Source: a bacterium
GTDB taxonomy: Bacteria; Vulcanimicrobiota; Vulcanimicrobiia; Vulcanimicrobiales; Vulcanimicrobiaceae
Length of the DNA stretch: 64,000 bases
Assembly: GCA_021832345.1 (NCBI GenBank)
Contig: JAKBKY010000007.1
Span: 1 to 64,000 of the forward strand
Direction of reading: 5' to 3'
In this document: positions 1 to 64,000 of the stretch, one piece after another
Layout of the letters: every line of letters begins with the position of its first letter
How positions within the stretch are numbered: the stretch's first letter is position 1
The notes under the pieces: generated by a model
Told to the model about the DNA's origin: nothing
Databases searched by the model: none
What the model saw: only the letters and a program-made list of their open reading frames with translations
Position numbers and translations under genes: made by a program

Positions 1-2
1 TG

Positions 3-1169
3 CTGCGGGTGGGGATCGCGCCCCGGCTCTTGGGTGGCCGGGCGACGGAGGTGGCCTTCCCCGATGGGTCGCGCGCGGTGCTGCTCGGTGACGACGTGAC
101 GGTGGAGACGGTGGACGGCGGCCTGCTGGAGAGCCGGGTGAAGACGCCCAAGCGCGGCGCGCTCTGCCAAGCGCGCGGCGCGACGCTGGTGACGGAGTTG
201 CCGGAAGCCTCGCTCACGTATGCGCGCGATGGGAGCCTCACCTACGAGACCCCGGCCGGCACCGCGCGGTACGACGCGCAGGGGATCACCGTGGGTGCGC
301 TGCGCCAGCAGTCGCGCCACGCGCATCATTGGTTGATCGCCTTCACGGTGTTGCTCGGGTTGTTGGTGTCGAGCAAGTGGTATGGGGTGATGGGCTTCGG
401 GGTGAGCTTCACGGTGCTCATTGCGCTGGCGTTACAGCGGTGGTTTGCGGCGGGGCGTCCGGCGCTCTGGGGCAACCCTCGCGGCATTCGGATCGACGTG
501 GCCTTGGTCGCGATTGCGTTTATCGCGGCGACCGTCTACACGCTCTCGTGGGTGCCGGATTTCTTCCGTCAGATCGAGATCAAGAACCTCAGCGATCTGA
601 TCTACCGGCAATACTCGATGTTCCACTACCACGACACGCTCAAAGCCACCCATCCGTATCAGTCCCGTTGGTGGAAGTGGCCGCTCGATCTACGGCCGAT
701 CGCCTACTACTATCACGACTTCCGTACCAATCCGTCGAACTCGGCTGCATGCTGCGTCGCGGAGATCCTCTCGCTCCCCAATCCGCTGATCCTGTGGGCC
801 GGGTTGATCACGGTGCCGATCGTCGGTTACCTGGCGTGGATTCGCCGCAACAAGGGCTACACGCTCATCGTCCTCGCGTATCTCCTGCAGTGGCTGCCGT
901 GGATGGCCTCTCCCCGCATCACCTTTGAGTATCATTACTACGTTGATATTCCATTGGTGTGCATCTGCAATGCCGTCGCTTTGCAAGAGTGGTGGCGCTG
1001 GGCGCGCACCTCGACCCAGAGCGTGCGCTGGGTCAGCGCGGCGGGCATCGCCGCCTACGTGGCGGCCGTGGGCTGGGCGTTCGTCTACTTCTATCCCATT
1101 TTGGCGGCCGTCAAGATTCCCTACGACGCCTGGCTCTCGCGCATGTGGCTAGGGCGATTCTGGATATAG
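3..1169 (+). CDS. Protein O-mannosyltransferase (PMT) family, C-terminal part
   Basis: The reading frame is open to the left edge, so this is the 3' part of a longer gene. The first GTG inside the window, at 9, is probably not the true start. The fragment begins with a soluble stretch of about 100 residues. It then has about seven hydrophobic segments (roughly residues 106-122, 126-144, 162-182, 256-274, 281-298, 310-325 and 345-365). The pattern with motifs such as HPYQSRWWKWP and the late SPRITFEYHYY segment is that of the C-terminal four-helix domain of dolichyl-/polyprenyl-phosphate-mannose protein mannosyltransferases. These transfer mannose from a lipid carrier to exported proteins at the cytoplasmic membrane. 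The catalytic N-terminal loop lies outside the window, so activity cannot be judged. The next gene starts 137 nt downstream. Confidence 0.8.
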   Translation: MRVGIAPRLLGGRATEVAFPDGSRAVLLGDDVTVETVDGGLLESRVKTPKRGALCQARGATLVTELPEASLTYARDGSLTYETPAGTARYDAQGITVGALRQQSRHAHHWLIAFTVLLGLLVSSKWYGVMGFGVSFTVLIALALQRWFAAGRPALWGNPRGIRIDVALVAIAFIAATVYTLSWVPDFFRQIEIKNLSDLIYRQYSMFHYHDTLKATHPYQSRWWKWPLDLRPIAYYYHDFRTNPSNSAACCVAEILSLPNPLILWAGLITVPIVGYLAWIRRNKGYTLIVLAYLLQWLPWMASPRITFEYHYYVDIPLVCICNAVALQEWWRWARTSTQSVRWVSAAGIAAYVAAVGWAFVYFYPILAAVKIPYDAWLSRMWLGRFWI

Positions 1170-1306
1170 GGCACTGCTTCGTCGGGTGCTCAGTCACAGA
1201 TCACACTGTAGATGCTCCCTCGCATCCTCCTCGCATCTGCATTCCCCGACGGTCAAAACCAAGCACCAGGATTTATCGAGGTGCCCTATAACGAGAAAGA
1301 AGCATC
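1170..1306. other. Intergenic region before yebC
   Basis: No gene is seen here. A -10-like TATAAC lies at 1287-1292, but no good -35 hexamer is found at the right distance. The purine-rich GAAAGAAG just before 1307 can serve as a ribosome binding site for yebC. Confidence 0.4.
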
Positions 1307-2053
1307 ATGTCCGGTCATAGCAAGTGGCATAATATCAAGCTTCGCAAGGGGAAGGCCGATGCCCAGCGCGGAGCCCGCTTTACCAAGCTGAGCAAGGAGA
1401 TCATCCTCGCAGCGAAGTCGGGTTCCCCGGATCCCGATGCCAACTATCGCCTGAAGATGGCCGTCGAGAAAGCGCGCGAACAGAATATGCCCCAGGAGAA
1501 TATCAAGCGGGCGATCACGCGTGGGAGTGGGGCAAGCGGCGAACGTGAGATCGAAGAGATTCGCTACGAAGGTTATGGCCCGCACGGCATAGCGGTCATC
1601 CTCGATGCGGCGACGGACAATCGAAATCGAACCGCCGGCGAGTTGCGCTTTCTCTTCTCGAAGCATGGCGGGACGCTTGGTGAGACCGGGAGCGTCGGAT
1701 GGATGTTTGAGCCGGTCGGCGTCTTGGAGATTGAGGTTGAGGGGCGCGAGGAGGACGCCCTGACTGAGGCCGTTCTGGTGGACGGTGTCATCGATCTGGA
1801 GTATGACGACCCGATCGCGCTCGTCTATACGCAGCCCACACGGCTTTCGATCGCTCGGGAAGCGCTCGTTGCCGCACGGATCAAGGTGACCTCCCTCTAC
1901 CTCGGCATGCGCGCTAAAACCAAGGTAACGCTTGAGGGAGCACAGTTGCGAGAAGCGCTGGAGTTCCTCGATGCCTTGGATGAGCATGAGGATGCGCAGC
2001 GCCTGTTTGGGAATCTCGACTTGAGCGAAGCGGCGCTCGAGGCGCTCGCGTAG
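1307..2053 (+). CDS. yebC: YebC/PmpR family transcriptional/translational regulator
   Basis: The 248-residue product has the family length and its hallmark N-terminus (MSGHSKWHNIK, then KGKADAQRGARFTKLSKEI). The central GYGPHGIAVI and the LFSKHGG.LGE.GSVGWMF block are also typical. YebC-like proteins bind DNA or act on ribosomes at proline-rich sequences, depending on the homologue; which applies here cannot be told from sequence. The ATG start gives the conserved N-terminus exactly. The stop codon shares one base with the GTG start of rpe, so yebC, rpe, thiL and the kinase after it form a tightly coupled run. Confidence 0.95.
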   Translation: MSGHSKWHNIKLRKGKADAQRGARFTKLSKEIILAAKSGSPDPDANYRLKMAVEKAREQNMPQENIKRAITRGSGASGEREIEEIRYEGYGPHGIAVILDAATDNRNRTAGELRFLFSKHGGTLGETGSVGWMFEPVGVLEIEVEGREEDALTEAVLVDGVIDLEYDDPIALVYTQPTRLSIAREALVAARIKVTSLYLGMRAKTKVTLEGAQLREALEFLDALDEHEDAQRLFGNLDLSEAALEALA

Positions 2054-2703
2054 TGAAGATCGCCCCGTCGATTCTCTCAGCCGACTTTGCCTCAATTGCC
2101 TCGCAGATCGGAGTGGTCGAGGCAGCCGGGGCCGATTATCTGCACGTCGATGTCATGGACGGCCGGTTCGTTCCGAACCTCACCTGGGGGCCGAAGGTCG
2201 TTGCGGATCTGCGCAAGGTCAGCCGCCTGCCTTTCGACTGTCACCTGATGATCGTCGAACCGGAACGCTATGTGGACGCCTTTCGCGAGGCGGGCGCCGG
2301 CATCATTACCTTCCATGTGGAGGCGACTCCTCATGCGCAACGCTTGCTCACGCATATTCGCTCGATCGGCGCGCGAGCCGGCATCGCGATCTGCCCCCAG
2401 ACTCCCGTGGCGATGCTTGAGGATATCGTTGACGATGCGGATCTCATCTTAGTGATGAGCGTGAATCCCGGCTTTGGCGGGCAGTCCTTCATTCCGCGTT
2501 CGCTTGAGAAGATACGTCAAGCGCGCGCCCTGATCGACGCGCGCAATCCTCGCTGTGAACTCGAAGTAGACGGTGGAGTTGGGGAAGCTAATCTGCGCGA
2601 GATCTGTGCCGCCGGGGCGAACGTTCTGGTGATGGGGACGAGCATCTTCGGCGCGACGGATCCGGCTACCGAGCTCGTGCGCTTGCGCCTCTTGTCGGCG
2701 TGA
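2053..2703 (+). CDS. rpe: Ribulose-phosphate 3-epimerase
   Basis: This 216-residue TIM-barrel enzyme interconverts ribulose 5-phosphate and xylulose 5-phosphate in the pentose phosphate pathway. Seen motifs are KIAPSILSADFA at the N-terminus, HVDVMDGRFVPN (metal-binding His and Asp), CHLMIVEPE, VMSVNPGFGGQSF (phosphate loop) and EVDGGV near residue 175. The GTG start overlaps the yebC stop by one base. The 3' end overlaps thiL by 4 nt. The length is normal and no key residue is missing. Confidence 0.96.
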   Translation: MKIAPSILSADFASIASQIGVVEAAGADYLHVDVMDGRFVPNLTWGPKVVADLRKVSRLPFDCHLMIVEPERYVDAFREAGAGIITFHVEATPHAQRLLTHIRSIGARAGIAICPQTPVAMLEDIVDDADLILVMSVNPGFGGQSFIPRSLEKIRQARALIDARNPRCELEVDGGVGEANLREICAAGANVLVMGTSIFGATDPATELVRLRLLSA

Positions 2704-3701
2704 CTCTCGCGCCGGCATCGGAGGACGATCTCGTAGCGGCGATCGCCTCGATCGTCGCACGGCCCCACACACGCAAGATTCGCTTCGGCGTAGGCGACGA
2801 TGCCGCGGTGTGGCAGCCGTCACGCTCGCATCGTAGCGTCATCACGACCGATGCGCTCGTCGAAGGAGTGCATTTCGCGACGGACCTGATCTCCTGGCAC
2901 GACATCGGATACCGGGCCGTGGCCGCTAACGCGAGCGACCTGGCCGCGATGGGCGCGCGTCCCATCCTAGCGACGGTAGCCTTGGGACTTCCACCCACCT
3001 GTGGCCTTGAAGATATTCTCGACCTCTACCACGGGCTTGTCGCTGCGGCGGACGCGGTCGGCCTGGTCGTCGTCGGCGGCGATATCTCTCGCGCGCAGCA
3101 GGTCTTTCTTGCGATTGCTGCGGTTGGCGAAGTACGGCCCTCGGCAGTGGCCATGCGTTCCGGCGGCCGCCCGGGTGACGTGCTGGCGGTGACGGGGCCG
3201 CTTGGAGCAAGTCGCGCGGGTCTGCTTGCGTTACGCGGCGAGGTCGCACTGGCGGCGGATCTGCGGGAGGAGGCCGTGCTCGCCTACCGGAGGCCGCAGG
3301 CTCGCGTGGCAGAGGGTCGTTGGTTTGCTGCGGGCGTGAATCTGCGCGCCATGATGGATTGCTCCGATGGTCTGGCGAGCGACCTGCCGCGCCTCTGCGC
3401 GCGTTCCGATGTCGGCGCGGTCATCGACGCGGTGCCGGTAGCGCGCAGCGCCCAGGCCGCAGCCACGGCGCTCGGCGAGGACCCGTCAGCCTTTGCGTTA
3501 GCTGGAGGAGAGGATTTCGAGTTGCTGGTGGCCGTCGATCCGCGCGCGTTTCGCCATATCGCTCAGCGTTTTCGGGTGCGGTTTGGGCGCGAACTTGCGC
3601 AGGTTGGGCATCTGACGGCCGAGCGGGGTGCGCTCCGGCGGAGAATCGACGGCCGTGACGAACCACTCTTGCCGACCGGATGGGATCATTTACGTCAATG
3701 A
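2700..3701 (+). CDS. thiL: Thiamine-monophosphate kinase
   Basis: The 333-residue ATP-dependent kinase makes thiamine diphosphate from thiamine monophosphate, the last step of thiamine biosynthesis. Family marks are the N-terminal GVGDDAAV loop, TTDALVEGVHF, MMDCSDGLASD (magnesium-binding region) and GGEDFELLVAV. The GTG start at 2700 overlaps the rpe stop by 4 nt. No other thi gene is in the window, so the context is translational coupling rather than a thiamine operon. Confidence 0.93.
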   Translation: MTLAPASEDDLVAAIASIVARPHTRKIRFGVGDDAAVWQPSRSHRSVITTDALVEGVHFATDLISWHDIGYRAVAANASDLAAMGARPILATVALGLPPTCGLEDILDLYHGLVAAADAVGLVVVGGDISRAQQVFLAIAAVGEVRPSAVAMRSGGRPGDVLAVTGPLGASRAGLLALRGEVALAADLREEAVLAYRRPQARVAEGRWFAAGVNLRAMMDCSDGLASDLPRLCARSDVGAVIDAVPVARSAQAAATALGEDPSAFALAGGEDFELLVAVDPRAFRHIAQRFRVRFGRELAQVGHLTAERGALRRRIDGRDEPLLPTGWDHLRQ

Positions 3702-4657
3702 ATCGGAACGGCGACGATGTTGCGACCTTTGCGCTGATCGGAAGCATTCAGAACAGCGTCGGGCTTGGTTTCCTGGGGAATCAGGCCGTCTGTGCAGTGG
3801 CCAATGCGCTCGGTGCACGGGTGATTCATGTTCCGTCGTCGTTTGCCGGCGCGCACGCCGGCTTCTCGGGGCGTTCCTCAAGCATTACGGATCCGCAGCA
3901 GTTTCGGCGCGATGTCGCGTTCTTGGTCAGCCAGCGTCCCGGGATCGTCATCGTGGGATATATGCCGCGCCCGCAACATGTCGATATCGTTGCAAGCGAA
4001 CTCGTCGATTACAAGGGCGTCGTGCTCCTCGACCCCGTGATCGGGGACTACCAGAAGGGCCTGTTCATCACGAAGGAGACCGCGCGCGCCATTCGCGAGT
4101 CGCTCCTGCCCATCGCACAGATCATCACGCCGAATCGCTTCGAAGCCGAGGTCCTCCTTGGACTCGGTGGACGCACCGCCACCGAGTATGCCTATCTCAA
4201 TGGACTCTTCGATCTGGGCCCCGAAGCGGTGATCATCACGTCGTTCGAGCGCGATGCCGAGCGGCATCGCGTGAAGCTGCTCTTCTCAAACGGCTATAGT
4301 TACCATCGCATTCACGGGCCATTCTATCCGGCGTATCCGGCCCACGGCGTCGGTGATGTCTTCGCCGCGGGCCTTGCGACGTTCATGGCGATGGGCGGCT
4401 CGCCGTTTGCCGCGACGCTACTCTCGACGGCGCTCTGTGCACGTTCCGTGGCCAACACCAGCGCCTATGGGGGAGCCACGGTGGATCCGGTAGCGGCGCT
4501 CTCGAAGTGGAATCCGCAGGGATACCAGGTCGACGACGACCGGACCATGCGCTTCTGCGAGCGATCGAACGTCGAGAGTGAGGCGATGAAGGCGACAGCT
4601 CAGGATGGACCGCGACTCAAGTTCGCGCCGCCCCGGCACAAGATCATCTACGGCTGA
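3698..4657 (+). CDS. PfkB-superfamily pyridoxal/pyridoxamine kinase-like protein
   Basis: The protein resembles PdxY-type pyridoxal kinases. It has an early [10 protein letters not shown] stretch, a central [10 protein letters not shown] motif, [14 protein letters not shown] and the ribokinase-fold signature [13 protein letters not shown], whose GD aspartate is the usual catalytic base. It would phosphorylate a B6 vitamer; hydroxymethylpyrimidine kinase activity is a possible alternative. I chose the ATG at 3698, which forms an ATGA overlap with the thiL stop, over an in-frame ATG at 3680. The C-terminal 60 residues, rich in Lys and Arg, extend past the kinase fold and I do not recognise them. 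The gene overlaps the convergent rpmB by 14 nt. Confidence 0.8.
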
Positions 4658-4832
4658 CCTTCTTGCTGCGCAGGCACTGCGTGCAGACGCGCTCGGTTGT
4701 GCGGGTTCCGTTGCGTTCGACCTTGACCGATTGGAGGTTCGGCAGCCAGCGGCGGCGCGTCTTATTCATAGCGTGGCTGACGTTATTGCCGGCCATCGGC
4801 CCCTTGCCACAGACTTCACAACGCTTTGCCAT
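4644..4832 (-). CDS. rpmB: Large ribosomal subunit protein bL28
   Basis: This 62-residue protein carries the L28 pattern [12 protein letters not shown] at the N-terminus and a second cysteine pair CTQC near residues 50-53. It is therefore the zinc-binding C+ form. Motifs NVSHAMNKT and RRRWLPNLQ are typical. It binds 23S rRNA in the 50S subunit. The gene runs against its neighbours and overlaps the end of the upstream kinase gene. A much longer antisense frame continues to 6584, but only these last 62 codons are the gene; ATG at 4832 is preceded by a GA-rich ribosome binding site. Confidence 0.95.
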
Positions 4833-4882
4833 GCTCGGACCTCTTCTCTCAACAGACGAGAAACAGAAAAAACAACCTGCGA

Positions 4883-4911
4883 ATGGTACCACGCCCCCGT
4901 ATCCCTGACAA
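4883..4911 (-). promoter_or_regulatory. Likely sigma-70-type promoter of rpmB
   Basis: On the reverse strand TTGTCA (4911-4906) and TACCAT (4888-4883) are separated by exactly 17 nt. Transcription would start near 4876, giving a 5' leader of about 44 nt before rpmB. This is inferred from sequence only. Confidence 0.5.
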
Positions 4912-4970
4912 TGGCCGGGAGGGGATCGGCGCAGAGGATTCCTCGCCTGCCCCCCAAAGGAGGGGGGCCG

Positions 4971-6557
4971 ATGGACGTCTCGACTATGGACGGCCGCGGC
5001 TATGCCAAGTTTTTGATCGCCGGGACCTACTTTCTGCGCAAGTACCGTGGAGTCCTCAACGACCTCAATGTCTTCCCCGTTCCGGACGGCGACACGGGGA
5101 CCAATATGTATCTCACGGTTCGCAGTGCGGCCCTGGCCGCCGGAAGGGTACGCGACCGGCGCCTGGTGACGGTTGCGGCCGCAGCGGCGCAGGGCAGTCT
5201 CATGGAGGCGCGCGGCAACTCCGGGGTCATCATCTCGCAGATGCTGCGTGGGTTTGCCCATCATCTGCGCCATCGCGCGCAGGCCGACGGGTTTACGCTG
5301 GCCACGGCCCTGCGCGAAGCGGCGGCGGCGGCTCGCGGCTCTTTGCTCAAGCCGGTCGAAGGCACGATTCTCTCCGTGGCGGACGCCGCGGCCGAGGCGG
5401 CCTATCGGCTGGCCCTGCGTGAGCCCGACCTCTACCGGCTCGTGAGGGGGATCGTGCGAGCCGCCAACGACGCGCTCGAACGCACCCCGGAGCAGCTCCC
5501 GGCTCTCGCCGAGGCCGGCGTGGTCGATTCCGGAGGCGCGGGGTTCGTCTACTTCATCGAAGGCATTCTCGGCTTCTTGCCTCATGCCAAAGAGCGGGCG
5601 ACGGCTTTCCCGCGGCGACCGGCGCGCCGCTCGGCCTTTACCACGCAGCAGGTCATCGGGGAGCATAAGTACTGCACGGAGTTGGTTCTTGAGGAGGCCA
5701 CCTGCGGCGCGCACGACCTGCGCGATGCCTTGTCCGCTCACGGCGAGTCGCTCCTGGTCATTGGAGCGCCGCCGACGCTGAAGGTCCACATTCACACCGA
5801 CGAGCCCGAAAAGATTCGTTCGATCGCTGCGCGCTTCGGGGTGCCGATGCGTGTGAAGGTCGACGACATGGAGCGTCAGCACCAGATGCTGCTCGTCGAC
5901 CGGCCGGCAACGATGCGTTCCATCGTGGTGGTGGTTCCGGGCCCGGGATTCGCCCGGATCGTGACGGAGCTTGGCGCTGAGGTGACCGTCGCCGCCGACG
6001 GCAACCCAAGCGTGCGAGATCTCCTCCTGGCGGTCAACAAGACCATGAGCGACCACGTCTATCTGATGCTTCCCGACCCGAACCTCGTCTTGGCCGGGCG
6101 CGAGGTGTGCACACTCACGACCAAGCGCGTGGAACTCGTCGCGACCGGGGACATCGTCGGGGGCATCGCGATGTTGCTCGCCTTCGGCGGCGAGGCGAAT
6201 GCGACACCGACCCTTGAGGAGCTTGACCAAGCCGCCGGCGCCGTTGCTTCGGTTCAGGTGTTCTATGCCGGCAAGGATGCCCAAGTCGGAGAGACTGCCG
6301 TGGCGCGGGGTGACGCCGTTGCCCTGACCGGAGGGACGCTCTATGCGGGAGGGTCGCTTGCCGAGGCTGCCGGCGAGGCCGTGCGCTCGTTGAACGCACA
6401 GGGCGCTGAACTGCTGACGCTCTATTACGGCGGCGTGCAGAAGGAGAAGGATGCGCAGTGCGTGAGCGAACTCTTGAGAGCGAGCTTTCCGTGGCTCGAG
6501 GTCGAATACTACTACGGCGGGATGCCTCACGCCCAGTATTGGATTGCGCTTGAATGA
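4971..6557 (+). CDS. fakA: DAK2-domain fatty acid kinase subunit A-like protein
   Basis: The 528-residue product matches the YloV/FakA family. The N-terminal DhaL/DAK2 ATP-binding domain shows [12 protein letters not shown] (about residues 35-46, three metal-binding aspartates), EARGNSGVI near 80 and SGGAGFVYF near 187. Middle and C-terminal DegV-like/FakA domains follow. With a FakB partner it phosphorylates fatty acids for phospholipid synthesis. The start at 4971 has an excellent AAAGGAGG ribosome binding site; the frame extends further upstream to 4605 but that part overlaps rpmB. plsX overlaps by 4 nt and two degV/fakB genes follow, which strongly supports the fatty acid kinase assignment. 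Confidence 0.85.
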
Positions 6558-7564
6558 GTGAACCCCGAATTGCGGTAGACGCAATGGGTGGCGACCATGC
6601 GCCCGAGGAGATCGTCGCCGGAGCGTTGCTTGCGGCTCAAGCCGGGTACGCGCGCATCGTCTTGGTTGGTGACGAGGCCCGAATACGCCCGCTCGTGCGC
6701 GGGCCGGTGGCCTCGGCCATCGAGATCGTGCATGCAGCCGAAGCCGTTCCGATGGATCAACACGCCTCGGCCGCGCTGCGTGCCGGCGAGCGGACGTCGC
6801 TTGGGCTGGCTGTTCATCTGGTCAAGTCCGGCGAGGCCGATGGGGTCGTTTCGGCCGGAAACTCCGGTGCCTTTCTCGCGATCGCGCTGGTGAAACTGCG
6901 CCCGATCGAAGGGATTGCCCGCCCCGCCATCGCGACGGTCTGGCCTGCCCTCAGCGGTCCGTTCCTGCTCCTGGATTCCGGAGCGAATGTCGACTGTCGC
7001 CCCGATTGGCTCTATCAGTTCGGGATCATGGGCTCGGCATACGCTCGATCGATGCTGCACATCGCGGCACCGCGCGTGGCGATCCTCTCGGTGGGAGAGG
7101 AGCGCACGAAGGGGAATCAACAGGCCCTTGAGGCGGCGAAGCTGCTCGAAGCAGCGCCGATCGATTTTATAGGCAACATCGAAGGGAAGGATCTCTTCCA
7201 TAATATTGCCGATGTCGTCGTAACGGACGGTTTCGTGGGTAACGTCGTCTTGAAGACCAGCGAGGGGATGATCGCGGATATGGTGCAGGTCATCAAGGAT
7301 GCGATCCACTCCGGGAATCTCCGGGCGAAGGTGGGGGCGGCCCTGCTGGCACCTGCATTGCGGGGCTTGCGAACGAGGTTTGACTACGAAACCTACGGAG
7401 GCGCACCGTTACTTGGTCTGAAAGGCAACTGCATCGTGACCCATGGCCGTGCCTCACGTAACGCGATTCGGCATGCGGTGCGAGTCGCCGCAGAAGAAGC
7501 GCGGAACGATGTCGTCGGCAAGATCACCGACCTTATCGCGCCGTTGATGACGGGAGGGTCCTAA
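6554..7564 (+). CDS. plsX: Phosphate acyltransferase PlsX
   Basis: The 336-residue enzyme converts acyl-ACP to acyl-phosphate, the donor for PlsY in phosphatidic acid synthesis. The N-terminal [34 protein letters not shown] and [10 protein letters not shown] motifs are typical. It starts inside the stop region of the fakA-like gene (ATGA overlap) and is followed by DegV/FakB genes. Acyl-phosphate from imported fatty acids and from acyl-ACP would thus be handled by one gene block. Confidence 0.95.
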
Positions 7565-7567
7565 GCG

Positions 7568-8446
7568 GTGCCGGTTGCGATCGTGACCGACAGCACCAGC
7601 GATATTGAGCCGGATCGCGCTCGAGCGCTCGGCGTCTCCGTCGTCCCGCTCTTGGTGGTCTTTGGCGAGCGCAGCTATCGAGATTATGTCGACTTGACGC
7701 GAGCCGATTTTTACGCGTTGCTCGCTACCGAAAAGACGCTGCCGATCACCTCTGCGCCGACGGCGGCGATGTTCGAAGAGGCGTTCGAACAGGCGCTTGG
7801 GCGCGGTGATGAGGTGCTCTGCATCGTGGTCTCCTCGCGTCTCTCCGGAACCATCAATGCCGCGCAGGCGGCCGCCGGCCGTTTTGCGCAGGCACCCATC
7901 ACGATCCTCGACTCCTCCACCGTCGCAGGCGGGTTGGGGTTACTTGTGACGGTGGCGCAGGAGTCGGCGCGCGCAGGCATGAGTGTCGAGGCGATCGTGC
8001 GCTCCTTGGAGCGGCCGCTGGCGACGCAGCGTCTGTTTGCGTGTCTCCCCGACCTCTCGCATCTGCAGCGGACCGGCCGTATCGGCAGGGCGAGAGGGCT
8101 CGTCGGCACGCTGATGCGGATCGTCCCGGTGCTCTGCCTTGAGGACGGAGAGATTGCCCCCGAGGCGACGGTGCGAACCTTTGCGCGCGCGCAGGAACGG
8201 ATGCTCGAACTCTGCCTTGAGGCAAACCAAGGGGGAGCAGGCACCCGCTACGTGGTCATGCATACGAACGCGCCGGAGCTCGCGCGCCGGATCGCCGAGC
8301 GCCTGGATGCGCGCCTTGAGATGCCGACACCTATAGAGGTGCGAGAAGCGGGTCCGGCGATCGCCGTGCACGCGGGAGCGGGTGCCCTCGGAATCTTCTC
8401 ATTGCAACAAGGGGGCGACCATGATAACCGCAGTTCTGACCGATAG
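7568..8446 (+). CDS. DegV family fatty-acid-binding protein (FakB type), first copy
   Basis: The 292-residue protein has the DegV fold pattern: TDSTSDI at the N-terminus, a VSSRLSGT loop that binds the fatty acid carboxylate, and the LQRTGRIGRA segment near residue 165. FakB proteins present a bound fatty acid to FakA for phosphorylation. The GTG start follows plsX by 3 nt. Its 3' end overlaps the next degV by 26 nt. Confidence 0.85.
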   Translation: MPVAIVTDSTSDIEPDRARALGVSVVPLLVVFGERSYRDYVDLTRADFYALLATEKTLPITSAPTAAMFEEAFEQALGRGDEVLCIVVSSRLSGTINAAQAAAGRFAQAPITILDSSTVAGGLGLLVTVAQESARAGMSVEAIVRSLERPLATQRLFACLPDLSHLQRTGRIGRARGLVGTLMRIVPVLCLEDGEIAPEATVRTFARAQERMLELCLEANQGGAGTRYVVMHTNAPELARRIAERLDARLEMPTPIEVREAGPAIAVHAGAGALGIFSLQQGGDHDNRSSDR

Positions 8447-9266
8447 CGCGAGCGATATCTCGCCTGCGCAGGCCCGTGCCTTCGGGGTCGAGGTGGTGCC
8501 GATCTGGATCGTCTATTCCGACCGCCGTCTGCGCGACGGAGTCGATATCGACCGCGCGACCTTCTACGACCGCCTGCGCAACGATCGCGACCTTCCGTTT
8601 ACGGAGCCGCCGACCGAAGAGGAGTTCGCTGCCGCCTTCGCCGTGCACGTCGAGGCAGGGCGAGAGGTCGTCGCGCCGATCGTTTCGAGCGGACTGTCGA
8701 AGACCTACGCGACGGCGCGCGCGGCCGCGTCGCGCTTCGGCAGCGCCGTGCATGTCGTGGACTCAAAGACCCTCTCCGGCGGGCTGCTCCTGCAGTCCAT
8801 GATTGCCGCAGATTTGGCAAAGTCCGGCGCAAGCGCGGCCGAGATCGTGCATCGCTTGGAGGCGCTGATCGCCGATCAACGCGGCAATGCGGTGATGGCC
8901 GACATGAGCTACCTTGGGCGTAGCGGGCGGATCAATAAGGCCATCGCGACGCTGGGGACGATGCTCAAGGTCTGCCCGGTGCTGCGCATCGCCAACGGGG
9001 CCGTTGAGACGGCCGCGCAGGCCCGGACGTTTGAGAAGGCGCAGGAGCTCATGATCGAGGTTGCGGTGCGCCAGCTCGAGCGCTACGATAACCGCCGCTT
9101 TGCGCTGGGACACGTTCACGCGCCGCAGCTCGGCAGCGCGATGGTCGCAGCCCTGCGTGCAAAGCTGGGCGGTGAGCCCAAGGCTATCATCGAGTACGAA
9201 GTGGGCCCCGGCGTCAGTGTGAACACGGGGCCGGATGGGCTGGCGATCTACTCGGTTGCGGGCTAG
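8421..9266 (+). CDS. DegV family fatty-acid-binding protein (FakB type), second copy
   Basis: This 281-residue paralogue of the preceding gene shares TDSASDI, the VSSGLSKTY loop and YLGRSGRINKA. The two are clearly diverged and so may prefer different acyl chains, as known FakB pairs do. I use the ATG at 8421 with a GGGGGC ribosome binding site; a frame beginning at 8382 exists but is less likely. The gene overlaps the first copy. Confidence 0.85.
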   Translation: MITAVLTDSASDISPAQARAFGVEVVPIWIVYSDRRLRDGVDIDRATFYDRLRNDRDLPFTEPPTEEEFAAAFAVHVEAGREVVAPIVSSGLSKTYATARAAASRFGSAVHVVDSKTLSGGLLLQSMIAADLAKSGASAAEIVHRLEALIADQRGNAVMADMSYLGRSGRINKAIATLGTMLKVCPVLRIANGAVETAAQARTFEKAQELMIEVAVRQLERYDNRRFALGHVHAPQLGSAMVAALRAKLGGEPKAIIEYEVGPGVSVNTGPDGLAIYSVAG

Positions 9267-9275
9267 TGCACCCTA

Positions 9276-10424
9276 GTGCACCTCGGAGTCTACGTCCACC
9301 TCCCCTTCTGCCCGTACATCTGCCCCTACTGCGACTTTGCCAAGTGGCCGATGCGAGCGCGCCGCGCGGCGGAGTATCTCGATGCCTTGCGCGCGGAGCT
9401 GGCCCGCACACCCGGCGTGGAAGCCGCGACGATCTTTCTCGGCGGCGGTACCCCGAACAGCTACCCGGCGCAGACGCTCAGTGCGCTCATCGTCGACCTT
9501 CGCGCCCAGTTTCCACCTGCTCCGGGATCGCTCCGGGAGATCACCGTCGACATCAATCCAGAGCTGGTGGTCCCCGGCGATTTCGATGCGTACGTGGCAG
9601 CCGGTGTGAACCGGCTCTCGATCGGCGTGCAATCGTTCGTCCCCGGCGAGATCCGGACGCTCGGTCGAAAGCACACTGCGGCACAGGTGGCAGCGGCGGT
9701 CGAGCAAGCGCGCGCGGCCGGGATCGGATCGATCTCGATGGATCTGATCTTCGGCGTTCCCGGACAGACGCAGGCGAGCTGGGAGGCGTCGTTGGATGAG
9801 GCGTTGCGCCTTGGGGTCGATCATTTTTCGACCTATGGCCTCACGGTCGAAGAAGGGACGCCGTATTTTCGGTGGCGCCGGGCTGAGCCCGCGGCCTTCT
9901 GCGATAGCGACCTGGAGGCCGATCTCTATGCTGCGGCGATCGATCGTCTCGAAGCGGCCGGTTTCGAACACTATGAGATCAGCAACTTTGCCAAACCGGG
10001 GCACCGCGCTCGGCACAACTGCAACTATTGGCGCAACGGCGAGTATCTCGGGTTCGGCGTCGGTGCGGCCTCCTATCGCGACGGCGTACGTTCGGTCCAT
10101 ACGCGCAACCTTTCGGCCTATATCTCGGCGGCGATGAACGGTAGCGCGATTCCAGGAGAATCGGAACGGCTGGAAGGCGCCCGGCGTGCCGGTGAGGCGG
10201 CGATGCTCGCGTTGCGCACGGAGCAAGGGGTCGATCTCCCCGAGTTCAAAGAGCGGTATGGGGTGGATTTCTTGGCGTACTACGCACCCGTTATCGAGGG
10301 CCTGCGGGCCGCCGGCCTGCTCGTCATCGAGGGTGCCTGCGTGCGACTCACGAGACGAGGACGGTTCCTTGCCAATGACGCCTGTGGAGCGGTGGTAACA
10401 TTCGAACAGCCAGCGGAAACCTAG
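9276..10424 (+). CDS. hemW: Radical SAM protein HemW (heme chaperone-like)
   Basis: The 382-residue protein has the radical-SAM cluster motif CPYICPYC at residues 12-19 and the glycine-rich LGGGTPNSY segment. It also has the HemW diagnostic HNCNYW near residue 247, which separates it from true coproporphyrinogen dehydrogenase HemN. HemW proteins bind heme and are thought to insert it into respiratory enzymes. A GTG start at 9276 places the conserved HLPFC directly after the N-terminus. It follows the second degV gene by 9 nt. Confidence 0.9.
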
Positions 10425-10465
10425 CCGGCGCGATCCTGCGCACCGTCTTTGCCGTTGTCTTTGCG

Positions 10466-11491
10466 GTGACGGGATTCTTGCTCGGCCGCGAAGCCTATCT
10501 CAATGTCTTTTCGCTGCACTTCGCAAGTCAGGGGCTGCAAGACGGCTTCCTCATCATTTCCCCGATCGTCGGTGCGCTCATTGGTTTGGCAGTCGCACCG
10601 ATCGCGCAAGCGGTCTTTGAAACGGAACTCTCCAGCGCAGAGGGTGCGATAGATCGCTTGGCGCCGGCCGAGATCTTGGGCGGGGCGCTCGGGTTGATCG
10701 TGGGCCTCATCGTCTCGTTCTTGGTGAAGAGCGTTCTCTTTGAATCGATTGCGATCGCCGGCAAGCCGGGTAGTTATATTGCGATCGCGCTCTATATCAT
10801 CGTGAGTATCTTCACGGCATATCTGGGGGCACGGGTAGGTGCGAAGAATCGCTTGGCCCCGTTTGTGGCACCACGCGGCCTGAACACCGGCACGTCAAAA
10901 GTGATCGATACGTCGGTGATCGTCGATGGGCGGATTGTCGAGATCATCGAGAGTGGATTCTTGGAAGGCCCGCTGATCGTACCGCGTTTCGTTCTGCGCG
11001 AACTTCAGGCGATCGCTGATTCAGCCGATTCGCTCAAACGGACGCGCGGGCGTCGCGGGCTGGAAGTCTTGGCGCGCCTTCAGGAGCGTGCGGTGCTCGA
11101 GATAGGAGAGCGCGATTACGATGACCTTCCTCCCGGCAGTGTCGATGCAAAACTCGTGCGCTTGGCGCGCGAACTTGGCGCGAAGCTCGTCACCAATGAC
11201 TTCAACCTCAATCAAGTGGCGCACGTGGAGGGAGTTGCGGTGCTCAACATCAACGAGCTGGCCGGAGCGGTGAAACCGGCCGTTCTCCCTGGAGAAGAAC
11301 TTCATGTCAGCGTCATCCGTGAAGGCAAGGAACCGCAGCAGGGAGTCGGATATCTCGATGACGGCACGATGATCATCGTTGAGAATGGGCGACGCTCGGT
11401 TGGAAGCGATGTCGACGTGGTGGTGACAAGTGTCCTACAGACGGCCGCTGGGCGAATGATCTTCGCCCGGCGGCGCGACGGTGTTCGCTAG
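10466..11491 (+). CDS. PIN/TRAM domain membrane protein (YacL-like)
   Basis: About four hydrophobic N-terminal segments are followed by a PIN nuclease-fold domain beginning [11 protein letters not shown] near residue 147. A C-terminal TRAM domain ([13 protein letters not shown]...[11 protein letters not shown]) ends the protein. The same architecture in Bacillus YacL is encoded just before ispD, as here. Its role is not firmly known; RNA binding or cleavage is plausible. The GTG at 10466 cuts into the first membrane helix. The frame is open back to 10379 with no ATG, GTG or TTG, so the real start may be an unusual codon (for example CTG at 10436 or ATT at 10400). Confidence 0.85.
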
Positions 11492-12195
11492 TGCGCTGGT
11501 GCGCGGTGGTGGTGGCTGCCGGGCGCGGTACGCGCTTTGGCGCTCCGAAACAACTCGTCGATCTCGCAGGCGCGCCGTTGCTCGCGTGGTCGCTGCGATG
11601 CTTTGCTCTCGTCGCGCAGATCCAAGGGGTTGTGATCGTTACCGAAAGCGAATGGTTGGATCAGGTGCGTGATCTGTGCCGGGCAGAGGTGCGTGTGCCC
11701 GCGTGCGAGGTCGTCCCCGGCGGGGCGACGCGCCAGGAGAGCGTTAGGCTCGGGTTATCGTCGGTGCCGTCCGGCTTTGACGCCGTCTTGGTGCACGATG
11801 GAGCCCGCCCACTCGTCTTAGCGCAGGACGTGTGCCGTGGGATGGAGGCGGTCGGCGCCGGGAGGGCGGCGATTCTGGCAGCCCCGGTCGTAGACACGAT
11901 CAAACAAGTTCGTTCGCTGCAGCTCGTGGTCGCCGCCACGTTGCCTCGCGCGGGGTTGTGGGCGGCGCAGACGCCGCAGTTCGCGCTACTCGATGATCTG
12001 CGGAGCGCTCACGCCCGTGCGTATGACGACGGCGTGCAGGCCACCGATGACGCCGCGCTCCTGGAGCGGCTCGGCATGGAGGTCGCTATCGTTGCCGTCA
12101 GCGGTGAGAATTTCAAGGTGACGTATCCGGCAGATATCGAGCGTGCCGCCGTCGTGCTCAAAGCGCGCCGAGCCGGTGTCGAGGTGCCCTCGTAA
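11491..12195 (+). CDS. ispD: 2-C-methyl-D-erythritol 4-phosphate cytidylyltransferase
   Basis: The 234-residue enzyme adds CMP to methylerythritol phosphate in the MEP isoprenoid pathway. Seen motifs are the N-terminal AAGRGTRFG CTP-binding loop, VPGGATRQESV, VLVHDGARP and AAQTPQ. The start is GTG. It shares one base with the preceding PIN/TRAM gene and with ispF, so the three are translationally linked. Confidence 0.94.
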   Translation: MRWCAVVVAAGRGTRFGAPKQLVDLAGAPLLAWSLRCFALVAQIQGVVIVTESEWLDQVRDLCRAEVRVPACEVVPGGATRQESVRLGLSSVPSGFDAVLVHDGARPLVLAQDVCRGMEAVGAGRAAILAAPVVDTIKQVRSLQLVVAATLPRAGLWAAQTPQFALLDDLRSAHARAYDDGVQATDDAALLERLGMEVAIVAVSGENFKVTYPADIERAAVVLKARRAGVEVPS

Positions 12196-12674
12196 TGCGG
12201 ATCGGTCACGGCTTCGACGCGCATCGTTTGGCTGCCGGGCGCCGCTTTCTGCTGGCCGGCGTCGAGATCGAGGCGCAGGTGGGTCCGCTCGGTTACTCCG
12301 ATGCGGATCTGCTGGCGCATGCGGTGGCCGATGCCGTCTTGGGCGCCGCAGCGTTAGGCGATCTCGGCGAACACTTCCCATCGAGCGACGAACGTTTTCG
12401 CGATGCCGATTCCATGGAGCTGTTGCGCGCCTGCGTCGCGATGCTGCATCGAGCTGGGTATACCGTCAAGAATGTCGATGCGACGGTGGTGCTCGAGCGT
12501 CCGCATCTGGCCCGCTATGCGGCCCGGATGCGTTCTGCCTTGGCCGAGAGTCTGGGCATCCCGACGGGTGCCGTCAGCGTGAAGGCCAAGAGCAGCGACG
12601 GCCTGGGATACACGGGCGACGGCAGCGGCATCGCCGTCTATGCGGTTGCTTCTATCGAGGAGAGCAGGTTGTGA
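12195..12674 (+). CDS. ispF: 2-C-methyl-D-erythritol 2,4-cyclodiphosphate synthase
   Basis: The 159-residue enzyme acts after ispD in the MEP pathway. The N-terminal RIGHGFDAHR carries the zinc-binding Asp and His; LLAGVEI, GYSDADLLAHAVADA, FPSSDERF and KAKSSDGLGYTG are all canonical. The ATG overlaps the ispD stop (TAATG). The stop overlaps the next GTG start. Confidence 0.96.
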   Translation: MRIGHGFDAHRLAAGRRFLLAGVEIEAQVGPLGYSDADLLAHAVADAVLGAAALGDLGEHFPSSDERFRDADSMELLRACVAMLHRAGYTVKNVDATVVLERPHLARYAARMRSALAESLGIPTGAVSVKAKSSDGLGYTGDGSGIAVYAVASIEESRL

Positions 12675-13225
12675 GCGACCGGCGCGCTACGGCGCTGGCG
12701 GCGCTGATGCAGCAGTGGGGATTCCTTGAGAGCCCGCCGCCGCCGGCTGCGCTGCGCTGGATTGCGATCTTTCTCGATGCGTACGGCCAGCGGCTGCAGA
12801 GTCTCGATGAGGCTGCGCCCTTTGTCGCTGCTTTGCGGGAAGAGGCCTGCTTCGTGCCGGCGTTGGAGCTGGAGCGGCTGCGCCGCCGCGAGGTGCTCTT
12901 CTTTCTGGATACGGTGGCTCAGTACGTCGACGACCAGCCGGAGCTCATGGGCTTGCCGCTCGAAGAGGATCTGCCCGTCATCGCCGCAGAGTTTGGGCTC
13001 TCGGCCGAGGACGGCGAACGTGCGCTGGCGATGGCGTTGACCGGAACGCTGGACGGGCCACCCTTGAGGTTGCTCTTCCCGTTGCTCGGGCACGACCGCA
13101 TCCTGATACGAATCGGAGCGATCAACTCGAAGCTGCTGCACGGCCGCGGCTTGGAACCGATCGCTTTCGGCCCCGATGGGAGACCGTTCGAGCCGATTCG
13201 GGGGAGCAAGCCCAACGCCTGCTAA
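12671..13225 (+). CDS. Stand-alone domain resembling the GluRS anticodon-binding region
   Basis: The 184-residue product is entirely helical in character and resembles the C-terminal anticodon-binding part of glutamyl-tRNA synthetase (GltX). The best match is the late ALTGTLDGPPL...LFPLLGHDRILIRI stretch, which mirrors the ALTGR.SGP...LLG...RI ending of GltX. No catalytic HIGH or KMSKS motif is present. The GTG start overlaps the ispF stop by 4 nt. It could be a paralogue split from gltX, a regulator, or a partner of a truncated synthetase elsewhere. The fold assignment is by motif only. Confidence 0.6.
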   Translation: MSDRRATALAALMQQWGFLESPPPPAALRWIAIFLDAYGQRLQSLDEAAPFVAALREEACFVPALELERLRRREVLFFLDTVAQYVDDQPELMGLPLEEDLPVIAAEFGLSAEDGERALAMALTGTLDGPPLRLLFPLLGHDRILIRIGAINSKLLHGRGLEPIAFGPDGRPFEPIRGSKPNAC

Positions 13226-13264
13226 GCAACTGTCGCTTGACGCTGCGGTTTAGACTGGTATGGC

Positions 13265-13939
13265 ATGGCCGCACCATTAAAAACCTTCCTCGCCGATCTC
13301 CACGCTCCGCTAGAACGCGACCCCGCGGTCCGTGGAGTCTTCGATGTGCTGCTTTCGTATCCGGGGTTTCATGCCCTCACGGCGCACCGCATCATCCATG
13401 CTCTCCACGGGCTGCACGTTCCGTTCCTGCCGCGCTTTCTCTCGCACGTCGTGCGTTTTCTCACCGGAATCGAGATCCATCCCGCTGCCCTCATCGGCCC
13501 GGGGCTCTTCATCGATCACGGCATGGGAGTGGTCATCGGCGAGACGGCAGAGGTCGGCGAGAACTGCACAATCTATCAGGGGGTGACGCTTGGCGGCACC
13601 GGTCTCTCGCACGGCAAGCGGCATCCGACGCTGGGCAGGGGAGTGACCGTTGGGGTGCATGCCTGTGTGCTGGGAGCGATCACCGTCGGAGACTACTCCA
13701 AAGTCGGCGGCGGCTCGGTGGTCGTCAAGGATGTGCCTCCCAACAGCACGGTTGTCGGTATCCCCGCTCGCGTCGTGATGCAAGATGGCCGGCCGGTGCA
13801 TGCGGTGGGGGAGCGGCCCCAGGTCGATATGCCGGACCCCAATGCCGAACTGATCGCTCGGCTGAGCGCACGAGTTGCAGAGCTCGAGCGCCGCTTAGCA
13901 ACTCGTTCGAAAGGCGATGATGCCGCTACGGCTGTATAA
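13265..13939 (+). CDS. cysE: Serine O-acetyltransferase
   Basis: The 224-residue enzyme acetylates serine for cysteine synthesis. A helical N-terminal part (about 1-75) precedes a left-handed beta-helix of hexapeptide repeats: IEIHPAALIGPGLFIDHG, GVVIGETAEVG, YQGVTLGGTG, KRHPTLGRGV, VVVKDVPPNSTVVGIPARVV. The catalytic His in IDHG is present. A TAGACT hexamer at 13251-13256 lies only 8 nt before the ATG, so a very short leader is possible. It overlaps cysS by 23 nt, a common pairing that links cysteine supply with its tRNA charging. Confidence 0.93.
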   Translation: MAAPLKTFLADLHAPLERDPAVRGVFDVLLSYPGFHALTAHRIIHALHGLHVPFLPRFLSHVVRFLTGIEIHPAALIGPGLFIDHGMGVVIGETAEVGENCTIYQGVTLGGTGLSHGKRHPTLGRGVTVGVHACVLGAITVGDYSKVGGGSVVVKDVPPNSTVVGIPARVVMQDGRPVHAVGERPQVDMPDPNAELIARLSARVAELERRLATRSKGDDAATAV

Positions 13940-15344
13940 CACGCGCACTCGCTCGACGCAGAGTTTCGTGCCGCTACGCGACGATGGCGTGCGCATCTAC
14001 GTCTGCGGGCTGACGCCCTCCGCGCAGGCGCATCTCGGCCACGCTCGATCGTTCATCTTCTTCGATCTGTTACGGCGGTATCTCTTGCATCGCGGATATC
14101 GCGTGACCTACGTTCAAAACGTCACCGACATCGACGATCGGAGCATCGCTGCCGCCGCCGAAACAGGAAAGCGCTGGGATGAGGTCGTCGCGCAGTTTTA
14201 CGCATCGTTTAAGGACTCGATGAAGAAGCTGGGCGTGCGCGATCCCGACGTCGAGCCCTATGCTACGCGGTATGTTCCGCAGATCATCGAAACCATTGCG
14301 TCGCTTTTGGAGCGTGGCCACGCCTACGTTGCACAAGACGGCGTCTACTACCGGGTCGCGAGCTTCCCATCCTACGGTGAGTTGTCCCATCGGCGGATCG
14401 AGGAGCTTGAGGCAGGGGCGCGCGTGGCGATCGATGAGGCGAAGGACGATCCGCTCGACTTTGCGCTGTGGAAGTTCGCTAAACCCGGCGAGCCGTCGTG
14501 GCCTTCGCCCTGGGGCAGCGGCCGCCCGGGTTGGCACATCGAGTGTTCGGCGATGTCGCGGGCACTGCTCGACCCGGAAGGCATCGGGTTTGATATCCAT
14601 GGCGGTGGAGCCGACTTGATCTTCCCGCACCATGAGAACGAAGTTGCCCAGAGCGAGCCGCTGATGGAGCGCCCCCCGATGGCACAGTTCTGGGTCCATG
14701 GCGGGCTGCTGTTGCGTGACGGCAAGAAGATGAGTAAGTCGCTTGGGAACTTTGAGCCGTTGGCACAGGTGCTGGATCGGCACGACCCGCAGGCCGTGCG
14801 GCTGATGTTCTTGCAGACCGGCTACGGCAAGGTGATGAACTATACCGAGGAGTCACTGCTTGCGGCGCGGTCGGTCTTGGAGCGTCTGAAGGCGTCCTAC
14901 CGCGCGGCTGCGTCGGCGCGTGGCCCCGGAACGGGCGGTGCGCTGCTGGCCCGCATTGAGGCGGCACTCGATGATGACATGAATACGGCAGTCGCGCTGA
15001 GCGCACTTTTGGATGCCAAGGCGCGCGAAGCCGGGGTCGAAGAACTCTACAGCGCCCTCGACCTTTTGGGGTTGACGCCCGATGTTGCCTGGGAGCAGTC
15101 GCCGATCGCCGCGCTGCCGCCGCAGTTCCTCGAACGCGTCGCCGCGGAGCTCTCCGTTGGGCCGGGCATCGACCTCGATGCAACGAAACCGCAAGAGGTG
15201 CTTGAGCGATTGATTGCGCTACGCGTCCAGGCTCGCGCACGCAAGGACTGGGCTGAATCGGATCGTCTACGCAAGGCGCTTGCGGCCGGCGGCATCGAAG
15301 TTCACGACGACCGGGAGGGCACGACGTGGAGCGTCGTCAGCTAA
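13917..15344 (+). CDS. cysS: Cysteine--tRNA ligase
   Basis: The 475-residue class I synthetase has zinc-binding VCGLTPSA, the HLGHAR (HIGH-type) motif near residue 39, WHIECSAM, HHENEVAQSE and KKMSKSLGN near residue 271. A DALR-type helical domain ends it. Two adjacent ATGs (13917 and 13920) are possible starts. The 5' end lies inside cysE and the 3' end overlaps rlmB by 19 nt. Confidence 0.96.
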   Translation: MMPLRLYNTRTRSTQSFVPLRDDGVRIYVCGLTPSAQAHLGHARSFIFFDLLRRYLLHRGYRVTYVQNVTDIDDRSIAAAAETGKRWDEVVAQFYASFKDSMKKLGVRDPDVEPYATRYVPQIIETIASLLERGHAYVAQDGVYYRVASFPSYGELSHRRIEELEAGARVAIDEAKDDPLDFALWKFAKPGEPSWPSPWGSGRPGWHIECSAMSRALLDPEGIGFDIHGGGADLIFPHHENEVAQSEPLMERPPMAQFWVHGGLLLRDGKKMSKSLGNFEPLAQVLDRHDPQAVRLMFLQTGYGKVMNYTEESLLAARSVLERLKASYRAAASARGPGTGGALLARIEAALDDDMNTAVALSALLDAKAREAGVEELYSALDLLGLTPDVAWEQSPIAALPPQFLERVAAELSVGPGIDLDATKPQEVLERLIALRVQARARKDWAESDRLRKALAAGGIEVHDDREGTTWSVVS

Positions 15345-16171
15345 AGCGCCCCCCGTCGCGTCCGGCGGATCGACGCAAGGATGAAGATATCGTCTATGGT
15401 CTGCATGCGGTGCGCGAAGCGCTCGTCGTGGGTGACCGTCTGCGTATCGTGCATGTCGCGCAGGAGCGCGTACGCGATCAGGCCGTGCGGGCGATTCTCA
15501 AGCTCGCCCAGGAGGCAGCCGTCCCGGTGGAGTTGCAGCCGTACGGATACTTCGCGCGGTTCCCATTCAAGGCGCATCAGGGCGTGGTCGCGGTCGGTGA
15601 ACCCTTTGCCTATGCCGACCTGCATGAGGTGCTGCGCCGGCGTACGGGCGATCGCCCGGCGCTCTTCGTGCTGCTCGACCATGTGACCGACCCGCAGAAC
15701 CTGGGCGCCATCTTGCGTACGGCGGAGTGCGTGGGCGCAGATGCCGTGATTCTGCCCGAACGCAGAGCCGCCGGGGTGACGGCGACCGCCCGTAAGGCGG
15801 CGGCCGGAGCAAGCGAGCACATTCCGGTCGTGCAGGTGGCCAACCTTGCCGAGGCCATCCGAACCCTCAAGAAGGCTGGAATCTGGGTGGCGGGAGCCGA
15901 CGCGGGCCCCGACTGCCTCATGATGAGCGCTGCGGATATGGCGCGCGACGTGGCCCTGGTCATCGGTGCGGAAGGCAGTGGCCTAACCCAGCTCGTCCGC
16001 CGGGAGTGTGACTTCCTGGTGGCAATCCCGCTTTTCGGCCGGACGAGTTCGCTCAATGCCTCGGTGGCGGCCGGAGTGCTCCTCTACGAAACCCTACGGC
16101 AGCGCAAGATGTTCACAAGTGAGGCCGTGAGGGTCCTTGACGATGGAGGGGACTCCTTCTATAATCATTGA
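15326..16171 (+). CDS. rlmB: SpoU-family 23S rRNA (guanosine-2'-O)-methyltransferase RlmB
   Basis: The 281-residue protein has an N-terminal substrate-binding domain (GLHAVREAL) and a C-terminal SPOUT knot. Conserved blocks are HVTDPQNLGAILRTAECVGA, LVIGAEGSGL and the SLNASVAAGVLLYE ending that binds S-adenosylmethionine. It methylates a 2'-hydroxyl in 23S rRNA. GTG at 15326 overlaps cysS, an arrangement (cysS-rlmB) found in several phyla. The promoter of the next gene lies within its last codons. Confidence 0.92.
   Translation: MERRQLKRPPSRPADRRKDEDIVYGLHAVREALVVGDRLRIVHVAQERVRDQAVRAILKLAQEAAVPVELQPYGYFARFPFKAHQGVVAVGEPFAYADLHEVLRRRTGDRPALFVLLDHVTDPQNLGAILRTAECVGADAVILPERRAAGVTATARKAAAGASEHIPVVQVANLAEAIRTLKKAGIWVAGADAGPDCLMMSAADMARDVALVIGAEGSGLTQLVRRECDFLVAIPLFGRTSSLNASVAAGVLLYETLRQRKMFTSEAVRVLDDGGDSFYNH
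16137..16165 (+). promoter_or_regulatory. Near-consensus sigma-70 promoter of the sigH-like gene
   Basis: TTGACG (16137-16142) and a perfect TATAAT (16160-16165) are 17 nt apart, inside the 3' end of rlmB. The predicted start point near 16172 coincides with the first base of the stem-loop described next. Confidence 0.8.
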
Positions 16172-16217
16172 GATGTGTCGCGCTCGACGGGCTCCGGCCC
16201 GCGGTTTTCGACACATC
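16172..16217 (+). promoter_or_regulatory. 5' stem-loop in the sigH-like leader
   Basis: GATGTGTCG (16172-16180) pairs perfectly with CGACACATC (16209-16217). Inside, CGGGC and GCCCG form a second hairpin with a four-base loop. The structure starts at the predicted first transcribed base and ends 23 nt before the ATG. It could protect the mRNA or control translation. Confidence 0.6.
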
Positions 16218-16240
16218 GTCACTCGGAAGGTAAAGGCACG

Positions 16241-16888
16241 ATGGCAATGACCCAGCCCGCCGCGGATGGACTGGAGTACCACGAGCGCGCAGACGAAGAG
16301 CTTGTGGCGATCGCTAAAACCGGCGATAACCTCGCGATGGAGTATCTGCTCAACAAGTATAAGAACTTCGTCCGAATTAAGGCGAAGAGCTACTTTCTCA
16401 TTGGAGCGGACCGTGAGGATATCATCCAAGAAGGCATGATCGGTCTCTACAAGGCGGTTCGCGATTTCAAGGCGGATAAGCTTTCCAGCTTTCGCGCATT
16501 CGCCGAGCTGTGTATCACCCGGCAGATCATCACGGCGATTAAGACGGCGACGCGACAGAAGCACATCCCCCTCAATCAGTATATTTCGTTGAATAAGCCG
16601 ATCTACGACGAGGACAGCGAGCGGACGTTGCTCGACGTGATGGCTTCGCAGAAGACGTCGGATCCTGAGGAACTTGTGGTAACACAAGAAGTCTCCGACG
16701 ATATTCGGCAACGTATTCGTCAGAATCTCTCAGAACTCGAATCCCAGGTACTCGAATCCTATCTCGAAGGGAAGAGCTATCAGGAGATGGCCCGCGACCT
16801 CGGTCGTCACGTCAAGTCGATCGACAACGCCTTGCAGCGCGTGAAGCGCAAGATCGAGAAGAATCTCTCCGAATTCGAATTTCAGTAG
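16241..16888 (+). CDS. sigH: RNA polymerase sigma factor, SigH (sigma-30) type
   Basis: The 215-residue product aligns in pattern with Bacillus SigH. Region 2 contains DREDIIQEGMIGLYKAVRDF and FAELCITRQIITAIKTATR. Region 4 is LSELESQVLESYLEGKSYQEMA followed by the helix RHVKSIDNALQRVKRK. The ATG at 16241 has GGAAGG before it; the frame also opens upstream at 16175 but that covers the leader stem-loop. In Bacillus SigH drives entry to stationary phase; here the regulon is unknown. It follows rlmB, the same neighbourhood as in Firmicutes. Confidence 0.88.
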   Translation: MAMTQPAADGLEYHERADEELVAIAKTGDNLAMEYLLNKYKNFVRIKAKSYFLIGADREDIIQEGMIGLYKAVRDFKADKLSSFRAFAELCITRQIITAIKTATRQKHIPLNQYISLNKPIYDEDSERTLLDVMASQKTSDPEELVVTQEVSDDIRQRIRQNLSELESQVLESYLEGKSYQEMARDLGRHVKSIDNALQRVKRKIEKNLSEFEFQ

Positions 16889-16931
16889 AGATGGCGCAGA
16901 TCAAGACGGGGCCGGCTCGTTGCGGCAAACG

Positions 16932-17007
16932 TGGAGCCGACGGTGGGACTCGAACCCACGATTGGCAGTTTACAAAACTGCTGCTGTAGCCGCTGAGCCA
17001 CGCCGGC
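16932..17007 (-). tRNA. tRNA-Thr (anticodon TGT)
   Basis: The reverse strand folds as a full cloverleaf: acceptor GCCGGCG/CGTCGGC, anticodon stem GCAGT/ACTGC with loop TTTGTAA, T-arm GTGGG TTCGAGT CCCAC. TCCA at the 3' end (16935-16932) is genome-encoded. It lies opposite in orientation to the three tRNAs that follow. Confidence 0.93.
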
Positions 17008-17159
17008 CGAGATGTTGGCGTTCGCGCCTGGCGGGGTTCAACGTTGCAACCGGCCTTCCTGGGATTCCTACGGGTCCTCGTGGAGGGTACGGTGGCGTCG
17101 ATGAGAAGTGGTGACGAGGAGTTGGGTGCGGTCGCAGCGTACCTGGGCCCGTCACGCCT

Positions 17160-17244
17160 GGGTAGGTGGCCGAGTGGTTAATGGCACCAGACTGTAAATT
17201 TGGCGCGCGAAAGCGCTACGCTGGTTCGAATCCAGCCCTGCCCA
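17160..17244 (+). tRNA. tRNA-Tyr (anticodon GTA)
   Basis: Class II tRNA with a 7-bp acceptor GGGTAGG/CCTGCCC, anticodon loop CTGTAAA and a long variable arm (GCGCG CGAAAG CGC). The 3' CCA is not encoded, unlike its neighbours. Confidence 0.94.
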
Positions 17245-17263
17245 AACTTCGCCCTAGACGCCG

Positions 17264-17337
17264 GCGGGCGTTGCATAATGGTAATGCCCTTGCCTTCCAA
17301 GCAAGAGTCGCGGGTTCGATTCCCGCCGCCCGCTCCA
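17264..17337 (+). tRNA. tRNA-Gly (anticodon TCC)
   Basis: Acceptor GCGGGCG/CGCCCGC, anticodon stem CTTGC/GCAAG with loop CTTCCAA, T-arm GCGGG TTCGATT CCCGC; encoded CCA at 17335-17337. Confidence 0.94.
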
Positions 17338-17421
17338 GGACCCGCGACGCTCTCCCGGGCGCGCAGGGTCACGAGGCGGCGGTCGCGTAAGAACCTCTGC
17401 TCAAGACGCTGGTCGCAGCGG

Positions 17422-17496
17422 GCCGTTGTAGCTCAGTGGTAGAGCACGTCCTTGGTAAGGACGAGGCCATGGGTTCAATCCCCATCAACGGCTCCA
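17422..17496 (+). tRNA. tRNA-Thr (anticodon GGT)
   Basis: Acceptor GCCGTTG/CAACGGC, anticodon stem CGTCC/GGACG with loop TTGGTAA, T-arm ATGGG TTCAATC CCCAT; encoded CCA. The Thr-Tyr-Gly-Thr set with these anticodons matches the tRNA cluster found before tufB in Escherichia coli, but tuf is absent here. Confidence 0.94.
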
Positions 17497-17602
17497 TGCT
17501 CTCGCGCTGCCGCGAGACGCCCTTAAGTTCCAAGCTCGTTCGTGACGATACCGTTAAGACCGGTGGTAATGCGAATCTCGCTGCATTCGACGGGAGGCAG
17601 TT

Positions 17603-19549
17603 GTGCGCCACCAAGGATCGCTCAAAGCGACGCTCCTGCGCCCTGATCTTGGGGATGTCCTCGAGCGCATCACCGATGGGTTCTTTGCGCTCGATGCCGA
17701 CTGGCACATCGTCTACATGAATCGCGAAGCGCAGCGCATGTTACACACCGACGCATCGTGCTTGGGGAAGGTCTGGGTGGACGTCTTTCCCCTGGCCGGC
17801 GGCACGGCGTTCGAGCGCGAGTATCATCGGGCGATGGCCGAGCAGCGTGTGGTCCAGTTCGTCGAGTTCTCCCGCACCTCCGACTCTTGGTTTGAGGTGA
17901 AAGCCTATCCCTCTCCTGACGGCGTCTCGGTCTACTTTCGCGATGTGACGGACCGCATCAAGGCGGAGCGAGACCTTGCCGAGCGCACCGAACAACAGCA
18001 AGCATTGGTCGAGTTTGGACGCCTTGCGCTCTCTCGGGTATCCGTTGCTCAACTTGCCAACGATGCGCTCGAACTCTTGGGCGTCTACCTCAATGCTCCC
18101 GTGGTTGAGGTCTTTCTCTACGATCAGGGGGCGCGCGTCTTCCGCGTGATCGCCTCGCACGGATGGAACCAGCCTGCGCATGCCCGCTCGCAGATGCCGC
18201 TCGATCAGCCGGTGCGGCAAGCGCTTGAGGACGGTCACTGCTTCCGAATCGACGACGTGGCAAACGACCCAAGCATCATCGGGCGCGAGCTTTTTGCGGC
18301 GTCGAAGATCCAGTCAGGCATCTGGATTCCCATGGGAAGCTTAGCTGAGCCGCTGGCGATGGTGGCCGCCTTCGTCGAAGACCCCGGCGAGCTGACCCCG
18401 GCGCGCATCAGCTTTGCCGAGTCGGTGGCGACGACGTTCGGCGAAGCGCTGCAGGCATGGCAGTCGCACCACCGCACCGATGAGATCCTTGAAAGCATCA
18501 CCGACGCATTCGTGGCCTGCGACCGCGAATTACGCATTACATACGTGAACGCGCGTATGGCCGCGTTCTATCAGGTTGAGCCGGCGGCGCTCGTTGGGCG
18601 TCACGTCGAGCAGTTCCTGAGCGAGCCTGACGATCTGCACGTGCTCAGTGCGTTTAAGACGGCCATCGCCGAGCATCACCCGACGAGCGTCGAGCGTTAC
18701 GTCGTATCCATGGAGCGTTGGTTTGATGTGCGGCTCTACCCCTGGGGTGGTGGCATCGCGGCCTACATTCGCGATATTACGAAACGTAAGCTTGCCGAAC
18801 TGCGGATCCGGCAACTCAATGCCGATCTGGAGCGGCGAGTGGAGGAACGTACGCGGGAGCTAGAGTTGGCCAATCAAGAACTCGAGTCGTTCGCCTACTC
18901 CGTCTCGCACGATCTTCGGGCGCCATTGCGAGCCATCGATGGGTTTAGCCAAGCATTGATGGAAGATTGCTCGGAGTCGATCGGAGAGACGGGACAGGGC
19001 TATTTAAAGCGCGTTCGCTCCGCTGCCCAACGGATGGCTGAGCTGATCGATGCGCTGCTGCAGTTGGCAAAGATCGCTCGACACGAACTCATTCGCTCCC
19101 CGGTAAACCTCTCGGATATGGCCAAGGGCATCCTCGATGAACTGGCGTTGGCCGATGCCCAGCGCAGCGTCCAGACGCGTATCGAACCGAATCTCTTCGT
19201 AGTCGGTGAGCCTGCTCTGCTGCGGGTGGCACTTGCAAATCTGATCGGAAACGCCTGGAAGTTTACGCGACTGCGCCGTGATGCGGTCATTACCGTGGGT
19301 TCGTCTCCGGGCGGAGAGTTCTTCGTGCGCGATAATGGAGCTGGGTTTGACATGCACTATGCCGATAAGCTCTTCGGGGCATTTCAACGCCTGCATTCAT
19401 ATGATGAGTTTGAGGGAACGGGAATCGGCCTGGCTACCGTGGCGCGCGTCGTACACCGGCACGGAGGATCGATTCGTGCCGAAGGGCGCGTCGGCGAAGG
19501 GGCGACATTCTACTTTACACTTCCAGCCGAGGTGCACCGCACGCGATGA
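17603..19549 (+). CDS. PAS-GAF-PAS sensor histidine kinase
   Basis: The 648-residue cytoplasmic kinase has no membrane segment. Visible order: PAS (about 20-115, ERITDGFFALD), a GAF-like domain (about 140-285), a second PAS (about 295-400, ESITDAFVACD), coiled coil, HisKA with phospho-acceptor His in YSVSHDLRAPLRAIDGF near residue 435, and a HATPase_c domain with NLIGNAWKFT, DNGAGFD and GTGIGLA. The kinase core resembles phytochrome-type kinases. It overlaps the response regulator by 4 nt. The GTG start at 17603 is preceded by GGGAGG. Confidence 0.9.
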   Translation: MRHQGSLKATLLRPDLGDVLERITDGFFALDADWHIVYMNREAQRMLHTDASCLGKVWVDVFPLAGGTAFEREYHRAMAEQRVVQFVEFSRTSDSWFEVKAYPSPDGVSVYFRDVTDRIKAERDLAERTEQQQALVEFGRLALSRVSVAQLANDALELLGVYLNAPVVEVFLYDQGARVFRVIASHGWNQPAHARSQMPLDQPVRQALEDGHCFRIDDVANDPSIIGRELFAASKIQSGIWIPMGSLAEPLAMVAAFVEDPGELTPARISFAESVATTFGEALQAWQSHHRTDEILESITDAFVACDRELRITYVNARMAAFYQVEPAALVGRHVEQFLSEPDDLHVLSAFKTAIAEHHPTSVERYVVSMERWFDVRLYPWGGGIAAYIRDITKRKLAELRIRQLNADLERRVEERTRELELANQELESFAYSVSHDLRAPLRAIDGFSQALMEDCSESIGETGQGYLKRVRSAAQRMAELIDALLQLAKIARHELIRSPVNLSDMAKGILDELALADAQRSVQTRIEPNLFVVGEPALLRVALANLIGNAWKFTRLRRDAVITVGSSPGGEFFVRDNGAGFDMHYADKLFGAFQRLHSYDEFEGTGIGLATVARVVHRHGGSIRAEGRVGEGATFYFTLPAEVHRTR

Positions 19550-19980
19550 AACGGCCGTACATTTTACTCATTGAGGATAACGATGATGATATCGAGCTCA
19601 CTCGTCGAGCATTTGCGAAGAATCATATACTCAATGAAATTGTGGTTCTGCGGGATGGAGCGCAAGCATCGGCGTTCCTGTTTGAAGAGCAGCGAGAGGG
19701 TCGCGTCGCGCCGCAGTTTATTTTGCTGGATTTAAAACTCCCCAAGATCAGCGGCCTAGAGATCCTTGCGAGAATTCGCAAGGATCCTCGTACCGCCCTG
19801 ATCCCGACGGTTATCCTGACGTCGAGCAAACAAGAAGAGGACCTGCTTGCGGGATATCGTCTCGGAGTGAATAGCTACGTCCGCAAGCCGGTCGACTTTA
19901 ATGAATTTGTCGATGCGGTGCGCCAGGTAGGGCTCTACTGGCTGATGCTCAATCAGGCGCCTCCGTTGCTCGGCGAATGA
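19546..19980 (+). CDS. Rcp1-like single-domain response regulator
   Basis: This 144-residue receiver has acidic pocket EDNDDD, phospho-acceptor Asp in ILLDLKLPK near residue 64, TSS switch and the KPVDFNEF lysine. The length and C-terminal GLYWL stretch resemble Rcp1-type partners of phytochrome-like kinases. No output domain is present. It overlaps both neighbours by 4 nt, so it is the likely direct partner of the kinase, possibly passing phosphate onward. Confidence 0.93.
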   Translation: MKRPYILLIEDNDDDIELTRRAFAKNHILNEIVVLRDGAQASAFLFEEQREGRVAPQFILLDLKLPKISGLEILARIRKDPRTALIPTVILTSSKQEEDLLAGYRLGVNSYVRKPVDFNEFVDAVRQVGLYWLMLNQAPPLLGE

Positions 19981-22058
19981 AACGCCGGCTGCGCGTTCTC
20001 TGCGTGGACGACTCTGCAGATGATGCAGAGCTTAATCTTGTTGCCCTCAGGCGTTATGGGTACGACGTGGACAGCTCGCGGGTCGAACGCGCTCAGGACG
20101 CTGCACAGGCACTGCGGGACCCTTGGGATGTGATCCTTTGCGACTACTCCATGCCGCACTTTAGCGCACCGAAGTTGCTCGAACTTCTGGCGTTAGATGA
20201 AGGGGATATTCCCTGTTTGATTGTGTCCGGCGCAGTGGGAGAAGAAGCTGCAGCCGAAACGATTCGCTTAGGTGCTTATGACTATGTCTTTAAGAATAAC
20301 CTTAAGCGCCTAGGACCGGCGGTCGAGCGCGCGATACGGGATGCCGACATTCGGCGGGCGCGGCGAGCGATGGAGGAGCAGTTGCGTACGCGAGAGATGC
20401 GCCTACGAATGCTCTTCGAACAGTTGCCGGCCCTTGTGGTGACAACCGACCTGGATCTGCGTATAACGTCGGTTGAAGGGGCTCGTTTGGACGCTCTCGG
20501 TATGAACCCTGACGTGCTTATGGGTACCCGGATCGGGACTTCGGCGCTGATCGCCGACGAATCGCGCTTTCTGGTTCGCCGGTCTCATCTGCGGGCAGCG
20601 CAGGGTATTCCAGGCGAGTACGAGATGATCTGGGGCGGCAAGACGCTGCAAGGGCACGTCGAGCCGCTACGCGATACGGACGGACACACGGTGGGGACGA
20701 TCGGCGTGGCTTTCGACGTAACCGAACGCCGGGTAGCGGAGCAGCGGCTGGCGTATTTTTCGCAGTACGACGTCTTGACCGATCTGCCGAATCGGACGGT
20801 ACTGGAAGATCGAGCGACTCAAGCAATCGCCCTAGGGTGCCGCCACGATGAGCGTATCGCGTTGATTGCGGTCGATCTCGATCGCTTCAAGGAGATTAAC
20901 GAGACCTACGGACGTTCGGGTGGAGACGAGCTGTTGCGTATGGTGGGATCTCGCTTGCGCCGCATCTTCGACCCGTCGTCCACGATCTCGAGGGTCGGCG
21001 AAGACTCGTTCATGATCCTGCTCCCGGCTGTGCTCGATCGAGAGTCGCTCGAAACCGCGGCGCGTCGCGTAATCGATGCGTTTGACTCGCCGTTTTCGAT
21101 CGGTTCTACGGACGCCTACGTCACGGCCAGCATGGGCCTTGCGATTTTTGGAGACGACGCGACCGATGCGCTCGGCATGATCGAAGCGGCTGAGGCGGCA
21201 CTGCTGGTTGCCAAGCAATCAGGGCGAAATACATGGCGATTCTTTGCGCCGACGATGCTTGCGTCGTCAGCCGAGCGCATATCTCTCAAGCGCGAACTAC
21301 GCAACGCGCCGGCGGCCGGGCAACTCGTCCTCTACTATCAGCCGATGCTCAAGTCGCACGATAGATCCTTTGCCGGTCTAGAAGCGCTCGTTCGTTGGCA
21401 GCACCCAAGCCTCGGCCTACTGGCGCCGGACAACTTCGTGCCGTTAGCTGAAGAGTCAGGCTCGATTGAGGGCTTGGGTGAATGGGTGCTCGACGAAGCG
21501 TGCCGGCAGTTGTCCCTCTGGCGAGCGCAGGGGTTTGAGGTGCCGCGGATGAGCATTAATATCTCAGTTCGGCAATTCGAACGCAACGATATGCACAACG
21601 TGGTGAAGCATATACTTGAACGCTACTCGATTGATCCGGCATGCATCGAACTGGAGTTGACGGAGAGCGCCATCATGCGTGACGTGACCGGCGCCATCGC
21701 CATCCTGCATGACTTGAAAACGCTGGGCGTACGCATCGCGGTAGATGACTTCGGCGCGGGCTATACGTCACTTGGTTTCTTGCGCCGCTTCCCCATCGAC
21801 ACGCTAAAGATCGATCAATCGTTCATTCGGGATCTATCACCACATTCGCACGATGAGGCGATCGTTCGTGCGATCGTGACGCTCTCGTCGAACCTCGGCT
21901 TAACGTCGATCGCAGAGGGGGTCGAACAGGAGTCGACGTTTCTGCATCTGCAAGCGATCGGAGTGGATGTCGTACAAGGCTTTTGGGTGGCGCAGCCCGT
22001 GCCGCCCGAGAGTGTCGTCGAGATGGTCCGCAATGTTGTGCCAGGTTCATCGGCGTAG
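19977..22058 (+). CDS. Response regulator with PAS, degenerate GGDEF and EAL domains
   Basis: The 693-residue protein begins with a receiver (VDDSADD, phosphorylatable Asp in ILCDYSMPHF near residue 59). A PAS domain (about 145-255), a GGDEF domain (DVLTDLPNRT) and a C-terminal EAL domain follow. The cyclase signature reads RVGEDSF instead of GGDEF, so cyclase activity is unlikely. The EAL domain keeps ALEALVRW, ELELTESAI, DDFGAGYTS, KIDQSFI and EGVE, so it is likely an active cyclic-di-GMP phosphodiesterase controlled by phosphorylation. It overlaps the Rcp1-like gene by 4 nt and the convergent fRMsr gene by 12 nt. Confidence 0.9.
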   Translation: MKRRLRVLCVDDSADDAELNLVALRRYGYDVDSSRVERAQDAAQALRDPWDVILCDYSMPHFSAPKLLELLALDEGDIPCLIVSGAVGEEAAAETIRLGAYDYVFKNNLKRLGPAVERAIRDADIRRARRAMEEQLRTREMRLRMLFEQLPALVVTTDLDLRITSVEGARLDALGMNPDVLMGTRIGTSALIADESRFLVRRSHLRAAQGIPGEYEMIWGGKTLQGHVEPLRDTDGHTVGTIGVAFDVTERRVAEQRLAYFSQYDVLTDLPNRTVLEDRATQAIALGCRHDERIALIAVDLDRFKEINETYGRSGGDELLRMVGSRLRRIFDPSSTISRVGEDSFMILLPAVLDRESLETAARRVIDAFDSPFSIGSTDAYVTASMGLAIFGDDATDALGMIEAAEAALLVAKQSGRNTWRFFAPTMLASSAERISLKRELRNAPAAGQLVLYYQPMLKSHDRSFAGLEALVRWQHPSLGLLAPDNFVPLAEESGSIEGLGEWVLDEACRQLSLWRAQGFEVPRMSINISVRQFERNDMHNVVKHILERYSIDPACIELELTESAIMRDVTGAIAILHDLKTLGVRIAVDDFGAGYTSLGFLRRFPIDTLKIDQSFIRDLSPHSHDEAIVRAIVTLSSNLGLTSIAEGVEQESTFLHLQAIGVDVVQGFWVAQPVPPESVVEMVRNVVPGSSA

Positions 22059-22976
22059 ATCGGCTTGGGCTGCGCAGAAGAGATCGTGGTCTTCGAAGAT
22101 CATGCGCGCCTCCATCGCGCGCTGAAACGCACCCCACTCACGCTGCCAAGCAATCGTGTCCGAAGACGGGATTGCGTCGATGCCCCACGAGTCAATGAGC
22201 GCATCGAGTTCCTCGCGTAGGCCCCCAAGCTCGCGAACGCCGCGCTCGGCTTTGTGGCGGACGACTTCGTTTGCACAGGCACGTAAGAGCGGGTAGACAC
22301 GGCCATCTTCCAGTTCGCTGTGTGCGTTGAGTTTTTGGCGTAGCCGCACGAGGGTGTCACGCGGTGGCACCGGCGCGGTTGCGATGGCGTCCAGGATGGT
22401 ACGCAGTTCGGCATGTTGGTGACGACAGAGCTCAATGTCTGCAAACTGCTCCTCGGAAGAGCTATGGTCCGGTCGCATCAAGGCTTCGGGAAACGCGACG
22501 TGTTCAGCGAAGGCTGAGACGAGCGCCTCTAAGCCGTGCTGGTCCTCCGGGGTAAAGCGGGCGAGCTCGGCGCTGTCGACGTCAAAGACCCCGACGGTGA
22601 TCGACCCACTTTTGAGCGGTATGACGATTTCCGAGCGGGAGGCTGTATCGCAAACGATATGATCGGCGAACCGATCGACGTCGTCGACAACGACGGTTTC
22701 TCCCGAGATAAACGCGGCACCGCAGACGCCGCGCCCGCGCGGCAATCGCGTGCAGGCCGGCCGCCCGTTGAAGGGCCCGAGGACGAGACCGTCGCCACTT
22801 GGGAAGTAGAATCCAGCCCAGTTGATGCGCGGGATGCCATGATAGAGCAGAGCGGCAAAGTTGGCTGCGTTGGCGATGAAGTCGGTTTCGTCTTCGATCA
22901 GGGATGCGGCTTGCTGCTTCAGCAGGGCATAGTCGGCGTTTTGCGCCGGCTTCGCGCGGCCGGGGTTCGAACTCAT
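22047..22976 (-). CDS. Free methionine-(R)-sulfoxide reductase fused to a hemerythrin-like domain
   Basis: The 309-residue protein has two parts. Residues about 1-155 form a GAF-fold fRMsr enzyme with INWAGFYF, LGPFNGRPACTRLPRGRGVCG and DHIVCD, which supply the three active cysteines. Residues about 170-300 are helical with histidines spaced as in hemerythrin HHE domains (LMRPDHSSSEEQ, CRHQHAEL, LNAHSELEDGRVYPLL). The enzyme reduces free methionine sulfoxide; a di-iron hemerythrin could sense oxygen or peroxide. I placed the start at ATG 22976, because the frame upstream to 23063 runs over the ribosome binding site of the divergent gene. Confidence 0.8.
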   Translation of the reverse strand: MSSNPGRAKPAQNADYALLKQQAASLIEDETDFIANAANFAALLYHGIPRINWAGFYFPSGDGLVLGPFNGRPACTRLPRGRGVCGAAFISGETVVVDDVDRFADHIVCDTASRSEIVIPLKSGSITVGVFDVDSAELARFTPEDQHGLEALVSAFAEHVAFPEALMRPDHSSSEEQFADIELCRHQHAELRTILDAIATAPVPPRDTLVRLRQKLNAHSELEDGRVYPLLRACANEVVRHKAERGVRELGGLREELDALIDSWGIDAIPSSDTIAWQREWGAFQRAMEARMIFEDHDLFCAAQADLRR

Positions 22977-23047
22977 GTTGTCCAGAACTGCATCGTCCAG
23001 GTAAAGGGATGCCGCTGGGGCGAAGGACCTGCATCGGAGGATCTCCA

Positions 23048-24685
23048 GTGACGCCCGAACCACCCCCGGCTGCCCCTACGCGAGAGCACCGGGATCGAGC
23101 ACTCTTGAGCCAGGCTGCTGCGCTGCTGGCGGCGGATCTCTCTGCGGGCGAACTCTTCGAGCGCCTCATCTCGCTCCTGGCCGAACATGTGGAAGCCTCC
23201 GTCGTCTTCGTCGCCCTTATGCAACCCGATGGTCGGCTAACCATCGAGTACTTCTACGATCATGGAACGATCCGGCGCTATCCGCACATCGTCGTGCGTG
23301 AGGAGGGTGCGCGTTCGTTGGAAGTCGTCCGCACGGCCGAGATCATCTGGGGGAATAGCCCCCAGCAGTGGTCTCCGGGTGTCCGCGTGCCGATCGATTC
23401 CGAGCACCCGGAGACCGACGATACCGTTTCGGCGATCTTCGTGCCCATGCAAGCCGCGGGGATGACCCTGGGGTGCCTCTCGGTCCAGAGCACTCATGCC
23501 GATGCCTACGATCTCGAACAGGTGGAGCTGGTGGCGGCGATCGGCCGCTATCTTGCGGTGGCTGCCCAGAACAAGCGCTTATATGATGAACTCCAGCGCA
23601 GTGCCGACGTCGATCCGCTGACCGGTTTAGCCAACCATTCGCGGCTCATTCGCGAACTCGATATCGCGGTGCGCACGGCCACCTCGGTGCGCCCGGTCGC
23701 GGCCGTCATGTTCAACTCCGTCAACTTTGCTATGTTTAACGACCTCTATGGCTATGCGGAAGGTGACACGATTCTGCGCCGTATCGCTCAGGCATTGCAG
23801 GAGGTCGCAGGAGAAGGCACGATCGTCGGTCGCTTTGGCGGGGACGTTTTTCTCGCCGTCGTGGCGCATCGCAGCAAGGCCGATGTCATTGCCTTTGTGG
23901 AGCAGGCCTGCGCACGCTTACGCGAGCTGACCTACTCGGGGGTGGCCAGCCCCATCCCGATTTCGATTGCGTGCGGTTATGCGCTCGCGCCGATCGATGC
24001 CCCCCAACGGGGCGACCTCGTGGCACTCTGTGTCCATCGTACGCGGCTCTCGCGCAAGCAAGGTGGACGGCCGATCGGCGAGGATGACATCGATGCCTAC
24101 GATATCCATGGCGCTTACGCCGGCATCGAGACGATCGTCGAGGGGCTGCTCGATCGCGATCCCTACACGCGAGTTCACGTCGTCCACGTCAACGCGATGG
24201 CCAAGCGTTGGACCGAGTATAATTTGGAGGTCGAGCACGCGGACCTCGCGCGTCTCCTGCAGGCGTCGCTCCTTCACGATGTCGGCAAGCTGCTGGTCTC
24301 CGATCGTATTTTGGTGAAGCCGGGCGGCTTGACGCCCTTCGAATACACGACTGTTCAACGCCACGCCGAGTTTGGGCGCAATCTCCTGGCACCGTACCCG
24401 GCGTATGCGGAGGTCGCCGAGATTATTGGGCAGCACCACGAGCGCTGGGATGGCCTGGGGTATCCCGAGGGGCTAAGCGGCGAAGGGATCCACCCGATCG
24501 CGCGGGCGATCGCCGTCATCGATGCCTTCTCGGCAATGGTCTTGGATCGCCCCTACCATCGCGGTATCGCTCAAGAAGCGGCCCTTCTTGAGGTCGAACG
24601 CTGCGCTGGGACGCAGTTCGACCCGGAGTACGTCGAGCGGTTCCTCTCCTGGCGCCGGGAAGGCGAGCACGTCGGAGTAGCGTAA
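23048..24685 (+). CDS. GAF-GGDEF-HD-GYP signalling protein
   Basis: The 545-residue protein has an N-terminal GAF domain (about 20-180), a GGDEF domain (DPLTGLANHSR; signature RFGGDVF, altered from GGDEF) and a C-terminal HD-GYP domain. The last keeps LLHDVGKL near residue 413, a second His in VQRHAEFG and HHERWDGLGYPEG, so cyclic-di-GMP hydrolysis is likely while cyclase activity is doubtful. GTG at 23048 has GGAGG 7 nt upstream. Start codons of this gene and the reverse-strand fRMsr fusion are 71 nt apart, so they probably share a divergent promoter region. Confidence 0.88.
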   Translation: MTPEPPPAAPTREHRDRALLSQAAALLAADLSAGELFERLISLLAEHVEASVVFVALMQPDGRLTIEYFYDHGTIRRYPHIVVREEGARSLEVVRTAEIIWGNSPQQWSPGVRVPIDSEHPETDDTVSAIFVPMQAAGMTLGCLSVQSTHADAYDLEQVELVAAIGRYLAVAAQNKRLYDELQRSADVDPLTGLANHSRLIRELDIAVRTATSVRPVAAVMFNSVNFAMFNDLYGYAEGDTILRRIAQALQEVAGEGTIVGRFGGDVFLAVVAHRSKADVIAFVEQACARLRELTYSGVASPIPISIACGYALAPIDAPQRGDLVALCVHRTRLSRKQGGRPIGEDDIDAYDIHGAYAGIETIVEGLLDRDPYTRVHVVHVNAMAKRWTEYNLEVEHADLARLLQASLLHDVGKLLVSDRILVKPGGLTPFEYTTVQRHAEFGRNLLAPYPAYAEVAEIIGQHHERWDGLGYPEGLSGEGIHPIARAIAVIDAFSAMVLDRPYHRGIAQEAALLEVERCAGTQFDPEYVERFLSWRREGEHVGVA

Positions 24686-24699
24686 TCGCCGGGAGGTGC

Positions 24700-24776
24700 G
24701 CGCCCGTAGCTCAACCGGATAGAGCAGGGGACTCCTAAGCCCAAGGTTGGCGGTTCGATTCCGTCCGGGCGCACCA
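24700..24776 (+). tRNA. tRNA-Arg (anticodon CCT), weak anticodon stem
   Basis: Acceptor GCGCCCG/CGGGCGC, D-stem GCTC/GAGC and T-arm GGCGG TTCGATT CCGTC are good and CCA is encoded. The anticodon loop CTCCTAA gives CCT. The anticodon stem GGGGA/GCCCA has only three central G-C pairs flanked by G-A and A-G mismatches. Confidence 0.8.
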
Positions 24777-24874
24777 CCGATGCCTCTCTGGAAGCAAGCG
24801 AACGCCCGTTCGCCAAGGTTTCTGTTCCGCCCTAGTTGCGGCGCCCGGTGGTCGTGTGGTAGCATTTGATCTCG

Positions 24875-24897
24875 AACGGGCCCTGGCCCGTTTCTTT
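24875..24897 (+). terminator. Hairpin between tRNA-Arg and rpmG
   Basis: AACGGGCC (24875-24882) is complementary to GGCCCGTT (24885-24892); the innermost bases must open to form the loop. A pyrimidine run TCTTTC follows. It could end transcription of the tRNA-Arg unit. An extended -10-like TGCTAGACT at 24906-24914 could then start the rpmG transcript a few bases before its GTG. Confidence 0.45.
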
Positions 24898-24922
24898 CAT
24901 GTTCGTGCTAGACTAATGTGAC

Positions 24923-25087
24923 GTGGCAAAAAAAGAGAATCGCGTAATGGTTGTGATGGCATGCACCTCGTGCAAGCGTCGTAACTACAATACGCAGAAG
25001 AACAAGCAGAAGACGACCGATCGACTGGAGTTGAGCAAGTACTGCCGCTTCTGCCGGTCTCATATCGCGCACCGCGAGACCAAGTAA
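24923..25087 (+). CDS. rpmG: Large ribosomal subunit protein bL33
   Basis: The 54-residue zinc-type L33 has two cysteine pairs, CTSC (residues 14-17) and CRFC (41-44), and the typical RNYNTQKNK and LELSKYC segments. The GTG start precedes AKKENRV. It is followed by tRNA-Trp, secE and nusG, a classical arrangement. No Shine-Dalgarno sequence is obvious, which would fit a leaderless transcript. Confidence 0.94.
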
Positions 25088-25128
25088 GCAGCGACTACCG
25101 GGCGGTATGTAGCCGTTCTGTCGTTTGT

Positions 25129-25204
25129 AGGGCGGTAGCTCAATTGGTAGAGTAGCGGTCTCCAAAACCGTTGGTTGCAGGTTCGATTCCTGTCCGCCCT
25201 GCCA
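25129..25204 (+). tRNA. tRNA-Trp (anticodon CCA)
   Basis: Acceptor AGGGCGG/CCGCCCT, anticodon stem GCGGT/ACCGT with loop CTCCAAA, T-arm TGCAG GTTCGATTC CTG; encoded CCA. It lies between rpmG and secE as in many bacteria. Confidence 0.95.
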
Positions 25205-25229
25205 AGATCATCGGGAGACAACAAGTTAG

Positions 25230-25478
25230 GTGAACGACCGAAATAAGAGCGGGGCGACTCGCGGAGGATCTGGGACGAATCGGCCGGCATCGGCCGTCCG
25301 CACCCAGGATTTTGTGCGTGGCGTCATCGCGGAGATGCGTCGCGTGACCTGGCCGACCCGCGATGAGTGGGTCTCGGCGACCATCTTGACCATCGTGCTT
25401 GTGGTTGCCATCGGGGCCTATACGTACGTCATCGACCTCCTTTTTGGGAACCTCTTTACGCTCTTGCGGCCGTTTTAA
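25230..25478 (+). CDS. secE: Preprotein translocase subunit SecE
   Basis: The 82-residue protein has a polar N-terminal half rich in Ser, Gly and Arg. The amphipathic helix EMRRVTWPTRDEW, the family signature, precedes one membrane helix (about 48-72). It clamps SecY in the export channel. GTG at 25230 follows the tRNA-Trp by 25 nt, and nusG starts 6 nt after the stop. Confidence 0.94.
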   Translation: MNDRNKSGATRGGSGTNRPASAVRTQDFVRGVIAEMRRVTWPTRDEWVSATILTIVLVVAIGAYTYVIDLLFGNLFTLLRPF

Positions 25479-25484
25479 CAAAGC

Positions 25485-26195
25485 ATGCACGACATACATG
25501 ACCCGATTGTGAACCCTGAGCCGATGCCGGCTGCCGACGAACTCGTCGAAGCGGACGCCACTGTGCCGACTGCCGAGCCTCTCGAAGAGCCTCTGGAAGA
25601 GGCGACGGTCGAAGCGCCGGCTCCCGAGCGCGTAAGCGTGCCGGCTGCGGCGAAGTCGAATGTCGCTAAGGCGTGGTTCGTGGTCCACACCTACTCGGGG
25701 TATGAGAACAAGGTGAAGGCAAACCTTGAGCGGCGTATTCATTCCATGAACATGCAGGAGAAGATCTTCCGCGTGCTCGTGCCGATGGAAGATGAAGTCG
25801 AGTTCAAGGACGGCAAGCGGAAGGTCACACCGAAGAAAGTTTTCCCCGGTTACGTGTTGGTCGAAATGACCATGGATGACCAATCCTGGTACGTCGTGCG
25901 GAACACGCAGGGTGTGACCGGATTCGTCGGGAGTCCCGGACCCGGCGAGAAGCCGACGCCGCTGCAAGATAAGGAAGTCAAGACGATCCTCAAGCAGATG
26001 GGCATCGAAGCGCCGAAGCTCAAGATCGACTTCAAGAAGGGCGATCGCGTCAAGGTTACCTCGGGTCCGTTCTTCGACTTTACCGGCGTGGTCGACGAGA
26101 TCACTCCCGAAAAGGAGCGCCTGCGCGCCCTCATCTCCATCTTCGGCCGGGAGACGCCCGTCGAGTTGGAGTTCTTCCAGGTGGAGCGGGTATAA
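25485..26195 (+). CDS. nusG: Transcription termination/antitermination protein NusG
   Basis: The conserved part starts near residue 60 with AWFVVHTYSGYENKVK (NGN domain). FPGYVLVEM and VRNTQGVTGFVG follow, and a C-terminal KOW domain (KGDRVKVTSGPF) ends it. About 55 acidic residues rich in Glu, Ala and Pro precede the NGN domain, longer than in E. coli NusG but common in GC-rich lineages. ATG at 25485 has a weak ribosome binding site; an in-frame ATG at 25524 is an alternative. It links RNA polymerase to Rho or ribosomes. Confidence 0.94.
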   Translation: MHDIHDPIVNPEPMPAADELVEADATVPTAEPLEEPLEEATVEAPAPERVSVPAAAKSNVAKAWFVVHTYSGYENKVKANLERRIHSMNMQEKIFRVLVPMEDEVEFKDGKRKVTPKKVFPGYVLVEMTMDDQSWYVVRNTQGVTGFVGSPGPGEKPTPLQDKEVKTILKQMGIEAPKLKIDFKKGDRVKVTSGPFFDFTGVVDEITPEKERLRALISIFGRETPVELEFFQVERV

Positions 26196-26295
26196 CCGCA
26201 CCGTACGTTTGCCCGAACGTTTCAAACCCCGGCGTTCGAGTGCGTTTTGATCAGTAACGGGGGAGGCACGTTAACGGTGCCGATGGAGGAGAACC
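26196..26295 (+). promoter_or_regulatory. rplK leader with small hairpin
   Basis: The 100-nt gap contains GGCAC (26266-26270) pairing with GTGCC (26278-26282), followed by a strong GGAGGAGA ribosome binding site before rplK. A GGGGGAGG stretch precedes the hairpin. The hairpin could be a site for ribosomal-protein feedback, but I cannot assign a known family. Confidence 0.35.
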
Positions 26296-26721
26296 ATGGC
26301 TAAGAAGGTCGTCGGTAAGATCGGCCTACAGATTCCCGCCGGCAAGGCGACACCGGCACCGCCGATCGGCCCGGCACTTGGACCCTACAGCTTGAATATC
26401 ATGGACTTCTGCAAGCAGTACAACGAACGTACGGCTTCGCAGGCAGGCATGATTATCCCAGTTGAAATCACGGTCTTCGACGATCGGACGTTTACCTTCA
26501 TTACGAAGACGCCGCCCGCATCGTTCTTGATCAAGCAGGCCCTAAAGATCGATTCCGGTTCCAAGGAGCCGAACCGCAATAAGGTCGGCAAGCTCACGCG
26601 CGCCCAACTCGAAGAGATCGCCAAGACGAAGATGCCCGACATCAACGCCAACGATCTTGAGATGGCAACTCGCATTATCGCCGGAACCGCCCGCTCGATG
26701 GGCGTAGAGACGGAGGCATAG
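26296..26721 (+). CDS. rplK: Large ribosomal subunit protein uL11
   Basis: The 141-residue L11 starts [20 protein letters not shown]. It has PPIGPALG, the N-terminal hinge and the rRNA-binding C-terminal domain ([14 protein letters not shown]-like pattern, seen as [14 protein letters not shown]). It binds the GTPase-associated centre of 23S rRNA. rplA follows after one base. Confidence 0.97.
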
Positions 26722-26722
26722 C

Positions 26723-27424
26723 ATGGCGCAGACACACGGGAAGCGATACCGCAACCTCGCCGAAGCCTTCGACGGCAAAGGCGTCTTCTCTACGGCCGAT
26801 GCCATTGCGCTCGTGAAGCGTAACGCCAATGCGAAGTTTAACGAGACCGTAGAGGCCCATATCCGCCTTGGCGTCGATCCGAAGAAGAGCGACCAGACCG
26901 TTCGCGGCACGGTGCTCTTACCGCATGGAACGGGACGCTTGGTTCGCGTGGTGGCTTTTGCTAAAGGCGATAAGGCGAAGGAAGCCCAGGAGGCGGGGGC
27001 CGATCAGGTCGGCGATCAGGATCTCATCGATAAACTGAAAGCCGGCTTTAGCGACTTCGATGTCGTCGTCGCAACGCCCGACATGATGGCGGCCGTCGGT
27101 AAGGAACTCGGGCGCACGCTCGCGCAGAAGATGCCCAATCCGAAGGCCGGTACGGTTTCGGCGAACATCGGCAATGCGATTCGCGACATCAAGGCCGGTA
27201 AGGTGGAGTTCCGCTTAGACAAGTCGGCGATCATCCACACCATCGTCGGGAAGGCGAGCTTTGATGAAGCGCACCTGGCCGAAAACGTCGTAACCCTGCT
27301 CGATGCTATCGTGCGCGCCAAACCCGCGTCGGCGAAGGGCACCTACCTGAAGAGCATTACGCTGAGCAGCACGATGGGCCCCGGCGTGAAGGTGGACCCC
27401 AATCGCGTGAAGGCGACCGCTTAA
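26723..27424 (+). CDS. rplA: Large ribosomal subunit protein uL1
   Basis: The 233-residue L1 has HGKRYRNLAEAF at the N-terminus, ETVEAHIRLGVDPKK, GTVLLPHGTGR, and the C-terminal TGPGVKVD-like ending STMGPGVKVDPN. It forms the mobile L1 stalk and often represses its own operon. In most bacteria rplJL follows directly; here a reverse-strand carbonic anhydrase intervenes. Confidence 0.97.
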   Translation: MAQTHGKRYRNLAEAFDGKGVFSTADAIALVKRNANAKFNETVEAHIRLGVDPKKSDQTVRGTVLLPHGTGRLVRVVAFAKGDKAKEAQEAGADQVGDQDLIDKLKAGFSDFDVVVATPDMMAAVGKELGRTLAQKMPNPKAGTVSANIGNAIRDIKAGKVEFRLDKSAIIHTIVGKASFDEAHLAENVVTLLDAIVRAKPASAKGTYLKSITLSSTMGPGVKVDPNRVKATA

Positions 27425-27442
27425 GCGCCGCTGCCACTCGCC

Positions 27443-28141
27443 TTACGATGCGGTGAGCGTGACGCGACCCGTATGCAGGTTGTAGACGCCGCCTGCGATG
27501 CTAACGGTTCCGGCAGTCACCGCATCAGCGATGATCTTCGAGCGCACCACCAGGGCGCGCGCGTTGAGCTTGACGTTCTCCAGCACCGCGTTCTCCACCC
27601 AACTGCCCGGCTCTCCCTTGGTCTGCCGGGCCGCCGGTGCAATCGCTTCTACCAGTTTTTGAATGTGTCCGGGAGCGCTCGTGCCGTTACGAACGAATCC
27701 TACCGCGGCCTTGACGGCGCCGCAATCACTGTGCCCAAGCACGAGAATCAGCGACGACTTTAAGACGGCAACCGAGTATTCAATCGAACCGAGTCCGTCG
27801 TTGTTCACGAAGTTTCCCGCGACGCGCACCGCGAAGATCTCTCCCGGTTCTTGATCGAACACGGTCTCGATCGGCACGCGCGAATCCGAGCAACCAAGGA
27901 CGATCGCGAACGGCGCCTGACCGTTGGCAAGCTCGATGCGCCGCGCTGTGGCCGGGCCGCAGGCCGGCTTGCCCTCCGCAAAGCGCAGGTTGCCTGCGAG
28001 CAGGCGCTGCAGACCCTCTTGCGCGGGCGCGGCTGCGCCGGCGACGTCCATCTCAGTCAGTGCGTTCAGCGAAAATGCACCGGCGACGCCGATGCCGGCC
28101 GTGGCCAGAAACGCGCGACGATTCCATTGTGGCGTGGCCAT
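27443..28141 (-). CDS. Beta-class carbonic anhydrase with Tat signal peptide
   Basis: The 232-residue protein has a twin-arginine signal (NRRAFLATAGIGVAGAF, residues 7-23). The catalytic domain carries CSDSR (zinc-binding Cys and the Asp-Arg dyad), RVAGNFV, and HSDCGAV (zinc-binding His and Cys). It interconverts CO2 and bicarbonate and should act outside the cytoplasm after folding. It lies between rplA and rplJ in reverse orientation, ending 18 nt from the rplA stop, an unusual site that splits the normal L11-L1-L10-L7/L12 cluster. Confidence 0.92.
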   Translation of the reverse strand: MATPQWNRRAFLATAGIGVAGAFSLNALTEMDVAGAAAPAQEGLQRLLAGNLRFAEGKPACGPATARRIELANGQAPFAIVLGCSDSRVPIETVFDQEPGEIFAVRVAGNFVNNDGLGSIEYSVAVLKSSLILVLGHSDCGAVKAAVGFVRNGTSAPGHIQKLVEAIAPAARQTKGEPGSWVENAVLENVKLNARALVVRSKIIADAVTAGTVSIAGGVYNLHTGRVTLTAS

Positions 28142-28227
28142 CGGGTATCGAGTCCCTCCGTAGCGGCGTACCGAACGTCACGTGGGACGGTTCGCGCCGT
28201 AAAGAGGAAGCTCCTTGCCGCCGGACA

Positions 28228-28256
28228 TTGACGCGAAGGCGCCTTTCCGGTATAGT
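28228..28256 (+). promoter_or_regulatory. Promoter of the rplJL unit
   Basis: TTGACG (28228-28233) and TATAGT (28251-28256) are 17 nt apart. Transcription from about 28263 would include the complete L10 leader. This gives rplJL its own promoter, independent of rplKA. Confidence 0.75.
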
Positions 28257-28262
28257 TGCCGA

Positions 28263-28458
28263 CGGCTCCAAAGACCGTAGGTGCCCGTCGCTGCCGAGTT
28301 CGTCGGCAGGTTTCGGGGGTAATGCCGCAAGGCGCCTACAGAGGACGCGATACGTGTTCGTCAACTCGTCCCCGGCGTTCGGCGTCGGGTTGCGCGGTTG
28401 GTCAGCTCAGAAACGCCCTCGGATTGGAGCGCGCTCTCCCTAGAGGACAAAAAGCGTT
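28263..28458 (+). promoter_or_regulatory. Ribosomal protein L10 leader RNA
   Basis: The core AAGACC GTAGGTGCC ... GGCGCCTAC AGAGGA (28271-28344) matches the known L10 leader consensus: a kink-turn-like strand flanked by a 9-bp helix, GTAGGTGCC (28277-28285) with GGCGCCTAC (28331-28339). L10, probably with L7/L12, binds such leaders to repress rplJL translation. The leader extends to the rplJ start with the TAGAGGAC ribosome-binding region. Confidence 0.8.
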
Positions 28459-28989
28459 ATGCCGACCGCAAAAAAAGAGACCGCAGTAAAAGAGCTTGCC
28501 CACCGGATCACCGGTGCGCAGAACCTGTTCTTGACCGACTATGTGGGGCTCACCGTCGCAGAGATCACCAAACTTCGCGGCGAGTTACGCAAAGACGGCA
28601 ACAGTTACGCTGTCGTCAAGAACACACTCTTTCGCATCGCAGCGGGTGAAGAACTCGCCGCGACACTCGAGGGCTTCCTCGCCGGGCCAACCGGCGTCGT
28701 CTTTGCCGGCAGCGATCCCGTCGCTCCCGCAAAGGCCCTCAAGCAGTTCTCCGACGGCGTTAAACCGATTCGGATCAAGGCTGCATACATCGACGGTAAG
28801 GTCGTCGGTGCCGAGCAAGTCGATGTGCTTGCCAAGCTTCCCCCCAAGATCGAACTGCTCGCCCAGCTCGTCGGTACGCTTGCCAACCCGCTACGCGGCT
28901 TGGTCATGGTGCTTTCCGGCAATCAGAGCGGACTTGTTCGCGTACTCAACGCCGTTCGCGAGCAGAAACTCGCCCAAACGAGCTCGTAA
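28459..28989 (+). CDS. rplJ: Large ribosomal subunit protein uL10
   Basis: The 176-residue L10 has the N-terminal rRNA-binding domain with FLTDYVGLTVAEITKLR and SYAVVKNTLFRIA, then GPTGVVFAGSDP, and a C-terminal helix that holds L7/L12 dimers. It is preceded by its own leader RNA and promoter. rplL follows after 24 nt. Confidence 0.96.
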   Translation: MPTAKKETAVKELAHRITGAQNLFLTDYVGLTVAEITKLRGELRKDGNSYAVVKNTLFRIAAGEELAATLEGFLAGPTGVVFAGSDPVAPAKALKQFSDGVKPIRIKAAYIDGKVVGAEQVDVLAKLPPKIELLAQLVGTLANPLRGLVMVLSGNQSGLVRVLNAVREQKLAQTSS

Positions 28990-29013
28990 CTTCAGCAGGA
29001 GACAACACGTATC

Positions 29014-29379
29014 ATGGCAGTTATTGAAATCATCGATCAAATCGACAAACTTACCGTGCTTGAGCTGGCCGACCTCGTCAAGCAGCTCGAAGAGAAGTAC
29101 GGCGTTTCGGCCGCAGCTCCGGTCGCAATGATGGCCGCACCGAGTGCGGCAGCTCCGGTAGCGGAGAAGACCGAGTTCGACGTCGTGCTCGTCGAGGCGG
29201 GCGCCGAGAAGATCAAGGTCATCAAGGCCGTGCGCGAACTCACCAGCCTCGGCTTGACCGAAGCGAAATCGTTCGTCGAGAGCGCACCCAAGGCCGTCAA
29301 GGAAGGCGTCACCAAAGACGAAGCCGAGAGCGTCAAGAAGAAGCTCGAAGAGGCCGGCGCCAAAGTCGAAATCAAGTAA
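29014..29379 (+). CDS. rplL: Large ribosomal subunit protein bL12 (L7/L12)
   Basis: The 121-residue protein has the N-terminal dimerisation domain ([19 protein letters not shown]), an Ala-rich hinge and the factor-binding C-terminal domain ([33 protein letters not shown]). It forms the ribosomal stalk that recruits translation GTPases. Interest: the CARF-RelE effector encoded downstream belongs to a family reported to be captured by this stalk protein. Confidence 0.97.
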
Positions 29380-29398
29380 CGGCGTTAGCGAAGAAACA

Positions 29399-29436
29399 GA
29401 AGGGAGCTGCAGCATTGCTGCAGCTCCCTTCTTTAT
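29399..29436 (+). terminator. Strong intrinsic terminator after rplL
   Basis: GAAGGGAGCTGCAGC (29399-29413) pairs perfectly with 29417-29431 around a 3-nt loop; TTTAT follows. The reverse strand has an A/T-poor flank, but the perfect stem may also block transcription from the convergent hppA. Confidence 0.9.
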
Positions 29437-29454
29437 GGTGCGCCGGCGCGTCGC

Positions 29455-31563
29455 TTAGTGAACCAGGTAGCTCACGAGCAGGAGCGCCACGATGTTGAGC
29501 ACCTTGATCATCGGGTTGATCGCCGGGCCCGCCGTGTCCTTATACGGATCGCCGACGGTGTCGCCGGTGACCGCCGCCTGGTGCGCGATGGAACCCTTGC
29601 CGCCGTAGTGCCCGTCTTCGATGTACTTCTTGGCGTTGTCCCACGCACCGCCGCCCGTCGTCATCGAGATGGCGACGAAGAGCCCGGTGACGATGGAGCC
29701 GACAAGAATGCCGCCCATCACCTGCGCGCCGGTGTTGCCGCGCAGCACGTTGAAGACGGTGAGCAGCACGACGATGACCGGAACGCCTACCGGGATGAGC
29801 GCAGGGAGAATCATCTCCTTGAGCGCGGCGCGAGTGACGATGTCGACGGTCGTGCCGTAATCCGGCTTGGTCGTGCCTTCCATGATGCCGGGGATCTCGC
29901 GGAACTGACGACGCACTTCCTCGACGACCGCGCCGCCCGCGCGCCCGACCGCTTCGAGCGAGAGCGAGCCGAAGAGATACGGAAGCAGGCCGCCGATGAA
30001 GAGCCCGATGAGTACGTAGGGATTGCCGATCGCAAAGAGATTGCGCACGCCCTCGACGCATGCGCCGGTATCGACGCCGGGGCACTTCGCCTTGGTGAGT
30101 TCCTGAAGGAACGAAGCGAAGAGGACCACCGCTGCCAGTGCAGCGGAACCGATCGCATAGCCCTTGGTGATCGCTTTGGTGGTGTTGCCGACCGCGTCGA
30201 GCGGATCGGTGACGTTGCGTACGTCTTCCGGCATGTTGGCCATCTCCGCGATGCCGCCCGCGTTATCGGTAATCGGACCGAACGAATCGATTGCGACGAT
30301 GATGCCCGCCATCGAGAGCATCGACATGACGGCGATGGCCACGCCGTAGACGCCGGCTTCCGCGTACGAAACGAGGATGCCGATGACGATCGTGATCGCC
30401 GGCAGCGCCGTGCCTTGCATCGAGACGGCGAGGCCTGCGATGATATTGGTCGCGTGCCCCGTGATCGATGCTTTGGCGATGCCCTGCACCGGTTTAAACT
30501 GTGTGCCGGTGTAGTACTCGGTGATGAGCATGATCGCCGCGGTGATGAGGATGCCGACGAGCGCACTGATGAAGATGCTCATCGGCGTGACGCTCGCCGA
30601 CGCGCCGAAGACCGCGTTGCTGGCGAAGTAGAATCCAATCAGCGCGATGATGCTGGCCGCGAACATGCCGCGGTAGAGCGCGCTCATGATCTTGGTTTTT
30701 TGCACCTTGCCGATGCTGACGAAGAGCGAGCCGACGATCGAGGCGACGATCGAGATCGCGCCCAGGATCAGCGGGAAGGTTGTCGCGCCGGGCAGCGTCT
30801 TGCCGAAGAGCAGGTGCCCCAGCAGCATCGCCGCCACCGTCGTGACGCAGTAGGTTTCGAAGAGGTCGGCGGCCATGCCGGCACAGTCGCCGACGTTGTC
30901 GCCCACGTTGTCGGCGATCACCGCCGGGTTGCGCGGGTCGTCCTCCGGGATGCCGGCCTCCACCTTGCCGACGAGGTCCGCGCCGACATCGGCGGCCTTC
31001 GTGTAGATACCGCCGCCCAAGCGCGCGAAGACCGAGATCAGCGAGCAGCCGAAGGCCAGCCCTACCATCGCGCCCAGCGACCGGCCCGCGTCGCCGCCGT
31101 TGATCTTCAGCAGCACCGCGTAGTAACCGGAGACCGCGAGGAGCCCGAGGCCCACGACGAGCATGCCGGTGACGGTGCCGCCGCGGAAGGCCAGGTTGAG
31201 CGCCGGGGTCAGCCCGCCGCGCGCCGCCTCAGCCGTGCGCACGTTGGCGCGCACCGAGACGAGCATGCCGATGTACCCGGCGGTGCCCGAGAGAATCGCA
31301 CCGATCAGGAAGCCGAGCGCGGCCTCCCAGCCTAGCGGCCGTGCGAAGTAGATGAGGATCGCCAGCACGATCGCGACCAGGGCGATCGTGGTGTACTGGC
31401 GCTTGAGGAAGGCCATCGCGCCTTCCTGAATGGCCGCCGCGATCTCTTTCATGCGAGCGTTGCCGTCGGAGCGGCCGAGGACCCAGACGATCAGGATCCC
31501 GCCGTAGATTACGGCGAGAACTCCGCCGATCAGACCGGCCAAAATGGCTTGGTGTGCCGTCAC
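29455..31563 (-). CDS. hppA: Membrane-bound proton-translocating pyrophosphatase
   Basis: The 702-residue multi-spanning enzyme pumps ions with the energy of pyrophosphate. Motifs are [11 protein letters not shown], the PPi site [22 protein letters not shown], and late DNAKKYIE and [14 protein letters not shown]. The GNTTKAI segment has Lys where potassium-dependent enzymes have Ala, which points to the potassium-independent, proton-pumping type. It faces rplL with a terminator between them. Its 5' side holds a structured leader. Confidence 0.95.
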
Positions 31564-31596
31564 TTCTATTCCTTAAGCAGGGCGTAGCAATAAGGC

Positions 31597-31683
31597 GCCC
31601 CGGTCGGCGACCGACGGGGCACGAACCCACAGGACTTCCCGAGCGCCGGTTTGCGTCCTGCTTGGGTGGCCCGGAGCATGGGC
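31597..31683 (-). promoter_or_regulatory. Structured 5' region upstream of hppA
   Basis: Read on the reverse strand three hairpins lie in a row: GCCC/GGGC (31683-31669), a longer one with CCAC and AGGAC pairing with GTCCT and GTGG (31669-31627) with an asymmetric internal loop, and GCCCCG.TCGG/CCGA.CGGGGC (31620-31597), 33 nt before the hppA start. The AGGACGCAAA strand recalls riboswitch cores, but I cannot match it to any family. Confidence 0.4.
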
Positions 31684-31937
31684 GTCGCTTGAAGCCGATC
31701 TTGACGCGCCGGGTCCGCAATAGCGACACTCCCCCGCCTTGAAGACGCCGAAGATGTGGCCGCAGAGGACGTGAAAGCCGACAAGGTGGTCGCTTGTCAG
31801 TCGCGGGTGCTACTTGCCGTCAACCGCGACGATCGCGCCGCACGAATTGTCCATCCACACCACCCCGCTCGCACGGCCACCTGCCCCAGCGTGTGCACAC
31901 GCTTGACGATGTACGCGCATCGTACTGTGCTTAACGG

Positions 31938-32029
31938 GTGATACGGAGTTTTGCGGACATCGTTCGCGTGGAAAAACGGCGATGCATACGGTGTCGAACT
32001 CACGCAGCACTATCGGTAGCGAGGGAACT
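31938..32029 (+). pseudogene. Possible remnant of a higB toxin gene
   Basis: GTG at 31938 starts a frame reading VIRSFAD, the same opening as many HigB toxins (M-I-R/K-S-F). The similarity stops there, and the frame runs out of family pattern into higA. HigB normally has about 90 residues and ends just before higA, so this would be an internal-deletion relic. The evidence is seven residues plus position. Confidence 0.35.
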
Positions 32030-32335
32030 ATGGCAAAGAAGTTGGCTCCGGTGCATCCCGGAGAGATATTGTTCGAAGAGTACATGACGCCACTGGGCTT
32101 GAGCGCCAATCGACTCGCGCTCGATTTGCACGTTCCGGCGACGCGAATTACCGCAATCATCAACGGCGCGCGCGCGATCACAGCCGATACGGCAATGCGT
32201 CTCGCGCGATACTTCACGAACATGAGCGCGCGCTTTTGGCTCGACCTGCAAGCCGACTATGACCTCGACGTCGCCGAGGATACGCTCGCGGAGAAGATCA
32301 AACGCGAAGTACATGCGTACGCCGCAGCGAGCTAG
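32030..32335 (+). CDS. higA: HigA-type antitoxin (XRE family)
   Basis: The 101-residue protein has the HigA pattern: VHPGEILFEEYMTPLGLSANRLA, a helix-turn-helix with VPATRITAIINGARAI, TADTAMRLARYF, and FWLDLQADYDL. It should bind its own promoter and neutralise HigB by direct contact. No complete higB is next to it. I chose ATG 32030 with GAGGG upstream, giving MAKKLAPVHPG; an upstream start at 31982 is less likely. Confidence 0.85.
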   Translation: MAKKLAPVHPGEILFEEYMTPLGLSANRLALDLHVPATRITAIINGARAITADTAMRLARYFTNMSARFWLDLQADYDLDVAEDTLAEKIKREVHAYAAAS

Positions 32336-32874
32336 CACGTCTTGACGTCAGGACAATGATGGCTTCGCGGTGATCTGGGGGCTCGACGCGCCGTCGCCCG
32401 GCGTGTCGTGGGATCAGCACACCTCGCGCCTGCAACGGCATCTGGCGTCGGGATGCGTGGCCCCCGTTTGAGCGCGATACGCAGTGATTGGTCTGCGCGA
32501 TGGTCTACGCAAGTCCCGAGGACCTAACGCGAGCGATGACTCACGAGACTACGTCCCAACTCTTTCGCTGGTCCGTAGTCAACGGGCGTGATCGCGCCCT
32601 GCTCCCAGTGCACTATATGCGCGGCGTTCGGTAGAAGCTGGCACGCTGCCATCGAAGTAGTTGCGGCCGATTTGCAGTACCGGGGTTTGTGCGGCGATTC
32701 GCTCAGCGGCTGTGCCACAAGGCTGGGCGCGCACGATTTTGCGAGGAACGACTTGCGCCAAGTTCCCTCCCAACCAGGGCCGTCAGAAACCGAATCCAAC
32801 GCCAAGAAGGACTACGCCCATAGGCATGCAGAAGCCCATTCCTTCGAGGAAGGTATCCAGGAGGGTTTGGTCCT
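32336..32874. other. 540-nt region without a recognised gene
   Basis: Short frames exist on both strands, but none has a family pattern or coding signature I trust. It should hold the promoter of the long cas operon, yet no convincing -35/-10 pair was found. GGAGGG near 32860 is the ribosome binding site of cmr1. Confidence 0.5.
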
Positions 32875-33960
32875 GTGGGTAGAGACCCCCTTAGAGTTGT
32901 ATTCCAACTGGTTACGCCTGTGTACTGCGGTGGCGCCGATCCTAGCGTTTCGTCGTTCAGGATCCCGAGCCTTAAAGGGGTCCTTCGATGGTATTGGAGG
33001 GCCCTTGCTTGGCGCGATGTGCGCACGAATGCTGATAGCTCACTTGCGCCTCTGGAACAGCTACGCCGTGACGAGCAAGTGCTTTTTGGTAGCGCCGAAA
33101 CAGGCAGTGGGCTATTTTCAATGCGGCTCGCCGATGAAAAGCTTGCAAGTGGTCAGGACAGCATCAATAAAAACCAATTTAAGTACCTCGCGTATGGGCT
33201 CGATGGGCGCTCACACGCGCTGTACGAGGACTCAACGTTCGAGGTTGAGTTCATTTTCTTGCACCGTAAGGCCGGGCGCACTGGAAGCGATCTGGATGTT
33301 CTTGAGCAGTCGCTCTTTAGGGCCATCTCGGTATTCGGTGTCCTAGGGGGGATCGGCGCCCGGACCAGGCGGGGCTTCGGCTCGGTTAGGATCGTCGGCG
33401 GAACGGTCGGGGTCGACAAACGCTTGGAAGCACCGTCCACCATCGAGGAACTGGAAGACTTTCTCGACGAGCTCATGCCACAAGCGCAGGAACGGAGGAT
33501 CGCGGGCGAGCTACCGCCATACACCGCGTTTTCGCAATCATCGTCATTCCGCCTTGTGCCTCACCAAAGTCTTGACGACGCGCTTCGCAAGGTTGAACAT
33601 CGGTTAAAGACGTTTCGCGGAGAGATACGAAAGCGCGAGAAAGACCAACTAATGGGCGACGGAACCCTTACCGCGCGTGCCGCTTTTGGGCTTCCGATGG
33701 TCTTTCGCGAAGAACGTCAGTCGATCAAGGTCCTTAAAGGCGATAAGCTAGCGCGGCGCGCAAGCCCCGTGTTTATTCATATCGCCTGGCTCGACGGGGA
33801 GGCGAAACCGTTCGTGGAGATCGATAGCTACCTTCCATCAACTTACATCCTCCAAGGCTATCGGATCGAGGCGAACAAAGAGACTCTAGACGTGGATGAG
33901 GACATGATCCACAAAGCAGCATATGATTTCCTTACATACAACGCCCCTGAGAGTCGTTGA
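32875..33960 (+). CDS. cmr1: Type III-B RAMP protein Cmr1
   Basis: The 361-residue Cas7-group RAMP protein starts with FQLVTPVYCGGADP and has IPSLKGVLRWYWRAL, the Cmr1 signature (PVF.GGA...SIKG.LR.WWRA). The glycine-rich GARTRRGFGSV loop appears near residue 165. Cmr1 sits at the end of the Cmr complex near the target 3' region. GTG at 32875 is the first gene of a run in which almost every start overlaps or lies within 45 nt of the previous stop. Confidence 0.88.
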   Translation: MGRDPLRVVFQLVTPVYCGGADPSVSSFRIPSLKGVLRWYWRALAWRDVRTNADSSLAPLEQLRRDEQVLFGSAETGSGLFSMRLADEKLASGQDSINKNQFKYLAYGLDGRSHALYEDSTFEVEFIFLHRKAGRTGSDLDVLEQSLFRAISVFGVLGGIGARTRRGFGSVRIVGGTVGVDKRLEAPSTIEELEDFLDELMPQAQERRIAGELPPYTAFSQSSSFRLVPHQSLDDALRKVEHRLKTFRGEIRKREKDQLMGDGTLTARAAFGLPMVFREERQSIKVLKGDKLARRASPVFIHIAWLDGEAKPFVEIDSYLPSTYILQGYRIEANKETLDVDEDMIHKAAYDFLTYNAPESR

Positions 33961-33962
33961 TA

Positions 33963-35822
33963 ATGCCTTGCTATCTGGATGTCTCCATCGGCCCGGTTCA
34001 GCCGTTTATCGCGAGCGCGCGAAAAACGCGTGATCTGTGGGCAGGGTCCTTTCTGCTGTCGTATCTCTGTGCGCGAGCGATTCTTGGAGGCCAGGCTGTA
34101 TGCAGTAATCTCCGTCGCCCAGCCGCGAAGGACGACCCACTTCTGCAGTACCTCGGCGCAGGCAGCTCGAACCAGGCCCCGAAATTTGGAACGGTCCCGA
34201 ATAGCTTCTCGTTCGAGTGTGCAGATGAAGAACGAGCCCAGGCAACAGCTACGGCGCTTCACGCCGCGTTCGATGATGCTTGGAAATATGTCTGCGATCG
34301 AGTATGGGATCGATACATACCCGCCCTCGGCGCGCCAGGCTACGCGACCCGTGAGGTATGGAAGCGACAGACCGAGAACTTTTGGCGTGTCTATTGGGCC
34401 GTTGACGCAGAGCCGCATGGGTATGCATTGGCCGCGCGCAAGATGTGGCGCTCCTCAACGTGCCCGGAAGAAGGCGGCGATAAATGCACGGTCATGCCGA
34501 GCCATCAGGAGCTTTCGGGTTGCGTACGCGCGCATGGAGCGTCGGACCGCAAGCACCAGGATGACTTTTGGAAAGGCGTTGCGCGCGCTACCTCGCCTTC
34601 TGATCTTCGTGATGGCGAACGCCTCTGCGCGATATCGCTCGTAAAGCGCTTGTTTACCTACGTCGCAGATGATCCGGAGATACTCGGCAAGCCGATCGAT
34701 ATGCAGTCATGGAACTCGACAGTAGACGTTGCTGCGACATCCTGGTGCGATGCAGCACGTGAGAAGCATGGTCGCGATGTACTTGATGCATATAAGGCCA
34801 ACGTAGAGAAACATCTCAAACGATTCGATGCAAACTTTTTGCATCGTTCGTACCTATCGCGTAGCCCAAAAAACGACGGCCCGGAAATCCTGGATGAAAC
34901 GGCACGGAAGGAGTTATGCGATGAACTCAAGCGGCTTATAAAAAAAATAGGCTCGGCCTCACCATCGTATTACGCGATGCTGCTCGTTGATGGCGATAAG
35001 ATGGGCGATGCAGTCGGGCGGCTCGGTGTTCAGAAGATTTCGACCTCCCTTGGTGCGTTCATGCAGAAGGTTCCGGGTATCGTTAGCAACCACAAGGGCC
35101 AACTGGTCTACGCGGGTGGCGATGACGTTTTGGCGCTGCTCCCAATGGACACTGCGTTAGCTTGTGCGGCTGAGCTTTCGAAAATCCTCGGCAATGCCTT
35201 TAAGCAGAGTGATGCAGCGCCAGTGACGCTCTCGGCAGGAATTGTTTTCGCGCACATTCGGGCTCCGCTTATGGGTACTCTTACTGAGGCTCATCGCTTG
35301 CTCGCCGACGTGGCAAAGAAACGAAATGGTAGAGCATCGATGGCATGTTCCGTTTTTCGCAACAGCGGAATAGGGCTCGAATGGTCCTCAACATGGATTA
35401 GGCCATATGCACAGCCTGACCAAAGCGGCGAGCATCGTGAACCTGTCGATGAGCTGGTCTCGAGAGTCGTTCAATATACGAGCGGACCGGATGCGCGATT
35501 GTCGCGTTCATTCCTGCACCGGTTGTATGAAAATACCGTGGCGCTGTCGGGCCTCGGTATCCCGGTTGTCGGAGCGTATTACAAGCTTCCGGCTTGGATG
35601 GACCTCGATGCGCTCGTGCGCGCGTCGTTCCAGCATAGCCAGGCTCGGTCTGGCAAGCAAATGCCAACCGATGACGTGAAGCGTTTGGTTGGCGATGTGG
35701 TCGAGTTGCTACGGCCCGCTCGCGGAGACCGGAGCCCCGATGCGCATGAAGTTGGGCTTGACGGGTTGCTCTTTGCCAAATTTCTCGCGGACGGCGGGGA
35801 CGAAGAAGGCCACGTGGCATGA
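33963..35822 (+). CDS. cmr2: Cas10/Cmr2, HD-less, with active-type GGDD cyclase motif
   Basis: The 619-residue Cas10 begins at once with the palm-associated DVSIGPVQPFIASARKTRDLWAGS. There is no N-terminal HD nuclease domain and no room for one. A cysteine-rich patch (CPEEGGDKC...C) lies near residue 165. The second palm domain has LLVDGDKMGDAVG near 340 and YAGGDD near 384-388, the signature of cyclic-oligoadenylate synthesis. Target RNA binding would switch on signalling rather than DNA cutting. It follows cmr1 by 2 nt and overlaps cmr3 by 4 nt. Confidence 0.92.
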   Translation: MPCYLDVSIGPVQPFIASARKTRDLWAGSFLLSYLCARAILGGQAVCSNLRRPAAKDDPLLQYLGAGSSNQAPKFGTVPNSFSFECADEERAQATATALHAAFDDAWKYVCDRVWDRYIPALGAPGYATREVWKRQTENFWRVYWAVDAEPHGYALAARKMWRSSTCPEEGGDKCTVMPSHQELSGCVRAHGASDRKHQDDFWKGVARATSPSDLRDGERLCAISLVKRLFTYVADDPEILGKPIDMQSWNSTVDVAATSWCDAAREKHGRDVLDAYKANVEKHLKRFDANFLHRSYLSRSPKNDGPEILDETARKELCDELKRLIKKIGSASPSYYAMLLVDGDKMGDAVGRLGVQKISTSLGAFMQKVPGIVSNHKGQLVYAGGDDVLALLPMDTALACAAELSKILGNAFKQSDAAPVTLSAGIVFAHIRAPLMGTLTEAHRLLADVAKKRNGRASMACSVFRNSGIGLEWSSTWIRPYAQPDQSGEHREPVDELVSRVVQYTSGPDARLSRSFLHRLYENTVALSGLGIPVVGAYYKLPAWMDLDALVRASFQHSQARSGKQMPTDDVKRLVGDVVELLRPARGDRSPDAHEVGLDGLLFAKFLADGGDEEGHVA

Positions 35823-36883
35823 AAGTTGCATTGTCTCCACTCGATACGCTTTTCTTTCGTGACTCTGCGCCGTTCTCGCAGGGAGACGATTCCCAAAGCG
35901 GCATTATCGGCTTGTTCCCACCGAATCCGGAGACAATAGCCGGGGCCCTTCGCGCCGCGCTCGCCCGTGAAATGGGCTGGGACGGGAAATCTCGGTGGGG
36001 CGAGGATATCGTTCGAGTCCTCGGGTCCGGCTCGGGAAACCTCGGGTTATTCGATCTAGAGTCATACTGCCTACTCCAAGGGAATCATGTGCTATTGCCC
36101 TGCCCCGCTCACGTGGTTCGGGGGCTGAATGACGAGAAAATTAGTCTCACGCGGCTCACGGAGAAGCCCATTCAAACGGATATGGGCCTGAAGCACTTTC
36201 CGCAGCCCGGGAAACCGCCGGGTGATTGGGTGACCGAGGCTGCGTTCTGCGAGATATTGGCGGGACGAGTACCCGAGGACAGCGGAGTCCTGCAGAGTGA
36301 TGCCTTATGGTCTAAAGAGTATCGCGTGGGCATCCAGCGCGACACGAAATTACGAACGGCCCAGGAAGGTGCGCTTTACAGCACAGTTCACGCTCGTTTA
36401 CATGATGCGCCGTCCAACAAGCAAATACGAATCGCTGTAACTGTGGGAGGGCTGAGTGATACGTTGGGGCTGCAGGCTGGCAGCATCATACCTCTCGGCG
36501 GCGAGAGCCGTGCAGTCATCGTCGAGCCATGGGCAGGGGATCTTTCGTTTCCGCGCGTCAAGCTGTCGGGCGGAGCGGCGTTCGTCCTTATCGCCATCAC
36601 GCCGGCCCTATTAGGAACCGGAATCCTTGCTGGGACAGATGATGTACTGATAGTAAACGGTATTGCCGTGCAAATACAGAGCATCGCATCCAATCGAGAG
36701 CTTCGTATCGGCGGCTGGGACTCTACCGCAAAACAACCGCGGCCGCTCCGCAACGCCCTCGTTCCCGGCAGTGTGCTCTTCTGTAAGGCAACCTCGGACT
36801 TCGAGGTTCCGACGGGGCTCGTTCGCCTTGGATCGGACTGCAACGCCGGCTATGGGCTCTTCGTAATTGGCCACACTCCATGA
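35819..36883 (+). CDS. cmr3: Type III-B RAMP protein Cmr3
   Basis: The 354-residue Cas5-group protein has the Cmr3 opening LSPLDTLFFRDSAPF and PPNPETIAGALRAALA. The glycine-rich GSDCNAGYGLFVIG ending is typical of a RAMP loop. Cmr3 binds the 5' handle of the crRNA next to Cmr2. ATGA overlap with cmr2; cmr4 follows after 19 nt. Confidence 0.9.
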   Translation: MKVALSPLDTLFFRDSAPFSQGDDSQSGIIGLFPPNPETIAGALRAALAREMGWDGKSRWGEDIVRVLGSGSGNLGLFDLESYCLLQGNHVLLPCPAHVVRGLNDEKISLTRLTEKPIQTDMGLKHFPQPGKPPGDWVTEAAFCEILAGRVPEDSGVLQSDALWSKEYRVGIQRDTKLRTAQEGALYSTVHARLHDAPSNKQIRIAVTVGGLSDTLGLQAGSIIPLGGESRAVIVEPWAGDLSFPRVKLSGGAAFVLIAITPALLGTGILAGTDDVLIVNGIAVQIQSIASNRELRIGGWDSTAKQPRPLRNALVPGSVLFCKATSDFEVPTGLVRLGSDCNAGYGLFVIGHTP

Positions 36884-36902
36884 TAGAAGGAAGCGATCGA
36901 TT

Positions 36903-37736
36903 TTGATAAACACAATAATGCTCGGATTGCTTGCCGAGACCCACGTACATGTGGGAGCCGGAAGAAGCGCAGGCGTTGTCGATCTGCCGGTTGCGCGAGA
37001 GAGCGCGACAGGCTATCCTTACATTCCCGCATCGGGACTAAAAGGCGCCTTTTGCGATGCATTTGCCGATGCGGACAGCTCCCCAGATACCCGATATGAG
37101 GTATTCGGCACACAAGACCAAGCAGGAGCGGTGTTATTCTCCGATGCGCGCATCGCTCTTCTTCCGATTCGATCTCTGAGCGGGGCATATCGATGGGTCA
37201 CAAGCCCGCTGGTACTTGAGCGATTGCTGCGAGATATGGACCGTGGCCCTCGGGCCTTCGCATTCCAGATTCCGACGCTCCAAGAACAAAATACAGGGCT
37301 CTTTTCAGCCATCGCCATGCTGGCCGACGGCGAGAACTCGCTTGCCCTTGAGGAACGAGTCTTTCGCGTCCAGGGTGTGCCGGATGCTGCAATCGTCACG
37401 GCCCTTACGCGTTTGATCGCGCACCAAAAAACACGTGAGCGTGTGGAAAAACAGCTCGCGATTGTGAGCGATGATGATTTCGCTTGGTTCTGCCGTAATG
37501 CGCTGCCCGTGAGTGCCCGCAACAAATTAGACGATAATAAGCAAAGCAACAATCTTTGGTATGAAGAGGCCCTCCCACCAGATACGCTTCTCTACACGCT
37601 AGTAGCCGAGCGTTCCACGGACGCAATGCAAAAGTTTATGCGCGTTTTAACACGCGGTGATCGCAAGTATGTGCAGCTCGGGGGCAACGAAACTCTCGGG
37701 CAAGGGTGGTTCGCGTTCTCGGTTATTGAGGAGTAA
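36903..37736 (+). CDS. cmr4: Type III-B backbone nuclease Cmr4
   Basis: The 277-residue Cas7-group subunit forms the backbone that cuts target RNA every six bases. HVHVGAGRSAGVVDLPVARE carries the catalytic aspartate (Asp27 by this start), equivalent to Asp26 in known Cmr4. PYIPASGLKGAFCDAF is the RAMP signature. The start is probably TTG at 36903, with AGAAGGAAG 7-8 nt upstream; an in-frame ATG at 36918 is an alternative. Confidence 0.9.
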   Translation: MINTIMLGLLAETHVHVGAGRSAGVVDLPVARESATGYPYIPASGLKGAFCDAFADADSSPDTRYEVFGTQDQAGAVLFSDARIALLPIRSLSGAYRWVTSPLVLERLLRDMDRGPRAFAFQIPTLQEQNTGLFSAIAMLADGENSLALEERVFRVQGVPDAAIVTALTRLIAHQKTRERVEKQLAIVSDDDFAWFCRNALPVSARNKLDDNKQSNNLWYEEALPPDTLLYTLVAERSTDAMQKFMRVLTRGDRKYVQLGGNETLGQGWFAFSVIEE

Positions 37737-37744
37737 GAGCACCC

Positions 37745-38167
37745 ATGCAACAGAGCGACAAGAGTCAAGATGTCGGTCAAGCGCGCATCCGCAACGCGTA
37801 TGACCAGGCTGTCCAAGCGGCCAAGGGCCTTCCTGAGGACGATAAAAAGAAGAAGTACAGGTCCTACGTTGAGCGCCTGGGCCCATCCATCCTGCGCATG
37901 GGTTTAGGGCAGGCACTCGCCGTGGAGATGGGCGCTGCCTCGAAGTCGCCGGAACACAAGCAGCTGTTTGAAAATGTGGAGGCTTGGCTCGTGGCGAGCA
38001 GCACTGCATATGAGGCGACCGCACCGAATCAGAGCATTATTGAGAAAATCGTGAACGGAACGCAGAGGCAGTACCTCTGCCTCCAAGAAGAAGCACTGCT
38101 GTGGTTGCGCTGGCATAAGGAGTTTGTGCGAGCGCTTCTCCCGAAACCGACAGGTGACGAAGAATGA
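37745..38167 (+). CDS. cmr5: Type III-B small subunit Cmr5
   Basis: The 140-residue all-helical protein has the Cmr5 pattern: an N-terminal helix with RIRNAYDQ, a KKYRSYVERLGPSILRMGLGQALA segment and a late RQYLCLQEEALLWLRWHKEF. It forms the inner filament along the target RNA. The size is usual. It overlaps cmr6 by 4 nt. Confidence 0.9.
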   Translation: MQQSDKSQDVGQARIRNAYDQAVQAAKGLPEDDKKKKYRSYVERLGPSILRMGLGQALAVEMGAASKSPEHKQLFENVEAWLVASSTAYEATAPNQSIIEKIVNGTQRQYLCLQEEALLWLRWHKEFVRALLPKPTGDEE

Positions 38168-39282
38168 CGTGTGTTTTGTACAAAGATGCGCCGTCCGCAG
38201 ACTTTGCAACAAATGACGCCAACGCAGGCCTGGTATTTGAAAAGTTCGTTGAAATGAGGCTCAGCGGGCGGATCGATACGGGCGATGTAGCATTGAAGAT
38301 TAACCTTGATGATGACTGGTACAAGCGCGTCTGTGCATCGGTCAAGCATAGCCCGATCGTCACGGAATATGTCGCTAGGCTCTTGACGCTCATGCACCAT
38401 CTGGGCGGATACTGGGGTGCCTTTAAGGCGACCAGTTCGTTCGTCAGTGGCCTCGGCAACAGCCACCCGACGGAAAATGGCATGGTGTGGCACCCGACGT
38501 TGGGATTGCCGTATCTTCCGGCGAGTTCTCTCAAGGGCTTTATGCGAGCGGCTGCCGCTGCGCAAGGTTGCGACCAAGGTTGGGACAAGGAAGAGATCAA
38601 GCGTATTTTCGGTGCCCAACCCTCTGACGTCGCTTGCCAAGCACACGTTCAATTCTTTGATGCCATCCCCATTCAAGCGCCTTCGCTCCAGTGGGATGTT
38701 CTGACACCGCATTACGCTAATTGGACTCCCGAGGACCCTCCGGGCGACTGGCGGTCGCCGATCCCGATAAAATTCCTCGTTGTTAATGAAGCAGTGCTTC
38801 TCATAAGCTTCGTCGTCGATGCCAATTATCCGGAAAGAACAAGAGTTCAGGAAAAACTGATGCACTTGTTAACGGAGGGTCTCTGCTCGTATGGCATCGG
38901 AGCGAAAGTCAACGTTGGTTATGGTCGCTTCGAGCCGGAGTTGAAAGAGCAAAAGCGCCTTGAGCACGAGCTTGCAGATTTGATTCCCAGAGATCCGATC
39001 GAGCAACTCTATGAAGACCTGAAGGGAAAAACCGAACAGGAAATGTTCGCGGAGGTGTTCTGCAAGCTCAGTAGTACGCACCACGATTTCCTGCAAGAGC
39101 CAGAAGAGCGGCGCATATATGCGCGAGCGGTTTTGAAGCTAGGTTATCCGGAGTCTCATTGGCGACACGGCAAGGCAAAGGGACCTGTCAGCGGCGGCAG
39201 CGATAAAATAAAACAGCGGTATGACCTTCTCGTCGCGGCGACAGAGGAACGGGTAGACGGCGCACACGGCACGCCGCCATGA
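38164..39282 (+). CDS. cmr6: Type III-B RAMP protein Cmr6
   Basis: The 372-residue Cas7-group protein has PTENGMVWHPTLGLPYLPASSLKGFMRAAA, the Cmr6 signature, and GIGAKVNVGYGRF as the glycine-rich loop near residue 250. It caps the filament at the 3' end of the crRNA. The C-terminal 100 residues are charged and less conserved. ATGA-type overlaps on both sides. Confidence 0.9.
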   Translation: MTCVLYKDAPSADFATNDANAGLVFEKFVEMRLSGRIDTGDVALKINLDDDWYKRVCASVKHSPIVTEYVARLLTLMHHLGGYWGAFKATSSFVSGLGNSHPTENGMVWHPTLGLPYLPASSLKGFMRAAAAAQGCDQGWDKEEIKRIFGAQPSDVACQAHVQFFDAIPIQAPSLQWDVLTPHYANWTPEDPPGDWRSPIPIKFLVVNEAVLLISFVVDANYPERTRVQEKLMHLLTEGLCSYGIGAKVNVGYGRFEPELKEQKRLEHELADLIPRDPIEQLYEDLKGKTEQEMFAEVFCKLSSTHHDFLQEPEERRIYARAVLKLGYPESHWRHGKAKGPVSGGSDKIKQRYDLLVAATEERVDGAHGTPP

Positions 39283-40397
39283 CGCTTCAAAAGCATAACG
39301 TGCTTATCACGCTTTCAACGTGTGGGACGAGCGTATTAACAAACGGAGCCTCCGCTGCCGATCGGGCCCTGCTAACGGCTCTCGCGAACGCGCAAGAAAA
39401 GGACCTTTCGCAAGAAGACGCCCGGCGCGTGAACGCCTTGAAGGAACAACGCTGCGCGGCTTTGCTTGGGGCAGATATCAACGTACAGCGCAAAATGAGC
39501 GCTGAGCTCAACGGTCTGTACTCCGTGCTGGAGCGCTGGAACGCGCCTGCGGTATCCCATATTTTATTGCACACTGATACTGCTCTTGGGTCCCTCTGTG
39601 CTTCATTGATTGACCGCGTCTTGAAAAGCAACGGGACAACCAGCGTTGAAATGGCAAGCGTCCCTGGGCTGCGTACCTCAAACCTTAAAGACTTTCGTTT
39701 CGCCCTCTCGGATCTTGCCAAGTATCTTAATGACAGACTCGACGATGAGGTGCGTAAGCGCGCATTCGTGGTGTTCAATCTAACAGGTGGCTTTAAGTCT
39801 ATAAACGCCTACCTTCAGGCGGTAGGGATGTACTTCGCGGATCGGTGTGTATTCCAGTTCGAATCCTCGCACGAACTCATGGAGTTGCCTCGCCTATATG
39901 TAGAGATTGCCGACGAGCGCGCTATCCGTGAGTCGTTGAGTATCCTTCGAAAGCTGAGCGTTCAATATCCGGTAAAAGGCGAGGGTGATCTCCCAGGCTA
40001 CGATTCCCAGCTTCTATTTGAGATGGACGGGGAACTTGCCACTACCCCATGGGGCGAGATTCTATGGATGAAGCACCGGAAGAAGCTCTTGTCGGAGAAA
40101 GTGGAGAAGCCGTTATCGCTGCATCTCGTAATTTCTGGTGCCGTCGCAAAACAATTTAATGATGTCAAAGACATGGAGCAACGTTATCGCGTAAACTGTG
40201 CACTCGATCATCTGAGCGCATATCTTGATTACGGTGTTGAATGCCCAAGGGCATATCAGTTTAAAGAGATCAAAGGCACGCCGATGGGCCGGAGCACGCA
40301 TGAGATGTATCTTTGGAGCGATGGAGCAACAGGGCGTCTCTATGGCCACTTCGAAAGCCACAATTTCATTGCAGATACGATCGGTGACCACCTCTAG
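39279..40397 (+). CDS. CARF-RelE type effector, Cami1-like
   Basis: The 372-residue protein starts with a CARF domain (about 1-215): NVLITLSTCGTSVLTN, a long helical insertion, and the ligand-loop motif FNLTGGFKSINAYLQ near 166-180. A linker with winged-helix character follows (about 220-285). The last 90 residues read like a RelE-fold toxin: ISGAVAKQFNDV, RAYQFKEIKGTPMGRSTHEM, LWSDGATGRLYGHFESHNF. This is the layout of the cyclic-oligoadenylate-activated mRNA interferase Cami1. It would cleave mRNA on ribosomes during an attack. Its ATG overlaps the cmr6 stop by 4 nt. Confidence 0.72.
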   Translation: MTLQKHNVLITLSTCGTSVLTNGASAADRALLTALANAQEKDLSQEDARRVNALKEQRCAALLGADINVQRKMSAELNGLYSVLERWNAPAVSHILLHTDTALGSLCASLIDRVLKSNGTTSVEMASVPGLRTSNLKDFRFALSDLAKYLNDRLDDEVRKRAFVVFNLTGGFKSINAYLQAVGMYFADRCVFQFESSHELMELPRLYVEIADERAIRESLSILRKLSVQYPVKGEGDLPGYDSQLLFEMDGELATTPWGEILWMKHRKKLLSEKVEKPLSLHLVISGAVAKQFNDVKDMEQRYRVNCALDHLSAYLDYGVECPRAYQFKEIKGTPMGRSTHEMYLWSDGATGRLYGHFESHNFIADTIGDHL

Positions 40398-40442
40398 ATG
40401 CGATCATAGCGTGCTTCAAGGAGCGTTGCGCGGGCTATTGTC

Positions 40443-41390
40443 GTGCAGCAGCTAGGTGTAATCGCCCTTGGTGCGCTCGTGGCGTGCGTCGCCGTGCTTT
40501 CTTTAGCTGCTTGGCCGACCCGGTCGTTGGGTGAGACCGTTTTAGATAAAGCACTGCGCGGCGTCTGGCTGAAAGTTCCGGTCGCAGCGCGACGTACATT
40601 CGAAACGCTTTCGGTAACGATGGGGCTGTTGATAATCGGAGCGTCAGGTAATTTTGTCTGGTCTCTTGCTAGCGGGCCGAAGCGCACATTCGTAGCGGCT
40701 CTGGGCTTTACGACCCTTCTGGCGCTCGATGTCTGCGTGTGCTACGGCGTTGTGGTTTTTATCCGTAGTCGGCTCCCTGCTCCCGACGTGCGACGGGTCC
40801 CCGATGCACATGTGCCCGGCATTAGAAAGGCTGTCGAGGCAATCGTCATCATGGTGTCCGACGCTGGCCGGGTCGGACTCGAGAAGCTGGCACAGAAGAC
40901 TACGACAAAAATCGATAGAGACAATTGCGGCGAAATTGTCGATGCCCTCTGTGAAGACGTGGAGTGCCGGGAAACGAAATGGATTACCTCATTTGCAAGC
41001 ATAAAGGGCTGCAAACCGCTGAAGTACATTGGCCTTCTCTGTACCAATGAGTCAAAAGCCAGTGCTGAGGCCATAAAGAAGGTGTTTACAAGCGATGCTG
41101 TGCAGAATAACGCGATTACGGTCAATATTAGTCAGCCGGTCGATTTTAATGATCTTGATACGACGGCTAAGGAAGTACGCAATCTCGTTCGCCACTGCAA
41201 CGAAGAGATGCAAATCGCTAGCGAGCATATCCTCGTTGACTTTACTGGTGGCACGAAGGTTGTATCGCTTGCCGCTCTGCTGGCGACCGTCGATGATGGG
41301 GACCTGCGTCTACAATACACGAATATGAATTGGTCTAACCGACTGAATTATTTTCTTTATGAAGTGGATTACAGACGTCACAAGATATAG
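40443..41390 (+). CDS. Membrane-anchored CARF-domain protein
   Basis: The 315-residue product has three hydrophobic stretches: about 5-24 (LGVIALGALVACVAVLSL), 59-79 (VTMGLLIIGASGNFVW) and 84-108 (LGFTTLLALDVCVCYGVV). A C-terminal CARF-like domain follows from about 175: LKYIGLLCTNES, a long helix, ILVDFTGGTKVVSLAALLAT and LRLQYTN. The D-F-T-G-G-T-K loop is the usual ligand-contact site. No nuclease motif is seen. By analogy with membrane CARF proteins such as Cam1 it may depolarise or disturb the membrane when cyclic oligoadenylate binds. GTG start, 45 nt after the Cami1-like gene. Confidence 0.78.
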   Translation: MQQLGVIALGALVACVAVLSLAAWPTRSLGETVLDKALRGVWLKVPVAARRTFETLSVTMGLLIIGASGNFVWSLASGPKRTFVAALGFTTLLALDVCVCYGVVVFIRSRLPAPDVRRVPDAHVPGIRKAVEAIVIMVSDAGRVGLEKLAQKTTTKIDRDNCGEIVDALCEDVECRETKWITSFASIKGCKPLKYIGLLCTNESKASAEAIKKVFTSDAVQNNAITVNISQPVDFNDLDTTAKEVRNLVRHCNEEMQIASEHILVDFTGGTKVVSLAALLATVDDGDLRLQYTNMNWSNRLNYFLYEVDYRRHKI

Positions 41391-41420
41391 TCACCTAGCC
41401 CTGGACATAGCTGAGTTTCG

Positions 41421-43832
41421 ATGAAGAAAGAGGCGCACGTGAATCATCCGCTTCCGAATGGCTATCACGAGTTCTTCCGTACCGCTACGGGCTTCGACCC
41501 GTATCCGTACCAACAGCGCGTTTCAGAGCGCGCTCCGGATTTTCTCAGCATTGAAACTGGCCTCGGGAAGACCGAAGCACTCGTCCTGGGTTGGGACTGG
41601 CGCCGGCGACACGATGCCTCTACTCCCCGTCGCCTGATCTATACGCTGCCGATGCGCTCGCTGGTTGAGCAGACGGTGTCTCGCCTCGAAACCTGCCGAG
41701 CGCGGCTCATCAGTGCGCGCATCGAGGACTTCCCACGGATCGATACCGTCATGGGCGGCGACATCGGAGAGTTCTGGTTTCGCGAGCCGGAGCTGCCGGC
41801 GATCGTGGTGGGAACGCAGGACATGTTGCTGTCGCGTGCGCTCAATCGTGGATACGGCATGAGCCGTTTTCAGTGGCCGATGACGTTTGGCGCGATTAGC
41901 AATGACGTGTACTGGGTTATAGACGAGGTGCAACTGCAAGGGATCGGCGCCGTGACCGCCGCGCAACTTCAGGCATTTCGCGATCGACTCGGCTGCTTCG
42001 GTGGCTCATCAACGACGTTTTCCTCAGCGACGCTCGACACTTCCTGGCTTGAAAGCGCGGAATACTCTACCCAGGGGCGACTGGCGGAACGCCTTACCGC
42101 AGAAGACCTCGCGATAGACCGTGTCGGTGCGATTGTAAACGCGCAGAAGACTCTTGAGCGCCTGTCGACAGAGGGAGAAGAGGCCATCGCTCAGGCGGTT
42201 CTACAAAACCATCGTCGCGGAACGCTTACTCTTGCCGTATTGAACACCGTCCGGGATGCGAAAGGCCTCTATCGCAGGGTCGCGCGCTCGGCGGGGGACG
42301 TCCCTTGCAGTCTCCTTCATTCGCAGTTTCGTCCCGAAGATCGCAGCGCGCACACCGCGGCACTGACGGCCGCGATCGATCCTGCGGGGCCAGGGCGTAT
42401 CGTCATCGCAACGCAAGTGGTCGAGGCGGGGATCGACGTGAGCGCCACGACGCTTTTTACCGAGCCGGCTCCGTGGTCGTCCCTCGTCCAGCGCTTTGGG
42501 CGTTGCAATCGCCGCGGTAGAGACGACGACGCACGCATCATGTGGATCGATCGAGGCGAGGTCGACAAACGCAACGCCGTCCCCTACGAGGTTGACGAGG
42601 TAGCGAACGGCCGAGCTGCATTGCTGAATATGACGGGGCAGAATGCTGCGCCGGCCTGTTTGCCGGAACGGCCCATTAGGCGGGGTAAGGGCATGGTACT
42701 CCGTCGGCCGGAGTTGCTTGACCTGTTCGACACATCGCCGGATCTGTCAGGTCACGATGTGGATGTGTCACCGTTCATCCGCGAAGCAGACGAGTTTAAT
42801 GTTTGGGTGTTCTGGCGCGAAGAACCGCCGAATGCAAAGGAGCCGCCCCGTCGAGAAGAGCTCTGTCCGGCTCCTATCGGGGCGTTGCGCGACGTCGTGA
42901 AGGAACTTCGCGTTGCCGGTCACGGTGCGGACATCCGCATCGCGAATCAGTTCGGCCGATCATCGAATGGCGAGGCCGGTAAAGGAACCGAGGAGTGGGC
43001 GCCTCTACACGAGGAGCTGCTACGGCCTGGTCTGCAGGTATGGATGCGGTGTGACGCCGGCTACTACGACCCCGATCTTGGCTTCGAGCGGGCTGCCCGC
43101 CGCGTTGAGCCGATAGCCTCCAGCGCGCCAAGCCAACCGTTTCAAGAAGGCTGCGACACGATTGACGGCGATGCGGGCAGCGAAATTGGGATCGGGGTCA
43201 CAATTACGCAGCACGCGAGGGATACGCTGGCCGAGGCAACGGTTCTTCTTGAACGGATTGCGCTCGACCATGGAACGGCACGAGCTGTAGAAAGCGCCGC
43301 CCTTTGGCACGACGTTGGCAAGGCGCACGACGTGTTCCAGCGGACGATGCGAGCGAACATGCCCGGATTCAAGGAAGGGCTATGGGCGAAGTCTCCCCGC
43401 GGGCGCGGGCGACACGAACGCAAAGGATTTCGGCACGAGCTGCCCGGTGCGCTCGCGTATCTACGGGCGCACCCCGAAGACGAAACGACGGACCTCGTCG
43501 CGTTTCTGATCGCGGCCCATCATGGCAAACTGCGTGCCTCCGCGCCATCTCTGCCATACGACACTATGGCGCAGAATATCCGCGTGCTTGGAAACGAAGA
43601 TGGTGACCACATCCCTTCCGTCGAGCTGCGGAACGGTGAGTTCTCCCCGGAGTTCGCCGTCTCACTGGACTCCTTTCGTGTCGCGAGCACCGATGGCTCT
43701 CCGACTTGGGTAGAGCGAGTCGCAGCCTTGCGTGACGACGTAAACTATGGACCATTCCGGCTTGCGTATCTTGAACTTTTCGTGCGCCTTGCGGATTGGC
43801 GCGCAAGTGAGCGGGCAGGGGGGAAAGCGTGA
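41421..43832 (+). CDS. cas3: Type I-G Cas3 helicase-nuclease (C-terminal HD)
   Basis: The 803-residue protein has a superfamily 2 helicase first: Walker A ETGLGKTE at 45-52, DEVQ near 168, VVEAGIDVSA, and motif VI VQRFGRCNRRGR near 356. The HD nuclease domain is at the C-terminus: ALWHDVGKAHDVFQ near 628 and AAHHGK near 700. Helicase-then-HD order is characteristic of the I-G (I-U) subtype, opposite to most Cas3. It unwinds and degrades DNA selected by Cascade. It lies 30 nt behind the membrane CARF gene and overlaps csx17. Confidence 0.93.
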   Translation: MKKEAHVNHPLPNGYHEFFRTATGFDPYPYQQRVSERAPDFLSIETGLGKTEALVLGWDWRRRHDASTPRRLIYTLPMRSLVEQTVSRLETCRARLISARIEDFPRIDTVMGGDIGEFWFREPELPAIVVGTQDMLLSRALNRGYGMSRFQWPMTFGAISNDVYWVIDEVQLQGIGAVTAAQLQAFRDRLGCFGGSSTTFSSATLDTSWLESAEYSTQGRLAERLTAEDLAIDRVGAIVNAQKTLERLSTEGEEAIAQAVLQNHRRGTLTLAVLNTVRDAKGLYRRVARSAGDVPCSLLHSQFRPEDRSAHTAALTAAIDPAGPGRIVIATQVVEAGIDVSATTLFTEPAPWSSLVQRFGRCNRRGRDDDARIMWIDRGEVDKRNAVPYEVDEVANGRAALLNMTGQNAAPACLPERPIRRGKGMVLRRPELLDLFDTSPDLSGHDVDVSPFIREADEFNVWVFWREEPPNAKEPPRREELCPAPIGALRDVVKELRVAGHGADIRIANQFGRSSNGEAGKGTEEWAPLHEELLRPGLQVWMRCDAGYYDPDLGFERAARRVEPIASSAPSQPFQEGCDTIDGDAGSEIGIGVTITQHARDTLAEATVLLERIALDHGTARAVESAALWHDVGKAHDVFQRTMRANMPGFKEGLWAKSPRGRGRHERKGFRHELPGALAYLRAHPEDETTDLVAFLIAAHHGKLRASAPSLPYDTMAQNIRVLGNEDGDHIPSVELRNGEFSPEFAVSLDSFRVASTDGSPTWVERVAALRDDVNYGPFRLAYLELFVRLADWRASERAGGKA

Positions 43833-46030
43833 TGAACGATTTCAAGCTTGCAGGCTGCCGCAACGAGACGCTTCTAGGCTACTTAAAGGCGCTGGGCATT
43901 TTCAGGATCGTTGCGCTTCAGGCCGATCCTGATGCCCGCGCGTCGTGGGACGGGGCGACCTTCGTGCTCCATACGCGGTTAGAACGCGAAGCGCTTGCCA
44001 CATTTTTTCTTACGGCCTACTGCCCGACCCCGATCGCGAATCCATGGAACAACGGCGCCGGATTCGACCTTGAGGAGGGAGAGGGAACGAAGCGCGACCG
44101 CGCGGTAGTTGTCATTGAGCAGGTGCGGTCGACGAAGTCTTTCCGCTGGAACGCATATCGCCGTGTGCTTGATTTCATATTCAAGGAGTACGTTGCGAGC
44201 GGTCTGCGTCAGAAGATGATCACAACGGGCCAGAAAGATGAGTTCATTCGTACGCTACGTGCGCAGCTTCCCGAAGAGGGGCTTGCCTGGATCGATGCTG
44301 TTGTTGGCATAACACAGGATGATGTGATATATCCGTATCTGTTCGGAAGCGGCGGCAATGATGGGCGTCTTGATTTCGCCGTTAACTTTGCTGAGCGGGC
44401 ACTAGACGTCGTAGGTGACATCCCTGCAATTGGTGCGGGCGAGCAGCTTTCAGCCAGCCTAGAGGAAGAGGCGTCGGTTGCCCTAACGCCCGGGGTAGCG
44501 ATCGGGCAGTTTAGTGCGCGTCACGCGGGGGGCGTGAACGGCTCAAGCGGATTCGACGCAGGTTCGTTAGTGAATCCCTGGGACTACGTCTTCATGATAG
44601 AGGGAAGTCTCTGCTTCAGGAGCGCTGCTGCCAGGCAGCTTGAATCGCGCGTGGAAGGCGCGGCTCGGCGCGCTCGGAGCGTCTTCCCTTTCGCTGTCCG
44701 CGGCATTGCCGGCGGATATGGCAGCGCTAGTACACTCGAGGCCTCGCGTGGCGAAGTATGGCTCCCGGTGTGGGATGGCAAAATAGGTTACGCGGGGCTT
44801 ACCGATCTCTTCCGTCGGGGGCGCCTCGATCTCCCGAGCGACGGCAGGAGCTCCGTTGTACGATCGGCCGCGATCGCCAGCGAAGCGGCGGCGGCGGTGG
44901 TGACCATGGGCGCTGGTCTAGGGCTGCGCGAATTTCACCGCGTGGCCTTTGTTCAGCGCAACGGGCTGGCTTACACCGCGGCAACGAGCGGCGTCGTTCT
45001 GGTCGCCGGGCGAAGCGAGCCGATCGTTTCCTACGTTTCTCGTGCGATCGCTGATTGGGTCGAACGGATCCGCTGGCAGGGCATAGCAAAATCTGGAGAT
45101 ATTGCTGCGTGCCTTCGGGAGTTCGACGAAGCCCTGTTTGCCATCGCGGGTGGCCGAGAGGGTGGAGTGCCGGCAGATCAGCGCCTGCTCATTGCACTTG
45201 CTCAGCTTGACTTCGCGGTTGCGCGCAAAGGGCCGGATTACCCCTCTCCGTTGTGGTATTTAGATGCCCGGATTATTGAAGAGCTCCCTGACAAGGGTGT
45301 CGCGCATCGTCTAGCGGCAGGCTTGTCCTCGCTCGGCGGCAGTGAGCAGCCCATGCGGGTGCGCCTCGATCTAGAGCATGTCGCGTATGACGACGGGAAG
45401 AGGCATCTGGTTTATGATCGTTCCCGTCAACCATTGCTCTCGCCGCATATCGAAGACACGCTCTCTGCTATCTGCGCGCGACGCGCCCGTCTTGTAAGAG
45501 AGAACGGTGCAGACGCGTGGCTGCGCGGAACTCGATGCGTCGCAACGGCCGACATCGCGGAGATGCTTGCTTCAAATCAACAAAGCGCTCTCCGCAAGGA
45601 CCTTGCGCAACTGTTGGTGGCCTACTCGATTATCGATGCGCCCCGTGGGTCACGAACCATGGCCGACGCGACGAACGACATGCGGCTCCCAGCGGCCTAC
45701 GCGCTCATGAAGGTCGTCGTCGACCACCCCGCCATTCGGGATCCGCGAATTGTGGCGTATCTGCGCGCACGCGACCATCGGCGAGCAATCGAACTGGCGA
45801 CGCAGCGCGCGAGAATGATCGTAGGTCTCCCCGCGCGCCTTCGAAACATCCGCGGGACCCATATCGAGGATCCACGCTGGTATGCCTCGGCCCTCCTGCT
45901 GCCGATCGAGCGAATCGCATCCTCGTACGGACCGCTCTTGGCGGCCGCGCTGGTAAGGGCGCCAGAATCCCACGAAACCGCGCATTACCTCCACACCGCC
46001 TTCCCTGATCTAGCAACCAATAAGGAGTAA
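43829..46030 (+). CDS. csx17: Type I-G large subunit Csx17 (Cas8u2)
   Basis: The 733-residue protein opens with LAGCRNETLLGYLKALGIFRIV, then YCPTPIANPWNNGAGF, the Csx17 signature. It is the large subunit of the I-G complex and should take part in PAM recognition and R-loop formation. The tail FPDLATNKE is hydrophilic. GTG 43829 or the next codon ATG 43832 can be the start; both overlap or touch the cas3 stop. Confidence 0.9.
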   Translation: MMNDFKLAGCRNETLLGYLKALGIFRIVALQADPDARASWDGATFVLHTRLEREALATFFLTAYCPTPIANPWNNGAGFDLEEGEGTKRDRAVVVIEQVRSTKSFRWNAYRRVLDFIFKEYVASGLRQKMITTGQKDEFIRTLRAQLPEEGLAWIDAVVGITQDDVIYPYLFGSGGNDGRLDFAVNFAERALDVVGDIPAIGAGEQLSASLEEEASVALTPGVAIGQFSARHAGGVNGSSGFDAGSLVNPWDYVFMIEGSLCFRSAAARQLESRVEGAARRARSVFPFAVRGIAGGYGSASTLEASRGEVWLPVWDGKIGYAGLTDLFRRGRLDLPSDGRSSVVRSAAIASEAAAAVVTMGAGLGLREFHRVAFVQRNGLAYTAATSGVVLVAGRSEPIVSYVSRAIADWVERIRWQGIAKSGDIAACLREFDEALFAIAGGREGGVPADQRLLIALAQLDFAVARKGPDYPSPLWYLDARIIEELPDKGVAHRLAAGLSSLGGSEQPMRVRLDLEHVAYDDGKRHLVYDRSRQPLLSPHIEDTLSAICARRARLVRENGADAWLRGTRCVATADIAEMLASNQQSALRKDLAQLLVAYSIIDAPRGSRTMADATNDMRLPAAYALMKVVVDHPAIRDPRIVAYLRARDHRRAIELATQRARMIVGLPARLRNIRGTHIEDPRWYASALLLPIERIASSYGPLLAAALVRAPESHETAHYLHTAFPDLATNKE

Positions 46031-46036
46031 CTGACG

Positions 46037-47020
46037 ATGTCTGATTCCCTTGCGTCGGCAATGGTCGGCGCCCGTGTCCTCATCGAGGCCGACTTGCAGC
46101 CGGTGCAAGGCAGTCGCTTCCAGCCAACCGGCTTCCCCAGTCTCGGTGCGGCCGAGTTTAGCCGTCCTGACGGCACCCCCATGTTGCTCGTGGAGTCCGC
46201 ACAATCGATGGCCAATCGCTTAGAGGCTACGGCTTGGGATGACGTGCGAGACGATCTCGTCGTTGCTCTCGATGGGCTGCCGTACGTTTCGACGAGCATT
46301 GACGGTCGATCTACGGACAGCATCCGCGAAGCGCATCGCTTGAACTCACCGTACCTCATAGAGGGTATCAAGGCCGGCCTCCAGGAACGCGCAGGCATCG
46401 CCGGGAAAAAAACCAAAGGGAAAAGCGCGGAAGATGGCGAGGCGGACGAAAGCTCCGGCGTTGACCTGCGGCGTTTGGCTCAAGCTGTATTTCACTATGA
46501 TCCAAACGCGCTTATGCATGGCATATTCCTAGAAAAAATCGTTGGGACCGCGCGGCTTACACGCATCCTCTCGGCGTTCATTGAAGCTGTAGACGTACGA
46601 CCGGTCGAGAGCGGCGGCGTGAAGAACGATCGGATCGACCCGAAAGGCAAGGGCCGAGGCGGAGCAGCGAAGGGATTCGGGAACGTTCCTTTTGCACGTA
46701 CCGAATACACCGCTGGGAAGATTATCGCGTACTTCTCCATAGACGTTGCCTTGCTAAAATCCTATGGGTTGGGGTCAGAAGGGGAGCGCCTGATCGTTAG
46801 TCTTGCGCTGTGGAAGATCCGTCGTTTCCTTGAAACTGGCGGTCGCTTACGTACAGCGTGTGACTTTGAGGTTCATTCCGTTCGTGTAACGCGCCCGGAA
46901 GGATGGGAACTACCGTCGGCCGCCGATCTTGAACGTACCATCAAGGAGTGTATCGTGAGCTGCCGCGCGGCCGGTCTCTTCGCCGATCCTCCCAAAACGG
47001 TCGTTCAGCTCGCAAAATGA
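46037..47020 (+). CDS. csb1: Type I-G backbone protein Cas7 (Csb1 family)
   Basis: The 327-residue protein has the Csb1 pattern: LIEADLQPVQGSRFQPTGFP, PMLLVESAQSMANRLE, SIREAHRLNSPYL, and HGIFLEKIVGTARLTRILSAFIEA. Csb1 coats the crRNA spacer as backbone. A Lys-rich loop (KKTKGK) lies near residue 120. It starts 6 nt after csx17 and overlaps csb2 by 4 nt. Confidence 0.92.
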   Translation: MSDSLASAMVGARVLIEADLQPVQGSRFQPTGFPSLGAAEFSRPDGTPMLLVESAQSMANRLEATAWDDVRDDLVVALDGLPYVSTSIDGRSTDSIREAHRLNSPYLIEGIKAGLQERAGIAGKKTKGKSAEDGEADESSGVDLRRLAQAVFHYDPNALMHGIFLEKIVGTARLTRILSAFIEAVDVRPVESGGVKNDRIDPKGKGRGGAAKGFGNVPFARTEYTAGKIIAYFSIDVALLKSYGLGSEGERLIVSLALWKIRRFLETGGRLRTACDFEVHSVRVTRPEGWELPSAADLERTIKECIVSCRAAGLFADPPKTVVQLAK

Positions 47021-48480
47021 TCGCGCTTCGCATCGAGTTCCTTGCGGGGCAGTTCCACGCGAATCCGTGGGATCGTGGGACGAATGAAGGCGAGGTGGAA
47101 TGGCCGCCGTCGCCGTGGCGCATGTTGCGTGCCGTTACCGCGGGCTGGCATCGCAACGGTTCAGCGGATCGCGATGCGCTCCTGAGCGTCCTCGACGCCT
47201 TAGCGGAGTCACCCTCGTACTACCTTCCGCGCGCCACCGCCGGCCATTCGCGGCACTATGTTCCGCTCGGTGGCCTGAAGGGCGGCAAGCCGGAGAAGAC
47301 GCTTATGCTTGACTCCTTCCTGGCACTGGAGCACGGGAGAGAACCGCATGCGCGCGCGTATGCGGTGTGGCCGCATGTGACGCTCTCCTCAGATGAACGT
47401 GCGCTCCTGGAGCGAGTGTGCGCCGCGATCGGCTACCTCGGCCGCGCTGAATCCTGGTGCAGCATGACGGTCGTCGATGCGCCCGAGCAGCGAGAAGGCC
47501 TTACCCTCGTCGATCTAGCCTCGCGCAACGCGGGCACCGGCCCTCTAGTGCGCAGGCTGGCCGCTGGTCCCGATCTACGTGGCGCCGGACTCCTTCGCTC
47601 CCTCTCCGAAACGACGGGTGAGATGCGGCGCGCTCGGCGCCTTATTCCTCGCGGTACAGCATGGGTGGAGTACCGTCTGCCCGACGATTACCTTATGGTC
47701 CGCGAGCAGTATGAAGCGCGCGAGCGCGAGCAGCCGGCATTCGGCCCCGTGATCCTGCGCTTCACCGTCGAGGGCACCGTATCCAGCGTTTTGCCGCCGG
47801 TGACGCAAGCGGTGAGTATCGCCGAGGTGATGCGCCGCGCGGCGATGTCGCGCTACAGCGATAAGAATGGAGGCACAGTGTCGACGCGGCTGGCCGGCAA
47901 GAGCAGCGAAGGCAGCGCGAAGCGCGAAGGGCACGACCATCCATTCTATCTACCGGCGGACTCGCATGGAAGCGGACGAGTCGACCGCATCGATGTTTGG
48001 CTTCCGGAAGGTTGCACGTACGACGAATATCGCGCCCTCACGTCGATCCCTAAACTCTACGATCGCTTTTCTTTCGATGGCGAGTTGGCCCTGACGTTTC
48101 TCGGCAGCGTGGAGCCGCCGCGTGCGCGTGTGTGGACGACCGCGACGCCGGTAGTGCTGGATCGCTTCCCAAAAGTGCGCGGCTCGAACGGAAGTCGACG
48201 CGTGGTCGACGCGCCGGACGAGCAGCTTCGTGCGATGGTGGCGCGCCGCCTCGATGAACCGTGCGAAGTCGAACTGTGGGCGCAGGGCGAAACCGTGCCG
48301 CACCGTGGCGGGCACGGCATGCGGCTCGACGCGTTTCGCCGAGCGCGCCGAGGCGAGTTGCCGACCCATCCGGTCGTCGGTGCAACCCTGCGCTTTGAGC
48401 GCGAGGTGCAAGGCCCGATCGTCCTCGGCAGTCTCGCGCACTTTGGGTTAGGTCGGTTCGATCCGAGTGAACCGTGCTGA
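47017..48480 (+). CDS. csb2: Type I-G Cas5-Cas6 fusion (Csb2)
   Basis: The 487-residue protein starts LRIEFLAGQFHANPWDRGTNEGEVEWPPSPWRMLRA in short overlapping motifs, the Csb2/GSU0054 signature. An N-terminal Cas5-like part (about 1-230) is joined to a Cas6-like part that ends with a glycine-rich GSLAHFGLGRF. It should process the pre-crRNA and hold the 5' handle. It is the only Cas6-like activity in the locus, so the III-B complex must rely on it or on a trans factor. ATG 47017 overlaps csb1 by 4 nt; the open frame upstream to 46948 is not the start. Confidence 0.9.
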   Translation: MIALRIEFLAGQFHANPWDRGTNEGEVEWPPSPWRMLRAVTAGWHRNGSADRDALLSVLDALAESPSYYLPRATAGHSRHYVPLGGLKGGKPEKTLMLDSFLALEHGREPHARAYAVWPHVTLSSDERALLERVCAAIGYLGRAESWCSMTVVDAPEQREGLTLVDLASRNAGTGPLVRRLAAGPDLRGAGLLRSLSETTGEMRRARRLIPRGTAWVEYRLPDDYLMVREQYEAREREQPAFGPVILRFTVEGTVSSVLPPVTQAVSIAEVMRRAAMSRYSDKNGGTVSTRLAGKSSEGSAKREGHDHPFYLPADSHGSGRVDRIDVWLPEGCTYDEYRALTSIPKLYDRFSFDGELALTFLGSVEPPRARVWTTATPVVLDRFPKVRGSNGSRRVVDAPDEQLRAMVARRLDEPCEVELWAQGETVPHRGGHGMRLDAFRRARRGELPTHPVVGATLRFEREVQGPIVLGSLAHFGLGRFDPSEPC

Positions 48481-48510
48481 GGCGTTCGCTTGGCGCAATC
48501 ACCCGTACAC

Positions 48511-48712
48511 AACGCGATTTGGAGATTTCATTTATGTCCTGCACGTCTTCCAAAAAAAGCCAAGACCGGCACCGAAACGCCGAAGCGCGAGCTCGACCTC
48601 GTCCGGCAGCGCCTCAAGGCAATCAAGCTCGGCTCGCAAGCGGGCGAGGAGCGATGACGAAGGCTTTGTGTTTGGCAGCGACAACTCTACGGTTAAGCAG
48701 CTAAGAATGTGA
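48511..48712 (+). pseudogene. Decayed RelE/Gp49-like toxin and antitoxin 5' end
   Basis: This stretch is a degraded copy of 50014-50200. It keeps the toxin core TRFGDFIYVLHVFQKK, then loses frame: a run of seven A after CTTCC replaces AGAAAAAA in the intact copy, one base shorter. The first two thirds of the toxin are missing. The start of the antitoxin (FVFGSDN) is recognisable before the sequence diverges. It follows the csb2 stop in the same way as the intact toxin follows the csb2 remnant. Confidence 0.8.
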
Positions 48713-48827
48713 CGCGCACGCAGCGCCGGTTGCTGCCGATGGATGCGACGGCACACGATCGGGCAGCCGGCTACGGCGGCTGTGCCGAATCAATTACTGT
48801 TACCTATACACATGGAGAATATATGAA

Positions 48828-49142
48828 ATGCCGCACACTCCAAATCGTGTGAACATTGAAATTCCTAAGGATCGGATCGCCATGTTCTGTCGGCGGCATC
48901 ACGTGCGCAAACTCGCATTGTTTGGGTCAGTTCTGCGTGAGGATTTCGGGCCCGACAGCGATATTGATGTTCTCGTGGAGTTTGAGTCCGGATTCTCCCC
49001 CGGCTTGGAGTTCTTCGAGATGGAGATCGAGCTTTCAGAGGTACTGGGCCGAAAGGTAGACTTGAATACGCCGGCGTTCCTAAGCAAGTATTTCCGCGGC
49101 AGAGTGCTTGCGGAGGCGGAGGTCGCGTATGTCTCGTCATGA
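48828..49142 (+). CDS. mntA: MNT-type nucleotidyltransferase antitoxin
   Basis: The 104-residue minimal nucleotidyltransferase has GSVLREDFGPDSDIDVLVEF near residues 33-52, matching the GSx10DxD active site of MntA. MntA inactivates its HEPN partner by transferring AMP units to a tyrosine. It overlaps the HEPN gene by 14 nt. An ATG at 48823 is out of frame; the 48828 start has GGAG about 11 nt upstream. Confidence 0.9.
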   Translation: MPHTPNRVNIEIPKDRIAMFCRRHHVRKLALFGSVLREDFGPDSDIDVLVEFESGFSPGLEFFEMEIELSEVLGRKVDLNTPAFLSKYFRGRVLAEAEVAYVSS

Positions 49143-49470
49143 GAGTCTGGTAAGGCTCCGGCACATGCTCGATCACGCTCGCGAGGCGGTCGCGATCCTT
49201 GATGGTAAGAGCCGCGAGGATCTCGACCGCGACCGTCAGCTAAATCTTGCTCTTGTCCGTCTGCTCGAGATCGTGGGTGAAGCCGCAAACAAAATGCCGG
49301 CAGAGGAACGCCTTCGATATGCCGACGTTCCATGGAGCGCGATCGTTGGTCTGCGAAACAGGCTGATACACGGGTACGATTCGGTCGACTTCGACATCCT
49401 GTGGGAAGTTGCACGCCACGACTTGCCGCCGCTAATCGAAACACTCGCGAAGATTCTTCCTGGAACGTGA
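49129..49470 (+). CDS. hepT: HEPN-domain toxin (HepT, DUF86 family)
   Basis: The 113-residue helical protein has RNRLIHGY near residues 78-85. This is the Rx4HxY motif of HepT: Arg and His form the RNase site and Tyr is the residue modified by MntA. RLLEIVGEAANKMP and WSAIVGLRNRLIHGYD are typical. ATG 49129 overlaps the mntA stop. Upstream in-frame codons to 49108 are unlikely to be used. The pair sits between the two csb2-like segments. Confidence 0.9.
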   Translation: MSRHESLVRLRHMLDHAREAVAILDGKSREDLDRDRQLNLALVRLLEIVGEAANKMPAEERLRYADVPWSAIVGLRNRLIHGYDSVDFDILWEVARHDLPPLIETLAKILPGT

Positions 49471-49476
49471 CAACAT

Positions 49477-49767
49477 ATGATCCCCCTTCGTCTCGAGTTC
49501 CTTGCGGGGCAGTTCCACGCGAATCCGTGGGACCGTGGAACGAATGAAGGCGAGATGGAGTGGCCCCCGTCACCGGGCGCATGCTGCGCGCCGTTACCGC
49601 CGGCTGGCACAGAGCCGGTGGAACCGCCGAGCGCGCCGAGGCGAGTTGCCGACCCATCCGGTCGTCGGCGCGACCCTGCGCTTCGAGCGCGAAGTTCAAG
49701 GCCCGATCGTCCTCGGCAGTCTCGCGCATTTCGGCCTCGGTCGGTTCGATCCGAGTGAACCGTGCTG
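49477..49767 (+). pseudogene. csb2 remnant with internal deletion and frameshift
   Basis: The first ~130 bases match csb2 codons 1-45 (LEFLAGQFHANPWDRGTNEGE) and the last ~140 bases match the csb2 3' end (positions 48345-48480), up to and including TGCTGAGGCGTTCGCTTG. About 1.2 kb between them is missing. A further one-base loss (CCGGGCGC instead of CCGTGGCGC) breaks the frame. Many silent differences show the duplication is not recent. Confidence 0.9.
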
Positions 49768-49777
49768 AGGCGTTCGC

Positions 49778-49805
49778 TTGACGATATCCCCAATATGGGT
49801 ATACT
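49778..49805 (+). promoter_or_regulatory. Promoter-like element before the RelE-like toxin
   Basis: TTGACG (49778-49783) and TATACT (49800-49805) are 16 nt apart. The -10 touches the GTG at 49806, so the true start codon may lie slightly further downstream or the transcript may be leaderless. Confidence 0.5.
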
Positions 49806-50237
49806 GTGAACCTGCGGCGGATCGCGTGGGTGAGCGGCGCAGCGAAGGCGTTCAGCAAGCTTCCTGCAACGGTTCAGGGGGATATGCTCGACGCGCTCGC
49901 CCTGGCGCAACGCGGCGGCATGAGCGATTCGGCACGGCCGATGCAAGGCGATCTCCGAGAAGTCGTGGAGATTCGCATCAACCACAGGAGCGGAACGTAT
50001 CGCTCTATGTACACCACTCGATTTGGAGATTTCGTTTATGTCCTCCACGTCTTCCAGAAAAAAGCCAAGACCGGCACCGAAACGCCGAAACGTGAGCTCG
50101 ACCTCGTCAGACAGCGCCTCAAGGCAATCAAGTCCGGCTCGCAAGCGGGTGCGGAGCGACGACGAAGAGCTCGTGTTTGGCAGCGACAACGCATGGGCCG
50201 ATCTTGGCTATCCCGATGCGCAGGAACGCAAGGTTAA
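49806..50237 (+). CDS. RelE/HigB-superfamily toxin (Gp49-like)
   Basis: The 143-residue product resembles phage-derived Gp49-like RelE toxins. Motifs: RRIAWVSGAAKAFSKLPATV, LREVVEIRINHRSGTYRSMYTTRFGDF in pieces, YVLHVFQKKAKTGTETPKREL and LVRQRLKAI. Such toxins cut mRNA at the ribosome. The last ~30 residues extend past the usual end and overlap the antitoxin by 89 nt. The exact start is uncertain (see the promoter-like element). Confidence 0.82.
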   Translation: MNLRRIAWVSGAAKAFSKLPATVQGDMLDALALAQRGGMSDSARPMQGDLREVVEIRINHRSGTYRSMYTTRFGDFVYVLHVFQKKAKTGTETPKRELDLVRQRLKAIKSGSQAGAERRRRARVWQRQRMGRSWLSRCAGTQG

Positions 50238-50472
50238 GGCGGATCTCGCGTTCGAGATCCGGCGGCGAATCGAGTCCTTGGGCATCACCCAGGTTGACGC
50301 AGCGAAAACGCTAGGGCTCTCCCAACCCAAAGTCTCGCAGATCGTGAACCTACGCACGCAAGGGTTTTCGGTGGAACGGCTGGCCGCGCTGCTCACGCGT
50401 TTGGGCGCAACGGTAGAGCTAAAGATTACCTACCGCAACGGTGCCGGCAGCTTTCGCGTCAAGGCAGCGTAG
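50149..50472 (+). CDS. XRE-family antitoxin partner of the RelE-like toxin
   Basis: The 107-residue protein has FGSDNAWADLGYPDAQERKVKADLA in pieces, a helix-turn-helix (LGITQVDAAKTLGLSQPKVSQI) and GFSVERLAALLTRLGATVEL, the pattern of antitoxins paired with Gp49-like toxins. GTG 50149 gives the usual length; an earlier start at 50023 would add residues from the toxin frame. It lies just before cas4-cas1 and reads in the same direction. Confidence 0.85.
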   Translation: MRSDDEELVFGSDNAWADLGYPDAQERKVKADLAFEIRRRIESLGITQVDAAKTLGLSQPKVSQIVNLRTQGFSVERLAALLTRLGATVELKITYRNGAGSFRVKAA

Positions 50473-50519
50473 CGAAGAGGCCGAGTTCGTGCGCGTACGA
50501 CGAATGCGATCTCTATAAC

Positions 50520-52175
50520 ATGGAGACGATAGAGCAACCGCCGGAGCTCTTACCGGCGCGCATGATCAACGAGTACGTGTACTGCCCGCGTCTTTTCTGG
50601 CTGGAGTACGTCGAACGCGAGTTCGAGCATTCGTTCGATACCGTGGACGGCGAGCGCGTACATCGCCGCGTGGACCAACCGCACGGCGACCTCCCCGATG
50701 AGTTCACGCAGGTCAAAGCCGAAGCTACCTCGGTGGAGCTCGCCTCCGCAGAGCTCGGCATCGTCGCCAAGATTGACATCGTTCGTACCGATGGCGAGCG
50801 AGCCGTCCCCATCGACTACAAGCGCGGAAAGGTTCCGCCGATCGTGGCCGGCGCATACGATCCTGAGCGCGTGCAGGTCTGCATGCAGGCGCTGCTGCTT
50901 CGCGAGCATGGATACGCCTGCGAGACGGCACGCATCTACTATGCAGCCTCCAATCGCTTCGTAGACATCGCCATAGACGCGGAACTTGTGGCGCAAACCC
51001 GTGCCGCCGTCTCCTCCGCACGCACACTGATGCAGCGCGGAACCGTCCCGGCGCCGCTCGCCCATAGCTCGAAGTGCGGCCGGTGTTCGCTGAACGCGAT
51101 CTGCCTACCCGACGAAACCAACGCACTGCGCGATCGGGAACGCGACACGCGCGACATCCGGCCCTTCGCAGCTCCGCTCGACGATCGCGTGTGGCTCTAC
51201 GTGCTCGAAGCGGGAAACCGTGTCGGCATCTCGTCCGAAACGCTGCAAGTGCGCGACGACGACGGCGTCAAGGCCGAGATGCCGTTGGTCGAAGCCGCCG
51301 GCATCTCGCTCTTCGGCAACGTGCAGATATCCTCACAGGCGCTGCGCGCCGTGCTTGGGCGCGACGTACCGGTGTTCTTCTTAAGTTACGGAGGTTGGTT
51401 AAGCGGCTACGCGCGCTCGGTAAACGACCATAGCCTCGATCTACGGGTGGCGCAGCACCGCACCGCGCAGGATGTCGAATCGAGCCTTGGGCTCGCGCGC
51501 GCCTTCGTGTTTGGGAAGGTCCGCAATCAACGCACGATGGTGCGGCGCTCCCTGGGCAGCTCCGCGCGCGCCACCCTTCAGGCGCTTTCACTGCTCTCGC
51601 ATCGCATCCAGACCGCTCCGAACGCCGAGTCGCTCCTCGGTTTCGAAGGCAATGCCGCGCGCCTCTACTTCGAGGCATTCGGAGAGATGCTGCGCATCCA
51701 AACCGGCTTCGAAGTTACGGGGCGCACGCGTCGACCGCCGACCGATCCCGTGAATGCGATGCTCTCCTTTGGTTACGCGATGCTTTCGAAGGAGGCGCTG
51801 GCGGCGGTAATAGCGGTTGGCTTCGAGCCGGGCTTGGGCTTCTATCACCGGGTTCGTGCCGGCCGCCCATCGTTGGCGTTGGATCTCATGGAAGAGTTTC
51901 GGCCGCTGATCGTTGACTCGACGGTGCTCTCGCTCGTCAATGCGCGCGAGATCCGGGCGTCTCACTTCGACCGGCGTGGGAAAGCCATCGTTCTCACGCA
52001 AGAAGGGCGGAAAATCTTCATCGGTGCTATCGAACGCCGGCTGCGCTCCACCGTCGTGCATCCTACGTTCGGTTACACGCTGACGTACCGCCGCGCGTTG
52101 CACGTTCAAGCCCGCCTACTCGCTAGAACGATCCAAGGCGACGTGCCGGCGTACCCGCCGTTCATGACGCGCTGA
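50520..52175 (+). CDS. cas4-cas1: Cas4-Cas1 fusion (type I-G adaptation)
   Basis: The 551-residue fusion has Cas4 first (about 1-205): YVYCPRLFWLEY with the first cluster cysteine, the nuclease motif VPIDYKRG near 100, and the C-terminal CGRCSLNAIC cysteines near 182-191. Cas1 follows: LLGFEGNAARLYFEAF with the metal-binding Glu and FYHRVRAGRPSLALDLMEEFRP with His and Asp. Fused Cas4-Cas1 is typical of I-G. It trims and integrates new spacers. TATAAC directly precedes the ATG. cas2 follows after 3 nt. Confidence 0.95.
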   Translation: METIEQPPELLPARMINEYVYCPRLFWLEYVEREFEHSFDTVDGERVHRRVDQPHGDLPDEFTQVKAEATSVELASAELGIVAKIDIVRTDGERAVPIDYKRGKVPPIVAGAYDPERVQVCMQALLLREHGYACETARIYYAASNRFVDIAIDAELVAQTRAAVSSARTLMQRGTVPAPLAHSSKCGRCSLNAICLPDETNALRDRERDTRDIRPFAAPLDDRVWLYVLEAGNRVGISSETLQVRDDDGVKAEMPLVEAAGISLFGNVQISSQALRAVLGRDVPVFFLSYGGWLSGYARSVNDHSLDLRVAQHRTAQDVESSLGLARAFVFGKVRNQRTMVRRSLGSSARATLQALSLLSHRIQTAPNAESLLGFEGNAARLYFEAFGEMLRIQTGFEVTGRTRRPPTDPVNAMLSFGYAMLSKEALAAVIAVGFEPGLGFYHRVRAGRPSLALDLMEEFRPLIVDSTVLSLVNAREIRASHFDRRGKAIVLTQEGRKIFIGAIERRLRSTVVHPTFGYTLTYRRALHVQARLLARTIQGDVPAYPPFMTR

Positions 52176-52178
52176 GTC

Positions 52179-52475
52179 ATGACGCGCGCGTACATCCTCT
52201 CCTACGACATCGCCGATGCAAAACGGCTGCGCGGGATGCACAAGTTGGCGAAGGCCTTCGGACGGCCGCTTCAATATAGCGTATTCTATTGTCTGTTGCG
52301 TCGAGAGGATCGCGTGCGCCTCGCCGGGCGCGTGGAGCAAATCATCGACGCCAGGGCCGACCGGGTCGTCATTCTCGACATCGGCCCGGTCCCCGACCGC
52401 GAGAGCTGGATACCGCCCATGGAGGTGTTCGGCCGCCAAAGTCCAGCCGCTTCACCCGGCGTCATAATCGTCTAA
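52179..52475 (+). CDS. cas2: Cas2
   Basis: The 98-residue protein has YILSYDIADAKRLRG with the usual N-terminal Asp, QYSVFYCLL, and DRVVILDIGPVP. It bridges two Cas1 dimers during spacer integration. The stop is 176 nt before the first repeat. Confidence 0.94.
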   Translation: MTRAYILSYDIADAKRLRGMHKLAKAFGRPLQYSVFYCLLRREDRVRLAGRVEQIIDARADRVVILDIGPVPDRESWIPPMEVFGRQSPAASPGVIIV

Positions 52476-52650
52476 GAGCTCTTCGAGCACCCCGACGACC
52501 GCATCGTCACGCAGGGGCGCTCGAACGTCGATTTGCCGGGCGATTTTCGCAATTCCCGGGGGACTTCTGCTTCGCCACCACCCTCGAAAGGTGACCCGCT
52601 CGAAAGGTGTCGAAAAGGCGCTCGAGAACACTAGATTATTCAGTCATGCC
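52476..52650 (+). promoter_or_regulatory. CRISPR leader
   Basis: This region between cas2 and the first repeat contains two perfect 11-base direct repeats CTCGAAAGGTG (52583-52593 and 52599-52609) and a third partial copy TCGAAAAGG. A -10-like TAGATT lies about 20 nt before the first repeat. Location next to cas2 and the ATTGAAGC 3' end of the repeat both put the leader here. Confidence 0.7.
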
Positions 52651-55600
52651 ACTTCCGCGACGGAAACGTCGCGGCCCCATTGAAGCGTGCGAATACGAGT
52701 ACATCTCGCATCCGAATAATCTGACTTCCGCGACGGAAACGTCGCGGCCCCATTGAAGCGTTGTAACGTACGGCGCAAGGGCAATAGTGCTGGGAACTTC
52801 CGCGACGGAAACGTCGCGGCCCCATTGAAGCCAAGAGGCCGAGCTTCGCGGCGAAGCTCATGCCGGAACTTCCGCGACGGAAACGTCGCGGCCCCATTGA
52901 AGCATTTTCCACAGGTGCATTGGGGCACTCCCTCTCTCCACTTCCGCGACGGAAACGTCGCGGCCCCATTGAAGCGGTACAATAGGGACGCTAGGTTACA
53001 TTGGGATGGCGCGACTTCCGCGACGGAAACGTCGCGGCCCCATTGAAGCAACTCTCATCGCAAACGATACCGACAAAGTCTTGCCAAACTTCCGCGACGG
53101 AAACGTCGCGGCCCCATTGAAGCCGGGCATCGTGGTGCCGCTTGCCGGCATCTAGCAACACTTCCGCGACGGAAACGTCGCGGCCCCATTGAAGCTATCT
53201 TCGCAAGAGCGAGTTTTACAAATCCCCCGTGACTTCCGCGACGGAAACGTCGCGGCCCCATTGAAGCGTCATGGGCCCTCTTCCCTCTTCTCGGCACTCG
53301 TCGACTTCCGCGACGGAAACGTCGCGGCCCCATTGAAGCCGCTTGTGGCGCACGCCGAGGCGCACGAGAACGCAGAACTTCCGCGACGGAAACGTCGCGG
53401 CCCCATTGAAGCTATGAATAGGCACGACGGATCGCACGACGGATCGCACGACTTCCGCGACGGAAACGTCGCGGCCCCATTGAAGCTTTCTACTCGTCGT
53501 CGTCACTCCGGCTAACGGAGGTACTTCCGCGACGGAAACGTCGCGGCCCCATTGAAGCTTTTTTTCTGGCACGGCCGCAGAAGAAAGTCTAAAGACTTCC
53601 GCGACGGAAACGTCGCGGCCCCATTGAAGCGTGGTTTGCTCTTGCGGCGAAGAGTCCGTACGCGATACTTCCGCGACGGAAACGTCGCGGCCCCATTGAA
53701 GCGCGATGAGGTCGATACGCTTCAGCGTGACAGGGACCACTTCCGCGACGGAAACGTCGCGGCCCCATTGAAGCGAGATGTCGATCAGCCGAATGAGTTC
53801 CGGGTCGATAACTTCCGCGACGGAAACGTCGCGGCCCCATTGAAGCTTCATTCGGCGCTGCTGCTCACGGTGTTGGGCGCGGCACTTCCGCGACGGAAAC
53901 GTCGCGGCCCCATTGAAGCACTTCCATTCTGCGGCAAGAGGACGGCGCATCGCCCGACTTCCGCGACGGAAACGTCGCGGCCCCATTGAAGCCAATCTGC
54001 ACTTATAGCTGGGTACGCGAATGCGGCAGACTTCCGCGACGGAAACGTCGCGGCCCCATTGAAGCTTGAACACTCCGGCGACGTATCTGAGCTCGGCAGA
54101 GACTTCCGCGACGGAAACGTCGCGGCCCCATTGAAGCAGCGTAACGGGGACCCGGGCGTTTGCCAGGCGCACGACTTCCGCGACGGAAACGTCGCGGCCC
54201 CATTGAAGCACAATCTTTTCAAGTTCATCGCCCTTTCCCATTGCGGACTTCCGCGACGGAAACGTCGCGGCCCCATTGAAGCTGTATTTTGTTGTTTGCT
54301 TGGCTTGTTTGTTTTTGACTTCCGCGACGGAAACGTCGCGGCCCCATTGAAGCGCTTGGGCTGGATACATCACCGCATATACACGCGCTAACTTCCGCGA
54401 CGGAAACGTCGCGGCCCCATTGAAGCCCGCGCTATTATGCAATGGGTTACCCGTAACTTCGTGACTTCCGCGACGGAAACGTCGCGGCCCCATTGAAGCA
54501 AATGTCTGCCGGTTGGCGCTTCGTCGCCGCCGCGCAGCAGCGCAACTTCCGCGACGGAAACGTCGCGGCCCCATTGAAGCTGTACCACCGCTGAGGAGAT
54601 TGTGATGGCCGGGCGTAACTTCCGCGACGGAAACGTCGCGGCCCCATTGAAGCTTGCATTAGTTACTCGCGCAGACGGTGTGCACTAAACTTCCGCGACG
54701 GAAACGTCGCGGCCCCATTGAAGCCTATGGCAAGTTTGCCCAGCGGAAAGGTTTTCGTGGACTTCCGCGACGGAAACGTCGCGGCCCCATTGAAGCAAAG
54801 TTGCCGGAATCGGCCCAGGGTGGATTTTACCCAAACTTCCGCGACGGAAACGTCGCGGCCCCATTGAAGCATCTCCCTCGCACCGTCTCGCGATCCCATT
54901 CGCCGCACTTCCGCGACGGAAACGTCGCGGCCCCATTGAAGCCTATTGTCTCCTTAAGAGTTCCCGTAGTGCCCTGTGGACTTCCGCGACGGAAACGTCG
55001 CGGCCCCATTGAAGCCGTCGATTTAGTGAAGCGTGGGGGCGCGAGCGGATCGACTTCCGCGACGGAAACGTCGCGGCCCCATTGAAGCGGGGTACTCGGA
55101 ATGAGGGGCGTATTCTTCACCCCGGACTTCCGCGACGGAAACGTCGCGGCCCCATTGAAGCGAACGATGCCGCTTGCGCCGGGTGCAACGGACAGGAACT
55201 TCCGCGACGGAAACGTCGCGGCCCCATTGAAGCCGGGACTTTCGCCGCTCGTCATGAGCGCATAGAGGAGGACTTCCGCGACGGAAACGTCGCGGCCCCA
55301 TTGAAGCTGCTGTAGGACTAAGTACTACACAAGAAGTACAGGACTTCCGCGACGGAAACGTCGCGGCCCCATTGAAGCCTTGCTGATTTGTTCCAAACCA
55401 CGCGCGCCGAATTACTTCCGCGACGGAAACGTCGCGGCCCCATTGAAGCTGCGTTACTGCGTAAATAAGTGATACAAGCCACGTAACTTCCGCGACGGAA
55501 ACGTCGCGGCCCCATTGAAGCCGGAATCCCCGCGCAGCATTGCGTATCCATCCGACTACTTCCGCGACGGAAACGTCGCGGCCCCATTGAAGCGAGATGA

Positions 55601-58600
55601 CTGGCCTGAGCACGCTTAGGTTGCAGGTGAAACTTCCGCGACGGAAACGTCGCGGCCCCATTGAAGCGAAGCTACCACCGGAATCCCGAGTTCGTAAATC
55701 CATCACTTCCGCGACGGAAACGTCGCGGCCCCATTGAAGCCTTTCTCGGCGTGGCAGTGAATCACGCCTGAGCAGCACTTCCGCGACGGAAACGTCGCGG
55801 CCCCATTGAAGCGCCAAGCAAATATCGCGCGCGCGCGCGATTGGAGCAAAACTTCCGCGACGGAAACGTCGCGGCCCCATTGAAGCCGGGAGCCTCATTT
55901 ACGATTGAGGTCTACGGCGGCCACTTCCGCGACGGAAACGTCGCGGCCCCATTGAAGCGCGGTCAGGTCGAGCCCGTCGTGCGCGTAGAGCACCTCACTT
56001 CCGCGACGGAAACGTCGCGGCCCCATTGAAGCGGATCGGCCCTGCAGCGTCGAAAATCATAGGTAAGTACTTCCGCGACGGAAACGTCGCGGCCCCATTG
56101 AAGCTGTGGTGATGAAGTGATTGTGTGGGCATCCGATCCAGACTTCCGCGACGGAAACGTCGCGGCCCCATTGAAGCTCGCGTGTCCCGGAGGCATACAT
56201 ACGAGCAGCCGGTCACTTCCGCGACGGAAACGTCGCGGCCCCATTGAAGCGCCGATGATCCGAGCTTGATCCCAGAATGTCGACTCACTTCCGCGACGGA
56301 AACGTCGCGGCCCCATTGAAGCAGACCGGCGACGACGTTGGTATATGTCGGGTCCGAGACTTCCGCGACGGAAACGTCGCGGCCCCATTGAAGCCCGGAA
56401 GCCGAGAAGCTATTGGCAACCGGCGCGTTGACTTCCGCGACGGAAACGTCGCGGCCCCATTGAAGCGGCGAGAACTCGCGCAGGCTCGGCGAACGCTCGC
56501 GACTTCCGCGACGGAAACGTCGCGGCCCCATTGAAGCCATGTATCGGATGCCGAGATTCCCGATGGTCGCACCACTTCCGCGACGGAAACGTCGCGGCCC
56601 CATTGAAGCAACGTCATGTTGATCGCCATGTCCGGATAGGACGAAAACTTCCGCGACGGAAACGTCGCGGCCCCATTGAAGCGACGATACGCTCATCGGG
56701 CAGGGTGCAGCCGGAGCCGACTTCCGCGACGGAAACGTCGCGGCCCCATTGAAGCCGCTCTGCTGGCCGATCCAACGAACGAGCCGCTCGAACTTCCGCG
56801 ACGGAAACGTCGCGGCCCCATTGAAGCACACATCGCCGGCAAGTCTTTCGATCACGATTCCGGCACTTCCGCGACGGAAACGTCGCGGCCCCATTGAAGC
56901 TCGCTCGTCGGCGCTCCGGCGCAGGACCTCGCGGCTACTTCCGCGACGGAAACGTCGCGGCCCCATTGAAGCGCCCGTTGTCTCCTGGCCGTCGTGCGCG
57001 TCGTCACGACTTCCGCGACGGAAACGTCGCGGCCCCATTGAAGCTTCCGGGCGATCCAGCGTAACGCTGGGATCGTGGGGGACTTCCGCGACGGAAACGT
57101 CGCGGCCCCATTGAAGCGGCTGCATAGCTGTACCCATTCGTGCGCTGGAGCAGGACTTCCGCGACGGAAACGTCGCGGCCCCATTGAAGCATCGAAGAAA
57201 ACTGACGCGCCTGGCGCAAGTCGTCGAACTTCCGCGACGGAAACGTCGCGGCCCCATTGAAGCTATGGGCGAACCTATAGGCTCGCGGCACCAGGGCGAA
57301 CTTCCGCGACGGAAACGTCGCGGCCCCATTGAAGCTATAGTAATCGGTACAGTCGTCGAGAGCGAGATATTACTTCCGCGACGGAAACGTCGCGGCCCCA
57401 TTGAAGCTTGTAAATCCGAGTTGGCAGGGAAGCGAGAGAGCGCGACTTCCGCGACGGAAACGTCGCGGCCCCATTGAAGCTTCAAGGGCTGCGTTCCGGT
57501 TCCAGCCGTGATAAGACTTCCGCGACGGAAACGTCGCGGCCCCATTGAAGCAGGTCGAGGCCGTAGGAGAGCGCCTCTGCCACCTCACTTCCGCGACGGA
57601 AACGTCGCGGCCCCATTGAAGCCGCTGCAAGTGGTGCAGCCGAAGAGCGCATCTACCCACTTCCGCGACGGAAACGTCGCGGCCCCATTGAAGCGTAGTG
57701 CGCGAGTACCAGGAACGCGAAGATCAGCATAACTTCCGCGACGGAAACGTCGCGGCCCCATTGAAGCGCCTACACCTCCTCGTCGGCAGAGGTTACCCCG
57801 ATGACTTCCGCGACGGAAACGTCGCGGCCCCATTGAAGCTCCCTTCGCGCAGGCCCCATCTTACTCTCCTTGTAAGACTTCCGCGACGGAAACGTCGCGG
57901 CCCCATTGAAGCCCGCTGGCTTACGTCGTGCAGGCACGATTCGAGAGCACTTCCGCGACGGAAACGTCGCGGCCCCATTGAAGCTTCTTGCCCACGCGCA
58001 AGGATTGCCGAAAACCGGGAGACTTCCGCGACGGAAACGTCGCGGCCCCATTGAAGCGGACGTTGTGGGAGACTAACACGTGCCGTTGGTTAGGACTTCC
58101 GCGACGGAAACGTCGCGGCCCCATTGAAGCCTGGCACAGGTACAACGACTATACCGACGAGTACGACTTCCGCGACGGAAACGTCGCGGCCCCATTGAAG
58201 CTGATTCGCGATAGGCACGTGTACACCGTGCAAAGGAACTTCCGCGACGGAAACGTCGCGGCCCCATTGAAGCAACATGCTATTCGTGATGGTCGTTCCG
58301 CTCGCGACGGTACTTCCGCGACGGAAACGTCGCGGCCCCATTGAAGCCAGTTTGCGAAGGCACCTCCATGTCGTACCCGATAACTTCCGCGACGGAAACG
58401 TCGCGGCCCCATTGAAGCATCGCCGGGCGGAGCGCGAGAAGCGCCTCTGTGTCGACTTCCGCGACGGAAACGTCGCGGCCCCATTGAAGCGTTGTGTACC
58501 CCGATGCAAGCAAGAGCCGTCCGAGAACTTCCGCGACGGAAACGTCGCGGCCCCATTGAAGCGAGGCTCGCCGAGTCGCGATCGACCAGGGGCACAAGAC

Positions 58601-61520
58601 TTCCGCGACGGAAACGTCGCGGCCCCATTGAAGCCCGTTACTCCCCACTAGAACTAAAGCCCCATGTCGAGACTTCCGCGACGGAAACGTCGCGGCCCCA
58701 TTGAAGCGATGTAATACCGCCCCTTGCGCGAGCAGTAGAGAGTACTTCCGCGACGGAAACGTCGCGGCCCCATTGAAGCGCGGCAAGCCAAATGCCTATA
58801 CGGTACGGCAGGAGACTTCCGCGACGGAAACGTCGCGGCCCCATTGAAGCATCTCCATCTTGCTCACTTGGGCTCTCCTTCTTCACACTTCCGCGACGGA
58901 AACGTCGCGGCCCCATTGAAGCGGGTGAGGCGGAGTTGATCCATTCGGTCGCGGCAGACTTCCGCGACGGAAACGTCGCGGCCCCATTGAAGCTAGCCTG
59001 TGCGCTGCTATACTAGCATCGTGTTTTTACTTCCGCGACGGAAACGTCGCGGCCCCATTGAAGCAGCTCTTCCTCGTCGTTGGAAAAGTCATCGGGTGGA
59101 CTTCCGCGACGGAAACGTCGCGGCCCCATTGAAGCCTGGGGTAGCAGTACATTCATACGTCGCTGCAGTCAACTTCCGCGACGGAAACGTCGCGGCCCCA
59201 TTGAAGCTACTAGTGTATCGCCTCCACCCGCTAGTACATCGCTGACTTCCGCGACGGAAACGTCGCGGCCCCATTGAAGCCCTATTACCGATCGGCGCGC
59301 CCGTGTGATCTCGCCAAACTTCCGCGACGGAAACGTCGCGGCCCCATTGAAGCGAGTTCGGACCCACAGTCTGCTACGCAGACAAGGAAGACTTCCGCGA
59401 CGGAAACGTCGCGGCCCCATTGAAGCTGATCGGGATAGCCGGTCATCGGACCTGCAAGGTAGACTTCCGCGACGGAAACGTCGCGGCCCCATTGAAGCAA
59501 CTTACCGGCAAACCCAAACTTTGGGACGATGAACGACTTCCGCGACGGAAACGTCGCGGCCCCATTGAAGCTTCGGTCCTTTCGCGGGCCTCTGAGGTGG
59601 GGTGACTTCCGCGACGGAAACGTCGCGGCCCCATTGAAGCGCGCACCTGCGCGCAAGATCGGCCGTCAAGGCGTGACTTCCGCGACGGAAACGTCGCGGC
59701 CCCATTGAAGCGGCGCGAGCCAGACCCCCTTTAAGACGATTCTCGCGGACTTCCGCGACGGAAACGTCGCGGACCCATTGAAGCGATCCCGCTGGTTTTA
59801 ATCTGCAGCTTCGTCCTTTGACTTCCGCGACGGAAACGTCGCGGCCCCATTGAAGCCGCGCTGAATCCCCGCTGCCGATAAATAGCAGCGCGAACTTCCG
59901 CGACGGAAACGTCGCGGCCCCATTGAAGCCTGCTACCGCGAGTAGCCCTAACCCGCCGTACAATAACTTCCGCGACGGAAACGTCGCGGCCCCATTGAAG
60001 CCGGCGATCATCGAACGAGAGTCGGGCGGTCAGAACATACTTCCGCGACGGAAACGTCGCGGCCCCATTGAAGCGCGGATGTGCGCGGTGGCGGCGCGCG
60101 CCGGGGCGCAACTTCCGCGACGGAAACGTCGCGGCCCCATTGAAGCGGCTGCTCGACCATCGTCTGCGCCGGGTAGACGCGGAACTTCCGCGACGGAAAC
60201 GTCGCGGCCCCATTGAAGCCGGGTTCGTCGCACGTCGGCTACGGTCGAGCGCACGAGACTTCCGCGACGGAAACGTCGCGGCCCCATTGAAGCTCTTGTA
60301 CCGCCGCGCTCGTAGTCGCCATCGTATTACTTCCGCGACGGAAACGTCGCGGCCCCATTGAAGCCTCTCACACCTCACCTCGCCAGCGCACACGACAGCA
60401 TACTTCCGCGACGGAAACGTCGCGGCCCCATTGAAGCGAGGCGTTAAAAGCGTTCGTCGCTACGCACGACGCTGACTTCCGCGACGGAAACGTCGCGGCC
60501 CCATTGAAGCGCACACTCGGCTGGCGAGTCTCGCCGTGGTAGAACTTCCGCGACGGAAACGTCGCGGCCCCATTGAAGCATGTTCGGACGCGCAGTAACG
60601 GTCGCGTCCTCGCGGACTTCCGCGACGGAAACGTCGCGGCCCCATTGAAGCGTGTATTCTCCCCTAGTATTCGCAACGTCAATTAAAAACTTCCGCGACG
60701 GAAACGTCGCGGCCCCATTGAAGCTTTCTGGCATAAATGCCATAAATGCCGTTGACGATAAACTTCCGCGACGGAAACGTCGCGGCCCCATTGAAGCCAC
60801 GCTGCAAGTACTTCCAGGCGCTCCGCCTGTCACCACTTCCGCGACGGAAACGTCGCGGCCCCATTGAAGCATCGACGGCGCGGCGAGCCAAATAAATCCT
60901 GCCGACAACTTCCGCGACGGAAACGTCGCGGCCCCATTGAAGCTACAGCGCCTTGGCCACCTTGTTGGCGTCCAGGTTGACTTCCGCGACGGAAACGTCG
61001 CGGCCCCATTGAAGCGTTGGTGGATAGATGGCGCTCATCACGCAACGCCTGACTTCCGCGACGGAAACGTCGCGGCCCCATTGAAGCTAGATCAAGAAGA
61101 AAACATGCTGAGAGTTGTGGCCAGACTTCCGCGACGGAAACGTCGCGGCCCCATTGAAGCAGCCCGTCGTGCAACGCCTTGGCCACCTCGTCGGCGGACT
61201 TCCGCGACGGAAACGTCGCGGCCCCATTGAAGCATGTCGCCGTGCAGGGCGTTCACCTCGCCACGGAGGACTTCCGCGACGGAAACGTCGCGGCCCCATT
61301 GAAGCGTGAGTTCCGGGATAACCTATCAAGGAAGCGCGCTACTTCCGCGACGGAAACGTCGCGGCCCCATTGAAGCACTCGTCTAGACCTGACATAAATA
61401 ATCCACCGGAACACTTCCGCGACGGAAACGTCGCGGCCCCATTGAAGCTCCTGCAGCGCATACTGAGGATTTACGAGTGCGTTGACTTCCGCGACGGAAA
61501 CGTCGCGGCCCCATTGAAGC
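52651..61520 (+). CRISPR. CRISPR array, 123 repeats and 122 spacers
   Basis: The 36-nt repeat starts ACTTCCGCGACGG and ends CCCCATTGAAGC. Inside it CCGCGACG and CGTCGCGG form an 8-bp stem with a GAAA loop, as expected for Csb2/Cas6 cleavage. Counting each start by eye gives 123 repeats, from 52651 to 61485, with spacers mostly 35-38 nt. Outliers are 45 nt (54500-54544) and 33 nt (59572-59604 and 60511-60543). All repeats looked identical except one at 59749-59784, with A in place of C. The 3' end ATTGAAGC indicates + strand transcription from the cas2 side. Confidence 0.97.
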
Positions 61521-61800
61521 CGGCTGGCTCGGTGATAGGCTCTTCAGACTTTCGTGTGGGTAAACCGCTCGCTTGCCTTGGCATAAGGAAGCTCAAACCG
61601 GCGACGGTCGCTGGGAATCCGCCGCGAGCGGCGCTATCGTAGCGCCCCTCTGAAATGCCCGTGGTTACTAGGTTTTTCGTTGTCACAGTCGCAGCCGCAG
61701 CAGGGCGGTGGAAGGGGTGAACCAGGATGATTCAGGTCTTCCACCGCTGCCGACCGGGAGTGCCGATTCCCGTGCTCGACCCACACGAATTCCGGAAGCG
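61521..61800. other. Region after the array
   Basis: No gene is recognised. GGCGCTA (61630-61636) and TAGCGCC (61640-61646) form a 7-bp hairpin with a 3-nt loop that could end the array transcript, though no T-run follows. Confidence 0.4.
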
Positions 61801-61803
61801 CCC

Positions 61804-61870
61804 TATAATCTTGGAAATCGTGGAGCAACCGCCGGAGCTCTTACCAGCGCGCATGATCGACGAACTCTCT
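61804..61870 (+). pseudogene. Fossil of the cas4-cas1 5' end
   Basis: This stretch matches positions 50514-50575 almost base for base: TATAAT instead of TATAAC, TTG in place of the ATG, then codons for EQPPELLPARMI identical to Cas4. The similarity stops after about 55 bases. It shows that a second cas4-cas1 gene, or one end of a duplicated segment, once lay beyond the array. Confidence 0.8.
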
Positions 61871-62005
61871 CCCGCGGCGAAGGTTAAACGCGACCGCTCC
61901 TGGTTTGGCGAGCAGGGCATGCAGGCACGGCAAAGAACACGGGCGCTTCCAGCGCGCGTTCTTGCCGCGTTCCCCGGCACTTGCACGCCGCAGCGGAGGA
62001 ACTCG

Positions 62006-63058
62006 ATGATACCCGTCCATCTCAACGCCGTTGCTACCGCCGTGCCGCCGAACGTGCTCGAACAGCCCGACGTCGAGCGCCGCGTTCATACGCAATTCGG
62101 CGACTCCGCCGTCGTTGCACGTCTCCTCCCCGTTTTCGCTAATACCGGCATCGAACGGCGTTATTCATGCGTCCCGATCGAGTGGTATTACGACGAACAC
62201 CGCTGGCCGGACCGCAATGCGCTCTATCGCGAGAGCGCGCTCGCGCTCATCGAGCAAGCGGCGAGCCTCGCGCTCGAACGTGCGGGCCTCGCTGCCGCAT
62301 CGATCGATGCCATCGTCAGCGTCTCCACCACCGGCATCGCCACGCCCTCGCTCGACGCATTGCTGATGGAACGGCTCCCCTTCGGCCGGCGCACCGCACG
62401 CGTGCCGATCGTCGGGCTCGGTTGCGTCGGCGGAGCGCTCGGTCTCGCGCGCGCGGCCGATCTGGTGCGCAGCAAATCTTTCGCCAACATTCTCTTCGTC
62501 GGCGTCGAATGCTGCACGCTCTGGTTTCGCCGCAACGACATCACGAAAAGTAATATCGTTGCGACCGCGCTTTTCGGTGACGGCGCTGCAGCGGCGATTC
62601 TTTCACACGCGGGGAGCGGGCCGCGTCTCACCGCTGCCGGCGAGTATACGTTTCCGCGTAGCCTCGATATCATGGGCTGGGATGTCGCCGACGACGGGCT
62701 GCAAGCGATCTTCTCACGCGATATTCCGGCGCTCGTTCAACGCGAACTGCGACCGCTGCTCGACGATTTTCTCGCCCGTCATGCTCTGGAGATCGCCGAC
62801 ATCGACTGCTTTCTCAGCCACCCCGGCGGCACGAAGGTGCTCGACGCCCTCGAAAGCGCCTTCGGCATCGCGCCGGGTTCGTTACACGATTCGCGAGCGA
62901 TTCTGCGTGAGTATGGGAACATGTCGTCGGTGACGTTACTCTTCGTTCTCGAACGCGCGTTACGCGAAGGAGCGCTCGCGCAGCCAGGTGTTCGCCGTGC
63001 CCTCTTGAGCGCGATGGGTCCCGGATTCACCGCCGCCTTTCTCGCGCTCGAACGATGA
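62006..63058 (+). CDS. Type III polyketide synthase (chalcone-synthase-like)
   Basis: The 350-residue thiolase-fold enzyme has the catalytic triad of type III PKSs: Cys in VGLGCVGGALG near residue 140, His in FLSHPGGTKVLDALE near 272, and Asn in EYGNMSSVTLLF near 305. STTGIATPSLDALL is also family-specific. It should extend an acyl-CoA starter with malonyl-CoA to make pyrones or resorcinols. The ATG at 62006 has GGAGG 7 nt upstream; the open frame before it includes the cas4 fossil and is not coding. The methyltransferase-like gene overlaps by 4 nt. Confidence 0.88.
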   Translation: MIPVHLNAVATAVPPNVLEQPDVERRVHTQFGDSAVVARLLPVFANTGIERRYSCVPIEWYYDEHRWPDRNALYRESALALIEQAASLALERAGLAAASIDAIVSVSTTGIATPSLDALLMERLPFGRRTARVPIVGLGCVGGALGLARAADLVRSKSFANILFVGVECCTLWFRRNDITKSNIVATALFGDGAAAAILSHAGSGPRLTAAGEYTFPRSLDIMGWDVADDGLQAIFSRDIPALVQRELRPLLDDFLARHALEIADIDCFLSHPGGTKVLDALESAFGIAPGSLHDSRAILREYGNMSSVTLLFVLERALREGALAQPGVRRALLSAMGPGFTAAFLALER

Positions 63059-63552
63059 CTTGGCTTTACGGAGCGTTGCTCGTTGTGGCCGCGCAGCGCA
63101 TCGCCGAACTTTTCTATGCTCGCGCGAATACGCGGCGTGCGCTCGCAGCGGGCGGCATCGAGATCGCGGCACGGCAGCATCGGTGGCTCGTCGCACTCCA
63201 TGCGGCGTGGTTCGTCTCGATGCTGCTCTTCATCCCGCGCGAGAGTGCACCGAACCTCGCCCTTCTCGGCACGTACGCCGCACTGCAGATCGCGCGCGTA
63301 TGGACGATCGCTTCGCTGGGTCCCTACTGGACGACGCGCATTATTACGTTTCCGGATCGCCCGCTCGTCACGCGCGGACCCTATCGCTTCATGCGTCACC
63401 CGAACTATGCGATCGTCGCCTTCGAAATAGCGATCCTCCCGCTCGCATTCGGCGCTTGGCAGATCGCGTTGACCTTTAGCGCGCTCAACGCGATTGCACT
63501 GGCATTGCGCTTGGGCGCGGAGGATCCGGCGCTCGATGCGCGGCGCCGATAG
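63055..63552 (+). CDS. Isoprenylcysteine carboxyl methyltransferase-like membrane protein
   Basis: The 165-residue protein has four hydrophobic segments (about 3-15, 42-58, 68-84, 118-145) and the ICMT motif GPYRFMRHPNY near 112-122. Bacterial members often sit next to type III PKS genes and methylate the alkylpyrone product. The ATGA overlap with the PKS supports that role here. Confidence 0.85.
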   Translation: MTWLYGALLVVAAQRIAELFYARANTRRALAAGGIEIAARQHRWLVALHAAWFVSMLLFIPRESAPNLALLGTYAALQIARVWTIASLGPYWTTRIITFPDRPLVTRGPYRFMRHPNYAIVAFEIAILPLAFGAWQIALTFSALNAIALALRLGAEDPALDARRR

Positions 63553-63648
63553 CGCCGGGATCCACGCCGTCTCCTCGACTTTATCAGGTGCCCTGCATTT
63601 GGTGCCTTGCTGGTGGTCTCTTGGGGCTAGCAATTCGGCTCACCTGGA

Positions 63649-63666
63649 GTTATACTGGCATATAAC
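63649..63666. promoter_or_regulatory. Inverted repeat before mazE, likely operator
   Basis: GTTATA and TATAAC flank a 6-nt spacer; the right arm can serve as a -10 hexamer. MazE/AbrB-type antitoxins bind such palindromes to repress their own operon. Confidence 0.5.
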
Positions 63667-63687
63667 ACGATTCGATGGAGATGCACC

Positions 63688-63945
63688 ATGCACACAACCA
63701 ATCTGCGGAAGGTCGGCGGCTCGATCATGCTGGCCGTACCGCCGGCCATTCTTGAGCTGCTGCACTTGCGCGCCGGCGCAACAGTCGGCCTGGCCATCGA
63801 TCACGGCCGCCTAGTGATCGAACCAACGCCACGCCCGCGCTACAGCCTGGACGAGCTGCTGGCTCAATGTGATGCATCGGCCGAGGTCAGCGCGGAAGAT
63901 CGCGCCTGGCTGAACAACAAGCCGGTTGGCAGCGAGCTGCTGTAA
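63688..63945 (+). CDS. mazE: MazE/PemI-type antitoxin (AbrB fold)
   Basis: The 85-residue protein has the swapped-hairpin DNA-binding N-terminus LRKVGGSIMLAVPPAILELL and AGATVGLAI. The C-terminal tail RYSLDELLAQCD is the part that blocks MazF. The start has GGAGATG upstream. Its stop shares one base with the next ATG. Confidence 0.9.
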   Translation: MHTTNLRKVGGSIMLAVPPAILELLHLRAGATVGLAIDHGRLVIEPTPRPRYSLDELLAQCDASAEVSAEDRAWLNNKPVGSELL

Positions 63946-64000
63946 TGGAACGCGGCGACGTTTACGTGGTGTCGCTGGACCCGACTTCAGGCCATGAACA
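63945..64000 (+). CDS. mazF: MazF/PemK-type toxin, N-terminal fragment
   Basis: The last 56 bases encode MERGDVYVVSLDPTSGHE, the conserved start of MazF endoribonucleases. The rest lies outside the window. TAATG overlap with the antitoxin is usual for the family. Confidence 0.85.
   Translation, partial: MERGDVYVVSLDPTSGHE

Follow-up and report, generated by a model that had tools for sequence, protein, structure and literature searches.

This locus raises the question of what a 184 residue protein resembling only the end of a glutamyl-tRNA synthetase (GluRS, GltX) is doing between ispF and cysE in a genome of the Vulcanimicrobiaceae, and where it came from. Its gene is intact, begins with GTG and lies at 12671-13225 (+) of the window, by which we mean the whole 64,000 nucleotide stretch analysed (positions 1 to 64,000 of contig JAKBKY010000007.1). 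An open frame of such length is no evidence by itself, spurious ORFs being abundant in window DNA; this one is lifted above chance by the combination of a Pfam match, a confident model resembling the GluRS anticodon-binding domain (ABD), homologues in other genomes and low dN/dS. We therefore describe it as a stand-alone GluRS ABD protein, called the orphan below.

Anticodon_2 (PF19269) is the sole Pfam domain found in the orphan, scoring 26.1 bits where the cut-off is 23.6, a narrow margin; it covers residues 9-149 (12695-13117, +), which the Pfam and structure matches equate with residues 323-468 of T. thermophilus GluRS. The class I catalytic domain that carries HIGH and KMSKS (PF00749) has no match either in the ORF or adjoining it. 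The AlphaFold2 model (mean pLDDT 94.4, pTM 0.88) has the all-helical fold of the GluRS C-terminus: the first 23 entries of the structural list are GluRS, with Z from 9.5 to 16.1, and the solved structures that match best are without exception ABDs of bacterial GluRS, headed by the non-discriminating GluRS of Thermosynechococcus (2cfo_A; Z 16.1, rmsd 2.5, 156 aligned, VIA-align). Against residues 323-468 of the 1gln chain (T. thermophilus GluRS) Z is 13.7, and the best 38 rows of a Foldseek search with the same model are GluRS structures; structure-search rows ranked lower than GluRS and class I LysRS (Z < 4) were treated as unrelated folds. A single-sequence search of the PDB is weak and not significant (best E 0.24), and a profile of the family, built from 28 relatives, reaches GluRS there at E 2.5e-4. 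Homologues with 59-70% identity occur in 27 other genomes, and all 28 aligned sequences, which span genera, have an open frame. Compared with the C-terminal ABD of bacterial GluRS, the orphan has the same fold, a similar length and the motif ALTG...GP.L..LLG, but it has no catalytic domain, carries an extra invariant segment (residues 56-108) and a C-terminal tail, and is more acidic. The first-pass annotation, made from the letters alone, had likened the protein to the end of GltX with no catalytic part and had named a fold search returning another family as the result that would overturn this; the best matches being GluRS ABDs, that description stands.

The gene is embedded in a run of same-strand neighbours. 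Upstream lie ispD (11491-12195, +) and ispF (12195-12674, +), and the TGA stop of ispF (12672-12674) overlaps the GTG start of the orphan (12671-12673) by four bases (12671-12674, +); of 26 orphan loci with ispF, 14 show the same -4 spacing. Downstream follow cysE (13265-13939, +), cysS (13917-15344, +) and then rlmB; just past a sigma-factor-like gene after rlmB the window also holds four tRNA genes (Thr, Tyr, Gly, Thr; 16932-17496). Among 57 related loci, cysS is downstream in 56, cysE downstream in 54 and ispF upstream in 47. In one locus (L120) the gene has neither cysE nor cysS beside it. Three loci of genus g9 (L200 in G008, L197 in G154, L198 in G156) have the orphan about 3 kb from ispF and directly before cysS, with cysE not found there. 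Two records labelled Rhodospirillales (L129, L134) carry an ispF-orphan-cysE-cysS locus of the Eremiobacterota type and are probably mislabelled genomes. Coupling to ispF, which had been proposed for this locus, holds as an operon overlap, but nothing was found suggesting a functional link to isoprenoid synthesis.

The genome itself (2.34 Mb, 98% complete) bears on whether the orphan could be one piece of a split gltX. Its sole PF00749 enzyme is a complete GltX on contig C3, beside glmU, whose closest PDB entries are the GluRS of Pseudomonas aeruginosa (638 bits) and then that of Moraxella (583 bits). This resident GltX has a full ABD of its own (98 bits; 94.6 bits in a second search) and belongs to a different, foreign clade of gammaproteobacterial type. 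The idea that the present gltX lacks the domain and that the orphan supplies it, for which the suggestion in the first-pass annotation is the only point, is thereby ruled out, and we leave it practically no probability. A domain shuffle, in which the resident GltX would join a site-I catalytic part to a site-G ABD (sites as defined below), is rejected as well: both halves fall in one foreign clade, nearest in the PDB to P. aeruginosa GluRS. GatB is present, no second PF00749 protein that could be GlnRS was found in the genome, and ARAGORN detects tRNA-Gln (TTG, CTG) and tRNA-Glu (TTC, CTC). With GatB present and GlnRS missing, the resident GltX would have to charge tRNA-Glu and, via amidation, tRNA-Gln.

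Comparison with other Candidatus Eremiobacterota points to the origin of the orphan. Beyond the window's family, and in a few of its members, relatives carry a pair of native gltX genes: one lies next to glmU (site G), and the other, complete, fills the gap between ispF and cysE-cysS (site I). Most members of the window's family have a foreign-type GltX at site G and the ABD alone at site I. A catalytic-domain tree of 53 rows shows three groups, of foreign site-G proteins (support 100), of native site-G proteins (99) and of eroded site-I proteins, those with broken active-site motifs (99), the last nested within site I. In an ABD tree of 100 rows, the 56 orphans, 7 eroded proteins and 2 complete f1 GltX-I domains form one group (97). 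That group is nested among the site-I ABDs of the class (95), and the site-G ABDs, native and foreign alike, fall outside these. Both trees were built with foreign GltX rows thinned, with the GltX of G018 left out, and without G057a and G058a, which were judged by eye from their motifs to be GlnRS. Synteny, the ABD tree and what looks like a GltX N-terminal peptide at 5 of 56 orphan loci (see below) agree on descent from a gltX at the same locus, and the proposal that the gene is what remains of gltX at its ancestral site is borne out to that extent. As judged from these comparisons, the orphan is almost certainly the ABD of a former second native GluRS, GltX-I.

Five genomes of the family have a site-I GltX with its signatures preserved (G004, G005, G022, G026, G031), and all five carry a native GltX at site G. 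Every other family GltX examined falls in the foreign clade except that of G151, the GltX of G018 being placed by comparison only. At the gltX-glmU site of G000 (G000:C3:263250-264659, locus L001) and of most others in the family, the native gene has been swapped in place for a gammaproteobacterial-type GltX, glmU surroundings being the same. The GltX of G151 (G151:C18:24706-25584; L282, L284) is a third, divergent type, 40% identical to the foreign clade and about 33% to native GltX; this genome also has an eroded site-I GltX, and no glmU lies within the 9 kb examined around its GltX.

Living relatives keep a series that runs from complete GltX-I, through GltX-I with broken active-site motifs and an intact ABD, to the ABD alone. 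Site-I GltX with both a catalytic part and an orphan-type ABD is found in G004, where it matches solved GluRS across most of its length, in G031, and in G026, where it ends at a contig end. In G031 (G031:C184:2409-3934, L067) the ABD is split over two frames, either a real frameshift or an assembly error. Seven eroded site-I proteins (L135, L137, L151-L154, L157) have KLSKR altered or missing and a putative zinc-domain region of about 35-40 residues deleted, with ABD and tail intact; L137 has lost HIGH too, and the site-I GltX of G151 is an eighth eroded case. The predicted structure of an eroded GltX-I was poor (pLDDT 65.5, with most ten-residue ABD blocks below 45 on a shallow alignment) and was set aside. 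A 438 residue site-I GltX in G005 (G005:C1:831041-832291, L064) has HIGH and KLSKR intact and the putative zinc-binding region deleted, and is possibly a minimal GluRS.

At the far end of the series, 5 of 56 distinct orphan loci (G003, G030, G007, G017, G154) have a start codon and a peptide resembling the GltX-I N-terminus in frame before the ABD, for example MTILDYSQPP as compared with MTRLDYDVPQRV of the G005 GltX-I, against 0 of 112 matches in other frames; such peptides are apparent scars of internal deletion. Genus g9 holds eroded genes (8) and ABD-only genes (G008, G154, G156) together. With rows G026I and G040Ic absent from the topology test, the orphan state formed one clade in 0 of 200 bootstrap trees, and an AU test did not reject a single orphan clade (p 0.083). 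Several independent truncations are thus favoured, though not proven.

Of the 149 phylum genomes scanned with the profile, 72 carry the domain (E <= 1e-15); 69 of these belong to the window's family and the other 3 to a second family within the same order. Among the 99 genomes of the window's family, 57 have it with no PF00749 match adjoining (including G138, where it lies at a contig end), 8 have the eroded form, 3 retain the catalytic part (G004, G026, G031) and 1 is without the zinc-domain region (G005). It is unmatched in the remaining 30, namely 18 of g36, 8 of g19, and G014, G021, G158 and G022, so that two whole genera are without it; G022, with no orphan-type match, has an ordinary complete site-I GltX. 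In the four domain-less genomes checked directly (G035, G014, G021, G018), ispF and cysE are adjacent. Presence in 69 of 99 family genomes and absence from 30 indicate a domain that is useful and yet dispensable.

Where it is present, it is under strong constraint. Nei-Gojobori dN/dS for 15 orphan pairs (close relatives) ranges from.027 to.181, near the values for ispF, cysE and ispD of the same genomes, and with all 28 aligned frames open there is neither the relaxed selection nor the broken frame of a pseudogene. In two eroded pairs the catalytic part has dN/dS of.217 and.382, and the ABD.083 and.174. Mean pairwise identity points the same way: in three sets of working GluRS it is higher for the catalytic part than for the ABD (.66/.386,.644/.495 and.725/.526), and in the eroded proteins this order is reversed (.668/.816); the two f1 site-I proteins with a catalytic part give.73/.661, and the 56 orphans have a mean pairwise identity of.692. 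We regard it as very probable that the orphan has a selected function of its own.

Conserved positions in the orphans are of two kinds. The classical ABD motif is kept (T124, G125, L132, G140 and R147, with R120 in 54 of 56); the window protein itself has A in place of R120, a residue that is otherwise conserved, and M in place of R93. New invariant or near-invariant residues include P63, A64, L67, E68, R69, R71, R73, D80, Q84, E91, L92, D100, E107, F108, H141 and a tail, LHGRGLxPxxxGPxGxPF. These are concentrated in residues 63-93 (12857-12949, +), where a comparison of columns finds most of them common to the GltX-I of G004 and not to other GluRS, and in the tail at residues 155-176 (13133-13198, +; LLHGRGLEPIxFGPxGxPFEPI in the alignment), which is absent from most GluRS. 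The listed residues and the tail are all present in the complete GltX-I of G004 and not in the other site-I GluRS tabulated; a similar tail ends the site-I ABD of G040, from a second family, and the orphan copy of G003 is shortened and tail-less. Since the new residues and the tail are already present in a complete enzyme, the ABD probably gained a second, non-catalytic role while still within GltX-I, before the catalytic loss.

Which tRNA the domain might read can be approached through Arg358 of T. thermophilus GluRS, a residue tied by experiment to discrimination against tRNA-Gln (cited in PMC3927822); the same passage has the Arg358 rule failing in H. pylori GluRS1. The aligned residue in the orphan is R41 (codon 12791-12793, +), and R occupies this position in 35 of 56 orphans. 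It does so in 10 of 10 native site-G GltX, in 53 of 55 rows of the foreign set (some genomes possibly entered twice under two handles, and the GltX of G018 left out) and in 0 of 14 site-I GltX, which suggests that GltX-I was probably a tRNA-Gln-tolerant enzyme. At the position of residue 435, which together with 444, 445 and 447 we take to be the contact residues other than Arg358, R is found in 54 of 56 orphans and in all 13 scorable site-I proteins. A strict need of the orphan for tRNA-Gln charging is rejected, there being no compensating change in genomes without it: their foreign GltX keeps R at 358 in 26 of 26 rows with data (28 rows in total, that of G018 being gap only, and some genomes possibly counted twice under two handles). 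At the column of T. thermophilus 356, Q stands in 50 of 67 rows with the domain, and the 28 rows without it include 16 with A and 4 with M; nothing is drawn from this column, it being the best of all those scanned (residues 330-496) and a reflection of about two genera. Mean ABD net charge is -8.2 in the orphans, -3.8 at site I, -1.4 in native site-G and +1.2 in foreign GltX. Such a turn to acidity disfavours simple RNA binding and favours a protein partner.

In lineages where the native GltX of the gltX-glmU site gave way to one of gammaproteobacterial type, the comparisons show that the catalytic half of GltX-I decayed and was then deleted, probably more than once, and that purifying selection held the ABD and tail in most genera. 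For the function we propose an accessory adaptor. The old face of the domain (T124, G125, L132 and, in most relatives, R120) may hold the anticodon arm of tRNA-Gln and/or tRNA-Glu, with the new acidic surface and tail docking on a partner such as a tRNA-modifying, charging or amidating enzyme. To this whole account, a GltX-I-derived ABD and tail kept by selection and working as an accessory adaptor, we give slightly less than an even chance; its specific core, a tRNA-binding adaptor for tRNA-Gln or tRNA-Glu that docks on a protein, we put forward more tentatively. Against an adaptor stand the acidic ABD, an Arg358 equivalent that is unfixed among the orphans, the A120 and M93 of the window protein itself and the dispensability of the domain. 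A comparable architecture, an ABD protein without a catalytic domain, is that of human DALRD3. It is a DALR anticodon-binding-domain protein that partners METTL2 as a tRNA-recognition adaptor for a modifying enzyme, according to PMC7237682. Like the orphan it is a synthetase-type ABD apart from its enzyme; it differs in ABD family and lineage, and with METTL2 it serves us as a precedent for the manner of working only, with no claim of family membership.

The acidic shift could also be read as the mark of a protein-only regulator or scaffold, in which the fold would no longer bind RNA and the invariant acidic and basic surface (residues 56-108) and tail would bind a protein, for example one of translation or of the cysteine operon. 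Most of the new invariant residues do lie outside the classical motif, and the neighbourhood with cysS has long been kept (56 of 57 loci); yet that neighbourhood may be mere inheritance, L120 having the gene without cysE or cysS, and the classical motif itself (T124-G125, L132, G140, R147, and R120 in all but two orphans) is still conserved; we consider this reading somewhat unlikely. A functionless, decaying remnant not yet lost, to which the truncation of the gene, its clean loss in several lineages and the tail-less copy in G003 could point, is very improbable and is contradicted by the low dN/dS of the 15 pairs, by 28 intact ORFs across genera, by an ABD better conserved than in working GluRS and by its new invariant residues.

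A last reading makes the orphan a second anticodon reader acting in trans, its ABD being borrowed by the resident foreign GltX for tRNA-Gln before GatCAB amidates Glu-tRNA-Gln. The genome has one GltX, no GlnRS, GatB, and isoacceptors of both tRNA-Gln (UUG, CUG) and tRNA-Glu; the foreign GltX has R at 358, where site-I GltX never had it, and, according to PMC3927822, tRNA-Gln(UUG) is not a substrate for the gamma-type GluRS1 of A. ferrooxidans. Genera without the orphan nevertheless keep the same foreign GltX with R358 and show no second synthetase above the PF00749 cut-off, and the orphan is therefore not required. We also know of no isolated ABD that docks on a GluRS catalytic core, and consider such borrowing improbable. 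A looser form, one catalytic core with two readers, in which the foreign GltX's own ABD would serve tRNA-Glu and the orphan would present tRNA-Gln in trans to GltX or GatCAB as a dispensable aid, is only a little less improbable.

Returning to the GltX-I-derived ABD, its nearest counterparts are duplicated GluRS. GluRS2 is tRNA-Gln-specific in H. pylori and inactive in T. maritima (PMC3927822); the orphan, too, descends from a second GluRS, in a genome that has GatB and no GlnRS, and its parent lacks the Arg358 discriminator. The inactive GluRS2 of the T. maritima type offers a precedent for retaining a GluRS that does not charge tRNA, although the orphan has lost the catalytic part altogether. 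The few terms looked for in the text of PMC3927822 brought up no ABD-only protein. A review of synthetase duplication names, in the passages covered, only YadB for GluRS (PMC9437257); this protein, Glu-Q-RS, is like the orphan a GluRS paralogue cut to one half, and is its mirror image, with the catalytic half kept and the ABD missing. A search of the open-access literature found no report of an ABD-only GluRS or of Eremiobacterota synthetases.

Taken together, the comparisons show that in this family of uncultured bacteria one of two GluRS genes lost its catalytic half and kept the anticodon-reading half under strong selection, and they suggest that the leftover has a job of its own. Catalytic-half paralogues are known in YadB; a bacterial GluRS reduced to its anticodon reader, with graded intermediates still living, is a natural dissection that shows which half of a duplicated synthetase repays keeping. 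Whether 'inactive' second GluRS copies in other bacteria survive on account of their tRNA-binding half becomes a testable question, and attention is drawn to a conserved but uncharacterised protein of an uncultured lineage, one that depends on a single foreign-type GluRS for charging Glu and Gln tRNAs alike.

Follow-up and report, generated by a model that had tools for sequence, protein, structure and literature searches.

A divergent Cam1-related membrane CARF protein as a candidate cyclic-oligoadenylate effector of a type III-B CRISPR operon

The closest described counterpart of the protein reported here is Cam1 of Nitrosococcus halophilus (Baca et al. 2024, PMC10808066), a protein of 206 aa in which a single N-terminal membrane helix carrying Asp17 precedes a C-terminal CARF domain, with no enzyme, and in which S75, T97 and Y180 contact cA4. 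Cap1 pairs two membrane helices with a cytoplasmic sensor of cA4, built as a tetrameric five-strand CARF-like domain with a C-terminal DUF4579, and it causes depolarisation (PMC12642688). In Chp, four helices link a HAD phosphatase at the N-terminus to a C-terminal CARF domain that binds cA4 (PMC12715507). Csx23, Cam2 and Cam3 are further membrane proteins of type III loci (PMC11014256, PMC11229360), of which Csx23 has a different cA4-binding fold, Cam2 a REC domain, and Cam3 six helices and no CARF domain. Membrane CARF proteins were discussed earlier (PMC9704534), and the architecture of two helices (TM-A and TM-B) followed by CARF is already catalogued in PADLOC under the models CARF_2M, TM+CARF and CARF8--CARF_TM, where CARF8 is used here solely as a PADLOC label. 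In the literature consulted we found no experiment on the two-helix branch, and within these computational families the one tested protein we found is Cam1, itself a match to CARF_2M.

Here we analyzed a 64,000-nucleotide stretch of a Vulcanimicrobiaceae contig (JAKBKY010000007.1), referred to as the window, which encodes a CARF-TM protein, P0001 (40443–41390, forward strand; recognized from its open reading frame, PADLOC and Pfam profiles and the match of its AF2 model to a PDB structure), as a candidate cyclic-oligoadenylate-activated membrane effector. Like Cam1, P0001 has an N-terminal membrane part, a C-terminal CARF domain and no enzyme, and it too matches CARF_2M; unlike Cam1, it is 315 aa long, with a two-helix core, an extra N-terminal hydrophobic segment and a longer region between CARF strands 1 and 2. 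The extra segment also sets it apart from the PADLOC families, with which it shares the order TM-A, TM-B, CARF and, in several genomes, a place after Cmr6. P0001 resembles Cap1 in its two membrane helices and a cytoplasmic sensor, for which cA4 is predicted; in contrast, its CARF domain is of the canonical Cam1-like kind and ends at aa 307 of 315, and a Pfam search for DUF4579 found none. It shares with Chp several helices followed by a C-terminal CARF domain, but Pfam gives no HAD match. P0001 and Cam3 follow a Cami1-like and a Cami1 gene, respectively, yet P0001 has a CARF domain and at most three helices. The first-pass annotation held that the membrane part is much longer than that of described effectors, which is true relative to Cam1 with its one helix but not as a general distinction, since Cap1 and Chp also exceed Cam1.

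The Cmr operon of the window, encoding Cmr1, Cas10, Cmr3, Cmr4, Cmr5 and Cmr6 (type III-B), spans 32875–39282 on the forward strand (PADLOC, NCBIfam). Its Cas10/Cmr2 (33957–35822, forward; NCBIfam TIGR02577), a predicted cyclic-oligoadenylate synthase, has GGDD at aa 387, a palm2 profile match and neither an HD domain nor an HD dipeptide, and Pfam gives only Cmr2_N and palm domains, so that cyclic-oligoadenylate signalling is the expected output. Between Cmr6 and the CARF/TM gene sits a Cami1-like CARF-RelE effector, P0002 (39279–40397, forward; PADLOC CARF7--CARF_RelE, E 5.4e-89), which matches the solved Cami1 structure 8phb at E 5e-8; Cami1 itself is described as activated by cA4 (PMC11229360). 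Thirty bases downstream of P0001 a type I-G operon begins with Cas3g (at 41421) and continues with Csx17, Csb1, Csb2, a Cas4-Cas1 fusion and a CRISPR array. This array (∼52643–61600) adjoins the type I-G genes and holds >120 copies of a near-invariant repeat of ∼36 nt, and in the examined part of the window the III-B unit had neither an array nor adaptation genes of its own. Degenerate duplicates occur within 48337–50190 and at 61812–61863: pieces of csb2 at 49477–49791 are ∼90% identical to parts of 47017–48503, a flank is repeated at 50009–50190, and 52 bp from the start of cas4 recur on the other side of the array (61812–61863). Between the csb2 copies, at 48828–49470, a pair of nucleotidyltransferase/HEPN-like genes was recognized by eye.

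Placed between two CRISPR operons, the P0001 gene can be assigned to the III-B unit because its relatives follow Cmr6 in other phyla: the order Cmr1-Cas10-Cmr3-Cmr4-Cmr5-Cmr6-CARF/TM recurs in three genomes, one from the Gammaproteobacteria (L144) and two from the Acidobacteriota (L165 and L167). Among the locus ORFs scanned, the CARF/TM protein is accompanied by a PD-(D/E)xK protein in L165 and by HEPN proteins in L143 and L144, while the only other recognized CARF protein in L167 belongs to the Cas_NE0113 type, which consists of CARF alone and has no effector domain. Partners that vary, or are not recognized at all, speak against the membrane protein being an accessory dedicated to RelE, and L167, with no other recognized effector, suggests that the membrane protein can itself be the effector. 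The Cas_NE0113 (CARF5) gene of that locus lies upstream of Cmr1 (L167:17501–18628), and its product may serve the membrane CARF protein as a regulator or as a ring nuclease.

Pairs of CARF-RelE and a following membrane CARF gene were also seen in Calditrichaeota (L063:653–2575) and Thiohalocapsa (L075:8973–11575) MAGs. There CARF-RelE is partnered by a CARF-TM protein from Calditrichota or of the Cam1 type, and the pairing thus recurs in three phyla with differing CARF-TM types. An Oscillochloris MAG carries a broken CARF_2M gene after CARF-RelE (L041:9823–10077), in which the two-helix part is readable and the CARF part is lost. The closest relatives of P0002 among the sequences searched, ∼44–45% identical over the best segment, come from Acidobacteriota, Myxococcales and Planctomycetota MAGs, and its relatives in its own phylum reach ∼35% identity; being closer to other phyla, P0002 raises the possibility of lateral transfer of the III-B unit. 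One contig labelled as a Klebsiella pneumoniae MAG (L035, CAMCWU010000026.1) has a CARF-RelE gene like those of environmental bacteria, and its label or binning is probably wrong.

The P0001 reading frame starts at a GTG and encodes 315 aa within a stop-to-stop frame of 326 aa. As the first-pass annotation described, three hydrophobic segments precede a CARF domain with the motif DFTGGTK. On the GES scale the 19-residue windows score −40.1 for segment 1 (aa 4–22, 40452–40508), −32.6 for TM2 (aa 58–76, 40614–40670) and −31.0 for TM3 (aa 89–107, 40707–40763), and three windows at or below −30 arise in 0.12% of shuffles of the sequence. The CARF domain follows at aa 131–307 (40833–41363; AF2 secondary structure over 133–307, Cam1 match over model residues 106–310), with DFTGGTK at aa 266–272 (41238–41258), all on the forward strand. 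No nuclease or protease family appeared among the Pfam, PADLOC and NCBIfam profile matches, in accordance with the same annotation, and Pfam and PADLOC profiles gave no DNA-binding or interaction domain. The loop between segments 1 and 2 and the stretch after segment 3 are both basic, each with 6 K/R against 3 D/E, a composition that would fit a cytoplasmic CARF domain under the positive-inside rule. A lipobox-like LVAC (aa 12–15) was considered and dismissed for two reasons: it has no positive n-region, and were the N-terminus anchored on the outside, the two helices that follow would leave the CARF domain outside the cell.

By profile and by predicted structure, the C-terminal part of P0001 is a CARF domain with a Rossmann-type fold. 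Pfam PF09651 scores 27.8 bits against a cut-off of 24.8, and the Pfam profile of the Card1 CARF domain 24.1 bits, slightly below its cut-off of 24.6. The AF2 model, for which alignment A5 restricted to rows cut after strand 1 was used because alignments A2 and A4 mispaired strand 1 with TM2, has a confident core (pLDDT 81–93 over aa 191–280, with one block near the end at 77–84). Its best solved match is Cam1, both in Foldseek (E 4.5e-8) and in VIA (Z 17.6, rmsd 2.4 over 147 residues), where Can2 (13.4), Csm6 (13.2) and Card1 (13.0) come next. Cam1 is also the top match by sequence, at E 0.033 with the single sequence and E 2e-7 with the family profile. The profile search and the model therefore bear out the proposed CARF domain, and the contrary outcome, a C-terminal part with some other fold, did not appear. 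The membrane part was modelled at low confidence (pLDDT 40–65), too low for a pore to be modelled from it.

Three cA4-contacting residues of Cam1 have aligned counterparts in P0001, S75 aligning with S139, T97 with T201 and Y180 with Y292. Across the 30 aligned sequences, column 139 holds S or G, column 201 S or T, and column 292 always Y. In the DFTGGTK motif D266 and T268 are invariant (30/30) and K272 is found in 24/30; the essential K160 of Cam1 aligns with T271, which K272 adjoins. The conserved contact positions suggest that P0001 binds a cyclic oligoadenylate, probably cA4, a preference over other cyclic oligoadenylates that is drawn by analogy with Cam1 and from the Cami1-like neighbor.

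P0001 belongs, as a divergent member, to a two-helix CARF family that is related to Cam1 and already catalogued, and it does not constitute a new kind of system. It matches the PADLOC models CARF_2M ("CARF, 2 TMs", PDLC01168) at E 3.6e-23 (profile 11–193 of 200, aa 55–303), TM+CARF (PDLC01053) at E 8e-16 and CARF8--CARF_TM (PDLC01947) at E 1.3e-10. Its CARF_2M score is 80 bits, against up to 126 for the best Chloroflexota proteins and 102–113 for the Acidobacteriota relatives; a Csx1-type CARF-HEPN protein reaches 35 bits over its CARF region only. Identity to the aligned relatives is merely ∼14–21%. Single-sequence searches found no relative in 149 genomes of its own phylum, nor in plasmids, phages, viral contigs or a first scan of genome contigs; viral contigs scanned with an alignment of five sequences likewise yielded none. 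The best other CARF_2M match in the phylum (L005) is a soluble CARF protein without helices. Searches with CARF_2M and a sister model, in contrast to those with P0001 alone, recovered membrane CARF proteins in Gammaproteobacteria, Calditrichota, Chloroflexota, Acidobacteriota and Cyanobacteriota. Three of the Acidobacteriota proteins (L155, L156 and L158) match P0001 directly at E 6e-9 to 2e-7 within a small set, and one set of gammaproteobacterial proteins (L113) is Cam1, matching 8t64 at E 4.8e-40.

In a tree of the CARF part, the sister group of P0001 consists of long proteins with two helices from L116, L118, L119 and L120 (support 86/79), the Chloroflexota two-helix group is the next outward neighbor (83/84), and the Cam1-like proteins form a separate group with one Calditrichota protein (89/85). 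The suggestion of the first-pass annotation that P0001 may represent a separate branch is thus borne out insofar as it groups with two-helix proteins outside the Cam1-like group; support is moderate, and the long branch of P0001 makes its placement unsure. The new element is a single divergent family member that may have a third helix.

The two helices of the family correspond to segments 2 and 3 of P0001, by both the PADLOC profile and the 30-sequence alignment, such that TM2 is TM-A and TM3 is TM-B. An alignment of five sequences (A3) that paired segment 1 with the first family helix was set aside, as the larger and PADLOC alignments place TM2 there. Within the later half of TM2, G69-N70 (40647–40652, forward) coincides with a family signature, G-[N/D]: column 69 is G in 22/30 sequences, and column 70 is N in 20, D in 8 and S in 1 among 29 letters. 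An N or D in 28/29 sequences fits a functional helix and not a passive anchor. N70 is at most a possible counterpart of Asp17 of Cam1; D96 in TM3, a candidate pore-lining acid like that of Cam1, was rejected as private to P0001 in the 30-sequence alignment.

Segment 1 has no counterpart in the 29 relatives, its columns being occupied in 1–5 of the 30 aligned sequences over most of their length, and the three helices of the first-pass annotation are not a family trait, every sampled relative having one or two. The third helix is the sole unusual feature of P0001 and also its weakest one. Its presence depends on the GTG start, which has no well-placed Shine-Dalgarno sequence; the sole such site nearby, AAGGAG (40418–40423, forward), lies 19 nt upstream. 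Were translation to begin instead at a TTG at 40527 (aa 29), segment 1 would fall outside the protein, and a two-helix P0001 would have ∼27 residues ahead of TM-A, like its relatives, in place of the present 57. This mis-called start is a question of anatomy that leaves the function unchanged and is compatible with any functional reading, and we regard it as a possible but distinctly less probable description of the gene. The codon statistics of aa 1–28 look coding (mean log-odds 0.078, where coding windows give 0.145 ± 0.089 and out-of-frame windows −0.200 ± 0.172), and a fully uncharged stretch of 19 residues at GES −40 is improbable in non-coding DNA. In addition, the TTG would open a gap of 129 nt, although elsewhere in the operon neighboring genes overlap or almost abut, and this tight packing favors the early GTG start. 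On balance segment 1 is probably translated.

As a membrane CARF protein that has no catalytic domain and comes from a type III-B operon whose Cas10 is cyclase-competent, P0001 is a candidate cyclic-oligoadenylate effector, as was first proposed for it. The function we favor, with moderate confidence, is that of a Cam1-like membrane effector of the adjacent Cmr system, activated by a cyclic oligoadenylate (probably cA4), that depolarizes or permeabilizes the membrane; depolarization has been reported for both Cam1 and Cap1, and a pore or channel is our best guess by analogy with Cam1. In such a mechanism, the Cmr complex would recognize a target transcript and Cas10 would make the cyclic oligoadenylate. 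This messenger, most likely cA4, would be bound in the cytoplasm by the CARF domains of P0001, presumably dimeric and perhaps tetrameric. The signal would then reach TM2 and TM3, which would assemble into a pore, open one, or disturb the membrane in some other way. The depolarized cell would stop growing and phage replication would be halted, an abortive outcome, while the neighboring CARF-RelE protein would simultaneously shut down translation. A more specific form of this proposal is tentative and, in our view, rather doubtful: a three-helix CARF channel, in which the extra N-terminal helix is translated and contributes to a cyclic-oligoadenylate-gated pore, representing an untested CARF ion-channel branch paired with a CARF-RelE toxin.

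The CARF domain could alternatively serve to remove the messenger, making P0001 a membrane-tethered ring nuclease or sink that slowly degrades or sequesters it and thereby restrains CARF-RelE. Sso2081, Sis0811 and Sis0455, all CARF ring nucleases, are among the fold matches of P0001, NCBIfam gives a weak Crn1 match (18 bits against a cut-off of 125), and CARF/TM genes often adjoin another effector. The non-enzymatic effector Cam1 is, however, clearly the better fold match, L167 offers the membrane protein no other recognized effector to restrain, and this reading gives no reason for a membrane anchor whose polar motif is conserved. The CARF ring nucleases known so far are soluble. We consider a ring nuclease or sink unlikely. 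A membrane-anchored regulator or recruiter, whose helices merely anchor a CARF domain that on binding its ligand positions CARF-RelE or another partner at the membrane, is also improbable, and slightly more so. It would account for the adjacent Cami1-like gene in the window, L063 and L075, and it has a parallel in Cam3, which is likewise directly downstream of Cami1 and was proposed to be accessory (PMC11229360); the relatives nevertheless pair with PD-(D/E)xK, HEPN or no recognized enzyme, hence have no fixed partner, and P0001 lacks a recognizable domain for such interactions in Pfam and PADLOC. Least probable is membrane disruption by clustering or helix insertion with no defined ion pore, which the small helix part and the description of CBASS membrane effectors as oligomerizing and disrupting the membrane (PMC12642688) would suit, but against which the conserved G-[N/D] of TM-A and the precedents of Cam1 (Asp17) and Cap1 favor a defined pore.

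Returning to the favored reading of P0001 as a Cam1-like membrane effector, its interest lies in the fact that membrane effectors show type III CRISPR immunity acting without the cutting of nucleic acids. The tested examples are few (Cam1, Cap1, Csx23 and Chp), whereas the two-helix CARF branch is widespread, and the conserved G-[N/D] of TM-A together with the ligand positions provides a short list of mutants with which gated pores could be probed in this branch. If the three-helix channel were true, its membrane domain would be larger than those of Cam1 and Cap1, or gated in another way. Finally, the presence in one operon of a membrane effector and a translation-stopping effector raises the question of whether both answer the same signal.
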